Part shown: positions 1-64,000 of the stretch, one piece after another | How the letters are laid out: the number at the start of each line of letters is the position of its first letter | How positions within the stretch are numbered: position 1 is the first letter of the stretch | NCBI GenBank assembly: GCA_037349105.1 | Contig: JAYJMM010000041.1 | Span: 3,596,001 to 3,660,000 of the forward strand | Direction of reading: 5' to 3' | DNA: 64,000 nucleotides | DNA from: Limnomonas spitsbergensis | Taxonomy: Eukaryota > Chlorophyta > Chlorophyceae > Chlamydomonadales | Notes under the pieces: model-generated | Database searches by the model: none | Told to the model about the DNA's origin: nothing | Seen by the model: only the letters and a program-made list of their open reading frames with translations | Translations under genes and position numbers: made by a program

Positions 1-18
1 CGGCCACCTTGTGCTGTT

Positions 19-364
19 GAATTTTATTTCAAATTGGTAAGCTGGGCGTTTAGGCTCCCTGCGTGTGGTGCAAATCGGCTGTGATGCTATTTAGCCGCAT
101 GGGTGTTGGGGCGATGCGCAGCCGTGCGCTGCTGAATTGATTTTTGAATTCAAAATGGGGTGTCTAGTCTCCCTGTGTGCGGCGCAGATCAGTTGTCATC
201 CTGTTGGGCCGCCAGGGCCTTGGGGTGATGCGCCACCGCGCGCTGCGGAATTTGATTTTTGAATTTTAAACTGGGTGTTTGGCTCCCTCTGTGTGCGGCG
301 CAGATCTGTTGTCATCCTGTTGGGCCGTCTGGGCGTTGGGGCGACGCGCCACCGCGCGCTGCTG
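19..364 (+). repeat. Three tandem ~115-bp copies of the exon 1 acceptor junction
   Basis: Three adjacent units end near 134, 248 and 364, so the spacing is 114 and 116 bases. Each holds an AT-rich intron end, an acceptor-like site and the first ~60 bases of the exon coding for LGRLGVG then RHRALL. Only the third copy continues into the EDR1 domain. The second keeps a GCAG acceptor (ending 187) and a recognisable peptide, but reading on from it meets a TAA before the true exon. The first has lost its AG. Confidence 0.8.
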
Positions 365-3300
365 TTTAAGATGCTCGCCGACTCGCTAGACATGCGCTGC
401 CAGCTGCTGACGGGCCGTTACCTCTGCGGCACCGAAGACACGGCCATGAACATGGTGGTTCTGGACGGGAGGGAGATGCTGGTGGACCTAGTGCACTGCC
501 CGGGCAGGCTGATGCCGCCTGAGGAGCTGTGCGCTAACCATGGGGGCGGGCCTCGGAACCCAACTGCGCTGACGGGAGGTGAGTGGCTGCCTGGGTGGTT
601 GCATGGTTGGGTGGAGGAGTGGAGGAGTGTTTGCATGGTTGAGTCGGTGGCTGCATGGGTGGATGGTCGTCTGAGGTCAAGCATGCACTACAGCACAGCC
701 AGACCAGCATGCGCTACAGCACAGCCAGACCAGCTCGCGCTACAGCACAGCCAGACCAGCATGCGCTACAGCACAGCCAGATCAGCATGCGCCTCAGCAC
801 AGCCAGACCAGCTCCCGCTACAGCACAGCCAGACCAGCATGCGCTACAGCACAGCCAGACCAGCATGCGCTACAGCACAGCCAGACCAGCATGCGCTACA
901 GCACAGCCAGACCAGCATGCGCTACAGCACAGCCAGATCAGCATGCGCCTCAGCACAGCCAGACCAGCTCCCGCTACAGCACAGCCAGACCAGCATGCGC
1001 TACAGCACAGCCAGACCAGCATGCGCTACAGCACAGCCAGACCAGCATGCGCTACAGCACAGCCAGACCAGCATGCGCTACAGCACAGCCAGACCAGCTC
1101 CCGCTACAGCACAGCCAGACCAGTTCCCGCTACAGCACAGCCAGACCAGCATGCGCTACAGCACAGCCAGACCAGCATGCGCTACAGCACAGCCAGACCA
1201 GCTCCCGCTACAGCACAGCCAGACCAGCATGCGCTACAGCACAGCCAGACCAGCTCCCGCTACAGCACAGCCAGACCAGCATGCGCTACAGCACAGCCAG
1301 ACCAGCATGCGCTACAGCACAGCCAGACCAGCATGCACTACAGCACAGCCAGGCCAGCCTGAATATCTCGACCAGTTCCGCAAGTCATGGTCTCTTTGGA
1401 TTTTCACCTCTACCGAAACAGCAAGTGTTGGCCTTTATGTCATGGCCTCTACAGTATGTCATGTCCTCTATATAGTCACCTGTTTATAATCGCCTCAACC
1501 GTCTTTTCGTCTGCTTGTGTGAATAATCGCCTCTTCTACAAATGCTAGTGTGTCTCTTGAATACGTTTTGTTGCTCCCCAGGGGCCTCTGGGGAGTCTGA
1601 TGGTGGCCCCCCAGGGCGAGCAAAGGACCGGACCTCCACAAACGCTTTGGGAGGCCGGCCAGCGACAGTGGTCCCGTTGATCCCCGGCCCTGTGTTCATC
1701 AGCCAGACATCGGCCGGCCTGGGCCAGCCGCCTGTGGCAATCAGCATCCCCGAGGCAAGAGAGGGCTCGGCGTTCAGCAAATCCCGCCCACCCCTGGCGA
1801 TGCTGCGCGGGCGGATCGCGTCGCTGGCGAGCCTGCCGGTTCCTGGGACGGCGGCGGCCGCTGCCGTCCCATTCGGCAGGCTGAGCGCCGCGGGCGGCGG
1901 CACGCCGCCGCCCACCGCGTCGGCCTCCTCGGAGTGGCGGAGCACCGGCACCGGCACGTCGGCCGCCTCGCCGCCAAAGGCCGCGGCCTCGTTGCCGGCA
2001 GCGCTGCAAGATGCAGCAGCGACCGGCGACGCGTCGCCCAGCGGCCAGTCGGCGGACACGGCCCCGCTGCCGGACCTGATACGCATGGACTCGGGCCCCG
2101 TTCTGTGTGACGCGAGCGTGATCACTGTCGGCTCCGGCCTTCTCCCACTTGGCGCCAGTGGCAGTGGCGGCAGCACCCACCCTACACTCGACACCAGCTG
2201 GGCCAATTTCCCGCCCACCGGCGGCGGCAGCAGCGGTGGCGGCGTTGGTTCGTGCACCTCCACCCCGATAGCCGCGACATCATCTGGACCCCACCGTCAC
2301 TCTCACAGCTTCGACATGGCTCAGCTGTCCTCATATGACGTCCTCTCTCCGTTGCCTGTGACGCACACGGTGAGGGCGGTAACGGGCGGCAATCCTTCCA
2401 GCCCCTCCAGCACCGCCCAAATGGGGTCCTCCCCAGTGACCCTGATGGGAGGAGCGCCTGGGCAACAACATCAGCAACAGCAGCTACAGCAGCAACAGCA
2501 GCTACAGCAGCAACAGCAGCAACAGCAGAATCCTCATCCGCAGCTAATACAGCAGCAACAGCAGATGCAGGCGGCAGCAGCTTCCTCCATCGCTCAGGAA
2601 AGCAACTTTGCTGCTGCCGCCAACGCTGCGGCGACCGCCGCCGCTAACGCTGCACACGCCAGTGCAGCTGTGGCACAGCAGTCTGTTTACAACTCGCCTT
2701 TCCTCTCGCATCAGCTCCGTGGCTCACTCGTCGGCTGGGCAGCTCCTGCCGCTGCACCTGCTCCTGCCGGATCTGTACCGCTTCTGCCGGCTCAGGTTTC
2801 GGGGCAGGCACCCGGGGGCTCCTTGGCAGGCTTACAGCCCGGCCTGATCCCTGTCCCCCCCGCTAGGGGTACCAGCTCTCCCCCTCTGCCCCCGGGGTCG
2901 GCCGGCAGCAGCAACAACAGCAACCCCGCCGCTTCCGTCCAGCATCAACACAGCATGCCGGCAAGCAGTGGCGGCGTCGGCGGCGTTTCGTCGCATGCCG
3001 CCTCCCCGCCGTGGGCGCTGCCGCCGAGGGGCGGCGGCGGCGGCAACGGCGGCGGCGGCGGCCACCATACGCCCCACCATGCGACCTCGTTCAGCAGCGG
3101 GAACGGGCCTCAGTTGAGCGGGGAGCCTTTTGCAGACTTGTCGCCGTTCCAGTCGCTGCCCGTGCGCCGGCCGACGCCGCCAAAATCGCTGTCGCAGCAG
3201 CAGCAGGAGATGCTGCAGGAGCGTGCAGCTGCGGCCGCCTCAGGTCAGCCTAGGCAGCCCCTGTTCTGACAAAAAGCCAACCTGCATTACGCCATGCAGG

Positions 3301-6300
3301 AAAAGTGATAATGTGAACTGTAGACCCTGGATCTTGAATCTGTGGGCACTGGCACAGACGCTGAACCCTAGAACCTGGACCTTGGCTCTGTGGGATTTTG
3401 CACAAACCCTGAACCCTTGACCTGAAGTCCAGGGTCACTGGTACAGATCCTCTTAAATGCCTTGCTTCATCACCCCGAACTAAAAGCCCAGTTTTCCATT
3501 CCATGACTAGATATGTAGATCTGAGCCCAATGCTCACTTTCCCAATCAATGACTTAAACTTGCCATCCAAATCAGTGACTTGAACTTGCCACCCAGTACC
3601 AGTGCTCCAGTGTTCCAAGAGTCGCGGCTACCTGCGGCCCCTGATACCCCCGCAAATCGACCTGTCTTGCTCGCCTGCCCACCTGACACGCCCACCCACC
3701 CGCGCAGCTTTGAGCGCCTCTTTCGCCTGCGGCCCTGGTGTCGGTTACGCACCATCCAACCATAATGGCCCTTCGAACAACGGAAATCTGGCCATGATGA
3801 ACATGGAGCAGCAGCAACAGCAGCAGCAACAACAGCAATTGCAACAACAGCAGCAGCAAGGGGGTGCGGTTGGGCTGAGGAACGGCGGCAGCGGCAGTGG
3901 CAGTGGCAGCGCCATTACCGTCGCATTAGAGGCCGCGGGAGAGAGCGGCGTGGGCGGACTTTCTGCTGCGCAGGGCCGTGCGATGATGGCGGCGCAGGGC
4001 AACAATCCCTCATCATCATCCACGCAGCAGCAGCAGCAGCCCTCATCTCCGTTTGCGGGCACGGTCCCCCCCTACCCGCTGTCTGTAGCTGCCATGCAGC
4101 ACCTTTTGAACAGCAGCAATAACAGCAACAGCCAGCAGCAGCAACAGTTGCAACAGCAACAGCAACAGCAGCTTGCGGCGGCTGCTGCTTTCCAGTTCCA
4201 GCCTACTGCAGGTATGGTCCCTGCTGCCTGGCCTACCAATCTGGCGCCGCAGCAGGTTGGGGTCGGGACGTCGTACACATCGGGTGCCGCAGCTGTGCCG
4301 GTGCCGAGCAGGCACCACGAAGGCTGCTGCTGCCGCACGTGCTGGCCGCAGTACTCGCCGCCCGGCGCCGCCCAGTGGGCGCAACAGCAGTTTGAACAGC
4401 GGCAGCTGCTACAGCAACAGCAGCAACAACAACAGCAGCACCATCAACAGCAGCAGCCGTTGCATCAGCAGCAGCAACATGCGCCGTTTTCGTCCCACCC
4501 GCAACATCACGATGGATTTGTCCCTTCCATGCAGCCGGGCATGCAGCCGCTGCCGAGCTTTGCGCACGGACACATGTACCTGCCACACGAGCAGCATAGC
4601 GAAGGGGGCGGACACCTGGAACCCGTACTCAGCCGCATGCCTTCCCTTCAGATTGGTCCAAACCAGGATTGGTGAGCTGGTGGGCAGGTGGCTTCAGATT
4701 AGAGATGTGGTTTTTAAGTCCCATGCCACATCCGCACCAGTGATCTGGTAGGCTGGTGGCTATTTGTCTAGAGAATAGAGATGTGGTCTTCAAACACTAC
4801 GGTATGCCACATCCGCACCAGTGATCTGGTGGGCAGGTGGCAGTTGCATTGGATTTAGGGTATTGAATCCTAAGCTGCATCCGTACTGATGGGCAGGTGA
4901 GCAGGTAAGCAGGTGGCTGCAGGATAGGGGGGGTAGTATGGCTACCGGTACCCATACAAAAACTCGGTAATATTATATGTACTTACCAGTACTGGATGTC
5001 AGATGCTGGAACTCCTCCCAGTCTAAGTTCCCTACGGTATGTTACTTTTTGTTTCTTCACGTTTACTAATTTAGCGTTACAGCTTGCGGCCCTCCATGCC
5101 TCCATGGCATGTCCTCTCTACCGGGAGAACCTGCATCATTCCGTTGGCCATTATAAATATCAGTAATATTACTTTTTTCAAGTTGCATCTGCTCTGTTGC
5201 CTCAGCTGTCGATGTTGACGTGCAACCTGTACATCAACCCAACATTGCTTTATCTGAAAGGGACCAGCGGTACAAACCGAAAAACAGCTGGAAACTGCCC
5301 TTGGTGCCCTGGACCGGTCTTGACTGTGTTGGATACTTGGATGGCCGCTGGGTCAGTAAGCCAGCTTCCCAGGATATGGAAATGACCCTCTAATTCTGCC
5401 CAGCTGTGCTGCCCTTCAACCCTCTGTTTGGGGTGAAGGGAACAGGGTTTGGGGTGAAGAGGCTCCAGAGGGCAAAAGCCCGAGGAACATAAGCCCTGTA
5501 TATGCCTGGATTGCGCTCGTTACCCTGGTTTCGCTTTGCTGGAGCTCAATATTCAAAAACTGGAAGGTTTCTTACCCGATCCCCTACCGCGTTTTTTTCC
5601 ATGGTTTGGCCGTCCAGGGATTTTCTACTGAGTTTGAATACCGTAACTGGGAATTTGAAACCCTGAACCCTGACACAGCTTGATCATTTGATGTTCCTGT
5701 TCAGGCAAACCAGAGTTCGCCAATTTGTAGGTTTGAAACCCTGGACCCGAACCCCGATCCCTGACTGAGCTCGTTTCCCCTGGTTTTGCTATTCAGGGAG
5801 ATCGACCCGAGGGATCTGGCGTTCGGTCCCCGCATTGGAGTTGGCTCCTATGGCGAGGTAGGCAATGCCTATCAGGCTCTGATAACCACAAGGCCCGGCT
5901 AGGTATGAAAATACTGAAGATTTGCCAGTAAAATTACCAAGGCTCGGTGATGCCCTATGACTCCAGGGGTGTGTACCCTTGTCCATGATTTTGAGAGTGT
6001 TTGCATGCCGTTTGTGAACACAGGCTCAATGTAGTTGCCCCCTTGAGCTCCCAAAGGACAAAATACTTTGCCGGTGCCGACTGAATGACTGAGACATGCA
6101 AAGCGCAGGTTTTTTATGGAATGTTCTAGAGCTTTGCCTTGTGGTTATTGGAGCAAGGTGTCCATTATTAGCTTTACTACATCGTCGCTCCCGTTAGCAT
6201 TTCGTTTCTTCATTTTTACTTTTCTTCTTTTGCTTGTTTTACCTGTTTGTTTCTTCATTTTTACTTATTCTTGCGCCTTGCTGCCTGTTTGCCTCAGGTG

Positions 6301-9300
6301 TACAAGGGCACATGGCGGGGGACCGAGGTGGCAATCAAGCGCTTCCTGGAGCAGGTGAGGGCAGGGAGGGGCGATCAAGCTGATTGTGAGGTGGCAATTC
6401 AGTTGATTGAAGGTGTCTGTCAAACGCTTAGGTGAACGAGGGCAAAGTGTGGCTGCAATTACGCTTACTGAAGGCAGTCAGGTGGATATTTAATACTTAG
6501 TTTTATAGCCGTGGCTGTTTATGTGAGATTGGAGATGGAAATCAAATGTTTTTTTGATCAGGCGTGGGCGGAGGGTGGCGATTGACTGTCCATGGCCCCC
6601 TCTGGCAGACCCGGTTATTGAGCATGGTGGAGGATGCATTGCAACAGCCCTGTTTCCTCAGTTCCCAAGTCCCATGCAAGGCGTAGTCTTCTCTCTTTCT
6701 TCCTGTAGGACAGGCGCGGGGAGGGCGGAACAGAATGCTTGCAGCCTCCCAGTTGGACTAGGCACTAGGGAGTCCACATTAGGGTTTCCGTGGCCTGACT
6801 GTTAAAGATGAGCGATGAGGGACCATTAAGGGTGACGTAACGGAAATGGTTCCTATGATGTCTGTTCCGGACTCATGGACGCACAGCGCATGGGTGGCAG
6901 TCCTTTTGGACCAGCCACTTGCTGGCATTAGGGCCTATAGCCAGCGCATCCAACCAGGAGCCTTTATCAATCGAGTCAGGGAGTGTGGAAGGACATAGGT
7001 GAAGCTGGAGGTGGCTAGGCAGCTGCAATAAGACCGGCAGTGCGGACCGGAAGAACACGGGCGAAGCAGGAGGTAGCTAGGCAGCTGATAGCAATGATCC
7101 GACCTGAATGCTGGGGAGGCTTGTACTCTTGTTCATATGGGGAAAGTATGCTCAGATCTGCTGCCAGTCTTGTGACCAGCATGGACTGGATCCTTCCTGT
7201 TTCAAGGCAGGCAATTCTACACCTAATCCCTGGCCCGGGGCGTATTATGGATTGATTTAGAAGCCTCGAGAATGCTGCCTCCCCTGTCTGCCTCTCTCCC
7301 CCTTATCTCAAAACGACTCTCCCCTCTTTGCCTTATTTCTGAACCCCTTCCCCTTCCCTCCCTGGTTTCTTGCTGCCCCAAAGAAACTGTCTGCGGTCAC
7401 GGTGCGCGAGTTCCGCGCTGAAGTTACCATCATGTCCCGGCTGCGACACCCCAACATCGTGCTGTTCCTGGTGCGCTGGCTTGAAGCTTTAGGGTGACTG
7501 GCATATAACTGAAAACTGCTCACCCTAGCATGCGACATCCCAACCTCATGCTTATCCTGGTACGCTGGCCTGAGGGTTGAGGTTGAACAACACTTACAGC
7601 TCCATGCTGCTTTTAATGTGCTGGGTTGAGGGTTGAGGGTGAACAGCACAACCTGGTACGCTGGCCTGAGGGTTGAGGCTGAACGACACTTACAGCTCCA
7701 TGCTGCTTTTAATGTGCTGGGTTGAGGGTTGAGGGTGAACAGCACAACCTGGTACGCTGGCCTGAGGGTTGAGGCTGAACGACACTTATAGCTCCATGCT
7801 GCTTTTAATGTGCTGGGTTGAGGGTTGAGGGTGAACAGCACAACCTGGTACGCTGGCCTGAGGGTTGAGGCTGAACGACACTTACAGCTCCATGCTGCTT
7901 TTAATGTGTTGGGTTGAGGGTTGAGGGTGAACAGCACAACCTGGTACGCTGGCCTGAGGGTTGAGGCTGAACGACACTTACAGCTCCATGCTGCTTTTAA
8001 TGTGCTGGGTTGAGGGTTGACGGTGAACAGCACAACCTGGTACGCTGGCCTGAGGGTTGAGGCTGAACGACACTTACAGCTCCATGCTGCTTTTTTTAGT
8101 GCTGGGTTGCGGGTTGAGAGTTGAGGGTGACTGGGATAGGATTGAAAATTGCTTACCCTAGCATGCGACACCCCCAAATCATGCTGGTCCTGGTACGCTG
8201 GCCTGAGGGTTTAGGCTGAACGACATTTACAGCACCTTGCTGCTGTTCTTGTGCTGGGTTGAGGTTTGAAGGTGAACAGCACAACCTGGTGCCGTTCCTG
8301 GTGCGCTGTGCCGTTTAACAGGGCTGCACCAGAGGGGCACACGAGGGTTGACGTGTCAGGGAAGGGCTCTTCTTGTGACAGGACTGCACCACAGGGCCAT
8401 ACGCAAGGAGGAGGATGGTCCAGGCATCTCAGGATGAAGGTTGTGGCCCAGAGGGAGTGACTTGGGTTCAAACTTAATGATGTATCCTCTGGTTCAACGG
8501 AGCTCCTGCAGAACTCTGTAGATGTGCATCGCCATTCCTCACGCCACTCCTGCATGCAGGGCGCAGTGGTCCACAGCCTAACCACCTGGCCATTCCTGAG
8601 CCCACTCCTGTGTGCACGTGCATGCAGGGCGCGGTGATCCAGCCCAACCACCTGGCCATCGTCACTCAGTTCATCCCGCGCGGATCGTTGTTCCGCATAT
8701 TGCACCGCAGCCGCGTCGAGCTGGACCCGAAGCGACGCCTGGCCATCGCCTTGGACATTGCAAAGGGTGCGCGGGGTGGGCGCTCAGAAAAGTCATCAAG
8801 AGTTGAAACATACTGCCAAAATATTGCACAATCTGTTTTCACCAAACATCAAAAAACTACACGGATCACCACCACGGGTGAAACCAGGCTAAACAATATA
8901 TTTAGCACAAGGGAGCCACCCTTGCTGGCTCTGTGTCTCGCAGTCCTCGCCGTCAGCAGCCCCTTCAGCCTGTCGGAGCCCACCTATAGTGTAGCTACTG
9001 GGTGATGGATCATACGGAAATTAAGATCCAAACCCATTTCGAATACCGGTATACCGATTTACATGGTGAATGAAAATATGGAGGCAGCTGCAGGTGGGCC
9101 TGAGGGTAGCCCAGGCCTGTCCTGAGGCTACATCAGGCCTGTCATCAGACGTAAAAGGGAGGAGATGTTGCTGGGGGGTAGATATCGCGGTATCAGTGCA
9201 TCCCCAGGTAACATATGCTGGGAATGTACCAACCAACATGTCATTGTGGGCATGCCCCTGAGTATATATTGAGGCCTGCAACCTGGGTATGTATCTTGGC

Positions 9301-12300
9301 CTGCCCCCTGACCATGTCTTGTGCCAGCGCCTCCTCGTTCATACCCCCAAGTCAAGCTGGCAGGCTGAACCCTGTCTCCATACCTGTCCCTCTCCTCTGC
9401 CGCTTCACCAGTCCTGCTTTGCTCTGCATCATTGGTCACTAGGGTTTACACATCCTGCTAATAGCCGCCAGTAGGGTATACACATCTACCAAACACCTGT
9501 CTCACTCCCCTCTCCCTGTCCACCCCTTCCTACCGCGTACCAACCCTGACTACCGCGTAGGCCTGCTGTACCTACACTCCTGCAGTCCCCCTGTGGTGCA
9601 CCGGGATCTCAAGTCACCCAACCTGCTGGTGGACAAGGACTGGTGAGAAGAGGGCGGTGCAGAAACTTGGTGGAAACTCTTGAGCCCTAGTACACGCTTT
9701 AGCTGATTGGGGACTAGGTCTGGTGACAGGAGAGGAGAGGAGCGTGTGAACTCCTCAACCCTAAACCCTGAGCCAGCCACAAAGCTGACTGGCTATTGGA
9801 CAAAGGCTGGTGGGTAGCTGGTAGAATGGAAGCTCCTTGACCGTGGACCCTAGGCGTGGAATTCAAAACTTTCAGCCCTAAAGCTGACTGGCTAGTGGAC
9901 AAGGGGGGACTGGTGGGTAGACAACAGAATGAAAGACCCCAGACCCTAGACGTGAACCCTGTATGCTAGTCCGTGGAATCCAGATCCTGAAACCCTAATG
10001 CTAACCGGCTCTTGGACCAGATCGGGTGAGTGAGCAGCGTGAAAACAGGGGAGCAGGCAAGGGGACTGAAGGAATACCTGCTGGTGGCAAGGTGGCCGCA
10101 GAATAAGGTTCTTACTTGAGCGTCAACAGACTGTAGTGGGCCGGGCCTGGTGAGGGAGCAGCGATGGGTAAGGGCGTGGACGTGGCCTTGGCCGACGCTG
10201 CACTGTGTGCTCCTTGATCACGATGTTCTTTTGGGCCATAGCTTTCATGGCTTGATTCCTTCGGTTGCAGAAGAATAGGACTGGTGAGTAGAAAACTAAG
10301 TGTACCACAATAAGAATCATACAATGTTTGTGCGGTACTTGTGGGAGCTGCATGAAAGTAAGGGCGTCTGCGCCTTGTTCGTACACGTGACCGCAGAACA
10401 GTATTGTGTGGATACCATACGGCTGAGCAGTGCGAACAGGAACAGCAGGGACCAGAGACTCTGGCAGTCTCTGGCAGGGACGGGTATTCCTTTGTACGGC
10501 ATTTCAAATGTCGTTTTCCTTGAGGCACGCTCCGGCGTCTATTTTTTATTTTGTGTCCCTCGGCCCCCTGATGTCACCTGCTGATCTAGGTATGTGAAGT
10601 GAACTGAGCGGAGTCGAGAGCGCAGGCTCTTCCTCTTTTCTATGGAAGCCTTTCAGGTGGATGCTCAGAAAGTTCGAGGAAAGCGGTATGATTGCCCCTT
10701 GCCCCATGCTCCCTGCCCCAGCAGTCTATTTGCCCCCTTGCCCCATGCTCCCTGCCTCAGCAGTCTATTTGCCCCTTGCCCCCTGCCCCCTGCCTCAGCA
10801 GCCTGTTTCCCTCCTTTCCCCCTGCCTCAGCAGTCTGTTTGCCCCTTGCCCCTTGCCCCTTGCCCCTTGCCCCTCGCATCAGCAGTCCATTTCCCCCCTT
10901 GCCCCTGCTGTCCCGCAGGACGATCAAGGTGTGTGACTTTGGGCTCAGCCAAGTGAAGAGCGCCACCTTCCTCACCAGCAAGAGCCATGGAGGCACCCCT
11001 GAATGGTGAGGGGCATTCATTGGCCTGGGACGGGTGTGAAGAGGTGCATGCGGCACGTGCGACGGCCCAGTCACCAAGCTCTTCAGCAGTGTCTCGGATG
11101 GGGGGAGGCAGGCCCTTTTCAGGGCTCTGGTACGTACGCTCAAAAGCCCTTCCCCCGGTTGCACTCACAAGATGCTGCCAATCTGAGCGTGCAGTGCGCC
11201 GCGCATTAATCAGTGTGGCCTTTAGTATGTCTTCCATGGATTTAAGATGATGCAGTGCATGCACCAGCCGACGGCTGGGAAGTAGCTGAAGTGTAGCTTA
11301 AGTGCAATCAAAACGACACTGTTGCGTGCTGCTGCCGCAGGATGGCTCCGGAGATACTCCGGAACGAGCAGTGTGATGAGAAGAGCGACGTGTTCAGGTA
11401 GAGGGGTGGGGGTGTATTTTGAGTTTGGATGCCGCGGTCTAGTTTCACTCGTTGGCGTCGCACCCAGGTAAGTGTTTATGTGCCTTGAATTTGAATTTGG
11501 ATCTGGTTGCTATGAGTCAGCGACGTCCCAGCCTGCGGCCGAGGCAGCATGATGCAGCATAGATACCTCTCTCCCCCCTCGCACACATAGATGCTGCAGG
11601 CTGGCCCTAAATCCTGAACCCTGAGTAACAACAGCCTGACCCGCACTTGGTCTTTGCCTTACTGGTGTGTGTGTCACTCTTTGTATGCTTGTCCTGCACG
11701 CCGCCCGTTCCCACCTCCCGGGTGTGCCATGCAGCTCTCTGGTCATCCTTAAAATTCTTGAGTCTGGACATTTATCCCCGAATCCTAACCTGACCCGCCT
11801 GCTCCCTCTCTCTCACTGGTGTGCTGTACAGCTATGGCGTCATCCTGTATGAGTTGGTAGGCTGTGATGAGCCGTGGTCACAGCTGCTCAACCCGATGCA
11901 GGTACGGTCCACTGTATTTTGTAGTGAGCACCAGAACACCTAGGACACAGGCCCCAGGCAGCTGCCACTGGGCCGGTGGGGACCACATCTTGACCAGCCT
12001 ACCGCCATTGGCTGAGGCAGTAGGGCTTGTTGCACTAGGCTCACGTGGCCGTGGGCTGTGATGTTGCTGAATTGTAGCTGAAGCACCGCAACCTAAACAG
12101 TGGTGTGGGCACAAATGGAACCCCTGCGTGTCTGCATTAGCGGTGCATCAGCATTCCACGGTTCAGGCGAAGCACAAACGGACATTATTTTGATCAGCTG
12201 TTCTTCATCCGGTGCAGGTTGTTGGCGCTGTGGGTTTCAATCGTCAGCGCCTTACAGTGCCTGCTGACATCCAGCCGGAGGTGGCCCAGCTGATTTCGGA

Positions 12301-12430
12301 ATGCTGGGCCGAGGCGCCGGGCCAGCGGCCGTCGTTTGGGGAGGTGCTGGAGCGCCTGTCGAGGTTGAATGGCCTCACGCCCTCGGCGACTCGGCAGTGC
12401 CAGGCGGCTGCAGCAAGGGACCGGCGGTGA
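304..12430 (+). CDS. CTR1/EDR1-type Raf-like MAP kinase kinase kinase, 5' partial, 12 exons
   Basis: A serine/threonine kinase of the plant CTR1/EDR1 Raf-like family; in land plants these act in ethylene and stress signalling, but the algal role is unknown. Exons by splice consensus and phase: 304-578, 1582-3243, 3708-4671, 5797-5857, 6298-6354, 7384-7470, 8628-8766, 9561-9642, 10919-11005, 11341-11397, 11832-11901, 12218-12430. All junctions agree in phase and give 1,250 residues with a TGA stop. Exon 1 is the end of an EDR1 domain ([12 protein letters not shown], then VDLVHCPG). Exons 2-3 are a long low-complexity linker rich in Q, G, S, A and P. The kinase domain starts near residue 968: GVGSYGEV loop, VAIK lysine 1001, probable alpha-C Glu1019, HRDLKSPN from 1095, DFG from 1115, then GTPEWMAPE. 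All catalytic residues are present, so it looks active. The N-terminus lies upstream of the window. Exon edges are inferred without transcripts; the family call is very secure. Confidence 0.93.
682..1357. repeat. 26-bp minisatellite, 26 units, in kinase intron 1
   Basis: The array is 676 bases, which is 26 units of 26 bases with no net indel. Units differ by a few substitutions, mainly at the start (CATGCG, CTCCCG, CTCGCG, TTCCCG) and a CGCCTC variant. The first and last units share the CATGCACTA form. It lies inside intron 1 (579-1581). Its long translations are a by-product of a stop-poor repeat that cycles through the three frames every 78 bases. Confidence 0.95.
3327..3597. repeat. Short direct duplications in kinase intron 2
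   Basis: Two ~48-base copies start near 3327 and 3375 (CTGGAYCTTG, then CTGTGGG, then CTGAACCCT), with a weaker third near 3421. A separate ~26-base pair sits at about 3544-3597 (ATCARTGACTT, then AACTTGCCA). All are within intron 2 (3244-3707). No gene or RNA is seen there. Confidence 0.7.
4660..4920 (+). repeat. Copies of the exon 3 donor junction in intron 3
   Basis: The true donor is at 4672. The exon end plus donor region, including GGTGGGCAGGTGGC, recurs in altered form with GT at 4748 and 4829, and more weakly near 4890. The copies include TGATCTGGTAGG and TGATCTGGTGGG. Spacing is 76 and 81 bases. Confidence 0.75.
5510..5800 (+). repeat. Copies of the exon 4 acceptor region in intron 3
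   Basis: The real acceptor tract is CTCGTTTCCCCTGGTTTTGC followed by TATTCAG, ending at 5796. An earlier version, CTCGTTACCCTGGTTTCGC followed by GCTCAATATTCA, lies near 5516-5555. A further CCTGTTCAGG site is at about 5695. GAAACCCTGAACCC-type text repeats between them. Confidence 0.6.
6327..6433 (+). repeat. Copy of the exon 5 donor junction in intron 5
   Basis: Exon 5 ends with GAGGTGGCAATCAAGCGCTT and the donor at 6355. At 6388 the intron repeats GAGGTGGCAATTCAG, then reaches CAAACGCTTAGGTGA, a diverged copy of the exon end plus donor. The rest of intron 5, to 7383, shows no gene. Confidence 0.6.
7438..8210 (+). repeat. 96-bp tandem array and exon 6 donor-junction copies in intron 6
   Basis: Five to six units of exactly 96 bases start with CCTGGTACGCTGGCC at 7556, 7652, 7748, 7844, 7940 and 8036; a diverged one starts at 8189. 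Longer copies of the exon 6 end (real: CTGCGACACCCCAACATC, then CTGTTCCTG, donor at 7471) lie at about 7528 and 8160, reading ATGCGACATCCCAACCTC and ATGCGACACCCCCAAATC. The array therefore derives from the exon-intron border. Since 96 is a multiple of three, the reverse strand reads as a repeated 32-residue peptide; I do not regard it as a gene. Confidence 0.88.
8542..8660 (+). repeat. Decoy copy of the exon 7 acceptor and exon start
   Basis: The real exon 7 begins at 8628 after GTGCATGCAG and reads GGCGCGGTGATCCAGCCC, then AACCACCTGGCCAT. Sixty-eight bases upstream, from 8551, TGCATGCAGGGCGCAGTGG leads to CTAACCACCTGGCCATTCC. It keeps a consensus acceptor ending at 8559. The offset is not a multiple of three, so using it would shift the frame. 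Confidence 0.85.
9615..10035 (+). repeat. Degenerate copies of the exon 8 donor junction in intron 8
   Basis: Exon 8 ends CTGCTGGTGGACAAGGACTG with GT at 9643. Intron 8 then contains diverged copies near 9700-9725 (GGGGACTAGGTCTGGTGACA), 9785-9815 (GGCTATTGGACAAAGGCTGG), 9890-9917 (GGCTAGTGGACAAGG, then GGACTGGTGGG) and 10007-10035 (GGCTCTTGGACCAG, then GGGTGAGTGAG). CCCTRGACC-like spacers lie between them. The remaining intron, to 10690, has no recognised gene. Confidence 0.8.
10690..10918 (+). repeat. Expanded pyrimidine tract and acceptor array before exon 9
   Basis: A C/T-rich minisatellite of about 35-40 bases repeats GCCCCTTGCCCCATGCTCCC followed by TGCCTCAGCAGTCTATTTG. CAGCAG sites recur near 10720, 10758, 10796, 10828 and 10880, before the real acceptor CCCGCAG at 10918. 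Each unit looks like a polypyrimidine tract plus AG, that is, a candidate decoy 3' splice site. Confidence 0.85.
11640..11850 (+). repeat. Copies of the exon 11 acceptor junction in intron 10
   Basis: The real junction reads CACTGGTGTGCTGTACAG (ending 11831), then CTATGGCGTCATCCTGTATG. A copy at about 11721-11755 reads GGTGTGCCATGCAG, then CTCTCTGGTCATCCTT. A weaker one near 11660-11690 reads TACTGGTGTGTGTGTCACTC, then TTTGTATGC. The real and first copy acceptors are 97 bases apart. Confidence 0.7.
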
Positions 12431-14704
12431 TGTGAGCTAAGAAGGCGCATAAAGTACATACAAGGGGGAATGCAAATTGGGCAGGGCCTTGCCTGTCCGC
12501 TCGCCCGCCCACGTCCAGCGTTGCCTGTTCATTCCTGATTCACTGGTTCTCTCGGATGCCTTTGTTGCCGGCCTGTGAGGATTTTGAACGGCTGTGTGGG
12601 GCCGCTTCCGATTCTAGTAGTTGTGGTTCGTTTGTGTGGGGGGGGGAGAGGTGGTTTGTGTGTGTGGGGGGGGGTCTGTGTGGGGAGGGGGGGGGGGGGG
12701 CAATTCCTTAACTTGGCATGATTGAGATCGTGACTTGACCTCTACATGAATTGTGGTGTGGAAGAATGGGATAAACGCATCATTGTGTGTTTGTGCACAG
12801 ATAAATTGACGGACAGCAAGTAAAAACAAATTGTACAGGAGCTTTAGGATGCTGGTTCGGAATGCATATTTGAAGAGTCGCCGTTTGTGTTGCTCATGCT
12901 AGCAGGGGGTTAAGTAAAATCTAAAAACATGGTATGTCGGTGAATGAGTTCGATTTCCGGTATTTTGAATTTGAATCCTACAATCTGGGTAGAGGCTGGC
13001 TCTGACACCAATGCTCTCGTGTTCTTTTTGAGCATTGCTTGGTGGGTGGTGCCCGTGTGGTGAGTTCCAAAAGACTGGTGGACACCCTACCGGTAATTGG
13101 ACACCATGCAATATATTATGTCTGAGCTTGCTAACCGGGCATGCTATGATGGCCTTTGGTGCGCCTTCCAGATTTATCCACCCATCCATGGAATGTGCAC
13201 CAGAGATCACTGTCCCTACGTCCCACGTCATGCAGGGGTAGCCAACTTTGTTCAAGTGCGCACCAAACCCCCTTTCGCAAGCCGGTGGGTGGTGGCCTTG
13301 ACCGGCCTGAGGAGCAAGGCGTTCTTGCTGCAGTGGGGCACAATGGCCGTATGAAGCTGAATTGCAGCTTGAGCACGAGGGGGGGAGGGCAAAATACAAA
13401 AACCCATCCTCGAAAAGTACGGAGCTTGACGAGAGCTTTACATATCTGGTCTTTAAATGCTTTTTGGCCCAACGGTGACTGAGGTACAGAAAGCCAAACA
13501 ATGAGGATTTCGTAGATTTCATTTTGCAAATAACATCTCAGCCCCTGGAAAACTGCATGATAAGAAGATCTCACTGCATAGGGTAGGGCCAGGGCTTTCC
13601 AACGACCCTTTATGCATGGTCATCGTTAAGTACCCGGTCAACGCATGTCAAACTAGGAGGGGGGGGGGGCCAATTCCCTAAAAAAACGTTTGCTTTTTTT
13701 CTTGAAGCCGAGATACCCTCCTAAAAGTCCTTGGGTGCAACTCCCATGTCAAAAGGATGAGTTTTGGAGAATTACGGGGGATGGGGTCTCTATTTTTTTT
13801 CTGCCCCCCCTCGCTTTAGCACACAAAATAAACAATGAAAAAGCCTGAGAATCCGTCAGCGGCTGCTTTGCTCTGGCACTAACGGACTGATTTCGGGTTG
13901 AACGAAATCACCCATTTACTCGATGGAGGCACAAACTTGTACAGGGATCAATAGGATTGTAATATAATGGTTAGCTTGTGTTCGACAAGAAATGGAGATC
14001 CACCAATGAAGGACGATGGCTGCATTGGCTCATTCAGGCCCTTCCACTCCCTTCTCTCATGCCTCTACGCCAGACATGCCTTGGCCAATCCAACTTAAGG
14101 AATAAGGGAATGAAACAGATTCACGCCAGCAGCCGTCAGGGCCAATGCAGGGCCTGCTGGCAAAGCAAATGATTCTTGTGAGATCTCATCATACAGCCTA
14201 TGCTTGACGAATCCAGCTCTCAACTATTGAAACTCAACTGGCAGAATGAACCACTCAACGGAGGTCAGATAGACCAGATAAGAGAGTTCAGCAATGTCAT
14301 TCATTTCACCATTGAAACACCCAGGCCATGCACTTGCTGGGAGCAGCTGATAGACGGACGGAAAAGTGTGAAGATGCAGCACCGGTAGTTTGTCCCTGGA
14401 TTGACCGAAACAGCAGTGCCAATTTGCTACCTGCACTTTTGAAAGTACCGATAAAAAAAATGAAAACCTCCACACCTGGGACCTGGGCCACACGTTCAAA
14501 GGGCATGTCCCTTGAGCCACAGCTTTTACCATGCCCATTCACGGTGCGCTCAGGTCCAAGCCATGCATTGCCGCTCATGCCAATGCGTCCTCCTCCAGTA
14601 CCTGGTCCTATCAGGCAGCACAGGCCAGCCTTCCTGCCCATGAACAGGCTTGGGCATGAAAACTCTGCAAAATCCAAACCATTTCAAGTTCGCTCAGCTC
14701 AAGG
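12431..14704. other. Intergenic region between convergent genes
   Basis: No coding region is supported here. It must hold the 3' untranslated regions of the plus-strand kinase and the minus-strand ATPase gene, but I cannot place either end. It contains two long G tracts. Short open stretches between 12899 and 13574 on both strands show no recognised family or domain. Confidence 0.6.
12634..12700 (+). other. G-rich tract, candidate G-quadruplex, downstream of the kinase stop
   Basis: Several runs of eight or more G alternate with GTGTGT, and the last run is about 14 G. It starts about 200 bases after the kinase stop and is probably in its 3' flank or UTR. A second G tract at about 13657-13669 is followed by the same sort of text: CAATTCCTTA after the first, CCAATTCCCTA after the second. 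Confidence 0.6.
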
Positions 14705-14730
14705 TCATGCATTGCCGCTGAGGTCCAGCA
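14545..14730 (-). repeat. Partial copy of the ATPase 3' coding end
   Basis: The stop-codon region of the ATPase gene (plus-strand text AAGGTCATGCATTGCCGCTG, about 14701-14720) is repeated about 140 bases further along the transcript as AAGCCATGCATTGCCGCTCA (about 14558-14577). The shared text runs about 30 bases with a few changes. The copy lies past the stop, so it has no coding role. Confidence 0.55.
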
Positions 14731-17700
14731 CAAACGGTTCCTCTTCAATTGGGTCTGGCTTAATGATGAAGCTAGCGCCTAGCCGGAGCGCCTCATCGTG
14801 CCATTCACCCATGACCACTTTGCGGAGAATTTGGTGCACCCTCTTCTCAAGCGCACGTGCACCTTGCTCGGGATGGTAATGCTCCTCCGCAAGCTTCTGA
14901 CATACCTTGCCCTCATCCTGAAAGGCAATCACATGTAAATCCAGGCACTTCTATCATTATATGCCAAGATGCAATCGAATACAAGGGCACTCACATGCAC
15001 GACGCACGTGCCCCGTACACACTTCAGAAGCCCATTGGGCTTTGTGGGCATCACAGTTTGTACCAGAGATCCCCTAGCTTGCACCCAAGAAATGCAGCTC
15101 TGTCGCTGCTGATGTATAACATGCCAATACCGGTATTTGAAATATCTGTTCAAGTTATGGGTATTAGCTTGCATCTGAATTACTCTGATTAAGATACTGC
15201 CAGTTGAGGCTTTTGCTCACCATGACCTGCATCGTCAGGCCGCCCATCGTGTGCTCTGGTGGCGGTTTCCTGATGTCCCTTTTGAAGCGTGACAGCGCTT
15301 GGCTAACCACCACCCTCTGCTCTCGTACATCGAAGGGGATGAATGGGATGATTGAGTGGACACGGGACGACATGGAGGCCTGCAGTGGGGTGGGGGTCGC
15401 GTAAAAACGGCGCATTGGCTCAAGAGATCGTTTGTTTTCCATAGGCGGCCATGAGATGCATAGGGGCTGCAACAGTGCGAACAGACCAAAAACAAGATGT
15501 TTTTTTAAGCAACAGAAGGGGTCAACTCCTATGCATCTAATAAGCGAAGAAGCGCACCCCGAAATGACGCTTCACCCCATCTTGCAGCTCTTTCAGCAGT
15601 GGCTTGACAGTCTTTTGCAACGTGGACACGCCCATGTGGCGCGTGTGCTGGATACTGGTGCCGGACCTCTGGACATGCTCCATGATGATGGGGTCACAAG
15701 CGTTCGTGGTCAGCACAAAGATTGTCTTGCTGCAGTCGATCTTCCTCACGATGCCTGAGCGCTGATCCAGTGCCTCGCCTGCAATCCAAAGCAAAGCACA
15801 CAGGTTCTCAGGATTCAATTTTTTTATTAGGCCTGAAAGCTGATCCAGTGGCTCGTCTGCAATCGAAAGCATGGCACACAGATTCTCAGGATCCATATGT
15901 CTCTTGAAGCCTTACCGCTGATCCAGTGCCTTGCCTGCAATCTTAAGCAATACATACAAGATCCCAGGATTCATATGTTTGAAAGACCTGAACGTTGATC
16001 CAGTTGAGTGCCTTGCCTGCAATCCAAAGCAATGCACACAAATCCTCAGGATTTTAACTTCTCCTTAGGTAGGCATGAACGCTTATCCAGTGCTTCACCT
16101 GCAATCTGAAGTAACGAACAGGTCAAGATGTAACTTCTATGTTTGCCTGAACGTTGACCCAGTGCCTCACTGGCAATTTCAAGCAAGGCAAAGATACTCA
16201 GGATTCAAATTTCTCATGAGGCCTGAATGCTGATATTTTGCCTGTCCTGTATATCTTCCTGCTGGGCAAGGCAATGATTCTCAGGGCTCAATCGTCTGCA
16301 TGAAGGCTGGCCCTGATCCAGTGCCTTGCTTGCAATCTAAAGGAAAGCACATGTATTCTGAGTGAAGGTCGTACGCTGATACAGCGCCCCACCTGCAATC
16401 CAAAGCAAGGCACTGATTCTTAGGATTTTATCTTGGAGTGGCAGTCAATGCAGCAGTCACTTATCAAATGGCTGATCACATGTTTCTGCTTCTATCATCA
16501 CCATTCGATTAATGATATGTCTCACACTCTCACTCCTGTTCCAATGAATCCGTCCCTTCATCATCTATCTCTAGTTGGACAGATAGTTACCCTTAAAACA
16601 CCTCACCATCGTTGAAGACCCGGAGTAACCCGTCTCGGACTTCTGGCCTAGTCTTCTCAAATTCGTCCAGGATCACCACACTGCGCTTGCCGTTGTGGCA
16701 AGACAGGAAATTGATCAGCTCCGATCCAGACTCGGAGCCGTGGAAGGGTGCCTTGCATCCAAACATGTCGTGGACGTGCTGCACCTTGGTGCAATCGATG
16801 AACTGCATGGGGGCTCGGACCAGCTTACCCATTTGCTCGGCCAAGTAGGTCTTCCCATGACCAGATGGGCCTGTCGTGAGATGCATACAAGGAATGCAGG
16901 GGTGGGTGTAAGCACTTGGTTTGCCAGCGACTGTCTGAAGGTGGGCGGGACGAGATTTTAAACTAATAAATATGAAGATCCAGGGGATTCCCCTGACGAA
17001 GATTCATGACCCACCGTACATACATGACCAGTCCATGAAACCAAATATTCTTTGGCACAAAAACGCATCCCTCAGTCATCATCTATGCAGGATTCAAACA
17101 GTTGGGAGGTTTTCGTTATCTGATGGAAGTTCATGTACACAAATCGTGCACACTGTTACAGGATGCGCTTAGGCGATCGAGTAATTTTCATGCACGATCG
17201 AGTACTGCTCTTTATTTGCATGATCAACCACAACAACACTCCTCACTGTTAGCACCCCCCTGGTTAGCACTGACAAGTCTGAAGCTGACCAGAAGCTGCA
17301 ATGAGCACATCCAATTTGAGCAGCTCATGAGGGGCCGGAAGGACGTACCCTCAAGCTACCACAACAATAATGTATAAGCATGTGGAAACAAGCAAAACAA
17401 TCTCACACTCACTGTCTCACCCATATCCACCATTTTGCCCTTCCTCTCTTACCAGCGAACAGCATGACAAGCGGGTTCTTGTCTGAGCTATCGAAGCCGT
17501 AGTGCGTGCTTATCCCTTGCAGAATGAGTGCTGATGCCGATTCCTGACCGACCAGCATCAGACGTAGTGCTGGTAGGCGCTTAAGATCCAGGCCGCGCAG
17601 GGCATCTAGCAGGGTCTGAGTCAGTTTTGGGAGTCGCACTGCCTCCTGGAGCCAGTACACTACCGCCGTGCTCATGCAGTCACGCAGGCGGCTAATCATG

Positions 17701-18588
17701 GCTGGGCAGCTGCACCATCGTGCATTGCTGACAAAGGAGAAATTATCCCCTATCGGCTCCTTTCCCGCAAAGAGCTGCTCAGGGATGCAGTAGGGATCAG
17801 CTCCGAAGCTCAAGAGAAGCTGGACCAGCCGGTCATCTTCACTGAGGATGGCAATCGCCAGCATCGGAAAGCCCAGGCTGCAGGTTGATCTGGCTCGGCA
17901 GGCATCATGGTCCAGCAGAAGCTGCACTGCTTTTATGCTCCCGCACACAATCGCGAATGCCATTGGCGGGTACCCAGACTTGCCAGGCATGTTCACAAGC
18001 GCAGATGTGTTACCCGTTTTGATCGTGCAAGAGTCCAGGACCCTTGCCAACTGTGCACAGCGCTCAGCATCTGGCACATTCAGCGAGAGGCACCGGCTCA
18101 TTTGATCCTGGGGTGTCAAGCTTGATTCTGGCACGCTGATCAGGTGGCTCATGCTCTGTTTAATGGTTTCAAAACATTGGAGGAAAGCGTCCCTTGTAAC
18201 CAATGCTGCTGTTTCAAGCAGATGCCCGGCTTGAGGAGTGGGATCTTGCCCATTATTGTAATCCATTTTTAATCTTGATTCCTGTGTTCGTGAGGTGCAG
18301 GGAGGTGAGCCAAAGGGTGACCATGTGAGAGGTAAGAATTCAAAAACCAAGCAGACCCATTCTGCACCCTATTCTCAGCCCTGGCATATGTGTATGTATG
18401 CCTCATGTCTCAGTAGCTTATTATTCCCTTAAGCCAATTCACTCTCCTCCCCAAGGGGAGGTCCCCCCTGGCTGTACCTGGGTGTTGTCGTCTTGTACAT
18501 CTGAAGGGGGTGAGGAACCCGTGCCGATGACAGGTTCCCAGCCGAACCGTGCCTGATTAATGACTTTGCGTACTCTCTTCGATGGCAT
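14705..18588 (-). CDS. Ankyrin-repeat AAA+ ATPase, ClpB/SKD3-like, six exons
   Basis: A predicted protein disaggregase or unfoldase with N-terminal ankyrin repeats and one ClpB-D2-type AAA+ module. Exons in transcript order: 18588-18478, 18281-17453, 16870-16607, 15754-15558, 15379-15221, 14917-14705. All are GT-AG and phase-consistent, giving 590 residues. The start is the ATG opening a 37-codon exon, MPSKRVRKVINQ; its basic N-terminus could be an organelle presequence. Ankyrin-like repeats lie at about residues 139-204 (AVQLLLDHDA, LVQLLLSFGADP). Walker A is GPSGHGKT (314-321), Walker B VVILDEFEK (D382, E383), sensor 1 LTTN (N419), probable arginine finger R473 in SSRVHSIIPF, and sensor 2 GAR (R541). 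The layout matches animal SKD3/CLPB and fungal ankyrin-AAA proteins. All ATPase motifs are intact. The exact start and any upstream exon are uncertain. Confidence 0.88.
15754..16430 (-). repeat. ~77-bp tandem array of acceptor-region copies in ATPase intron 3
   Basis: Eight to nine degenerate units begin with plus-strand GATCCAGTG-like text near 15764, 15842, 15920, 15997, 16084, 16156, 16232, 16315 and 16378. Each carries CCTGCAATCYAAAGCAA. On the gene strand the unit ends in sites such as GCTTTCAGGC, ACGTTCAGGC and GCATTCAGGC, which resemble the real acceptor GCGCTCAGGC (exon begins 15754). The array is thus a chain of acceptor copies. Confidence 0.85.
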
Positions 18589-19342
18589 CCGCCTGTCTGA
18601 CAAGGTGAGAGGATAAAATATTCAGCATCATTGCATGCTCGACAGTTCGTGAAAATAGCTCCTTGAAAAATGCGCCTACATGCATATCATACCTTTATAC
18701 CTTGCTTGATATATACGGTACGCACCTGAGAACTTGATGTTGTAGCTCGTTAGCGTCGTCGAGAGGAACTGACACCTCGATTGTGAGGGGAGGTTTGCCT
18801 TTGTCCTAGATCGAGACTGTGGTGGTGTACTTGATAGCTTTCAGAAATTTCTGATGGAAGCAGTGAAAAGCTTCCCTAATAAGAATCATGGTTGTCGTTG
18901 ACATTATTAGATAACATGGTGAGGTGCTCTAGTTTGATGGTTCATAGACAGGTAGATCCCATTCCCTTCATGTTGGGTCCACACCTACATAGATACTGAT
19001 GAAATCCGAGCCCGTAGCTGACAATCAGTCTAAGCCCCACACACTTAACCGAGGAAATAAAGAGGCCAAAAGGTCAAGAACAGTTGTTCTGTTAGTGCAC
19101 ACCAGACTACCTGTGGAAGATCTCCGGGAGTACTAGTAGTCTGGCATGGGCAGCCCCAGATCTCTGGGCCCATGAGGACTACTAAGCAAACCTTAGCCTG
19201 CCAGTAGGGTAGTGCGCCTGGTAGTGCCTGCTGCACCGTCACGACTGAAGCCCGACGAAGAGTAAATATGGCGATACAGAGGAGGCGGGGGAGGCAACAA
19301 CAAAAATGTGCCTTCCTAAAAGGACAGCATGCACGTCCACTA

Positions 19343-20535
19343 TGACGTTTCACCTCCGGGCCCTGCTCAATAGGCTCAGCCGGGCGTTTAACAGTCTTGT
19401 TGGAAGAACAGGTTATAGCATGGAAAGAGGGAGACATACTTGTAAGAAAGTAACGGGAGAAGGAAGTTTTTGGACAAACAAAAGGACCAATAGGAAAGGA
19501 CGCGTCCACATGCTCTTATCTTAGTGGGAAATGTGGTCAACTCTATCTAGCCGAGGGCGGCAAGACAACCTTAGGCTTCCGTACGGAAGCCTTAGGTTTT
19601 CTTGCCGCCCTCGGCTAGAGTTGACCACATTTCCCACTAAGACTAGAGCATCCCACCCATGTCTGCTCCAGTTCAATGGATGCATATCAAAAGCTGAAAT
19701 ACATGCCGCTTGAACCGGTGCATTCAAATTGTTCACGACAAATCTGAGGTATGACGGAAAAACCAGTCGGTAGAAAAAAGAGGGGCAACAGGGCATGCTA
19801 GAAACTTAAGACAGCTCTGTCAATTTGCCATGCTTTGGCTACAATTCATCTACATCAGGGCCTATGGTCGTCAGGTGGAAATTGGGATTACAGGTGTGTA
19901 ACTTGTAATCAGAGGGAAATGGAAGTGGCGATGCCGCAGCAGCAAGCCCGGCTGCTCATTCGAAAGCCGGCCGCAGGCCAGTCCAGGTTCGGTCCTAACG
20001 GTATTGGTGATATGATGGCCACCTCGCCGGTCCCCCCAAATGATGTAGAACACGCAAAAATAAAGACTTTACAAACTTCACATTAGGCCGGTAGGTTCGA
20101 AGTGGAGGGAGGCGTTCACGCAAATTTTATTTTCAGCGAATTATTCAGAGAAGAGTTGGATGCTTATTTTTTGAAAGGAAGAGGAATGAGCAATGCACTG
20201 CCGGGCTCATGCGCTCTTACCCTCAAGCAAAGAAGTTTGTTGGGATCCCCAGGGAAGCGATTGGGAAGCGCGTAAGCCAACGCAATAGCGGGAACCCAAT
20301 TATTTCCTTGTCCAACAATGCAAATCAATCCTACGAATCTACCATGCGGTGTAAATTTACGTCATCCCACATCTCTACCTTTGGCCGAGGGAGCAAGCTT
20401 GGACGCCTGGTGTAGCAATGGGACTCAATCCTACTCCACAGGGCTGTGGTTGTGTCAATGACATTACACCTCTGGGCCCTGCTCAAAAGGCTCGGCCGCG
20501 TAGGCGCCCAACTGTCCCGTTGGAAGAAAAGTAAC
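19343..20535. repeat. Diverged direct repeat pair of about 75 bases
   Basis: Text at 19343-19415 (CACCTCCGGGCCCTGCTCAA, then GTTGGAAGAACAG) recurs at 20459-20535 (CACCTCTGGGCCCTGCTCAA, then GTTGGAAGAAAAG). The copies are about 1.1 kb apart. They may be traces of a dispersed element, but nothing between them identifies it. Confidence 0.6.
19510..19651. repeat. 142-base near-perfect inverted repeat
   Basis: The left arm begins ATGCTCTTATCTTAGTGGG and the right arm ends CCCACTAAGACTAGAGCAT. The centre is CTTCCGTACGGAAG, with no loop. In the inner ~60-base arms there are two mismatches (in AAGACAACCTTAGG against AAGAAAACCTAAGG) and a four-base bulge (CTCTATCTAG against CTCTAG). It could be a foldback or MITE-like element, a small-RNA precursor, or a snap-back artefact. 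No transposase or clear target duplication is seen. Confidence 0.85.
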
Positions 20536-21005
20536 TGACGGTAAGAGGTTGTGAATTGTGATTGTGTGTTGCTTGCTTGCCCAGGGGGGTCACTGATTTT
20601 GCGGCAGCCTACTAGTACGTACTGCGCCTGATTTTAGCTTACGACGGATGCTTGCTGCGTGCTGGTGCACACCACGAGCCGCACCAGAATTATGGAGTGT
20701 GTTTGTGCGCGCATTAACAGCTTCGACTCCGCGCCACCATCACGGCCGAAGAGAGAGAACGTCGCAGCCAACAGCGGCGTGAGACATGTTACTGCCAACA
20801 TTGATGGGCAAGGGGCCATGGCGAGCAAGGGGAGGACGTGGTGCATGCTTCAATGCTTGCTTCCAATGCCCTAAAGAAAGATAGAAAGCTACGCCCTATT
20901 AGGGCGTGGAGGTTAACGAAACAACGCAGCTTGGGGCCGTAGCCACATCCGCGCCGTTACCATGAGGCAAAAAAAGAAAGAAGCAACTTCCTCGCGGTGG
21001 TTTTC

Positions 21006-21581
21006 TCATATGGGGGTGTTTTTATGGCCCAGTGACAGGCTTTGAGCGGAAAAATATTCGAGTCTGCGCCTGGTTTGCACTATGCTATGCAAGAGTTTTA
21101 TCGAATGGACATACATTTTCTGGGCGCATTTCTTAGCATGGAATGCGGTGATCCCAAGAGACATCATGGCTTCAATTGTGTGCTTATTGTAAGTAGTGCC
21201 CGATGTGCCAATCAAGATTGGAATCATTTATATGTTGTTTCGCTGGTGCCCGTTCAAGATCAATAGCTCCACAAGGTCAGTGTGCTGGTTAAAGCAAACT
21301 TTTAATTGGTCCCCATGCTCAGTGTCCCCGCAATACTTCAAATCCCCAATGTGGACTACAATGTCCTTCTTTTGTCCTGTCGTTTGCATCAACAACATGT
21401 CAGGCTGCATTTTCGTTTTCATTTGGATGGCTCCAAGTGTTGGTGCCGCAGCGTGGGGGATTAAGGGGACTTTATTCATCAGCATGGCTGGTGCTCCTGC
21501 TCTCTCACACTTCTCGGCCGTCCCCAGGTCTGCCATGACGATGTCCCCTCCCATGCTGCCTTTCGATACAGCCCTCAGCAA
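21006..21581 (-). pseudogene. C-terminal PD-(D/E)xK-like nuclease segment, one in-frame stop
   Basis: QPDMLLMQTTG is followed by IVVHIGDLKYCGDTEHGDQ, which has the spacing of a PD-(D/E)xK restriction-like core (PD, then D-L-K). The same frame continues, after a TAA at 21230-21228, with MIPILIGTSGTTYNKHTI and TRRRLE, a block that usually closes such domains. With the APE fragment upstream, this gives the element two nuclease types. Identification is by motif only. Confidence 0.6.
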
Positions 21582-21841
21582 AATCCTTCATGTGCCATGG
21601 TGGGCTCTATGTACATCTTTTGCATTTCGGGGTGCCTGCATGCGCCTGTGATATGGCCTGCACTGTCATGCTCTCCACACAAGGGGCATTTGTCCGTGGC
21701 ACTTTTGCCCCACCTGAAAGCCACCTTGTTATTCCAAAGGCATCCATGTCGCCATCGAAGGGCTGTTTTCTTCTCGGCCAGAGTGACTCCCGGGTGGTTA
21801 AAGAAACTGTTGCTGAGGGCCCCATCAGCAATCGCGTGCAA
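21575..21841 (-). pseudogene. Cys/His knuckle segment of the LINE
   Basis: The frame reads LRWRHGCLWNNKVAFRWG, then CPLCGEHDSAGHITGACRH and MQKMYIE. A CxxC pair with following His and Cys residues after an RxGxLxNxK block is typical of the region after RNase H in several LINE groups. It probably binds nucleic acid. No internal stop is seen in this short piece. Confidence 0.65.
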
Positions 21842-21927
21842 CCGTTACCACCCTTGAAAGTATACGCTATCGATGTTGGATCGGTCCAGCTTTTGGCGCT
21901 CGTGAATGTGTGTCTTCAGGGCACCCT

Positions 21928-22843
21928 TCAGAATCCTTGCGGCACTCCCTGTCCAGGGTCGTCTTCGTTAGGTTTTGTGAAAATCCAGAAAGAGCCGTAC
22001 TGCGAGGTTTCGGAGCTCACAGGTACGGATAGATCGCATTCTCCCCTTTTAGTGGCCGCCCGTTTAGCTATCCCGTCGGCTTTCTCGTTTCCGCTATCTC
22101 CGTTATGGGCTTTCACCTTATGGAATCGACTATTTTCCCTTGGGACGCCATGAGCTGGAGTTGGCCCACGATATGCTGGAGGAGGTCTCTGTGCTTGTGG
22201 TAGGTGAGAGACATGGGGGATCGGACAGCTTTCCGGATTTGGTACGAGGAGGTGGCGCTGTCAACAGCTATTTTTGTCTGTTCTTTCACTAGGGCTCCAT
22301 AGATCCCTGCCAGCTCGGCTCTGTTTATGGTGTTTGTGGGATCTTCTCCAGCCGGGTTAATGGTGGTGTCTTGTTGATCGGCGGTGGCGCTCGGGATGTG
22401 GAGTCCAGCGCCAGTTAGTTGATCTTTCCTGCCATCTTTACGGTAAGGCTGATTTCAATGCAACTGCCATCAGTGTAGGCTCTCTCCCTCCAATTGTGCT
22501 TCAGCGCGCTGTTTTCTTGGAACCACTCTAGGCAATGGCATACGTCCATTGGGTCTGCCTTTGTTGCTCTAGGGATGTCTGTGTCCCTTGGAGATTGTTG
22601 GAAGGAGCGTGATCCTATCATGGACTGGGCATGGTTCTGCTCTCCTTGATCCTCTCCCACCCTATCCCCACATGGGGGAGGAGGTCGGGTCCATGTTGTA
22701 GTTACTAGCAGGGGGTTGGCCCTGGCTTGCGGGTGTTTATCTACATGTGCGAGGGTTCTGCGGAGCATTCTGATGAGGTCATCCTGTTTCCACCGGATTT
22801 GCTGGGACTGGGCTTCTTTGTTCCACACAACGATGATGTCCAC
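21928..22843 (-). pseudogene. RNase H domain of the LINE, frame-broken
   Basis: RNase H type I removes the RNA strand of RNA-DNA hybrids. The first acidic block AYTDGSC lies at about 22483-22463. After a frame break near 22425 the next frame reads TINRAELAGIYGAL with the second acid and KIAVDSATSSYQIRK with the third. After another break near 22120 comes KAHNGDSGNEKADGIAKRAA with the last His/Asp block. All four catalytic blocks are recognisable, but in three frames. Confidence 0.82.
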
Positions 22844-22847
22844 AACG

Positions 22848-22925
22848 ATAGTGTCGGGGTCAAGGGCTATGCTCCCCCTTTGTCAGGCCCATGGTCTAGT
22901 GTCGGGGTCAAGGGCTGTGCTGGTA
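22848..22925. repeat. Short tandem duplication inside the LINE
   Basis: AGTGTCGGGGTCAAGGGCT occurs near 22850 and again near 22897, offset by 47 bases. It falls in the gap between the methyltransferase-like frame and the RNase H frame. It is a small local duplication and adds to the decay. Confidence 0.7.
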
Positions 22926-23774
22926 TGGGGGTTTGCCTGTCGACTTCATACCCCTGGGCAGGTACAAGACAGTAGCTGTCGGTTCCCTGGTCATTTCTGC
23001 AGACCACACTGCCCATCGAACTGCTTTTTCGAGGGATGGTTCGTCCCGGTTTGGGAAGGCATGTGAGTACCCTGTCCACCTGTGTTGGAAGGCATTTGTT
23101 TGTGCTTGGAAGGCCTGGTCCCTCGGGTATTTACTCCAATAGGTGGTGGCGTGATCTCTGACATGGAGGGGGCTAGAGAACCGTTCCTTGGAGACGCTAA
23201 AGTGCGTGTCTATGAAAGCTCTGAACTGCGGTGGGATGCTAAAATTGTCCTGCATTTGTTTGGTCTGTGCTTTTGTTCCTTCCTTGTGTCTGATGATCAG
23301 ATCAACCACTTCCTCTTCAAAGGAGGAGGGGGGCGGCATCATTTTAGCATGCATGCCTTCATCTGCAGCCTGTTCATACAATCTTCTGAGGGTGACGAGT
23401 CTGTCTTTGGGAATTGTCCCGACGCACCAGCCATTCCCCTTGTACACGCATGCCATCTCTGTAGTCGTGATTTGGGTGGTACTCTTAGGGTTCCACGTCT
23501 CAATCTCTCTCACTTCGATTTTACACTCTCCCGTCGGAGCATGGATGTCCAGTTGCGGGTTAATTGGCTCCATATCGAATGTTATCATTTCCTGGATATT
23601 GTCTCCCAGAGTGGTATCCCAATTGCTGTGATTTTGGTGAAACCCTTGTCGGGCCATGTTAGACAGGTGCCTATCTAGCATGGTGCCTTCGGAGGTCCTC
23701 GCTGGTGGCTGGTCGTGGTTTTCAGAGATCCATTGCCGTAGAAGGGCGGCTGTGTTTTCTTCGGTAAGGAGCAT
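22908..23774 (-). pseudogene. Adenine-N6-methyltransferase-like domain of the LINE
   Basis: A 288-residue open frame directly after the PHD segment. Residues 191-273 (about 23204-22956) read HFSVSKERFSSPLHVRDHAT, then YWSKYPRD, AFQAQTNAF, GYSHAFPN, then AVRWAVWSAE and a TVLYLP strand. This order resembles PCIF1- and phage Dam-like methyltransferases, where an FxSPLN block is followed by a catalytic NPPF/Y motif. Here that motif reads HAFPNRDEP, so activity is doubtful. It could also be a structural relic of that fold. The similarity is by eye only. Confidence 0.5.
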
Positions 23775-24727
23775 CTCTTCAGGTTCCCAGCTAGGCTTCC
23801 ATGTGACTTAAACCAGCCCTCCACCTGTGTGGTGCTAGTTGCATGTGTGCACGCCGGGCATGTCCATTTGTCTTGGCTGGGTCTCCAGTCCACTGGTTGG
23901 CTTAGGCATTGGGCATGATAGTACTTGTAGCATATGTCGCACGTGATGATGTCATCATAGCATCCCGATGCGTCATCGTACTGCAGGCTGTGTGGGTTCC
24001 AGCAACCTTCGCATGCTGCAACACCTGCCCAGTCGTGGGCATGCAGGTCTTGACCAAGTCCTAGGGTCTTTCGGCAACAAGCCTCTATTTTCTCTGGTGT
24101 GTACCCTGCCATGCTATGGTATGGGATGGCCCATTCATCGATGATGCTTGGGTGCCAGGTGACTTTATATTGAATTTGCTTGATTCTGTCTTTCCCTTTT
24201 TGGTGGCGTCCTTTGCTTGGCTCTGTGACCATCCTCCAGCCTGTGATGGCTGCTACTTGGTTGGTGTGCCCGTACATCTCTTGTATGACTGTTGCCGCCC
24301 TTTCTCCTTCTGATATTTGGCTTTTGGCAAATACAAAAATGCGCTCTGCCTCCTTCCTTTTGTAGTCATGTCTGATACATAGGCATGTTCCTGTTGTCTG
24401 GCACTTTCTGCGTGGGGCCGCAATCTCTTTCCGTAGGCTCGTAGTTGACGAGCATCCTTGTCTTTTCTTGTCTCTGTGGAGGGTAGGGTCCTTGCGCCAG
24501 TGTTGCTTCTTCTTGTTGCCTTGCTGTCCGGTCAGGTTTGCTCTGCCCTCTTGATGCTGGGTGGGGTCTGGGATATCAGCGAGGTCTCTCTCTGTTTCGA
24601 TTGTAGTTGGAATGCCGATGTCCTTGGTATTCAGGTACCGGGTGATCAATGTCTGGTCAGGGTGAAGGGAAGCCTGGAACATGGTTCCCGTCGGCATGGG
24701 GTTTCTTGCTATAGCAGTGATGTACAT
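23675..24727 (-). pseudogene. PHD finger segment of the LINE
   Basis: A 350-residue open frame containing a C4HC3 zinc finger at residues 239-293 (about 24013-23849). Cys239/242 and Cys263/266 are followed by His271, Cys274, Cys290 and Cys293, with the usual Trp two residues before the last CxxC pair (WTCPAC). PHD fingers commonly bind histone H3 tails. Just before it, YKVTWHPSIIDEWAIPYHS may be a chromo-like strand block, but this is weak. The frame runs past the true border and shifts near 23775 into the methyltransferase-like frame. All zinc ligands are intact. Confidence 0.78.
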
Positions 24728-24848
24728 GTTTCCCTCGTGTATCTCTCGTTAATCCTTTGGGAGGCTCAACGACGTGTTTCTTTGTCTTTTTATGTCTCTA
24801 AGGTCTGTCTGCACCCGGCCCGTTGTTTGCCATGACTGAGAGTCTGTT

Positions 24849-25511
24849 TTAGGCTATGATGTGCTTGTCTTTGACATTTCTCCTGTATCTGTTTCTCAGG
24901 CCTCTCCCATCCATCAAGTGCTTGCCTCCCTGTTCTGTCAGGTCTGCTAGGTGAGTGATTCCTAGGTGAAACAGAGGTTGAAGCAGGGTGTACGCGTTGA
25001 GGGGTTCTGTGGCAGGAAGGGTAGCAGTGGCAGGGTTGAGCTGTTCTAGCGCTTGGGCGAGTTCGGGGGTATGTGTAGTGAATTGTTGCACCTTGCTTTT
25101 CACGATGATCAGGTCATTATCTGTGATATGGGACAGTTGTCTGAGCCGCATGCAATGTTTAGCCTGTTGGGTGTCTTTAAATCCTGTGGGGCCCATGTAT
25201 TTGAGCTGCTTCTCCATGAGACTTCGAGTGACTTCGCCCATGCGCCCTTCATCACGTAGGGATGCGATGAGAAGTTCTGTATTCTTCTTTGCGTATTCTG
25301 TCGCCAGGAATGCACTCCCCAGCCCATAGGACGCGACATCTGGGTGTACGGTAGCTGAGTTGGCACATCTATCTGCCTTCTTTATCAAGTTTTGGTGCTG
25401 GAACTTCCAGTCTAGTGTCATCGTGAGCTCTGCAACGAGGTATCTGAAGGGATGTATTGGGGGAAGGTGTTGCACGTATTGTCCTTGGACCATTATCTGG
25501 TTGTCTAGTTG
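24849..25511 (-). pseudogene. RT thumb/connection remnant lacking the RT core
   Basis: The text HLPPIHPFRYLVAELTMTLD resembles the region just after the polymerase palm in LINEs, where an FKYLGV-like block is usual. After it a further jump occurs near DRCANSATVHPDVASYG. There is no FADD-type catalytic motif or other palm block anywhere in the element. The frame is continuous with the endonuclease fragment upstream, so the deletion happened in frame. Confidence 0.6.
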
Positions 25512-26069
25512 TCTAGAAGGGGTGCCGTTTTGTGCTTCTTGCATGCTTTCCGTGAGTATGCTGTACATTTTTAGTCTCTCTGTCTCATCCTCTGGTGAGC
25601 AGCCTGACGGCGCATATACCCCTGTGATGTTGACGGGCATGGAATGGGGCAATTGGATAGCAACGTTAAGGATTCTCCCATTGCAGCTGTCGCCCTCTGT
25701 TCGGGTGGCCTTGCCCAACACCGCAATGTGCTCCTTGATGGCAATGATGACCCCACGCAGGCCTCTGCCATGTTCGCTGTGTGTACATGCCCAGTATTGA
25801 TACCCCTGCAGGGCTTCTTGCAACCATCTGGCCTTCTTCCGCTTGGGGAGCATGTTTGTCTCAGTGAGTACAAGGATATCTGGGTTATGTAGCTGGATGG
25901 TCATTTCAATGTCATATTTTGCAGTGTAAATGCCCTGGACAGAGGCTGTGATCGTGCGCAACGTAGCCGGCTGGCAAACTGTTTGATCTTCTCCATGAGA
26001 TGGAGCATGTGTCTGGCGTGGTAGGATTGTATTTTTTTGAGCAAACTTGTTCTTTAATATCTGATTCAC
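25512..26069 (-). pseudogene. APE-type endonuclease domain, C-terminally truncated
   Basis: The N-terminal half of an exonuclease-endonuclease-phosphatase fold, which nicks target DNA to prime reverse transcription in LINEs. Visible pieces in order are TASVQGI, DILVLTETN with the metal-binding Glu at residue 70, RGLRGVIIAIKEHI, and VNITGVYAPSG. The later catalytic blocks, the GDFN-type Asp-Asn and the terminal SDH, are absent because the frame runs straight into RT-thumb sequence after residue ~186. Confidence 0.75.
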
Positions 26070-26312
26070 CTTTGTTTTTGCTGAGCTGGTTCAGGTTCAC
26101 TAGTGATCTAGGGAGTGAGGTACGATATATTGAGGGGCTGAAGCAGTTTGTTCTTTTTCTTTCCTTCCGTTGTGTGCGGGAGGGCGCTGTTGCATTTAGT
26201 TTGTTTTTTCTTGAGCTTACGTACGTATCCTTTGGGAGCCATTTTATTTTATTTATTCTTTCAGCACCGTTTATCTTCATGCCCTTGAATTTTCCTTCCT
26301 TTGATGGCACGT

Positions 26313-26985
26313 CTAGGTGGGTCGAAGACTGTGACATGGGTGGGGGGGGGCTGCCTTGATGCTCGATGTATCATCTTGTCCCATGGTGGCATCTTGGTCT
26401 GGAAAAGATAACCTTACAAGATGATTAAGCTCATCGTTTCTAGCGAGGCCATGCCTTGGTTGCACGTATTGCACGATGCGCTTGGCCCGTACAATAATCA
26501 ATGTGATAGAGTCTGGGAGCACCGGTCCCTGGATACATGGAAACATGAACCTGATTGTTTTTGACGTACCGTCTCCAATATCTCTCAGGAAGTCATCCCA
26601 TGTCTGCATCAATAGCACAAACGCTTGTAGTGGCGTTTTGTCGTCTGGGAGGCCTGATGCTTTGTTCAAGCATCTATCTCGTAAAGCTGTCAGGCTATTT
26701 GGGGGCAGGGTACTGGTGGGGTTGCGAGAGGCAGCCAATGGCAGCATGGGCTCGAAGTGCCCAGCTAGGGTATTTTCAGAAAGCACACATGCAAGGCGGG
26801 GGCAGCGTCATTTGTTGGTTGGACTCCTAGGAGTTGGCTCACAATGCTGCGTTCTCCGTCAGACTCTGATAATTGGTGCTGGTGCACTGTTATTTGCAAT
26901 GCCATTGAAGTCCAGTGGGTGATGCCCCGTCAGCCCATAGTCCCTCTCCCGTATTCCCATCACACGGCGTGGCCATTCGTCTTGT
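26313..26985 (-). pseudogene. Unrecognised coding remnant of the LINE
   Basis: An open stretch from 26786 down to 26313 encodes about 157 residues (for example ITLIIVRAKRIVQYVQPRHG) with no domain I know. It lies between the protease-like segment and the endonuclease in the element's reading order, so it is probably part of the same polyprotein or first ORF. The 26787-26985 gap appears frame-broken. Confidence 0.4.
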
Positions 26986-28372
26986 TCAGTCACATAGCTT
27001 GTGTCTTGAATCAGTACCATGTACTTGTTGGTAGATCAGCGTGGTTAAGGACCTGACCGCATCCTGCCTGCCTTGGGACAGAGCTTGCCTGAAAGTTTGC
27101 ACCCCGAGGCCTCTTAACATGATAGGAGGAATACCTGATAGATGTGCTAGAGAGTCAAAGTAACAGTCCTCCTCCGAGAAGGAAAAATTAGGGCCTGATA
27201 TAATTTTTAGGCCACTTTGCTGCAAAAACATTTGTTTAATGTCTTGCACGCTTTGTGAATCAGGTCCAAGCGGGACATTCACCCTATTCCTCGAAGGCAT
27301 GGGAGTCGGTGAGTCGAGGATTGTGATTGGGCTGAGGGAGGCCCCCCGGGGGTGCCTGATAGGTGGGAAGTTTAAACATGCATTTCTGCATTCGGCTAAG
27401 CTGTTGGCATGGAAGTATCCGCATACTTCATATGCCTTGTCTCTCAGATCTCGCATGTTTAGGTCTGCTTCCATGTCCCCCCCTGAGATCACTGCTCTAC
27501 TGGTTGTTTCTGAGTCTAGCCAGTACCATTTACCTTTGTACCGGCGAAGAGTGCTTGCGTGCCGATAGGTTGCTTCTTTAGTTATGACGACAAAAGCATC
27601 AAACTGGTATTTTCTCCTTGTCTTGCAAGTCCTTCAGGAGCTTGTCTAGTGTGTCTACTGTCAGCTTCAATAAATCGCTACGTTGATCCATCAGCATGCG
27701 GTAGTCCATACCGTAGTTTTCAAACGCGTAGAAGGCCCATGCTGTGGTTGTGAAGTTCCCATTCGATTGGAATTGACGTTGGTCAGGCATAAGGGTGTAT
27801 CTATGGTGCTCGTAGGTCGGTTTCTGCCTTTCGCTCATGAACCAGTCCATAATTTCCCCCTTTGTGTGTGTCAGGGGTGCACCCATGAGCATAGCCATTG
27901 CATGTGCTTGGCAGAACAAACCCTCCTGCTTTTCATAGTGGATCCCCTCCGATATGGTGTGGTTCCCTTTGTGTGTTAATTTTTGTTTGATCCAGTTTGC
28001 ACCCCCTCCTATTTGCCTTGGGTAGGTCCCCTCGGTGTGTCTATCCTGGTTTGCCCGCCTCGCGTTTACCTCCTTGTGATAATTGCAGTCAGTTCTTTCC
28101 TGACTCCTGTATTTTCCTGTATGCTTGAGCCATGGATCCTTGGAACCTTGGGCCCCTGGGTTGTTCAATTTGCGCGTTAATCTCCAAGATTGCTTAAGCA
28201 TGAATTTTAAGAGCCAGGCTTTTTTATTTGGGGATGCCATGCACTTTTGTAAGATATACCTACGGGCATGCTCCCAGTGATTTTCTTCGTATTTTTTGTT
28301 TTGCGCGTTTTTCTTCGTGACATAGGCGTATTTATTTTCATTTACCGTTGTTACCAAGATCTCGCTGTTCAC
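26986..28372 (-). pseudogene. LINE segment with Josephin-like cysteine protease domain
   Basis: Josephin domains are ataxin-3-type cysteine proteases that usually remove ubiquitin. The first frame (28372-27599) has HYEKQEGLFCQAHAMAMLMG at residues 145-164, matching the Josephin active-site block with Cys154, then GNFTTTAWAFYAFENYG. A one-base shift near 27600 separates it from the continuing frame, which reads FDAFVV, then YRHASTLRRYKGKWYWLDSE. That supplies a candidate catalytic His and the WYxLDS strand. Further on, EEDCYFDSLAHLSG faintly resembles an OTU-type Cys block, which is too weak to call. The N-terminal ~130 residues are basic and unrecognised. Either the frameshift is decay or it is a frameshift site. 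The Josephin call is fairly firm; its role in the element is inference. Confidence 0.72.
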
Positions 28373-28730
28373 ACCGCTGTTTACCAGTGGGGCCTCTGTT
28401 GTGGATTATTCACTGATGTTAGAAGCATGCCAAGTTCTTAGGTAGGAGAGGATCCCCATGACAAGTGTAACACAAATGTAACTTGCAAACGTGCTCGTTG
28501 AAAGGCTAGCAGGGATATGCATACAGTAAGTATTATTTCCTTGGCTGATCCCTGGCAGATAGTTTAGTTTGCTCATGTTCTCAGATCTATGAATTGAGGC
28601 TGGGGTTGAGGCTTTTCCTAGATTTGGCCTACAACGTGCCAAGAGGTTCGCCATGGTATCTGGGCAGGTGTAAAAAATCGAGCGGTTAGCCATGGCCGCA
28701 GGGCAGAATATACATTCAATGCGTACATGG
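28373..28730. other. Junction between the LINE and the satellite
   Basis: About 360 bases separate the most upstream readable LINE frame from the first satellite unit. A short minus-strand open stretch (28406-28735) has no recognised domain. It may be the LINE's 5' leader. No promoter could be identified. Confidence 0.5.
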
Positions 28731-30299
28731 TTCATTTGCGGAACCTCTTAAGGCATTTGCTGCAGCATTCCTTCCTGGTGGAAGAGAGTGTGCACAGCTA
28801 GCCTGGTCCGTATTCATTTGCGCAACCTCTTAAGGCATTTGCTGCAGCATTCCTTCCTGGTGGAAGAGAGTGTGCACAGCTGGCTTGGTCCGTATTCATT
28901 TGCGCAACCTCTTAAGGCATTTGCTGCAGCATTCCTTTCTGGTTGAAGAGAGTGTGCACTGCTGGCCTGGTCTGTATCCATTTGCGCAACCTCTTAAAGC
29001 ATCTGCTGCAGCATGTCTTCCTTGTTGAAGAGAGTGTGCACTGCTGGCCTGGTTCGTATTCATTTGCGCAACCTCTTAAGGCATTTGCTGCAGCACTCCT
29101 TTCTGCTTGAAGAGGCTGTGCACTGCTGGCCTGGTTCGTATTCATTTGCGCAACCTCTTAAGGCATTTGCTGCAGCATTCCTTCCTGTTTGAAGAGAGTG
29201 AGCACAGCTGGCCTGGTCCGTATTCATTTGCGCACCTCTTAAGGCATTTGCTGCAGCATTACTTTCTTAAAGAGAGTGTGCACTGCTGGCCTGGTCCGTA
29301 TTCATTTGCGCAACCTTTTAAGGCATCGGCTGCAGCATGCCTACCTGGTTGAAGAGAGAATGCACTGCTGGCCTGGTCCGTATTCATTTGCGCAAACTCT
29401 CAAGGCACTTGCTGCAGCATTACTTTCTGGTTGTAGAGAGTGTGCACAGCTGGCCTGGTCCGTATTCATTCCCGCAACCTCTTATGGCATCTGCTGCAGC
29501 ATTCCTTCCTGGTTGAAGAGAGTGTGCACAGCTGGCCTGGTCCGTATTCATTTGCGCAACCTCTCAAGGCATTTGCTGCAGCATTTCTTCCTGGTTGAAG
29601 AGAGTTTGCACAGCTGGCCTGATCCGTATTCATTTGCGCAACCTCGTAAGGCATCTGCTGCAGCATGCCTTCCTGGTTGAAGAGAGTGTGCACTGCTGGC
29701 CTGGTTCGTATTCATTTGCGCAACCTCTTAAGGCATTTGCTGCAGCATTCCTTCCTGTTTGAAGAGAGTGAGCACAGCTGGCCTGGTCCGTATTCATTTG
29801 CGCACCTCTTAAGGCATTTGCTGCAGCATTACTTTCTTAAAGAGAGTGTGCATTGCTGGCCTGGTCCGTATTAATTCCCGCAGCCTCTTCAGGCATTTGC
29901 TGCAGCATGTCTTCCTGATTGAAGAGAGTGTGCACTGCTGGCCTGGTCCGTATTCATTTGCGCAACCTTTTAAGGCATCGGCTGCAGCATGCCTACCCGG
30001 TTGAAGAGAGAATGCACTGCTGGCCTGGTCCGTATTCCTTTGCGCAACCTCTTAAGGCATTTGCTGCAGCATTCCTTCCTGTTTGAAGAGAGTGAGCACA
30101 GCTGGCCTGGTCCGTATTCATTTGCGCACCTCTTAAGGCATTTGCTGCAGCATTACTTTCTTGAAGAGAGTGTGCATTGCTGGCCTGGTCCGTATTAATT
30201 CCCGCAGCCTCTTCAGGCATTTGCTGCAGCATGTCTTCCTGATTGAAGAGAGTGTGCACTGCTGGCCTGGTCCGTATTCATTTGCGCAACCTTTTAAGG

Positions 30300-33200
30300 C
30301 ATCGGCTGCAGCATGCCTACCTGGTTGAAGAGAGAATGCACTGCTGGCCTGGTCCGTATTCCTTTGCGCAACCTCTTAAGGCATTTGCTGCAGCATTCCT
30401 TCCTGTTTGAAGAGAGTGAGCACAGCTGGCCTGGTCCGTATTCATTGCGCACCTCTTAAGGCATTTGCTGCAGCATTACTTTCTTGAAGAGAGTGTGCAT
30501 TGCTGGCCTGGTCCGTATTAATTCCCGCAGCCTCTTCAGGCATTTGCTGCAGCATGTGTTCCTGATTGAAGAGAGTGTGCACTGCTGGCCTGGTCCGTAT
30601 TCATTTGCGCAACCTTTTAAGGCATCGGCTGCAGCATGCCTACCTGGTTGAAGAGAGTATGCACTGCTGGCCTGGTCCGTATTCCTTTGCGCAACCTCTT
30701 AAGGCATTTGCTGCAGCATTCCTTTCTGGTTGAAGAGAGTGTGCACAGCTGGCCTGGTCCGTATTCATATGCGCAACCTCTTAAGGCATTTGCTGCAGCA
30801 TGACTTCCTTGATAAAGAGAATGTGCACCGCTGACCCGGTCCGTATTCATTTGCGCAACCTCTCAAGGCATTTGCTGCAGCATTTCTTCCTGGTTGAAGA
30901 GAGTGTGCACTGCTGGCCTGGTCCGTATTTATTTGCACAACCTCTCAAGGCATTTGCTGCAGCATTCTTTCCTGGTTGCAGAGAGTGTGCACTGCTGGCC
31001 TGCTCCGTATTCCTTTGCGCAACCTCTTAAGGCATTTGCTGCAGCATTTCTTTCTGGATGAAGAGAGTGTGCACAGCTGGCCTGGTCCGTATTCATATGA
31101 GCAACCTCTCAAGGCATTTGCTGCAGCATTACTTTCTCGTTAAAAACAGTGTGCACAGCTGGCCTAGTCCGTATTCATTCCTGCAACCTCTCAAGGCATT
31201 TGCTGCAGCATTACTTTCTGGTTGAAGAGAGTGTGCATTGCTGGCCTGGTCCGTATTCATTTGTGCAACCTCTTAAGGCATTTGCTGCAGCATGTCTTCC
31301 TGGTTGAAGAGAGTGTGCACTGCTGGCCTGGTTCTGTATTCATTTGCGCAACCTCTTAAGACATTTGCTGCAGCATTCCTTTCTGGTTCAAGAGAGTGTG
31401 CACAGCTGGCCTGGTCTGTATTCATTTGCGCAACCTCAAAACACATTTGCTGCAGCATTCCTTTCTGGTTGAAGAGAGTGTGCACTGCTGGCCTGGTCTG
31501 TATCCATTTGCGCAACCTCTTAAAGCATCTGCTGCAGCATGTCTTCCTTGTTGAAGAGAATGTGCACTGCTGGCCTGGTCCGTATTCATTTGCGCAACCT
31601 CTTAAGGCATCTGCTGCAGTATTCCTTCCTTGTTGAAGAGAGTGTGCACTGCTGGCCTGCTCCGTATTCATTTGCGCAACCTCTTAAGGCATTTGCTGCA
31701 GCATTCCTTTCTGCTTGAAGAGAGTGAGCACTGCTGGCCTGGTTCGTATTCATTTGCGCAACTTCTTAAGGCATTTGCTGCAGCATTCCTTCCTGTTTGA
31801 AGAGAGTGAGCACTGCTGGCCTGGTCCGTATTCATTTGCGCAACCTCTTAAGGCATTTGCTGCAGCATTACTTTCTTGAAGAGAGTGTGCATTGCTGGCC
31901 TGGTCCGTATTAATTCCCGCAACCTCTTAAGGCATTTGCTGCAGCATTACTTTCTGGTTGAAGAGAGTGTGCACTGCTGGCCTGGTCCGTATTCATTTGC
32001 GCAACCTCTTAAGGCATCGGCTGCAGCATGCCTACCTGGTTGAAGAGAGTATGCACTGCTGGCCTGGTCCGTATTCCTTTGCGCAACCTCTTAAGGCATT
32101 TGCTGCAGCATTCCTCTTGTTTGAAGAGAGTGAGCACAGCTGGCCTGGTCCGTATTCATTTGCGCACCTCTTAAGGCATTTGCTGCAGCATTACTTTCTT
32201 GAAGAGAGTGTGCATTGCTGGCCTGGTCCGTATTAATTCCCGCAGCCTCTTTAGGCATTTGCTGCAGCATGTCTTCCTGATTGAAGAGAGTGTGCACTGC
32301 TGGCCTGGTCCGTATTCATTTGCGCAACCTTTTACGGCATCGGCTGCAGCATGCCTACCTGGTTGAAGAGAGTATGCACTGCTGGCCTGGTCCGTATTCC
32401 TTTGCGCAACCTCTTAAGGCATTTGCTGCAGCATTCCTTTCTGGTTGAAGAGAGTGTGCACAGCTGGCCTGGTCCGTATTCATATGCGCAACCTCTTAAG
32501 GCATCTGCTGCAGCATGACTTCCTTGATAAAGAGAATGTGCACCGCTGACCCGGTCCGTATTCATTTGCGCAACCTCTTAAGGCATTTGCTGCAGCATTT
32601 CTTCCTGGTTGAAGAGAGTGTGCACAGCTGGCCTGGTCCGTATTTATTTGCACAACCTCTCAAGGCATTTGCTGCAGCATTCTTTCCTGGTTGCAGAGAG
32701 TGTGCACTGCTGGCCTGCTCCGTATTCCTTTGCGCAACCTCTTAAGGCATTTGCTGCAGCATTTCTTTCTGGATGAAGAGAGTGTGCACAGCTGGCCTGG
32801 TCCGTATTCATATGAGCAACCTCTCAAGGCATTTGCTGCAGCATTACTTTCTCGTTGAAGACAGTGTGCACAGCTGGCCTAGTCCGTATTCATTCCCGCA
32901 ACCTCTCAAGGCATTTGCTGCAGCATTACTTTCTGGTTGAAGAGAGTGTGCATTGCTGGCCTGGTCCGTATTCATTTGTGCAACCTCTTAAGGCATTTGC
33001 TGCAGCATGTCTTCCTGGTTGAAGAGAGTGTGCACTGCTGGCCTGGTTCTGTATTCCTTTGCGCAACCTCTTAAGACATTTGCTGCAGCATTCCTTTCTG
33101 GTTCAAGAGAGTGTGCACAGCTGGCCTGGTCTGTATTCATTTGCGCAACCTCAAAAGACATTTGCTGCAGCATTCCTTTCTGGTTGAAGAGAGTGTGCAC

Positions 33201-33355
33201 TGCTGGCCTGGTCTGTATCCATTTGCGCAACCTCTTAAAGCATCTGCTGCAGCATGTCTTCCTTGTTGAAGAGAATGTGCACTGCTGGCCTGGTCCGTAT
33301 TCATTTGCGCAACCTCTTAAGGCATCTGCTGCAGTATTCCTTCCTTGTTGAAGAG
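30300..33355. repeat. Duplicated satellite block, offset 1,715 bases
   Basis: The monomer order at about 30300-31640 recurs at about 32015-33355 with the same rare variants, including a TTGATAAAGAGAATGTGCAC monomer, a GTTGCAGAGAG monomer and a CTCAAAACACATTTG or CTCAAAAGACATTTG monomer. The offset is 1,715 bases, close to 21 monomers less small deletions. Confidence 0.8.
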
Positions 33356-36300
33356 AGTGTGCACTGCTGGCCTGGTTTGTATTTATTTGCGCAACCTCTT
33401 AAGGCATTTGCTGCAGCATTCCTTCCTGTTTGAAGAGAGTGAGCACTGCTGGCCTGGTCCGTATTCATTTGCGCAACCTCTTAAGGCATTTGCTGCAGCA
33501 TTACTTTCTTGAAGAGAGTGTGCATTGCTGGCCTGGTCCGTATTAATTCCCGCAACCTCTTAAGGCATTTGCTGCAGCATTCCTTTCTGGTTGAAGAGAG
33601 TGTGCACTGCTGGCCTGGTCTGTATCCATTTGCGCAACCTCTTAAAGCATCTGCTGCAGCATGTCTTCCTTGTTGAAGAGAATGTGCACTGCTGGCCTGG
33701 TCCATATTCATTTGCGCAACCTCTTAAGGCATCTGCTGCAGTATTCCTTCCTTGTTGAAGAGAGTGTGCACTGCTGGCCTGGTTCGTATTCATTTGCGCA
33801 ACCTCTTAAGGCATTTGCTGCAGCATTCCTTTCTGCTTGAAGAGAGTGAGCACTGCTGGCCTGGTTCGTATTTATTTGCGCAACTTCTTAAGGCATTTGC
33901 TGCAGCATTTCTTCCTTGTTGAAGAGAGTGTGCACAGCTGGCCTGGTCCGTATTCATTTGCGCAACCTCTTAAGGCATTTGCTGCAGCATTACTTTCTTG
34001 AAGAGAGTGTGCATTGCTGGCCTGGTCCGTATTAATTCCCGCAACCTCTTAAGGCATTTGCTGCAGCATTACTTTCTGGTTGAAGAGAGTGTGCACTGCT
34101 GGCCTGGTCCGTATTCATTTGCGCAACCTCTTAAGGCATTTGCTGCAGCATTACTTTCTGGTTGAAGAGAGTGTGCACTGCTGGCCTGGTCTGTATCCAT
34201 TTGCGCAACCTCTTAAAGCATCTGCTGCAGCATGTCTTCCTTGTTGAAGAGAATGTGCACTGCTGGCCTGGTCCATATTCATTTGCGCAACCTCTTAAGG
34301 CATCTGCTGCAGTATTCCTTCCTTGTTGAAGAGAGTGTGCACTGCTGGCCTGGTTCGTATTCATTTGCGCAACCTCTTAAGGCATTTGCTGCAGCATTCC
34401 TTTCTGCTTGAAGAGAGTGAGCACTGCTGGCCTGGTTCGTATTTATTTGCGCAACTTCTTAAGGCATTTGCTGCAGCATTCCTTCCTGTTTGAAGAGAGT
34501 GAGCACTGCTGGCCTGGTCCGTATTCATTTGCGCAACCTCTTAAGGCATTTGCTGCAGCATTACTTTCTTGAAGAGAGTGTGCATTGCTGGCCTGGTCCG
34601 TATTAATTCCCGCAACCTCTTAAGGCATGTGCTGCAGCATTACTTTCTGGTTGAAGAGAGTGTGCACTGCTGGCCTGGTCCGTATTCATTTGCGCAACCT
34701 CTTAAGGCATTTGCTGCAGCATTACTTTCTGGTTGAAGAGAGTGTGCACTGCTGGCCTGGTCCGTATTCCTTTGCGCAACCTCTTAAGGCATTTGCTGTA
34801 GCATTCCTTTCCGGTTGAAGAGAGTGTGCACTGCTGGCCTGGTCCGTATTAATTCCCGCAACATCTTAAGGCATTTGCTGCAGCATTACTTTCTGGTTGA
34901 AGAGAGTGTGCACTGCTGGCCTGGTCCGTATTCATTTGCGCAACCTCTTAAGGCATTTGCTGCAGCATTACTTTCTGGTTGAAGAGAGTGTGCACTGCTG
35001 GCCTGGTCCGTATTCCTTTGCGCAACCTCTTAAGGCATTTGCTGTAGCATTCCTTTCCGGTTGAAGAGAGTGTGCACAGCTGGCCTGGTCCGTATTCCTT
35101 TGCGCAACCTCTTGAGGCATTTGCTCCAGCATTTCTTTCTGGTTGAAGGGAGTGTGCACAGCTGGCCTGGTCCGTATTCATATGAGCAACCTCTTAAAGC
35201 ATCTGCCGCAGCTTGTCTTCCTGGTTGAAGAGAGTGTGCACAGCTGGCCTGGTCCGTATTCATTTGCGCAACCTCTCAAGGCATTTGCTGCAGCATTACT
35301 TTCTCGTTGAAGAGAGTGTGCACAACTGGCCTGGTCCGTATTCATTCCCGCAACCTCTTAAGGCATTTGCTGCAGCATTACTTTCTGGTTGAAGAGAGTG
35401 TGCATTGCTGGCCTGGTCCGTATTCATTTGCGCAACCTCTCAAGGCATTTGCTGCAGCATTACTTTCTCGTTGAAGAGAGTGTGCACAGCTGGCCTGGTC
35501 CGTATTCATTCCCGCAACCTCTTAAGGCATTTGCTGCAGCATTACTTTCTGGTTGAAGAGAGTGTGCATTGCTGGCCTGGTCCGTATTCATTTGTGCAAG
35601 CTCATCTAAATTTGCTGCAGCATGTCTTCCTGGTTGAAGAGAGTGTGCACTGCTGGCCTGGTTCTGTATTCATTTGCGCAACCTCTTAAGACATTTGCTG
35701 CAGCATTCCTTTCTGGTTCAAGAGAGTGTGCACAGCTGGCTTGGTCTGTATTAATTTGCGCAACCGTTTAAGGCATTCGCTGCAGCATTACTTCCTGGTT
35801 GAAGAGAGTGTGCACAGCTGGCCTGGTCCGTTAACCTTTGCGAAACATTTGAAAGCATCTGCTGCAGCATTTCTTCTTGGTTCAAGACAGTGTGCACAGC
35901 TGGCCTGGTCCGTATTCATTTGCGCAACCTTTTAAGGCATCTGTTGCAGCATTTCTTCCTGGTTGAAGAGAGTGTGCACAGCTGGCCTGGTCCGTATTTA
36001 TTTGCGCAACCTCTCAAGGCATTTGCTGCAGCATTCCTTCATGGTTGAAGACAGTGTGCACAGCTGGCCTAGTCCGTATTCATTTGCGCAACCTCTTAAG
36101 GCATCTGCTGCAGCATTTCTTCCTTGTTGAAGAGAGTGTGCACAGCTGGCCTGATCCGTATTCATTTGCGCAACCTCTTACGGCATTTGCTGCAGCATTT
36201 CTTTCTGGTTGAAGAGAGTGTGCACAGCTGTCCTGGTCCGTATTCATATGAGCAACCTCTCAAGGCATTTGCTGCAGCATCACTTTCTTGTTGAAGACAG

Positions 36301-36889
36301 TGTGCACAGCTGGCGTAGTCCGTATTCATTCCCGCAACCTCTCAAGGCATTTGCTGCAGCATTTCTTTCTGGTTGAAGAGAGTGAGCATATCTGGCCTGG
36401 TCTGTATTCATATGCGCAAACTCTTAAGGCATCTGCTGCAGCATGACTTCCTTGATAAAGAGAATGTGCACCGCTGGCCCGGTCCGTATTCATTTGCGCA
36501 ACCTCTTAAGGCTTTTGCTGCAGCATTTATTCCTGGTTGCAGAGAGTGTGCACTGCTGGACTGCTCCGTATTCCTTTGCGCAACCTCTTAAGGCATTTGC
36601 TCCAGCATTTCTTTCTGGTTGAAGGGAGTGTGCACAGCTGGCCTGGTCCGTATTCATATGAGCAACCTCTTAAAGCATCTGCCACAGCATGTCTTCCTGG
36701 TTGAAGAGAGTGTGCACAGCTGGCCTGGTCCGTATTCATTTGCGCACCCTCTCAAGGTATTTGCTGCAGCATTTCTTTCTCGTTGAAGAGAGTGTGCACA
36801 GCTGGCCTGGTCCGTATTCATTCCTGCAACCTCTTAAGGCATTTGCTGCAGCATTACTTTCTGGTTGAAGAGAGTGTGCACTGCTGGCC

Positions 36890-38190
36890 TAGTCCGTATT
36901 CATTCCCGCAACCTCCCAAGGCATTTGCTGCAGCATTTCTTTCTGGTTGAAGAGAGTGAGCATATCTGGCCTGGTCTGTATTCATATGCGCAACCTCTTA
37001 AGGCATCTGCTGCAGCATGACTTCCTTGATAAAGAGAATGTGCACCGCTGGCCCGGTCCGTATTCATTTGCGCAACCTCTTAAGGCATTTGCTGCAGCAT
37101 TTATTCCTGGTTGCAGAGAGTGTGCACTGCTGGACTGCTCCGTATTCCTTTGCGCAACCTCTTAAGGCATTTGCTCCAGCATTTCTTTCTGGTTGAAGGG
37201 AGTGTGCACAGCTGGCCTGGTCCGTATTCATATGAGCAACCTCTTAAGGCATTTGCTGCAGCATTCCTTTCTGGTTCAAGAGAGTGTGCACAGCTGGCCT
37301 GGTCTGTATTAATTTGCGCAACCGTTTAAGGCATTCGCTGCAGCATTCCTTCCTGGTTGAAGAGAGTGTGCACAGCTGGCCTGGTCCGTTATCCTTTGCG
37401 AAACATTTGAAGGCATCTGCTGCAGCATTTCTTCCTGGTTCAAGAGAGTGTGCACTGCTGGCCTGGTCCGTATTCATTTGCGCACCCTCTCAAGGCATTT
37501 GCTGCAGCATTTCTTTCTCGTTGAAGAGAGTTTGCACAGCTGGCCTGATCCGTATTCATTTGCGCAACCTCTTAAGGCATTTAAAATGCCTTACTTTCTG
37601 GTTGAAGAGAGTGTGCACTGCTGGCCTAGTCCGTATTCATTCCCGCACCCTCCCAAGGCATTTGCTGCAGCATTTCTTTCTGGTTGAAGAGAGTGAGCAT
37701 ATCTGGCCTGGTCTGTATTCATATGCGCAACCTCTTAAGGCATCTGCTGCAGCATGACTTCCTTGATAAAGAGAATGTGCACCGCTGGCCCGGTCCGTAT
37801 TCATTTGCGCAACCTCTTAAGGCATTTGCTGCAGCATTTATTCCTGGTTGCAGAGAGTGTGCACTGCTGGACTGCTCCGTATTCCTTTGCGCAACCTCTT
37901 AAGGCATTTGCTCCAGCATTTCTTTCTGGTTGAAGGGAGTGTGCGCAGCTGGCCTGGTCCGTATTCATATGAGCAACCTCTTAAGGCATTTGCTGCAGCA
38001 TTCCTTTCTGGTTCAAGAGAGTGTGCACAGCTGGCCTGGTCTGTATTAATGTGCGCAACCGTTTAAGGCATTCGCTGCAGCATTCCTTCCTGGTTGAAGA
38101 GAGTGTGCACAGCTGGCCTGGTCCGTTATCCTTTGCGAAACATTTGAAGGCATCTGCTGCAGCATTTCTTCCTGGTTCAAGAGAGTGTGC
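36890..38190. repeat. Duplicated satellite block, offset 737 bases
   Basis: A nine-monomer block carrying the GAGCATATCTGGCC, TTGATAAAGAGAATG and CGTTATCCTTTGCGAAAC variants at about 36890-37450 recurs 737 bases later. Part of it also appears 574 bases earlier (from about 36373). The offset is nine units less one base. Confidence 0.75.
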
Positions 38191-41100
38191 ACAGCTGGCC
38201 TGGTCCGTATTCATTTGCGCAACCTTTTAAGGCATCTGTTGCAGCATTTCTTCCTGGTTGAAGAGAGTGTGCACAGCTGGCCTGGTCCGTATTCATTTGC
38301 GCAACCTCTCAAGGCATTTGCTGCAGCATTTCTTCCTGGTTGAAGAGAGTTTGCACAGCTGGCCTGATCCGTATTCATTTGCGCAACCTCTTAAGGCATT
38401 TGCTGCAGCATTCCTTTCTGGTTGTAGAGTGTGTGCACTGCTGGCCTGGTCCGTATTCATTTGCGCAACCTCTTAAGGCATCTGCTGCAGCATTCCTTCC
38501 TGGTTGAAGAGAGTGTGCACAGCTGGCCTGGTCTGTATTCATTTGCGCAACCTCTCAAGGCATTTGCAGCAGCATTTCTTCCTGGTTGAAGAGAGTTTGC
38601 ACAGCTGGCCTGATCCGTATTCATTTGCGCAACCTCGTAAGGCATCTGCTGCAGCATGCCTTCCTGGTTGAAGAGAGTGTGCACTGCTGGCCTGGTCCGT
38701 ATTCATTTGCGCAACCTCTTAAGGCATTTGCTGCAGCATTCCTTCTTGGTTGAAGAGAGTGTGCACAGCTGGCCTGGTCCGTATTCATTTGCGCAACCTC
38801 TCAAGGCATTTGCTGCAGCATTTCTTCCTGGTTGAAGAGAGTGTGCACAGCTGGCCTGATCCGTATTCATTTGCGCAACCTCTTAAGGCATTTGCTGCAG
38901 CATTCCTTTCTGGTTGAAGAGAGTGTGCACAGCTGGCCTGGTCCGTATTCATTTGCGCAAACTCTTATGGCATCTGCTGCAGCATTCCTTCCTTGTTGAA
39001 GAGAGTGTGCACAGCTGGCCTGGTCCGTATTCATTTGCGCAAACTCTCAAGGCATTTGCTGCAGCATTACTTTCTGGTTGTAGAGAGTGTGCACAGCTGG
39101 CCTGGTCCGTATTCATATGAGCAACCTCTTAAAGCATCTGCCGCAGCATGTCTTCCTGGTTGAAGAGAGTGTGCACAGCTGGCCTGGACCGTATTCATTT
39201 GCGCAACCTCTCAAGGCATTTGCTGCAGCATTACTTTCTCGTTGAAGAGAGTGTGCACAGCTGGCCTAGTCTGTATTCATTTGCGCAACCTCTTAAGACT
39301 TCTGCTGCAGCATTTCTTCCTTGTTGAAGAGAGTGTGCACAGCTGGCCTGATCCGTATTCATTTGCGCAACCTCTTAAGGCATTTGCTGCAGCATTCCTT
39401 TCTGGTTGAAGAGAGTGTGCACAGCTGGCCTGGTCCGTTTTCATTTGCGCAAACTCTTATGGCATCTGCTGCAGCATTCCTTCCTTGTTGTAGAGAGTGT
39501 GCACAGCTGGCCTGGTCCGTATTCATTCCCGCAACCTCTTATGGCATCTGCTGCAGCATTCCTTCCTGGTTGAAGAGAGTGTGCACAGCTGGCCTGGTCC
39601 GTATTCATTTGCGCAACCTCTCAAGGCATTTGCTGCAGCATTTCTTCCTGGTTGAAGAGAGTTTGCACAGCTGGCCTGATCCGTATTCATTTGCGCAACC
39701 TCGTAAGGCATCTGCTGCAGCATGCCTTCCTGGTTGAAGAGAGTGTGCACTGCTGGCCTGGTCCGTATTCATTTGCGCAACCTCTTAAGGCATTTGCTGC
39801 AGCATTCCTTCTTGGTTGAAGAGAGTGTGCACAGCTGGCCTGGTCCGTATTCATTTGCGCAACCTCTCAAGGCATTTGCTGCAGCATTTCTTCCTTGTTG
39901 AAGAGAGTGTGCACAGCTGGCCTGATCCGTATTCATTTGCGCAACCTCTTAAGGCATTTGCTGCAGCATTCCTTTCTGGTTGAAGAGAGTGTGCACAGCT
40001 GGCCTGGTCCGTTTTCATTTGCGCAAACTCTTATGGCATCTGCTGCAGCATTCCTTCCTTGTTGAAGAGAGTGTGCACAGCTGGCCTGGTCCGTATTCAT
40101 TTGCGCAACCTCTTAAGGCATTTGCTGCAGCATTTCTTCCTGGTTGAAGAGAGTGTGCACAGCTGGCCTGGTCCGTATTCATTTGCGCAACCTCTTATGG
40201 CATTTGCTGCAGCATTCCTTCCTTGTTGAAGAGAGTGTGCACAGCTGGCCTGGTCCGTATTCATTTGCGCAACCTCTCAAGGCATTTGCTGCAGCATTAC
40301 TTTCTGGTTGTAGAGAGTGTGCACAGCTGGCCTGGTCCGTATTCATTCCCGCAACCTCTTATGGCATCTGCTGCAGCATTCCTTCCTGGTTGAAGAGAGT
40401 GTGCACAGCTGGCCTGGTCCGTATTCATTTGCGCAACCTCTCAAGGCATTTGCTGCAGCATTTCTTCCTGGTTGAAGAGAGTTTGCACAGCTGGCCTGAT
40501 CCGTATTCATTTGCGCAACCTCGTAAGGCATCTGCTGCAGCATGCCTTCCTGGTTGAAGAGAGTGTGCACTGCTGGCCTGGTCCGTATTCATTTGCGCAA
40601 CCTCTTAAGGCATTTGCTGCAGCATTCCTTCTTGGTTGAAGAGAGTGTGCACAGCTGGCCTGGTCCGTATTCATTTGCGCAAACTCTTATGGCATCTGCT
40701 GCAGCATTCCTTCCTTGTTGAAGAGAGTGTGCACAGCTGGCCTGGTCCGTATTCATTTGCGCAAACTCTCAAGGCATTTGCTGCAGCATTACTTTCTGGT
40801 TGTAGAGAGTGTGCACAGCTGGCCTGGTCCGTATTCATATGAGCAACCTCTTAAAGCATCTGCCGCGGCATGTCTTCCTGGTTGAAGAGAGTGTGCACAG
40901 CTGGCCTGGTCCGTATTCATTTGCGCAACCTCTCAAGGCATTTGCTGCAGCATTTCTTCCTGGTTGAAGAGAGTGTGCACAGCTGGCCTAGTCCGTATTC
41001 ATTTGCGCAACCTCTTAAGGCTTCTGCTGCAGCATTTCTTCCTTGTTGAAGAGAGTGTGCACAGCTGGCCTGATCCGTATTCATTTGCGCAACCTCTTAA

Positions 41101-44100
41101 GGCATTTGCTGCAGCATTCCTTTCTGGTTGAAGAGAGTGTGCACAGCTGGCCTGGTCCGTTTTCATTTGCGCAAACTCTTATGGCATCTGCTGCAGCATT
41201 CCTTCCTTGTTGAAGAGAGTGTGCACAGCTGGCCTGGTCCGTATTCATTTGCGCAACCTCTTAAGGCATTTGCTGCAGCATTTCTTCCTGGTTGAAGAGA
41301 GTGTGCACAGCTGGCCTGGTCCGTATTCATTTGCGCAAACTCTTATGGCATTTGCTGCAGCATTCCTTCCTTGTTGAAGAGAGTGTGCACAGCTGGCCTG
41401 GTCCGTATTCATTTGCGCAACCTCGTAAGGCATCTGCTGCAGCATGCCTTCCTGGTTGAAGAGAGTGTGCACTGCTGGCCTGGTCCGTATTCATTTGCGC
41501 AACCTCTTAAGGCATTTGCTGCAGCATTCCTTCTTGGTTGAAGAGAGTGTGCACAGCTGGCCTGGTCCGTATTCATTTGCGCAAACTCTTATGGCATCTG
41601 CTGCAGCATTCCTTCCTTGTTGAAGTGAGTGTGCACAGCTGGCCTGGTCCGTATTCATTTGCGCAAACTCTCAAGGCACTTGCTGCAGCATTACTTTCTG
41701 GTTGTAGAGAGTGTGCAGCTGGCCTGGTCCGTATTCATTCCCGCAAACTCTTATGGCATCTGCTGCAGCATTCCTTCCTGGTTGAAGAGAGTGTGCACAG
41801 CTGGCCTGGTCCGTATTCATTTGCGCAACCTCTCAAGGCATTTGCTGCAGCATTTCTTCCTGGTTGAAGAGAGTTTGCACAGCTGGCCTGATCCGTATTC
41901 ATATGCGCAACCTCGTAAGGCATCTGCTGCAGCATGCCTTCCTGGTTGAAGAGAGTGTGCACTGCTGGCCTGGTCCGTATTCATTTGCGCAACCTCTCAA
42001 GGCATTTGCTGCAGCATTTCTTCCTGGTTGAAGAGAGTGTGCACAGCTGGCCTGGTCCGTATTCATTTGCGCAACCTCTTAAGGCATTTGCTGCAGCATT
42101 CCTTCTTGGTTGAAGAGAGTGTGCACAGCTGGCCTGGTCCGTATTCATTTGCGCAACCTCTCAAGGCATTTGCTGCAGCATTTCTTCCTGGTTGAAGAGA
42201 GTGTGCACAGCTGGCCTGATCCGTATTCATTTGCGCAACCTCTTAAGGCATTTGCTGCAGCATTCCTTTCTGATTGAAGAGAGTGTGCACAGCTGGCCTG
42301 GTCCGTATTCATTTGCGCAACCTCTTAAGGCATTTGCTGCAGCATTCCTTCTTGGTTGAAGAGAGTTTGCACAGCTGGCCTGGTCCGTATTCATTTGCGC
42401 AACCTCTCAAGGCATTTGCTGCAGCATTTCTTCCTGGTTGAAGACAGTGTGCACAGCTGGCCTGATCCGTATTCATTTGCGCAACCTCTTAAGGCATTTG
42501 CTGCAGCATTCCTTTCTGGTTGAAGAGAGTGTGCACAGCTGGCCTGGTCCGTATTCATTTGCGCAAACTCTTATGGCATCTGCTGCAGCATTACTTTCTG
42601 GTTGTAGAGAGTGTGCACAGCTGGCCTGGTCCGTATTCATTCCCGCAACCTCTTATGGCATCTGCTGCAGCATTCCTTCCTGGTTGAAGAGAGTGTGCAC
42701 AGCTGGCCTGGTCCGTATTCATTTGCGCAACCTCTCAAGGCATTTGCTGCAGCATTTCTTCCTGGTTGAAGAGAGTTTGCACAGCTGGCCTGATCCGTAT
42801 TCATTTGCGCAACCTCTCAAGGCATTTGCTGCAGCATGCCTTCCTGGTTGAAGAGAGTGTGCACTGCTGGCCTGGTCCGTATTCATTTGCGCAACCTCTT
42901 AAGGCATCTGCTGCAGCATGCCTTCTTGGTTGAAGAGAGTGTGCACAGCTGGCCTGGTCCGTATTCATTTGCGCAACCTCTCAAGGCATTTGCTGCAGCA
43001 TTTCTTCCTTGTTGAAGAGAGTGTGCACAGCTGGCCTGATCCGTATTCATTTGCGCAACCTCTTAAGGCATTTGCTGCAGCATTCCTTTCTGGTTGAAGA
43101 GAGTGTGCACAGCTGGCCTGGTCCGTTTTCATTTGCGCAACCTCTCAAGGCATCTGCTGCAGCATTCCTTCCTTGTTGAAGAGAGTGTGCACAGCTGGCC
43201 TGGTCCGTATTCATTTGCGCAACCTCTTAAGGCATTTGCTGCAGCATTTCTTCCTGGTTGAAGAGAGTGTGCACAGCTGGCCTGGTCCGTATTCATTTGC
43301 GCAAACTCTTATGGCATTTGCTGCAGCATTCCTTCCTTGTTGAAGAGAGTGTGCACAGCTGGCCTGGTCCGTATTCATTTGCGCAACCTCTCAAGGCATT
43401 TGCTGCAGCATTACTTTCTGGTTGTAGAGAGTGTGCACAGCTGGCCTGGTCCGTATTCATTCCCGCAACCTCTTATGGCATCTGCTGCAGCATTCCTTCC
43501 TTGTTGAAGAGAGTGTGCACAGCTGGCCTGGTCCGTATTCATTTGCGCAACCTCTCAAGGCATTTGCTGCAGCATTTCTTCCTGGTTGAAGAGAGTTTGC
43601 ACAGCTGGCCTGATCCGTATTCATTTGCGCAACCTCGTAAGGCATCTGCTGCAGCATGCCTTCCTGGTTGAAGAGAGTGTGCACTGCTGGCCTGGTCCGT
43701 ATTCATTTGCGCAACCTCTTAAGGCATTTGCTGCAGCATTCCTTCTTGGTTGAAGAGAGTGTGCACAGCTGGCCTGGTCCGTATTCATTTGCGCAACCTC
43801 TCAAGGCATTTGCTGCAGCATTACTTCCTGGTTGAAGAGAGTGTGCACAGCTGGCCTGATCCGTATTCATTTGCGCAAACTCTTATGGCATCTGCTGCAG
43901 CATTCCTTCCTTGTTGAAGAGAGTGTGCACAGCTGGCCTGGTCCGTATTCATTTGCGCAACCTCTCAAGGCATTTGCTGCAGCATTACTTTCTGGTTGTA
44001 GAGAGTGTGCACAGCTGGCCTGGTCCGTATTCATTCCCGCAACCTCTTATGGCATCCGCTGCAGCATTCCTTCCTGGTTGAAGAGAGTGTGCACAGCTGG

Positions 44101-44999
44101 CCTGGTCCGTATTCATTTGCGCAACCTCTCAAGGCATTTGCTGCAGCATTTCTTCCTGGTTGAAGAGAGTTTGCACAGCTGGCCTGATCCGTATTCATTT
44201 GCGCAACCTCGTAAGGCATCTGCTGCAGCATGCCTTCCTGGTTGAAGAGAGTGTGCACTGCTGGCCTGGTCCGTATTCATTTGCGCAACCTCTTAAGGCA
44301 TTTGCTGCAGCATTCCTTCTTGGTTGAAGAGAGTGTGCACAGCTGGCCTGGTCCGTATTCATTTGCGCAACCTCTCAAGGCATTTGCTGCAGCATTTCTT
44401 CCTGGTTGAAGAGAGTGTGCACAGCTGGCCTGATCCGTATTCATTTGCGCAACCTCTTAAGGCATTTGCTGCAGCATTCCTTTCTGGTTGAAGAGAGTGT
44501 GCACAGCTGGCCTGGTCCGTATTCATTTGCGCAACCTCTTATGGCATCTGCTGCAGCATTCCTTCCTGGTTGAAGAGAGTGTGCACAGCTGGCCTGGTCC
44601 GTATTCATTTGCGCAACCTCTCAAGGCATTTGCTGCAGCATTTCTTCCTGGTTGAAGAGAGTTTGCACAGCTGGCCTGATCCGTATTCATTTGCGCAACC
44701 TCGTAAGGCATCTGCTGCAGCATGCCTTCCTGGTTGAAGAGAGTGTGCACTGCTGGCCTGGTCCGTATTCATTTGCGCAACCTCTTAAGGCATTTGCTGC
44801 AGCATTCCTTCTTGGTTGAAGAGAGTGTGCACAGCTGGCCTGGTCCGTATTCATTTGCGCAACCTCTCAAGGCATTTGCTGCAGCATTTCTTCCTGGTTG
44901 AAGAGAGTGTGCACAGCTGGCCTGATCCGTATTCATTTGCGCAACCTCTTAAGGCATTTGCTGCAGCATTCCTTTCTGGTTGAAGAGAGTGTGCACAGC

Positions 45000-47900
45000 T
45001 GGCCTGGTCCGTATTCATTTGCGCAAACTCTTATGGCATCTGCTGCAGCATTCCTTCCTTGTTGAAGAGAGTGTGCACAGCTGGCCTGGTCCGTATTCAT
45101 TTGCGCAAACTCTCAAGGCACTTGCTGCAGCATTACTTTCTGGTTGTAGAGAGTGTGCACAGCTGGCCTGGTCCGTATTCATTCCCGCAACCTCTTATGG
45201 CATCTGCTGCAGCATTCCTTCCTGGTTGAAGAGAGTGTGCACAGCTGGCCTGGTCCGTATTCATTTGCGCAACCTCTCAAGGCATTTGCTGCAGCATTTC
45301 TTCCTGGTTGAAGAGAGTTTGCACAGCTGGCCTGATCCGTATTCATTTGCGCAACCTCGTAAGGCATCTGCTGCAGCATGCCTTCCTGGTTGAAGAGAGT
45401 GTGCACAGCTGGCCTGGTCCGTATTCATTTGCGCAACCTCTTAAGGCATTTGCTGCAGCATTCCTTCTTGGTTGAAGAGAGTGTGCACAGCTGGCCTGGT
45501 CCGTATTCATTTGCGCAACCTCTCAAGGCATTTGCTGCAGCATTTCTTCCTTGTTGAAGAGAGTGTGCACAGCTGGCCTGATCCGTATTCATTTGCAAAA
45601 CCTCTTAAGGCATTTGCTGCAGCATTCCTTTCTGGTTGAAGAGAGTGTGCACAGCTGGCCTGGTCCGTTTTCATTTGCGCAAACTCTTATGGCATCTGCT
45701 GCAGCATTCCTTCCTTGTTGAAGAGAGTGTGCACAGCTGGCCTGGTCCGTATTCATTTGCGCAAACTCTCAAGGCATTTGCTGCAGCATTTCTTCCTGGT
45801 TGAAGAGAGTGTGCACAGCTGGCCTGGTCCGTATTCATTTGCGCAAACTCTCAAGGCATTTGCTGCAGCATTTCTTCCTGGTTGAAGAGAGTGTGCACAG
45901 CTGGCCTGGTCCGTATTCATTTGCGCAACCTCTTAAGGCATTTGCTGCAGCATTCCTTCTTGGTTGAAGAGAGTGTGCACAGCTGGCCTGGTCCGTATTC
46001 ATTTGCGCAACCTCTCAAAGCATTTGCTGCAGCATTTCTTCCTGGTTGAAGAGAGTGTGCACAGCTGGCCTGATCCGTATTCATTTGCGCAACCTCTTAA
46101 GGCATTTGCTGCAGCATTCCTTTCTGGTTGAAGAGAGTGTGCACAGCTGGCCTGGTCCGTATTCATTTGCGCAACCTCTTAAGGCATTTGCTGCAGCATT
46201 CCTTCTTGGTTGAAGAGAGTGTGCACAGCTGGCCTGGTCCGTATTCATTTGCGCAACCTCTCAAGGCATTTGCTGCAGCATTTCTTCCTGGTTGAAGAGA
46301 GTGTGCACAGCTGGCCTGGTCCGTATTCATTTGCGCAACCTCTTAAGGCATTTGCTGCAGCATTCCTTTCTGGTTGAAGAGAGTGTGCACAGCTGGCCTG
46401 GTCCGTATTCATTTGCGCAAACTCTTATGGCATCTGCTGCAGCATTCCTTCCTGGTTGAAGAGAGTGTGCACAGCTGGCCTGGTCCGTATTCATTTGCGC
46501 AACCTCTCAAGGCATTTGCTGCAGCATTTCTTCCTGGTTGAAGAGAGTTTGCACAGCTGGCCTGATCCGTATTCATTTGCGCAACCTCGTAAGGCATCTG
46601 CTGCAGCATGCCTTTCTGGTTGAAGAGAGTGTGCACAGCTGGCCTGGTCCGTATTCATTTGCGCAACCTCTTAAGGCATTTGCTGCAGCATTCCTTCTTG
46701 GTTGAAGAGAGTGTGCACAGCTGGCCTGGTCCGTATTCATTTGCGCAACCTCTCAAGGCATTTGCTGCAGCATTTCTTCCTTGTTGAAGAGAGTGTGCAC
46801 AGCTGGCCTGGTCCGTATTCATTTGCGCAACCTCTTAAGGCATTTGCTGCAGCATTCCTTTCTGGTTGAAGAGAGTGTGCACAGCTGGCCTGGTCCGTAT
46901 TCATTTGCGCAAACTCTTATGGCATCTGCTGCAGCATTCCTTCCTGGTTGAAGAGAGTGTGCACAGCTGGCCTGGTCCGTATTCATTTGCGCAACCTCTC
47001 AAGGCATTTGCTGCAGCATTTCTTCCTGGTTGAAGAGAGTTTGCACAGCTGGCCTGATCCGTATTCATTTGCGCAACCTCGTAAGGCATCTGCTGCAGCA
47101 TGCCTTCCTGGTTGAAGAGAGTGTGCACTGCTGGCCTGGTCCGTATTCATTTGCGCAACCTCTTAAGGCATTTGCTGCAGCATTCCTTCTTGGTTGAAGA
47201 GAGTGTGCACAGCTGGCCTGGTCCGTATTCATTTGCGCAACCTCTCAAGGCATTTGCTGCAGCATTTCTTCCTGGTTGAAGAGAGTGTGCACAGCTGGCC
47301 TGATCCGTATTCATTTGCGCAACCTCTTAAGGCATTTGCTGCAGCATTCCTTTCTGGTTGAAGAGAGTGTGCACAGCTGGCCTGGTCCGTATTCATTTGC
47401 GCAAACTCTTATGGCATCTGCTGCAGCATTCCTTCCTTGTTGAAGAGAGTGTGCACAGCTGGCCTGGTCCGTATTCATTTGCGCAAACTCTCAAGGCACT
47501 TGCTGCAGCATTACTTTCTGGTTGTAGAGAGTGTGCACAGCTGGCCTGGTCCGTATTCATTCCCGCAACCTCTTATGGCATCTGCTGCAGCATTTCTTCC
47601 TGGTTGAAGAGAGTGTGCACAGCTGGCCTGGTCCGTATTCATTTGCGCAACCTCTCAAGGCATTTGCTGCAGCATTTCTTCCTGGTTGAAGAGAGTGTGC
47701 ACAGCTGGCCTGGTCCGTATTCATTTGCGCAAACTCTCAAGGCATTTGCTGCAGCATTTCTTCCTTGTTGAAGAGAGTGTGCACAGCTGGCCTGATCCGT
47801 ATTCATTTGCAAAACCTCTTAAGGCATTTGCTGCAGCATTCCTTTCTGGTTGAAGAGAGTGTGCACAGCTGGCCTGGTCCGTTTTCATTTGCACAAACTC

Positions 47901-50900
47901 TTATGGCATCTGCTGCAGCATTCCTTCCTTGTTGAAGAGAGTGTGCACAGCTGGCCTGGTCCGTATTCATTTGCGCAAACTCTCAAGGCATTTGCTGCAG
48001 CATTTCTTCCTGGTTGAAGAGAGTGTGCACAGCTGGCCTGGTCTGTATTCATTTGCGCAAACTCTCAAGGCATTTGCTGCAGCATTTCTTCCTGGTTGAA
48101 GAGAGTGTGCACAGCTGGCCTGGTCCGTATTCATTTGCGCAACCTCTTAAGGCATTTGCTGCAGCATTCCTTCTTGGTTGAAGAGAGTGTGCACAGCTGG
48201 CCTGGTCCGTATTCATTTGCGCAACCTCTCAAAGCATTTGCTGCAGCATTTCTTCCTGGTTGAAGAGAGTGTGCACAGCTGGCCTGATCCGTATTCATTT
48301 GCGCAACCTCTTAAGGCATTTGCTGCAGCATTCCTTTCTGGTTGAAGAGAGTGTGCACAGCTGGCCTGGTCCGTATTCATTTGCGCAACCTCTTAAGGCA
48401 TTTGCTGCAGCATTCCTTCTTGGTTGAAGAGAGTGTGCACAGCTGGCCTGGTCCGTATTCATTTGCGCAACCTCTCAAGGCATTTGCTGCAGCATTTCTT
48501 CCTGGTTGAAGACAGTGTGCACAGCTGGCCTGATCCGTATTCATTTGCGCAACCTCTTAAGGCATTTGCTGCAGCATACCTTTCTGGTTGAAGAGAGTGT
48601 GCACAGCTGGCCTGGTCCGTATTCATTTGCGCAAACTCTTATGGCATCTGCTGCAGCATTCCTTCCTTGTTGAAGAGAGTGTGCACAGCTGGCCTGGTCC
48701 GTATTCATTTGCGCAAACTCTCAAGGCACTTGCTGCAGCATTACTTTCTGGTTGTAGAGAGTGTGCACAGCTGGCCTGGTCCGTATTCATTCCCGCAACC
48801 TCTTATGGCATCTGCTGCAGCATTCCTTCCTGGTTGAAGAGAGTGTGCACAGCTGGCCTGGTCCGTATTCATTTGCGCAACCTCTCAAGGCATTTGCTGC
48901 AGCATTTCTTCCTGGTTGAAGAGAGTTTGCACAGCTGGCCTGATCCGTATTCATTTGCGCAACCTCGTAAGGCATCTGCTGCAGCATGCCTTCCTGGTTG
49001 AAGAGAGTGTGCACAGCTGGCCTGGTCCGTATTCATTTGCGCAACCTCTTAAGGCATTTGCTGCAGCATTCCTTCTTGGTTGAAGAGAGTGTGCACAGCT
49101 GGCCTGGTCCGTATTCATTTGCGCAACCTCTCAAGGCATTTGCTGCAGCATTTCTTCCTTGTTGAAGAGAGTGTGCACAGCTGGCCTGATCCGTATTCAT
49201 TTGCAAAACCTCTTAAGGCATTTGCTGCAGCATTCCTTTCTGGTTGAAGAGAGTGTGCACAGCTGGCCTGGTCCGTTTTCATTTGCGCAAACTCTTATGG
49301 CATCTGCTGCAGCATTCCTTCCTTGTTGAAGAGAGTGTGCACAGCTGGCCTGGTCCGTATTCATTTGCGCAAACTCTCAAGGCATTTGCTGCAGCATTTC
49401 TTCCTGGTTGAAGAGAGTGTGCACAGCTGGCCTGGTCCGTATTCATTTGCGCAAACTCTCAAGGCATTTGCTGCAGCATTTCTTCCTGGTTGAAGAGAGT
49501 GTGCACAGCTGGCCTGGTCCGTATTCATTTGCGCAACCTCTTAAGGCATTTGCTGCAGCATTCCTTCTTGGTTGAAGAGAGTGTGCACAGCTGGCCTGGT
49601 CCGTATTCATTTGCGCAACCTCTCAAAGCATTTGCTGCAGCATTTCTTCCTGGTTGAAGAGAGTGTGCACAGCTGGCCTGATCCGTATTCATTTGCGCAA
49701 CCTCTTAAGGCATTTGCTGCAGCATTCCTTTCTGGTTGAAGAGAGTGTGCACAGCTGGCCTGGTCCGTATTCATTTGCGCAACCTCTTAAGGCATTTGCT
49801 GCAGCATTCCTTCTTGGTTGAAGAGAGTGTGCACAGCTGGCCTGGTCCGTATTCATTTGCGCAACCTCTCAAGGCATTTGCTGCAGCATTTCTTCCTGGT
49901 TGAAGAGAGTGTGCACAGCTGGCCTGGTCCGTATTCATTTGCGCAACCTCTTAAGGCATTTGCTGCAGCATTCCTTTCTGGTTGAAGAGAGTGTGCACAG
50001 CTGGCCTGGTCCGTATTCATTTGCGCAAACTCTTATGGCATCTGCTGCAGCATTCCTTCCTGGTTGAAGAGAGTGTGCACAGCTGGCCTGGTCCGTATTC
50101 ATTTGCGCAACCTCTCAAGGCATTTGCTGCAGCATTTCTTCCTGGTTGAAGAGAGTTTGCACAGCTGGCCTGATCCGTATTCATTTGCGCAACCTCGTAA
50201 GGCATCTGCTGCAGCATGCCTTTCTGGTTGAAGAGAGTGTGCACAGCTGGCCTGGTCCGTATTCATTTGCGCAACCTCTTAAGGCATTTGCTGCAGCATT
50301 CCTTCTTGGTTGAAGAGAGTGTGCACAGCTGGCCTGGTCCGTATTCATTTGCGCAACCTCTCAAGGCATTTGCTGCAGCATTTCTTCCTTGTTGAAGAGA
50401 GTGTGCACAGCTGGCCTGGTCCGTATTCATTTGCGCAACCTCTTAAGGCATTTGCTGCAGCATTCCTTTCTGGTTGAAGAGAGTGTGCACAGCTGGCCTG
50501 GTCCGTATTCATTTGCGCAAACTCTTATGGCATCTGCTGCAGCATTCCTTCCTGGTTGAAGAGAGTGTGCACAGCTGGCCTGGTCCGTATTCATTTGCGC
50601 AACCTCTCAAGGCATTTGCTGCAGCATTTCTTCCTGGTTGAAGAGAGTTTGCACAGCTGGCCTGATCCGTATTCATTTGCGCAACCTCGTAAGGCATCTG
50701 CTGCAGCATGCCTTCCTGGTTGAAGAGAGTGTGCACTGCTGGCCTGGTCCGTATTCATTTGCGCAACCTCTTAAGGCATTTGCTGCAGCATTCCTTCTTG
50801 GTTGAAGAGAGTGTGCACAGCTGGCCTGGTCCGTATTCATTTGCGCAACCTCTCAAGGCATTTGCTGCAGCATTTCTTCCTGGTTGAAGAGAGTGTGCAC

Positions 50901-52200
50901 AGCTGGCCTGATCCGTATTCATTTGCGCAACCTCTTAAGGCATTTGCTGCAGCATTCCTTTCTGGTTGAAGAGAGTGTGCACAGCTGGCCTGGTCCGTAT
51001 TCATTTGCGCAAACTCTTATGGCATCTGCTGCAGCATTCCTTCCTTGTTGAAGAGAGTGTGCACAGCTGGCCTGGTCCGTATTCATTTGCGCAAACTCTC
51101 AAGGCACTTGCTGCAGCATTACTTTCTGGTTGTAGAGAGTGTGCACAGCTGGCCTGGTCCGTATTCATTCCCGCAACCTCTTATGGCATCTGCTGCAGCA
51201 TTTCTTCCTGGTTGAAGAGAGTGTGCACAGCTGGCCTGGTCCGTATTCATTTGCGCAACCTCTCAAGGCATTTGCTGCAGCATTTCTTCCTGGTTGAAGA
51301 GAGTGTGCACAGCTGGCCTGGTCCGTATTCATTTGCGCAAACTCTCAAGGCATTTGCTGCAGCATTTCTTCCTTGTTGAAGAGAGTGTGCACAGCTGGCC
51401 TGATCCGTATTCATTTGCAAAACCTCTTAAGGCATTTGCTGCAGCATTCCTTTCTGGTTGAAGAGAGTGTGCACAGCTGGCCTGGTCCGTTTTCATTTGC
51501 ACAAACTCTTATGGCATCTGCTGCAGCATTCCTTCCTTGTTGAAGAGAGTGTGCACAGCTGGCCTGGTCCGTATTCATTTGCGCAAACTCTCAAGGCATT
51601 TGCTGCAGCATTTCTTCCTGGTTGAAGAGAGTGTGCACAGCTGGCCTGGTCTGTATTCATTTGCGCAAACTCTCAAGGCATTTGCTGCAGCATTTCTTCC
51701 TGGTTGAAGAGAGTGTGCACAGCTGGCCTGGTCCGTATTCATTTGCGCAACCTCTTAAGGCATTTGCTGCAGCATTCCTTCTTGGTTGAAGAGAGTGTGC
51801 ACAGCTGGCCTGGTCCGTATTCATTTGCGCAACCTCTCAAAGCATTTGCTGCAGCATTTCTTCCTGGTTGAAGAGAGTGTGCACAGCTGGCCTGATCCGT
51901 ATTCATTTGCGCAACCTCTTAAGGCATTTGCTGCAGCATTCCTTTCTGGTTGAAGAGAGTGTGCACAGCTGGCCTGGTCCGTATTCATTTGCGCAACCTC
52001 TTAAGGCATTTGCTGCAGCATTCCTTCTTGGTTGAAGAGAGTGTGCACAGCTGGCCTGGTCCGTATTCATTTGCGCAACCTCTCAAGGCATTTGCTGCAG
52101 CATTTCTTCCTGGTTGAAGACAGTGTGCACAGCTGGCCTGATCCGTATTCATTTGCGCAACCTCTTAAGGCATTTGCTGCAGCATACCTTTCTGGTTGAA
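45000..52200. repeat. 3,608-bp higher-order tandem duplication (44 monomers)
   Basis: Monomer variants repeat at an offset of exactly 3,608 bases, which is 44 times 82. Examples are the rare TTTGCAAAACCTC monomer at about 45594 and 49202, and again at about 47808 and 51416. The GTAGAGAG, CTCGTAAGG and CTCTCAAAG variants follow the same offset. Copy one is about 45000-48600 and copy two about 48600-52200. Few differences separate them, so the event is recent or homogenised. Confidence 0.85.
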
Positions 52201-55200
52201 GAGAGTGTGCACAGCTGGCCTGGTCCGTATTCATTTGCGCAAACTCTTATGGCATCTGCTGCAGCATTCCTTCCTTGTTGAAGAGAGTGTGCACAGCTGG
52301 CCTGGTCTGTATTCATTTGCGCAAACTCTCAAGGCATTTGCTGCAGCATTACTTTCTGGTTGTAGAGAGTGTGCACAGCTGGCCTGGTCCGTATTCATTC
52401 CCGCAACCTCTTATGGCATCTGCTGCAGCATTCCTTCCTGGTTGAAGAGAGTGTGCACAGCTGGCCTGGTCCGTATTCATTTGCGCAACCTCTCAAGGCA
52501 TTTGCTGCAGCATTTCTTCCTGGTTGAAGAGAGTTTGCACAGCTGGCCTGATCCGTATTCATTTGCGCAACCTCGTAAGGCATCTGCTGCAGCATGCCTT
52601 CCTGGTTGAAGAGAGTGTGCACTGCTGGCCTGGTCCGTATTCATTTGCGCAACCTCTTAAGGCATTTGCTGCTGCATTCCTTCTTAGTTGAAGAGAGTGT
52701 GCACAGCTGGCCTGGTCCGTATTCATTTGCGCAACCTCTCAAGGCATTTGCTGCAGCATTTCTTCCTTGTTGAAGAGAGTGTGCACAGCTGGCCTGATCC
52801 GTATTCATTTGCGCAACCTCTTAAGGCATTTGCTGCAGCATTCCTTTCTGGTTGAAGAGAGTGTGCACAGCTGGCCTGGTCCGTTTTCATTTGCGCAAAC
52901 TCTTATGGCATCTGCTGCAGCATTCCTTCCTTGTTGAAGAGAGTGTGCACAGCTGGCCTGGTCCGTATTCATTTGCGCAACCTCTTAAGGCATTTGCTGC
53001 AGCATTTCTTCCTGGTTGAAGAGAGTGTGCACAGCTGGCCTGGTCCGTATTCATTTGCGCAAACTCTTATGGCATCTGCTGCAGCATTCCTTCCTTGTTG
53101 AAGAGAGTGTGCACAGCTGGCCTGGTCCGTATTCATTTGCGCAACCTCTCAAGGCATTTGCTGCAGCATTACTTTCTGGTTGTAGAGAGTGTGCACAGCT
53201 GGCCTGGTCCGTATTCATTCCCGCAACCTCTTATGGCATCTGCTGCAGCATTCCTTCCTGGTTGAAGAGAGTGTGCACAGCTGGCCTGGTCCGTATTCAT
53301 TTGCGCAACCTCTCAAGGCATTTGCTGCAGCATTTCTTCCTGGTTGAAGAGAGTGTGCACAGCTGGCCTGATCCGTATTCAATTGCGCAACCTCGTAAGG
53401 CATCTGCTGCAGCATGCCTTCCTGGTTGAAGAGAGTGTGCACTGCTGGCCTGGTCCGTATTCATTTGCGCAACCTCTTAAGGCATTTGCTGCAGCATTCC
53501 TTCTTGGTTGAAGAGAGTGTGCACAGCTGGCCTGTTCCGTATTCATTTGCGCAACCTCTCAAGGCATTTGCTGCAGCATTCCTTCTTGGTTGAAGAGAGT
53601 GTGCACAGCTGGCCTGATCCGTATTCATTTGCGCAACCTCTTAAGGCATTTGCTGCAGCATTCCTTTCTGGTTGAAGAGAGTGTGCACAGCTGGCCTGGT
53701 TCGTATTCATTTGCGCAAACTCTTATGGCATCTGCTGCAGCATTCCTTCCTTGTTGAAGAGAGTGTGCACAGCTGGCCTGGTCCGTATTCATTTGCGCAA
53801 ACTCTCAAGGCATTTGCTGCAGCATTACTTTCTGGTTGTAGAGAGTGTGCACAGCTGGCCTGGTCCGTATTCATTCCCGCAACCTCTTATGGCATCTGCT
53901 GCAGCATTCCTTCCTTGTTGAAGAGAGTTTGCACAGCTGGCCTGATCCGTATTCATTTGCGCAACCTCGTAAGGCATCTGCTGCAGCATGCCTTCCTGGT
54001 TGAAGAGAGTGTGCACTGCTGGCCTGGTCCGTATTCATTTGCGCAACCTCTTAAGGCATTTGCTGCAGCATTCCTTCTTGGTTGAAGAGAGTGTGCACAG
54101 CTGGCCTGGTCCGTATTCATTTGCGCAACCTCTCAAGGCATTTGCTGCAGCATTTCTTCCTTGTTGAAGAGAGTGTGCACAGCTGGCCTGATCCATATTC
54201 ATTTGCGAAACCTCTTAAGGCATTTGCTGCAGCATTCCTTTCTGGTTGAAGAGAGTGTGCACAGCTGGCCTGGTCCGTTTTCATTTGCGCAAACTCTTAT
54301 GGCATCTGCTGCAGCATTCCTTCCTTGTTGAAGAGAGTGTGCACAGCTGGCCTGGTCCGTATTCATTTGCGCAAACTCTCAAGGCATTTGCTGCAGCATT
54401 ACTTTCTGGTTTTAGAGAGTGTGCACAGCTGGCCTGGTCCGTATTCATTTGCGCAACCTCTCAAGGCATTTGCTGCAGCATTTCTTCCTGGTTGAAGAGA
54501 GTGTGCACAGCTGGCCTGATCCGTATACATTTGCGCAACCTCTTAAGGCATTTGCTGCAGCATTCCTTTCTGGTTGAAGAGAGTGTGCACAGCTGGCCTG
54601 GTCCGTATTCATTTGCGCAACCTCTTAAGGCATTTGCTGCAGCATGCCTTCCTGGTTGAAGAGAGTGTGCACAGCTGGCCTGGTCCGTATTCATTTGCGC
54701 AACCTCTCAAGGCATTTGCTGCAGCATTTCTTCCTGGTTGAAGACAGTGTGCACAGCTGGCCTGATCCGTATTCATTTGCGCAACCTCTTAAGGCATTTG
54801 CTGCAGCATTCCTTTCTGGTTGAAGAGAGTGTGCACAGCTGGCCTGGTCCGTTTATATTTGCGCAAACTCTTATGGCATCTGCTGCAGCATTCCTTCCTT
54901 GTTGAAGAGAGTGTGCACAGCTGGCCTGGTCCGTATTCATTTGCGCAAACTCTCAAGGCATTTGCTGCAGCATTTCTTCCTGGTTGAAAAGAGTGTGCAC
55001 AGCTGGCCTGGTCCGTATTCATTTGCGCAACCTCTGAAGGCATTTGCTGCAGCATTCCTCCTGGTTGAAGAGAGTGTGCACAGCTGGCCTGGTCCGTATT
55101 CATATGCGCAACCTCTTAAGGCATTTGCTGCAGCATTCCTTCTTGGTTGAAGAGAGTGTGCACAGCTGGCCTGGTCCGTATTCATTTGCGCAACCTCTCA

Positions 55201-58200
55201 AGGCATTTGCTGCAGCATTTCTTCCTTGTTGAAGAGAGTGTGCACAGCTGGCCTGATCCGTATTCATTTGCGCAACCTCTCAAGGCATTTGCTGCAGCAT
55301 TTCTTCCTGGTTGAAGAGAGTGTGCACAGCTGGCCTGGTCCGTATTCATTTGCACAACCTCTTAAGGCATTTGCTGCAGCATTCCTTCTTGGTTGAAGAG
55401 AGTGTGCACAGCTGGCCTGGTCCGTATTCATTTGCGCAACCTCTCAAGGCATTTGCTGCAGCATTTCTTCCTGGTTGAAGAGAGTGTGCACAGCTGGCCT
55501 GGTCCGTATTCATTTGCACAACCTCTTAAGGCATTTGCTGCAGCATTCCTTCTTGGTTGAAGAGAGTGTGCACAGCTGGCCTGGTCCGTATTCATTTGCG
55601 CAACCTCTCAAGGCATTTGCTGCAGCATTTCTTCCTGGTTGAAGAGAGTGTGCACAGCTGGCCTGATCCGTATTCATTTGCGCAACCTCTTAAGGCATTT
55701 GCTGCAGCATTCCTTTCTGGTTGAAGAGAGTGTGCACAGCTGGCCTGATCCGTTTTCATTTGTGCAAACTCTTATGGCATCTGCTGCAGCATTCCTTCCT
55801 TGTTGAAGAGAGTGTGCACAGCTGGCCTGGTCCGTATTCATTTGCGCAACCTCTCAAGGCATTTGCTGCAGCATTTCTTCCTGGTTGTAGAGAGTGTGCA
55901 CAGCTGGCCTGGTCCGTATTCATTTGCGCAAACTCTCAAGGCATTTGCTGCAGCATTTCTTCCTGGTTGAAGAGAGTGTGCACAGCTGGCCTGGTCCGTA
56001 TTCATTTGCGCAACCTCTTAAGGCATTTGCTGCAGCATTCCTTTCTGGTTGAAGAGAGTGTGCACAGCTGGCCTGGTCCGTTTTCATTTGCGCAAACTCT
56101 TATGGCATCTGCTGCAGCATTCCTTCCTTGTTGAAGAGAGTGTGCACAGCTGGCCTGGTCCGTATTCATTTGCGCAAACTCTCAAGGCATTTGCTGCAGC
56201 ATTACTTCCTGGTTGAAGAGAGTGTGCACAGCTGGCCTGGTCCGTTTTCATTTGCGCAAACTCTTATGGCATCTGCTGCAGCATTCCTTTCTGGTTGAAG
56301 AGAGTGTGCACAGTTGGCCTGGTCCGTATTCATTTGCGCAACCTCTCAAGGCATTTGCTGCAGCATTTCTTCCTGGTTGAAGAGAGTGTGCACAGCTGGC
56401 CTGATCCGTATTCATTTGCGCAACCTCTTAAGGCATTTGCTGCAGCATTTCTTTCTGGTTGAAGAGAGTGTGCACAGCTGGCCTGGTCCGTATTCATTTG
56501 CGCAACCTCTTAAGGCATTTGCTGCAGCATTCCTTCTTGGTTGAAGAGAGTGTGCACAGCTGGCCTGGTCCGTATTCATTTGCGCAACCTCTCAAGGCAT
56601 TTGCTGCAGCATTTCTTCCTGGTTGAAGACAGTGTGCACAGCTGGCCTGATCCGTATTCATTTGCGCAACCTCTTAAGGCATTTGCTGCAGCATTCCTTT
56701 CTGGTTGAAGAGAGTGTGCACAGCTGGCCTGGTCCGTTTTCATTTGCGCAAACTCTTATGGCATCTGCTGCAGCATTCCTTCCTTGTTGAAGAGAGTGTG
56801 CACAGCTGGCCTGGTCCGTATTCATTTGCGCAAACTCTCAAGGCATTTGCTGCAGCATTTCTTCCTGGTTGAAGAGAGTGTGCACAGCTGGCCTGGTCCG
56901 TATTCATTTGCGCAAACTCTCAAGGCATTTGCTGCAACATTTCTTCCTGGTTGAAGAGAGTGTGCACAGCTGGCCTGGTCCGTATTCATTTGCACAACCT
57001 CTTAAGGCATTTGCTGCAGCATTCCTTCTTGGTTGAAGAGAGTGTGCACAGCTGGCCTGGTCCGTATTCATTTGCGCAACCTCTCAAGGCATTTGCTGCA
57101 GCATTTCTTCCTGGTTGAAGAGAGTGTGCACAGCTGGCCTGATCCGTATTCATTTGCGCAACCTCTTAAGGCATTTGCTGCAGCATTCCTTTCTGGTTGA
57201 AGAGAGTGTGCACAGCTGGCCTGGTCCGTTTTCATTTGCGCAACCTCTTAAGGCATTTGCTGCAGCATTCCTTCTTGGTTGAAGAGAGTGTGCACAGCTG
57301 GCCTGGTCCGTATTCATTTGCGCAACCTCTCAAGGCATTTGCTGCAGCATTTCTTCCTGGTTGAAGAGAGTGTGCACAGCTGGCCTGGTCCGTATTCATT
57401 TGCACAACCTCTTAAGGCATTTGCTGCAGCATTCCTTCTTGGTTGAAGAGAGTGTGCACAGCTGGCCTGGTCCGTATTCATTTGCGCAACCTCTCAAGGC
57501 ATTTGCTGCAGCATTTCTTCCTGGTTGAAGAGAGTGTGCACAGCTGGCCTGATCCGTATTCATTTGCGCAACCTCTTAAGGCATTTGCTGCAGCATTCCT
57601 TTCTGGTTGAAGAGAGTGTGCACAGCTGGCCTGGTCCGTTTTCATTTGTGCAAACTCTTATGGCATCTGCTGCAGCATTCCTTCCTTGTTGAAGAGAGTG
57701 TGCACAGCTGGCCTGGTCCGTATTCATTTGCGCAAACTCTCAAGGCATTTGCTGCAGCATTTCTTCCTGGTTGAAGAGAGTGTGCACAGCTGGCCTGGTC
57801 CGTATTCATTTGCGCAAACTCTCAAGGCATTTGCTGCAGCATTTCTTCCTGGTTGAAGAGAGTGTGCACAGCTGGCCTGGTCCGTATTCATTTGCGCAAC
57901 CTCTTAAGGCATTTGCTGCAGCATTCCTTTCTGGTTGAAGAGAGTGTGCACAGCTGGCCTGGTCCGTTTTCATTTGCGCAAACTCTTATGGCATCTGCTG
58001 CAGCATTCCTTCCTTGTTGAAGAGAGTGTGCACAGCTGGCCTGGTCCGTATTCATTTGCGCAACCTCTCAAGGCATTTGCTGCAGCATTTCTTCCTGGTT
58101 GAAGAGAGTGTGCACAGCTGGCCTGGTCCGTTTTCATTTGCGCAAACTCTTATGGCATCTGCTGCAGCATTCCTTCCTTGTTGAAGAGAGTGTGCACAGC

Positions 58201-61200
58201 TGGCCTGGTCCGTATTCATTTGCGCAAACTCTCAAGGCATTTGCTGCAGCATTTCTTCCTGGTTGAAGAGAGTGTGCACAGCTGGCCTGGTCCGTATTCA
58301 TTTGCGCAACCTCTCAAGGCATTTGCTGCAGCATTTCTTCCTGGTTGAAGAGAGTGTGCACAGCTGGCCTGGTCCGTATTCATTTGCGCAACCTCTTAAG
58401 GCATTTGCTGCAGCATTCCTTCTTGGTTGAAGAGAGTGTGCACAGCTGGCCTGGTCCGTATTCATTTGCGCAACCTCTCAAGGCATTTGCTGCAGCATTT
58501 CTTCCTGGTTGAAGAGAGTGTGCACAGCTGGCCTGATCCGTATTCATTTGCGCAACCTCTTAAGGCATTTGCTGCAGCATTCCTTTCTGGTTGAAGAGAG
58601 TGTGCACAGCTGGCCTGGTCCGTATTCATTTCCGCAAACTCTTATGGCATCTGCTGCAGCATTCCTTCCTTGTTGAAGAGAGTGTGCACAGCTGGCCTGG
58701 TCCGTATTCATTTGCGCAAACTCTCAAGGCATTTGCTGCAGCATTTCTTCCTGGTTGAAGAGAGTGTGCACAGCTGGCCTGGTCCGTATTCATTTGCGCA
58801 ACCTCTCAAGGCATTTGCTGCAGCATTTCTTCCTGGTTGAAGAGAGTGTGCACAGCTGGCCTGGTCCGTATTCATTTGCACAACCTCTTAAGGCATTTGC
58901 TGCAGCATTCCTTCTTGGTTGAAGAGAGTGTGCACAGCTGGCCTGGTCCGTATTCATTTGCGCAACCTCTCAAGGCATTTGCTGCAGCATTTCTTCCTGG
59001 TTGAAGAGAGTGTGCACAGCTGGCCTGATCCGTATTCATTTGCGCAACCTCTTAAGGCATTTGCTGCAGCATTCCTTTCTGGTTGAAGAGAGTGTGCACA
59101 GCTGGCCTGGTCCGTTTTCATTTGCGCAAACTCTTATGGCATCTGCTGCAGCATTCCTTCCTTGTTGAAGAGAGTGTGCACAGCTGGCCTGGTCCGTATT
59201 CATTTGCGCAACCTCTCAAGGCATTTGCTGCAGCATTTCTTCCTGGTTGAAGAGAGTGTGCACAGCTGGCCTGGTCCGTATTCATTTGCGCAAACTCTCA
59301 AGGCATTTGCTGCAGCATTTCTTCCTGGTTGAAGAGAGTGTGCACAGCTGGCCTGGTCCGTATTCATTTGCGCAACCTCTTAAGGCATTTGCTGCAGCAT
59401 TCCTTTCTGGTTGAAGAGAGTGTGCACAGCTGGCCTGGTCCGTATTCATTTGCGCAAACTCTCAAGGCATCTGCTGCAGCATTCCTTCCTTGTTGAAGAG
59501 AGTGTGCACAGCTGGCCTGGTCCGTATTCATTTGCGCAAACTCTCAAGGCATTTGCTGCAGCATTTCTTCCTGGTTGAAGAGAGTGTGCACAGCTGGCCT
59601 GGTCCGTTTTCATTTGCGCAAACTCTTATGGCATCTGCTGCAGCATTCCTTCCTTGTTGAAGAGAGTGTGCACAGCTGGCCTGGTCCGTATTCATTTGCG
59701 CAAACTCTCAAGGCATTTGCTGCAGCATTTCTTCCTGGTTGAAGAGAGTGTGCACAGCTGGCCTGGTCCGTATTCATTTGCGCAACCTCTTAAGGCATTT
59801 GCTGCAGCATTCCTTCTTGGTTGAAGAGAGTGTGCACAGCTGGCCTGGTCCGTATTCATTTGCGCAACCTCTCAAGGCATTTGCTGCAGCATTTCTTCCT
59901 GGTTGAAGAGAGTGTGCACAGCTGGCCTGATCCGTATTCATTTGCGCAACCTCTTAAGGCATTTGCTGCAGCATTCCTTTCTGGTTGAAGAGAGTGTGCA
60001 CAGCTGGCCTGGTCCGTATTCATTTCCGCAAACTCTTATGGCATCTGCTGCAGCATTCCTTCCTTGTTGAAGAGAGTGTGCACAGCTGGCCTGGTCCGTA
60101 TTCATTTGCGCAAACTCTCAAGGCATCTGCTGCAGCATTTCTTCCTGGTTGAAGAGAGTGTGCACAGCTGGCCTGGTCCGTATTCATTCCCGCAACCTCT
60201 TATGGCATCTGCTGCAGCATTCCTTCCTGGTTGAAGAGAGTGTGCACAGCTGGCCTGGTCCGTATTCATTTGCGCAACCTCTCAAGGCATTTGCTGCAGC
60301 ATTTCTTCCTGGTTGAAGAGAGTGTGCACAGCTGGCCTGGTCCGTATTCATTTGCGCAACCTCTTAAGGCATTTGCTGCAGCATTCCTTTCTGGTTGAAG
60401 AGAGTGTGCACTGCTGGCCTGGTCCGTATTCATTTGCGCAACCTCGTAAGGCATTTGCTGCAGCATTCCTTCTTGGTTGAAGAGAGTGTGCACAGCTGGC
60501 CTGGTCCGTATTCATTTGCGCAACCTCTCAAGGCATTTGCTGCAGCATTTCTTCCTGGTTGAAGAGAGTGTGCACAGCTGGCCTGATCCGTATTCATTTG
60601 CGCAACCTCTTAAGGCATTTGCTGCAGCATTCCTTTCTGGTTGAAGAGAGTGTGCACAGCTGGCCTGGTCCGTATTCATTTGCGCAAACTCTTATGGCAT
60701 CTGCTGCAGCTTTCCTTCTTGGTTGAAGAGAGTGTGCACAGCTGGCCTGGTTCGTATTCATTTGCGCAACCTCTCAAGGCATTTGCTGCAGCATTTCTTC
60801 CTGGTTGAAGAGAGTGTGCACAGCTGGCCTGGTCCGTATTCATTTGCGCAAACTCTTAAGGCATTTGCTGCAGCATTCCTTCTTGGTTGAAGAGAGTGTG
60901 CACAGCTGGCCTGGTCCGTATTCATTTGCGCAACCTCTCAAGGCATTTGCTGCAGCATTTCTTCCTGGTTGAAGAGAGTGTGCACAGCTGGCCTGATCCG
61001 TATTCATTTGCGCAACCTCTTAAGGCATTTGCTGCAGCATTCCTTTCTGGTTGAAGAGAGTGTGCACAGCTGGCCTGGTCCGTATTCATTTGCGCAACCT
61101 CTTATGGCATCTGCTGCAGCATTCCTTCCTTGTTGAAGAGAGTGTGCACAGCTGGCCTGGTCCGTATTCATTTGCGCAAACTCTCAAGGCATTTGCTGCA

Positions 61201-63777
61201 GCATTACTTTCTGGTTGTAGAGAGTGTGCACAGCTGGCCTGGTCCGTATTCATTCCCGCAACCTCTTATGGCATCTGCTGCAGCATTCCTTCCTGGTTGA
61301 AGAGAGTGTGCACAGCTGGCCTGGTCCGTATTCATTTGCGCAAACTCTCAAGGCATTTTCTGCAGCATTTCTTCCTGGTTGAAGAGAGTTTGCACAGCTG
61401 GCCTGATCCGTATTCATTTGCGCAACCTCGTAAGGCATCTGCTGCAGCATGCCTTCCTGGTTGAAGAGAGTGTGCACTGCTGGCCTGGTCCGTATTCATT
61501 TGCGCAATGTCTTAAGGCATTTGCTGCAGCATTCCTTCTTGGTTGAAGAGAGTGTGCACAGCTGGCCTGGTCCGTATTTATTTGCGCAACCTCTCAAGGC
61601 ATTTGCTGCAGCATTTCTTCCTTGTTGAAGAGAGTGTGCACAGCTGGCCTGATCCGTATTCATTTGCGCAACCTCTTAAGGCATTTGCTGCAGCATTCCT
61701 TCCTGGTTGAAGAGAGTGTGCACAGCTGGCCTGGTCCGTATTCATTTGCGCAAACTCTTATGGCATCTGCTGCAGCATTCCTTCCTTGTTGAAGAGAGTG
61801 TGCACAGCTGGCCTGGTCCGTATTCATTTGCGCAACCTCTCAAGGCATTTGCTGCAGCATTTCTTCCTTGTTGAAGAGAGTGTGCACAGCTGGCCTGGTC
61901 CGTATTCATTTGCGCAAACTCTCAAGGCATTTGCTGCAGCATTTCTTCCTGGTTGAAGAGAGTGTGCACAATTGGCCTGGTCCGTATTCATTTGCGCAAC
62001 CTCTTAAGGCATTTGCTGCAGCATTCCTTCTTGGTTGAAGAGAGTGTGCACAGCTGGCCTGGTCCGTATTCATTTGCGCAACCTCTCAAGGCATTTGCTG
62101 CAGCATTTCTTCCTGGTTGAAGAGAGTGTGCACAGCTGGCCTGATCCGTATTCATTTGCGCAACCTCTTAAGGCATTTGCTGCAGCATTCCTTTCTGGTT
62201 GAAGAGAGTGTGCACAGCTGGCCTGGTCCGTATTCATTTGCGCAAACTCGTATGGCATCTGCTGCAGCATTTCTTCCTGGTTGAAGAGAGTGTGCACAGC
62301 TGGCCTGGTCCGTATTCATTTGCGCAAACTCTCAAGGCATTTGCTGCAGCATTTCTTCCTGGTTGAAGAGAGTGTGCACAGCTGGCCTGGTCCGTATTCA
62401 TTTGCGCAACCTCTTAAGGCATTTGCTGCAGCATTCCTTCCTGGTTGAAGAGAGTGTGCACAGCTGGCCTGGTCCGTATTCATTTGCGCAACCTCTCAAG
62501 GCATTTGCTGCAGCATTTCTTCCTGGTTGAAGAGAGTGTGCACAGCTGGCCTGATCCGTATTCATTTGCGCAACCTCTTAAGGCATTTGCTGCAGCATTC
62601 CTTTCTGGTTGAAGAGAGTGTGCACAGCTGGCCTGGTCCGTATTCATTTGCGCAAACTCTTATGGCATCTGCTGCAGCATTCCTTCCTTGTTGAAGAGAG
62701 TGTGCACAGCTGGCCTGGTCCGTATTCATTTGCGCAAACTCTCAAGGCATTTGCTGCAGCATTACTTTCTGGTTTAAGAGAGTGTGCACAGCTGGCCTGG
62801 TCCGTATTCATTTGCGCAACCTCTTATGGCATCTGCTGCAGTATTCCTTCCTGGTTGAAGAGAGTGTGCACAGCTGGCCTGGTCCGTATTCATTTGCGCA
62901 ACCTCGTAAGGCATCTGCTGCAGCATGCCTTCCTGGTTGAAGAGAGTGTGCACTGCTGGCCTGGTCCGTATTCATTTGCGCAACCTCTTAAGGCATTTGC
63001 TGCAGCATTCCTTCTTGGTTGAAGAGAGTGTGCACAGCTGGCCTGGTCCGTATTCATTTGCGCAACCTCTCAAGGCATTTGCTGCAGCATTTCTTCCTTG
63101 TTGAAGAGAGTGTGCACAGCTGGCCTGATCCGTATTCATTTGCGCAACCACTTAAGGCATTTGCTGCAGCATTCCTTTCTGGTTGAAGAGAGTGTGCACA
63201 GCTGGCCTGGTCCGTATTCATTTGCGCAAACTCTCAAGGCATCTGCTGCAGCATTCCTTCCTTGTTGAAGAGAGTGTGCACAGCTGGCCTGGTCCGTATT
63301 CATTTGCGCAAACTCTCAAGGCATTTGCTGCAGCATTTCTTCCTGGTCGAAGAGAGTGTGCACAGCTGGCCTGGTCCGTATTCATTTGCGCAACCTCTTA
63401 AGGCATTTGCTGCAGCATTACTTTCTGGTTGTAGAGAGTGTGCACAGCTGGCCTGGTCCGTATTCATTTGCGCAACCTCTTATGGCATTTGCTGCAGCAT
63501 TCCTTCCTTGTTGAAGAGAGTGTGCACAGCTGGCCTGGTCCGTATTCATTTGCGCAACCTCTTAAGGCATTTGCTGCAGCATTCCTTCTTGGTTGAAGAG
63601 AGTTTGCACAGCTGGCCTGGTCCGTATTCATTCCTGCAACCTCTTAAGGCATTTGCTGCATCATTACTTTCTGGTTGAAGAGAGTGTGCACAGCTGGCCT
63701 GGTCCGTTTTCATTTGCGCAAACTCTTATGGCATCTGCTGCAGCATTCCTTCCTTGTTGAAGAGAGTGTGCATTGCT

Positions 63778-64000
63778 AGAAGTATACCAATCCTAAAGCA
63801 ATAGAGCGGTTCACAGTGTGCGAGAGCGGTGTTTAGAAAATATACCATGCCTTAGGCTATTGAGCACTTAGGCGCAAGAGTGGCTCTCAAAAAACTATAT
63901 ATAAAGCAAATAGAACGGTCGGGCGCAAGAGCGGTGTTCAGAAAATATACCAGTTTTAAGGCAACAGAGCAGTCAGGCGCAAGAGCGGTGCTTAAGAATA
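63778..64000. repeat. Second tandem family, ~55-bp unit, cut by the window end
   Basis: Four degenerate units start near 63783, 63841, 63896 and 63946. They share TATACC, GGCGCAAGAGCGGTG and a TTMAGAAAA tail. The first unit follows directly after the last satellite monomer. The family continues beyond the window. Confidence 0.8.

Follow-up and report, generated by a model that had tools for sequence, protein, structure and literature searches.

Introns of a kinase gene in the green alga Limnomonas spitsbergensis contain copies of their own exon borders. In the window that we analysed, 64,000 nt of contig JAYJMM010000041.1, these copies are specific to their junctions and lie at the same locus, mostly in direct orientation; similar copies recur in a few other genes. 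We consider it probable (roughly 70%) that local tandem duplication adds to introns, and that events crossing a border survive while the exon-proximal site stays in use. The long introns of this alga would gather tandem duplicates of local segments some 10-120 nt long, through a process that disregards exon edges. Where an event covers a junction, the copy nearest to the exon would stay functional, and the remaining duplicate, including its piece of exon, would turn into intron and drift. Copies of a donor would therefore be expected on the downstream side of the true site and those of an acceptor on the upstream side, and some border copies could grow into arrays of decoy sites. Judged from the sequence, the exon-proximal sites are presumably those that are spliced. 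The duplicates would survive by tolerance and not by benefit, with slippage or unequal exchange as the probable molecular cause.

Border copies in the kinase gene and a second gene

The kinase gene model was rebuilt with 12 exons inside the window on the + strand (Table 1), where exon 1 starts at 304 because the match to Pfam PF14381 begins at the first residue of the exon. The gene was picked for its striking look. Each border (40 exon plus 60 intron nt) was compared with the rest of its own intron and with 300 dinucleotide shuffles. The initial annotation had named nine borders with copies, and all nine are among the 12 of 31 junctions that exceeded every shuffle. The scores were 118 for the acceptor of exon 1 (1A), 42 for the donor of exon 3 (3D), 31 for 4A, 29 for 5D, 67 for 6D, 31 for 7A, 29 for 8D, 60 for 9A and 31 for 11A, those of 5D, 8D and 11A being only one point above the best shuffle. 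A kinase junction upstream of the window was weakly positive (25 versus a shuffle maximum of 24). Some exon sequence is contained in the copies of seven of the nine junctions (10 nt in the best border copy of 3D, 15 nt in that of 11A); the best border copies of 4A and 9A are intron tail.

In an exon-only test, in which 60-nt exon flanks were compared with their own intron, four of the nine were strong (1A 88, 7A 42, 6D 38, 8D 29) and two marginal (5D 22, p 0.035; 9A 23, p 0.050). The scores of 3D, 4A and 11A (16-18) were not above the shuffles, which is in line with chance similarity, a shared splice consensus or low complexity, as are the recurrence of the intron 4 motif in intron 3 and the resemblance of intron 9 to intron 11. 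However, the strong cases reach 29-88 in this test versus shuffle means near 17, and in five strong cases no other exon flank equals the score against that intron. For these five the exon-only scores refute chance similarity, which we regard as extremely improbable as a general explanation.

The sets of copies had been described as specific to their junction. This holds for most, as in the nine cases 0 or 1 of the 29-30 other borders equal the score; the GTTTCTTCATTTTTACTT unit, present exactly at 6204 and 6249 as annotated, is not junction-specific because of its relative in intron 3. Similarity between introns and their flanks was also higher than in shuffled pairings: exon-only copies were found at 5/31 own junctions versus 2/465 mispaired and 0/31 reverse-complement ones, and border copies at 10/31 own versus 5/465 mispaired junctions (Fisher test applied). 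Longer introns offer more room for a match.

Table 1. Positions of the modelled exons and of the copies in the window
Feature	Position	Strand	Remark
Kinase intron 0, 3' part	1..303	+	whole intron 424 nt, begins upstream of window
Kinase exon 1	304..578	+	EDR1/CTR1 peptidase-like domain; true acceptor CGGCGCAG/A
Kinase intron 1, minisatellite	680..1358	+	26 nt x 26; without border copy
Kinase intron 3, copies of exon 3 donor region	4672..4922	+	mainly intron side
Kinase intron 3, exon 4 acceptor-side copies	5502..5670	+	intron tail, hardly any exon sequence
Kinase intron 4, GTTTCTTCATTTTTACTT twice	6204..6266	+	relative at 5042, intron 3
Kinase intron 5, exon 5 donor border copies, degraded	6388..6582	+	best holds 30 exon nt
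Kinase intron 6, exon 6 donor border copies	7471..8308	+	including 96-nt array 7556-8118
Kinase intron 6, exon 7 acceptor border copy	8531..8593	+	
Kinase intron 8, exon 8 donor border copies	9700..10292	+	decoy GT after 9722, 9809, 9912, 10283
Kinase intron 8, copy of first part of exon 9	10583..10635	+	53 nt, weak, score 23
Kinase intron 10, exon 11 acceptor border copy	11693..11749	+	decoy CATGCAG ends at 11734
Second gene	14705..18266	-	AAA ATPase, weak ankyrin matches
Second gene, exons	18266-17453, 16870-16607, 15778-15558, 15379-15221, 14917-14705	-	
Second gene, intron 2 array	15779..16427	-	about seven ~78-nt units

The description of the introns as built largely of junction copies is apt for kinase intron 0 and partly for intron 6, and not for the other kinase introns; it also fits intron 2 of the second gene. 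Intron 0 contains ~114-nt units, two full and further partial ones, each joining the intron tail to about 60 nt from the start of exon 1. Of its decoy acceptors, the one ending at 73 is lost (CAA) and the one ending at 187 is intact (CAG); a third, weaker copy lies at window -63 to 0 (score 34). In intron 6, GT is kept at eight decoy donors (after 7559, 7655, 7751, 7847, 7943, 8039, 8192 and 8300), and in the copy of the exon 7 acceptor a decoy CATGCAG ends at 8559 and is followed by 34 exon-7-like nt. A decoy donor in intron 3 (CAG/GTGAGC, after 4896) scores above the true donor in a small site model, and a decoy GC is located after 6561 in intron 5. In intron 8, the intron-tail copies at 10692-10825 are stronger than the exon 9 copy. 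In the array of the second gene, each unit comprises the acceptor together with some 30 nt of exon 3, and AG is kept in 5/7 decoys. Its paralogues L050 and L051 carry similar arrays.

The decay of the decoys, which had been proposed as well, is a mixed picture: leaving intron 1 aside, GT, GC or AG is still present at 26 of the 38 decoy places that were aligned. Such retention would fit decoys that function as alternative donors or acceptors, maintained by selection for regulated isoforms or transcript decay, and so would the exon-3 acceptor array that is common to the three paralogues (7, 6 and 6 copies; exons 75-98% identical). However, only one of the 26, located 78 nt upstream in the second gene, would add an in-frame piece free of stops, the others causing frameshifts or stops, and copies of every grade of decay are present. 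We consider a function of this kind rather unlikely.

Local duplication inside introns and at their borders

The borders are included in local duplication and are not targeted by it. Local direct copies were found for 141/357 windows in the intron interior (0.395) versus 22/93 border-spanning windows (0.22-0.25), which gives no support to the borders as the preferred source. At the exon edge the count was 5/31, and at least 100 nt inside exons no direct copies were found (0/57 windows); reverse-complement and mispaired controls ranged from 0 to 0.016. The copies are mainly direct and at the same locus, and mostly 70-97% identical. Duplication aimed at splice junctions, for instance through a link with transcription or splicing, would agree with the frequent border copies in the kinase and with the far larger share of windows with local copies in introns (283/809 and 58/171) than in the two flanking intergenic stretches (7/223 and 0/268; 22/760 in the retroelement region). 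Nevertheless, the intergenic comparison consists of two stretches only, and the higher rate in the intron interior makes such targeting very unlikely. Within the kinase exons, direct copies occurred in 60/318 and inverted copies in 27/318 windows, their source being low-complexity coding repeats. Per intron, local repeats cover 0-99%, with none in 6/16 introns at the threshold used.

A second way to account for the copies is that the introns are new and arose from tandem duplication of exon segments, as in classical intron gain; in the available text of PMC3443670 and PMC4974935, the same kind of mutation makes introns in other organisms. Against this, no cross-signature, i.e. an upstream exon end resembling the intron end or an intron start resembling the downstream exon start, was detected for 15 introns in 30 comparisons (top score 17 versus a mispaired 99th percentile of 20). 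Moreover, the copies stand on the side of their own junction. We find intron gain highly unlikely here.

The 260-Mb genome was searched for three of the units, with very common words skipped. The units of introns 6 and 0 matched one locus each and the third its own locus and two paralogues only. Seemingly, therefore, no dispersed element is involved, in agreement with the initial annotation. Introners are copies of one element in many genes and affect intron content in algae. The present case shares this effect on algal intron content; however, the three units searched were not found as the same element in many unrelated introns. An introner, an intronic transposon or an assembly error is further contradicted by the inexact identity of most copies and by the positions of the copies in L050 and L051, most of which are in common; the likelihood of any of these is practically negligible. 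A kinase-alignment scan of viral and genome contig collections gave no relatives, and 16 loci were found in bacterial records.

Intron length and other genes of the genome

The evidence that local tandem duplication lengthens introns is mixed. The proposed lengthening fits one homologous intron position and not others, and is partly demonstrated. At that position in five CDPK genes, the intron measures 119, 198 and 208 nt without repeats, and 655 and 896 nt in the two other genes, with a repeat cover of 0.81 and 0.61. In these five genes the fourth intron measures 138, 437, 677, 746 and 1717 nt with a cover of 0 in all. Intron 4 is 571 nt long in L025 and 573 nt in L026, yet strong donor copies are present only in L025; intron 1 is longer in L026 (1333 nt, without repeats) than in L025 (782 nt, cover 0.45). 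Detectable repeats often fail to account for the length of an intron. Over 55 introns the repeat cover increases with length (Spearman 0.55). A large gap between direct and inverted cover is found only in introns >600 nt (0.38 versus 0.02); at 150-600 nt the inverted control (0.07) is close to the direct cover (0.08 and 0.13). The available text of PMC8226300 leaves the drivers of intron length in this algal group open. PMC11228838 describes full-length IsoSeq transcripts (43,157 high-quality isoforms) and names Chlamydomonas ICE-L, UWO241 and C. eustigma as relatives.

Border copying is not universal among introns, and most of those sampled outside the window lack it. In 40 introns (median 123 nt) of 18 other kinase loci, chosen by eye from 20 modelled loci, 0/80 edges reached a score of at least 24; this set excludes L027, L043 and introns that were doubtful, and 11 introns came from seven CDPK loci that were re-used in the homologous-intron comparison. 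Among CDPK exon edges, copies were present at 3/40 in introns of at least 300 nt and 0/38 in shorter ones (inverted 0/78, mispaired 5/644), after two of 41 introns (L032 introns 5 and 6) had been dropped for a poor model. L025 has donor copies of an EF-hand exon (exon-only 74; best stretch 40/43 nt identical), L032 a donor array, L030 acceptor copies of a PHD-finger exon, and L036 border copies without Pfam support.

Exon edges were also predicted by codon score (188 candidates; short and low-complexity windows skipped), and 14/279 had local copies, versus 1/158 mid-exon, 1/279 inverted and 1/279 mispaired. Five of the 14, in four loci, proved to be border copies (L025 twice, L032, L036 and one of two in L030). 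Two hits in L031 are part of a tandem array that reads open, and two in L039 of a low-complexity array; the remaining five are in L026, L038 (twice), L040 and the other L030 position. A sampling of Pfam-hit ends in the top 20 kinase loci (29 hits) was dropped, because such ends frequently differ from the ends of exons; the two exons in that sample that had repeat cover were intronic repeats at the hit edge.

Relation to known systems

Intronic minisatellites are tandem arrays inside introns. Several introns hold tandem units of ~10-100 nt, and kinase intron 1 is an ordinary example. Unlike these, some arrays take in the exon border, among them two found by TRF whose units measure 78 and 114 nt. 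In the potato RdRp gene, according to the available text of PMC4974935, a tandem duplication across an intron-exon boundary created a new intron. The present duplicates likewise cross the exon-intron boundary, in direct orientation and at the same locus, with the 3' splice site carried along in the potato case as well. However, the potato case is one event that gave a new intron in one gene, whereas here several events in several genes affect existing introns and some form arrays. Local tandem duplication within genes that yields duplicated splice sites is also part of the model in which tandem genomic duplication leads to intron gain (Rogers 1989; Hellsten 2011, as cited in the accessible parts of PMC3443670 and PMC4974935). 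In that model an AGGT segment of an exon turns into a new intron, whereas here an already existing junction lies within the copied segment. In the portion of PMC6071210 available, tandem exon duplication that gives mutually exclusive exons likewise takes in an exon and adjacent intron, but it copies entire exons, and these are used. In the present case, the copies mostly carry a single exon edge and a single splice site instead of whole exons with both sites and an open frame, and 25 of the 26 intact decoys shift the frame or bring stops.

In the literature covered, in which subscription journals are thinly represented, no description of copied borders as a general pattern in introns was found, and the evidence for novelty is weak. 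More tentatively, and with considerable doubt, border-crossing duplication might work like a ratchet that turns one way only and contributes to the long introns of the Chlamydomonadales: each event would add intron and a near-perfect decoy, the spliceosome would stay with the exon-proximal site, and decoy arrays that persist could feed alternative splicing. The copies of exon edges that such a process leaves in introns would be a self-written record, in which intron change could be dated and counted per junction. The decoy arrays would also be a natural test of splicing, in which only one of a series of near-identical sites is expected to yield a working protein.

Border copies in the two genes of the window

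The kinase gene on the plus strand of the window, which combines an EDR1/CTR1/ARMC3 peptidase-like domain with a kinase domain (Pfam), has 12 exons within the window and further exons upstream; intron 0 precedes exon 1. A second gene on the opposite strand has an AAA domain and ankyrin matches under the Pfam cut-off, and its exon borders were reproduced without change by a spliced aligner. The green-algal placement fits the protein relatives of the window (top match Chlamydomonas leiostraca, 72% identity); in the Arctic snow alga Limnomonas spitsbergensis intron length averages 788 bp (PMC11228838). Elsewhere in the window, a minus-strand stretch is probably what remains of a non-LTR retrotransposon, a palindrome is perhaps a fold-back element, and a large satellite is, at a guess, possibly centromeric or subtelomeric.

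Genes, shared stretches and repeats, in window coordinates
Feature	Position	Strand	Remarks
Kinase exon 1	304-578	+	
Kinase exon 2	1582-3243	+	
Kinase exon 3	3708-4671	+	
Kinase exon 4	5797-5857	+	
Kinase exon 5	6298-6354	+	
Kinase exon 6	7384-7470	+	
Kinase exon 7	8628-8766	+	
Kinase exon 8	9561-9642	+	
Kinase exon 9	10919-11005	+	
Kinase exon 10	11341-11397	+	
Kinase exon 11	11832-11901	+	
Kinase exon 12	12218-12430	+	
Intron 1 minisatellite	680-1358		26 nt x 26; no border copy
Introns 3/4 motif	5042-5072, 6239-6269		score 35
Introns 9/11 likeness	11267-11302, 12048-12083		score 37
Second gene	14705-18266	-	
Palindrome	19510-19651		~142 nt, near-perfect; two nested arm pairs, 94-95% complementary
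Retrotransposon remains (probable)	22911-26090	-	endonuclease-like (E 0.0028), PHD-like, PCIF1-like matches, all under Pfam cut-offs
Satellite	28731-63772		35 kb; 82-nt unit, ~428 copies, 91% matches

The initial annotation had reported copies of the exon border at the acceptors of kinase exons 1, 4, 7, 9 and 11 and the donors of exons 3, 5, 6 and 8. These copies are present: in a border test (40 exon plus 60 intron nt) all nine junctions scored above every one of 300 dinucleotide shuffles, as did 12 of the 31 junctions overall. When the 60-nt exon flank alone was compared with its own intron, scores of at least 27 were reached at 5 of 31 junctions, versus 2 of 465 mispaired pairs and none of 31 reverse complements; these were the acceptors of kinase exons 1 (88) and 7 (42) and of exon 3 of the second gene (38), and the donors of kinase exons 6 (38) and 8 (29). 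Listing the copies with the own 80 nt masked gave a score of at least 27 at 10/31 own junctions versus 5/465 mispaired ones, two of the latter looking like genuine likeness between introns. In the kinase, introns 3 and 4 have the intron 4 motif in common, and a stretch of intron 11 is similar to the end of intron 9; a few units are therefore not junction-unique.

The claim that the copies do not stem from one dispersed element was borne out for the three units searched in the assembly (124 contigs, 260,226,709 bp; very common words ignored), which match only their own locus or paralogues. The 96-nt unit of kinase intron 6 has seven genome matches, all within that intron, that of intron 0 has no match other than itself, and the unit of the second gene finds two additional places on the same contig, both paralogues with identical exon structure. 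These carry 6 and 6 copies in the acceptor array versus 7 in the window, and in the close pair (exons 96-98% identical) most array copies are common by position. In intron 2 of the paralogue L051, one acceptor unit appears to have been rearranged with an inverted copy in comparison with L050 (reverse-complement score 29; 56 nt difference in length).

Distribution of local copies and the fate of decoys

Borders do not stand out as a favoured source of copies. When a direct copy of 50-nt windows was sought in the same intron, it was found for 141/357 interior windows, 51/173 at 60-150 nt from a border and 32/126 within 60 nt, compared with 12/48 acceptor-spanning and 10/45 donor-spanning windows, 5/31 exon edges and 0/57 windows at least 100 nt inside exons; reverse-complement and mispaired controls gave 0 to 0.016. 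With 450 nt searched on each side, copies occurred in 283/809 intron windows of the kinase and 58/171 of the second gene, in 7/223 and 0/268 windows of two intergenic stretches and in 22/760 of the retroelement region. Exons gave 1/142 in the second gene and 60/318 in the kinase (inverted 27/318), the latter because of low-complexity coding repeats. These rates are most simply explained by local tandem duplication in introns, restricted by exon constraint.

Outside intron 1, GT, GC or AG is kept at 26 of 38 aligned decoy places. Several decoys are predicted, by a score derived from 31 splice sites of the window, to equal or outscore the presumed true site; in L025, a CDPK gene outside the window, the decoy CAT|GTGAGT stands against the modelled donor CAT|GTAGGT. 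Use of only one of the 26, placed 78 nt ahead of the modelled acceptor in the second gene, would give an in-frame, stop-free extension.

Other loci and intron length

In twenty 10-kb kinase loci sampled outside the window, exons and intergenic DNA included, direct local copies occurred in 8.7% of 19,900 windows and inverted ones in 1.1%. The first 40 introns compared, drawn from 18 loci and 69-1333 nt long (median 123), had none of 80 exon edges at 24 or more; 11 of these introns lie in the same seven loci as a CDPK set (39 of 41 introns kept, each gene modelled through most of its length). In the latter, copies were found at 3/40 exon edges of introns of at least 300 nt and 0/38 of shorter ones; 5/644 mispaired pairs also match, so the excess depends on few cases. 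When CDPK introns of at least 150 nt were put through the border test, nine junctions scored 27 or more. The copy crosses the junction at four of them, the donors of L026 intron 5, L032 intron 7 and L025 introns 4 and 5, with a single exon base included at L025 intron 5. Among the other five junctions, L032 intron 2 has an inverted match almost equally strong. In a predicted-exon screen, the acceptor of a PHD-finger exon is copied at L030, with AG lost in the aligned copy, and L036 has a border copy at a predicted exon without Pfam support.

The proposal that introns lengthen in this way received mixed support. At the last modelled intron of five CDPK genes (119, 198, 208, 655 and 896 nt) repeats occur only in the two longest (cover 0.81 and 0.61), both with period-41 arrays; such arrays number 9.6 and 12 copies in the homologous L034 intron 6 and L032 intron 7. 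Likewise, L032 intron 2 (254 nt, doubtful acceptor) has a cover of 0.63, and its four counterparts are shorter (120-136 nt) and repeat-free. Against this, no repeats were found in the fourth intron of the five genes (138, 437, 677, 746 and 1717 nt), intron 4 of L025 and L026 measures 571 and 573 nt with strong donor copies only in L025, and L026 intron 1 reaches 1333 nt without repeats, the L025 counterpart being shorter (782 nt, cover 0.45). Over 55 modelled introns, cover exceeded 0.1 in 0/10 below 150 nt, 1/10 at 150-300, 6/18 at 300-600 and 12/17 above 600 nt, with length-weighted direct/inverted cover of 0.00/0.00, 0.08/0.07, 0.13/0.07 and 0.38/0.02. The repeat signal is thus clear only for introns above 600 nt; either introns also lengthen by other routes or older copies are now too degraded to be recognised.

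Relation to known intron evolution

In the literature covered, which is partial, we found no paper describing border-crossing duplication as a recurrent intron event. The parts covered of the Limnomonas genome paper link genome size to repeats and do not mention border copies (PMC11228838), and work on the long introns of related algae, as far as covered, leaves their cause open (PMC8226300). Tandem duplication is an established source of new introns (PMC3443670), and in potato a single one over an intron-exon boundary created a new intron (PMC4974935). The observed border copies hold and their interpretation holds in outline, with the emphasis moved from borders to introns generally and with lengthening only partly supported. 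Tandem duplication of this kind is already known, and the pattern described here is a variant of it.
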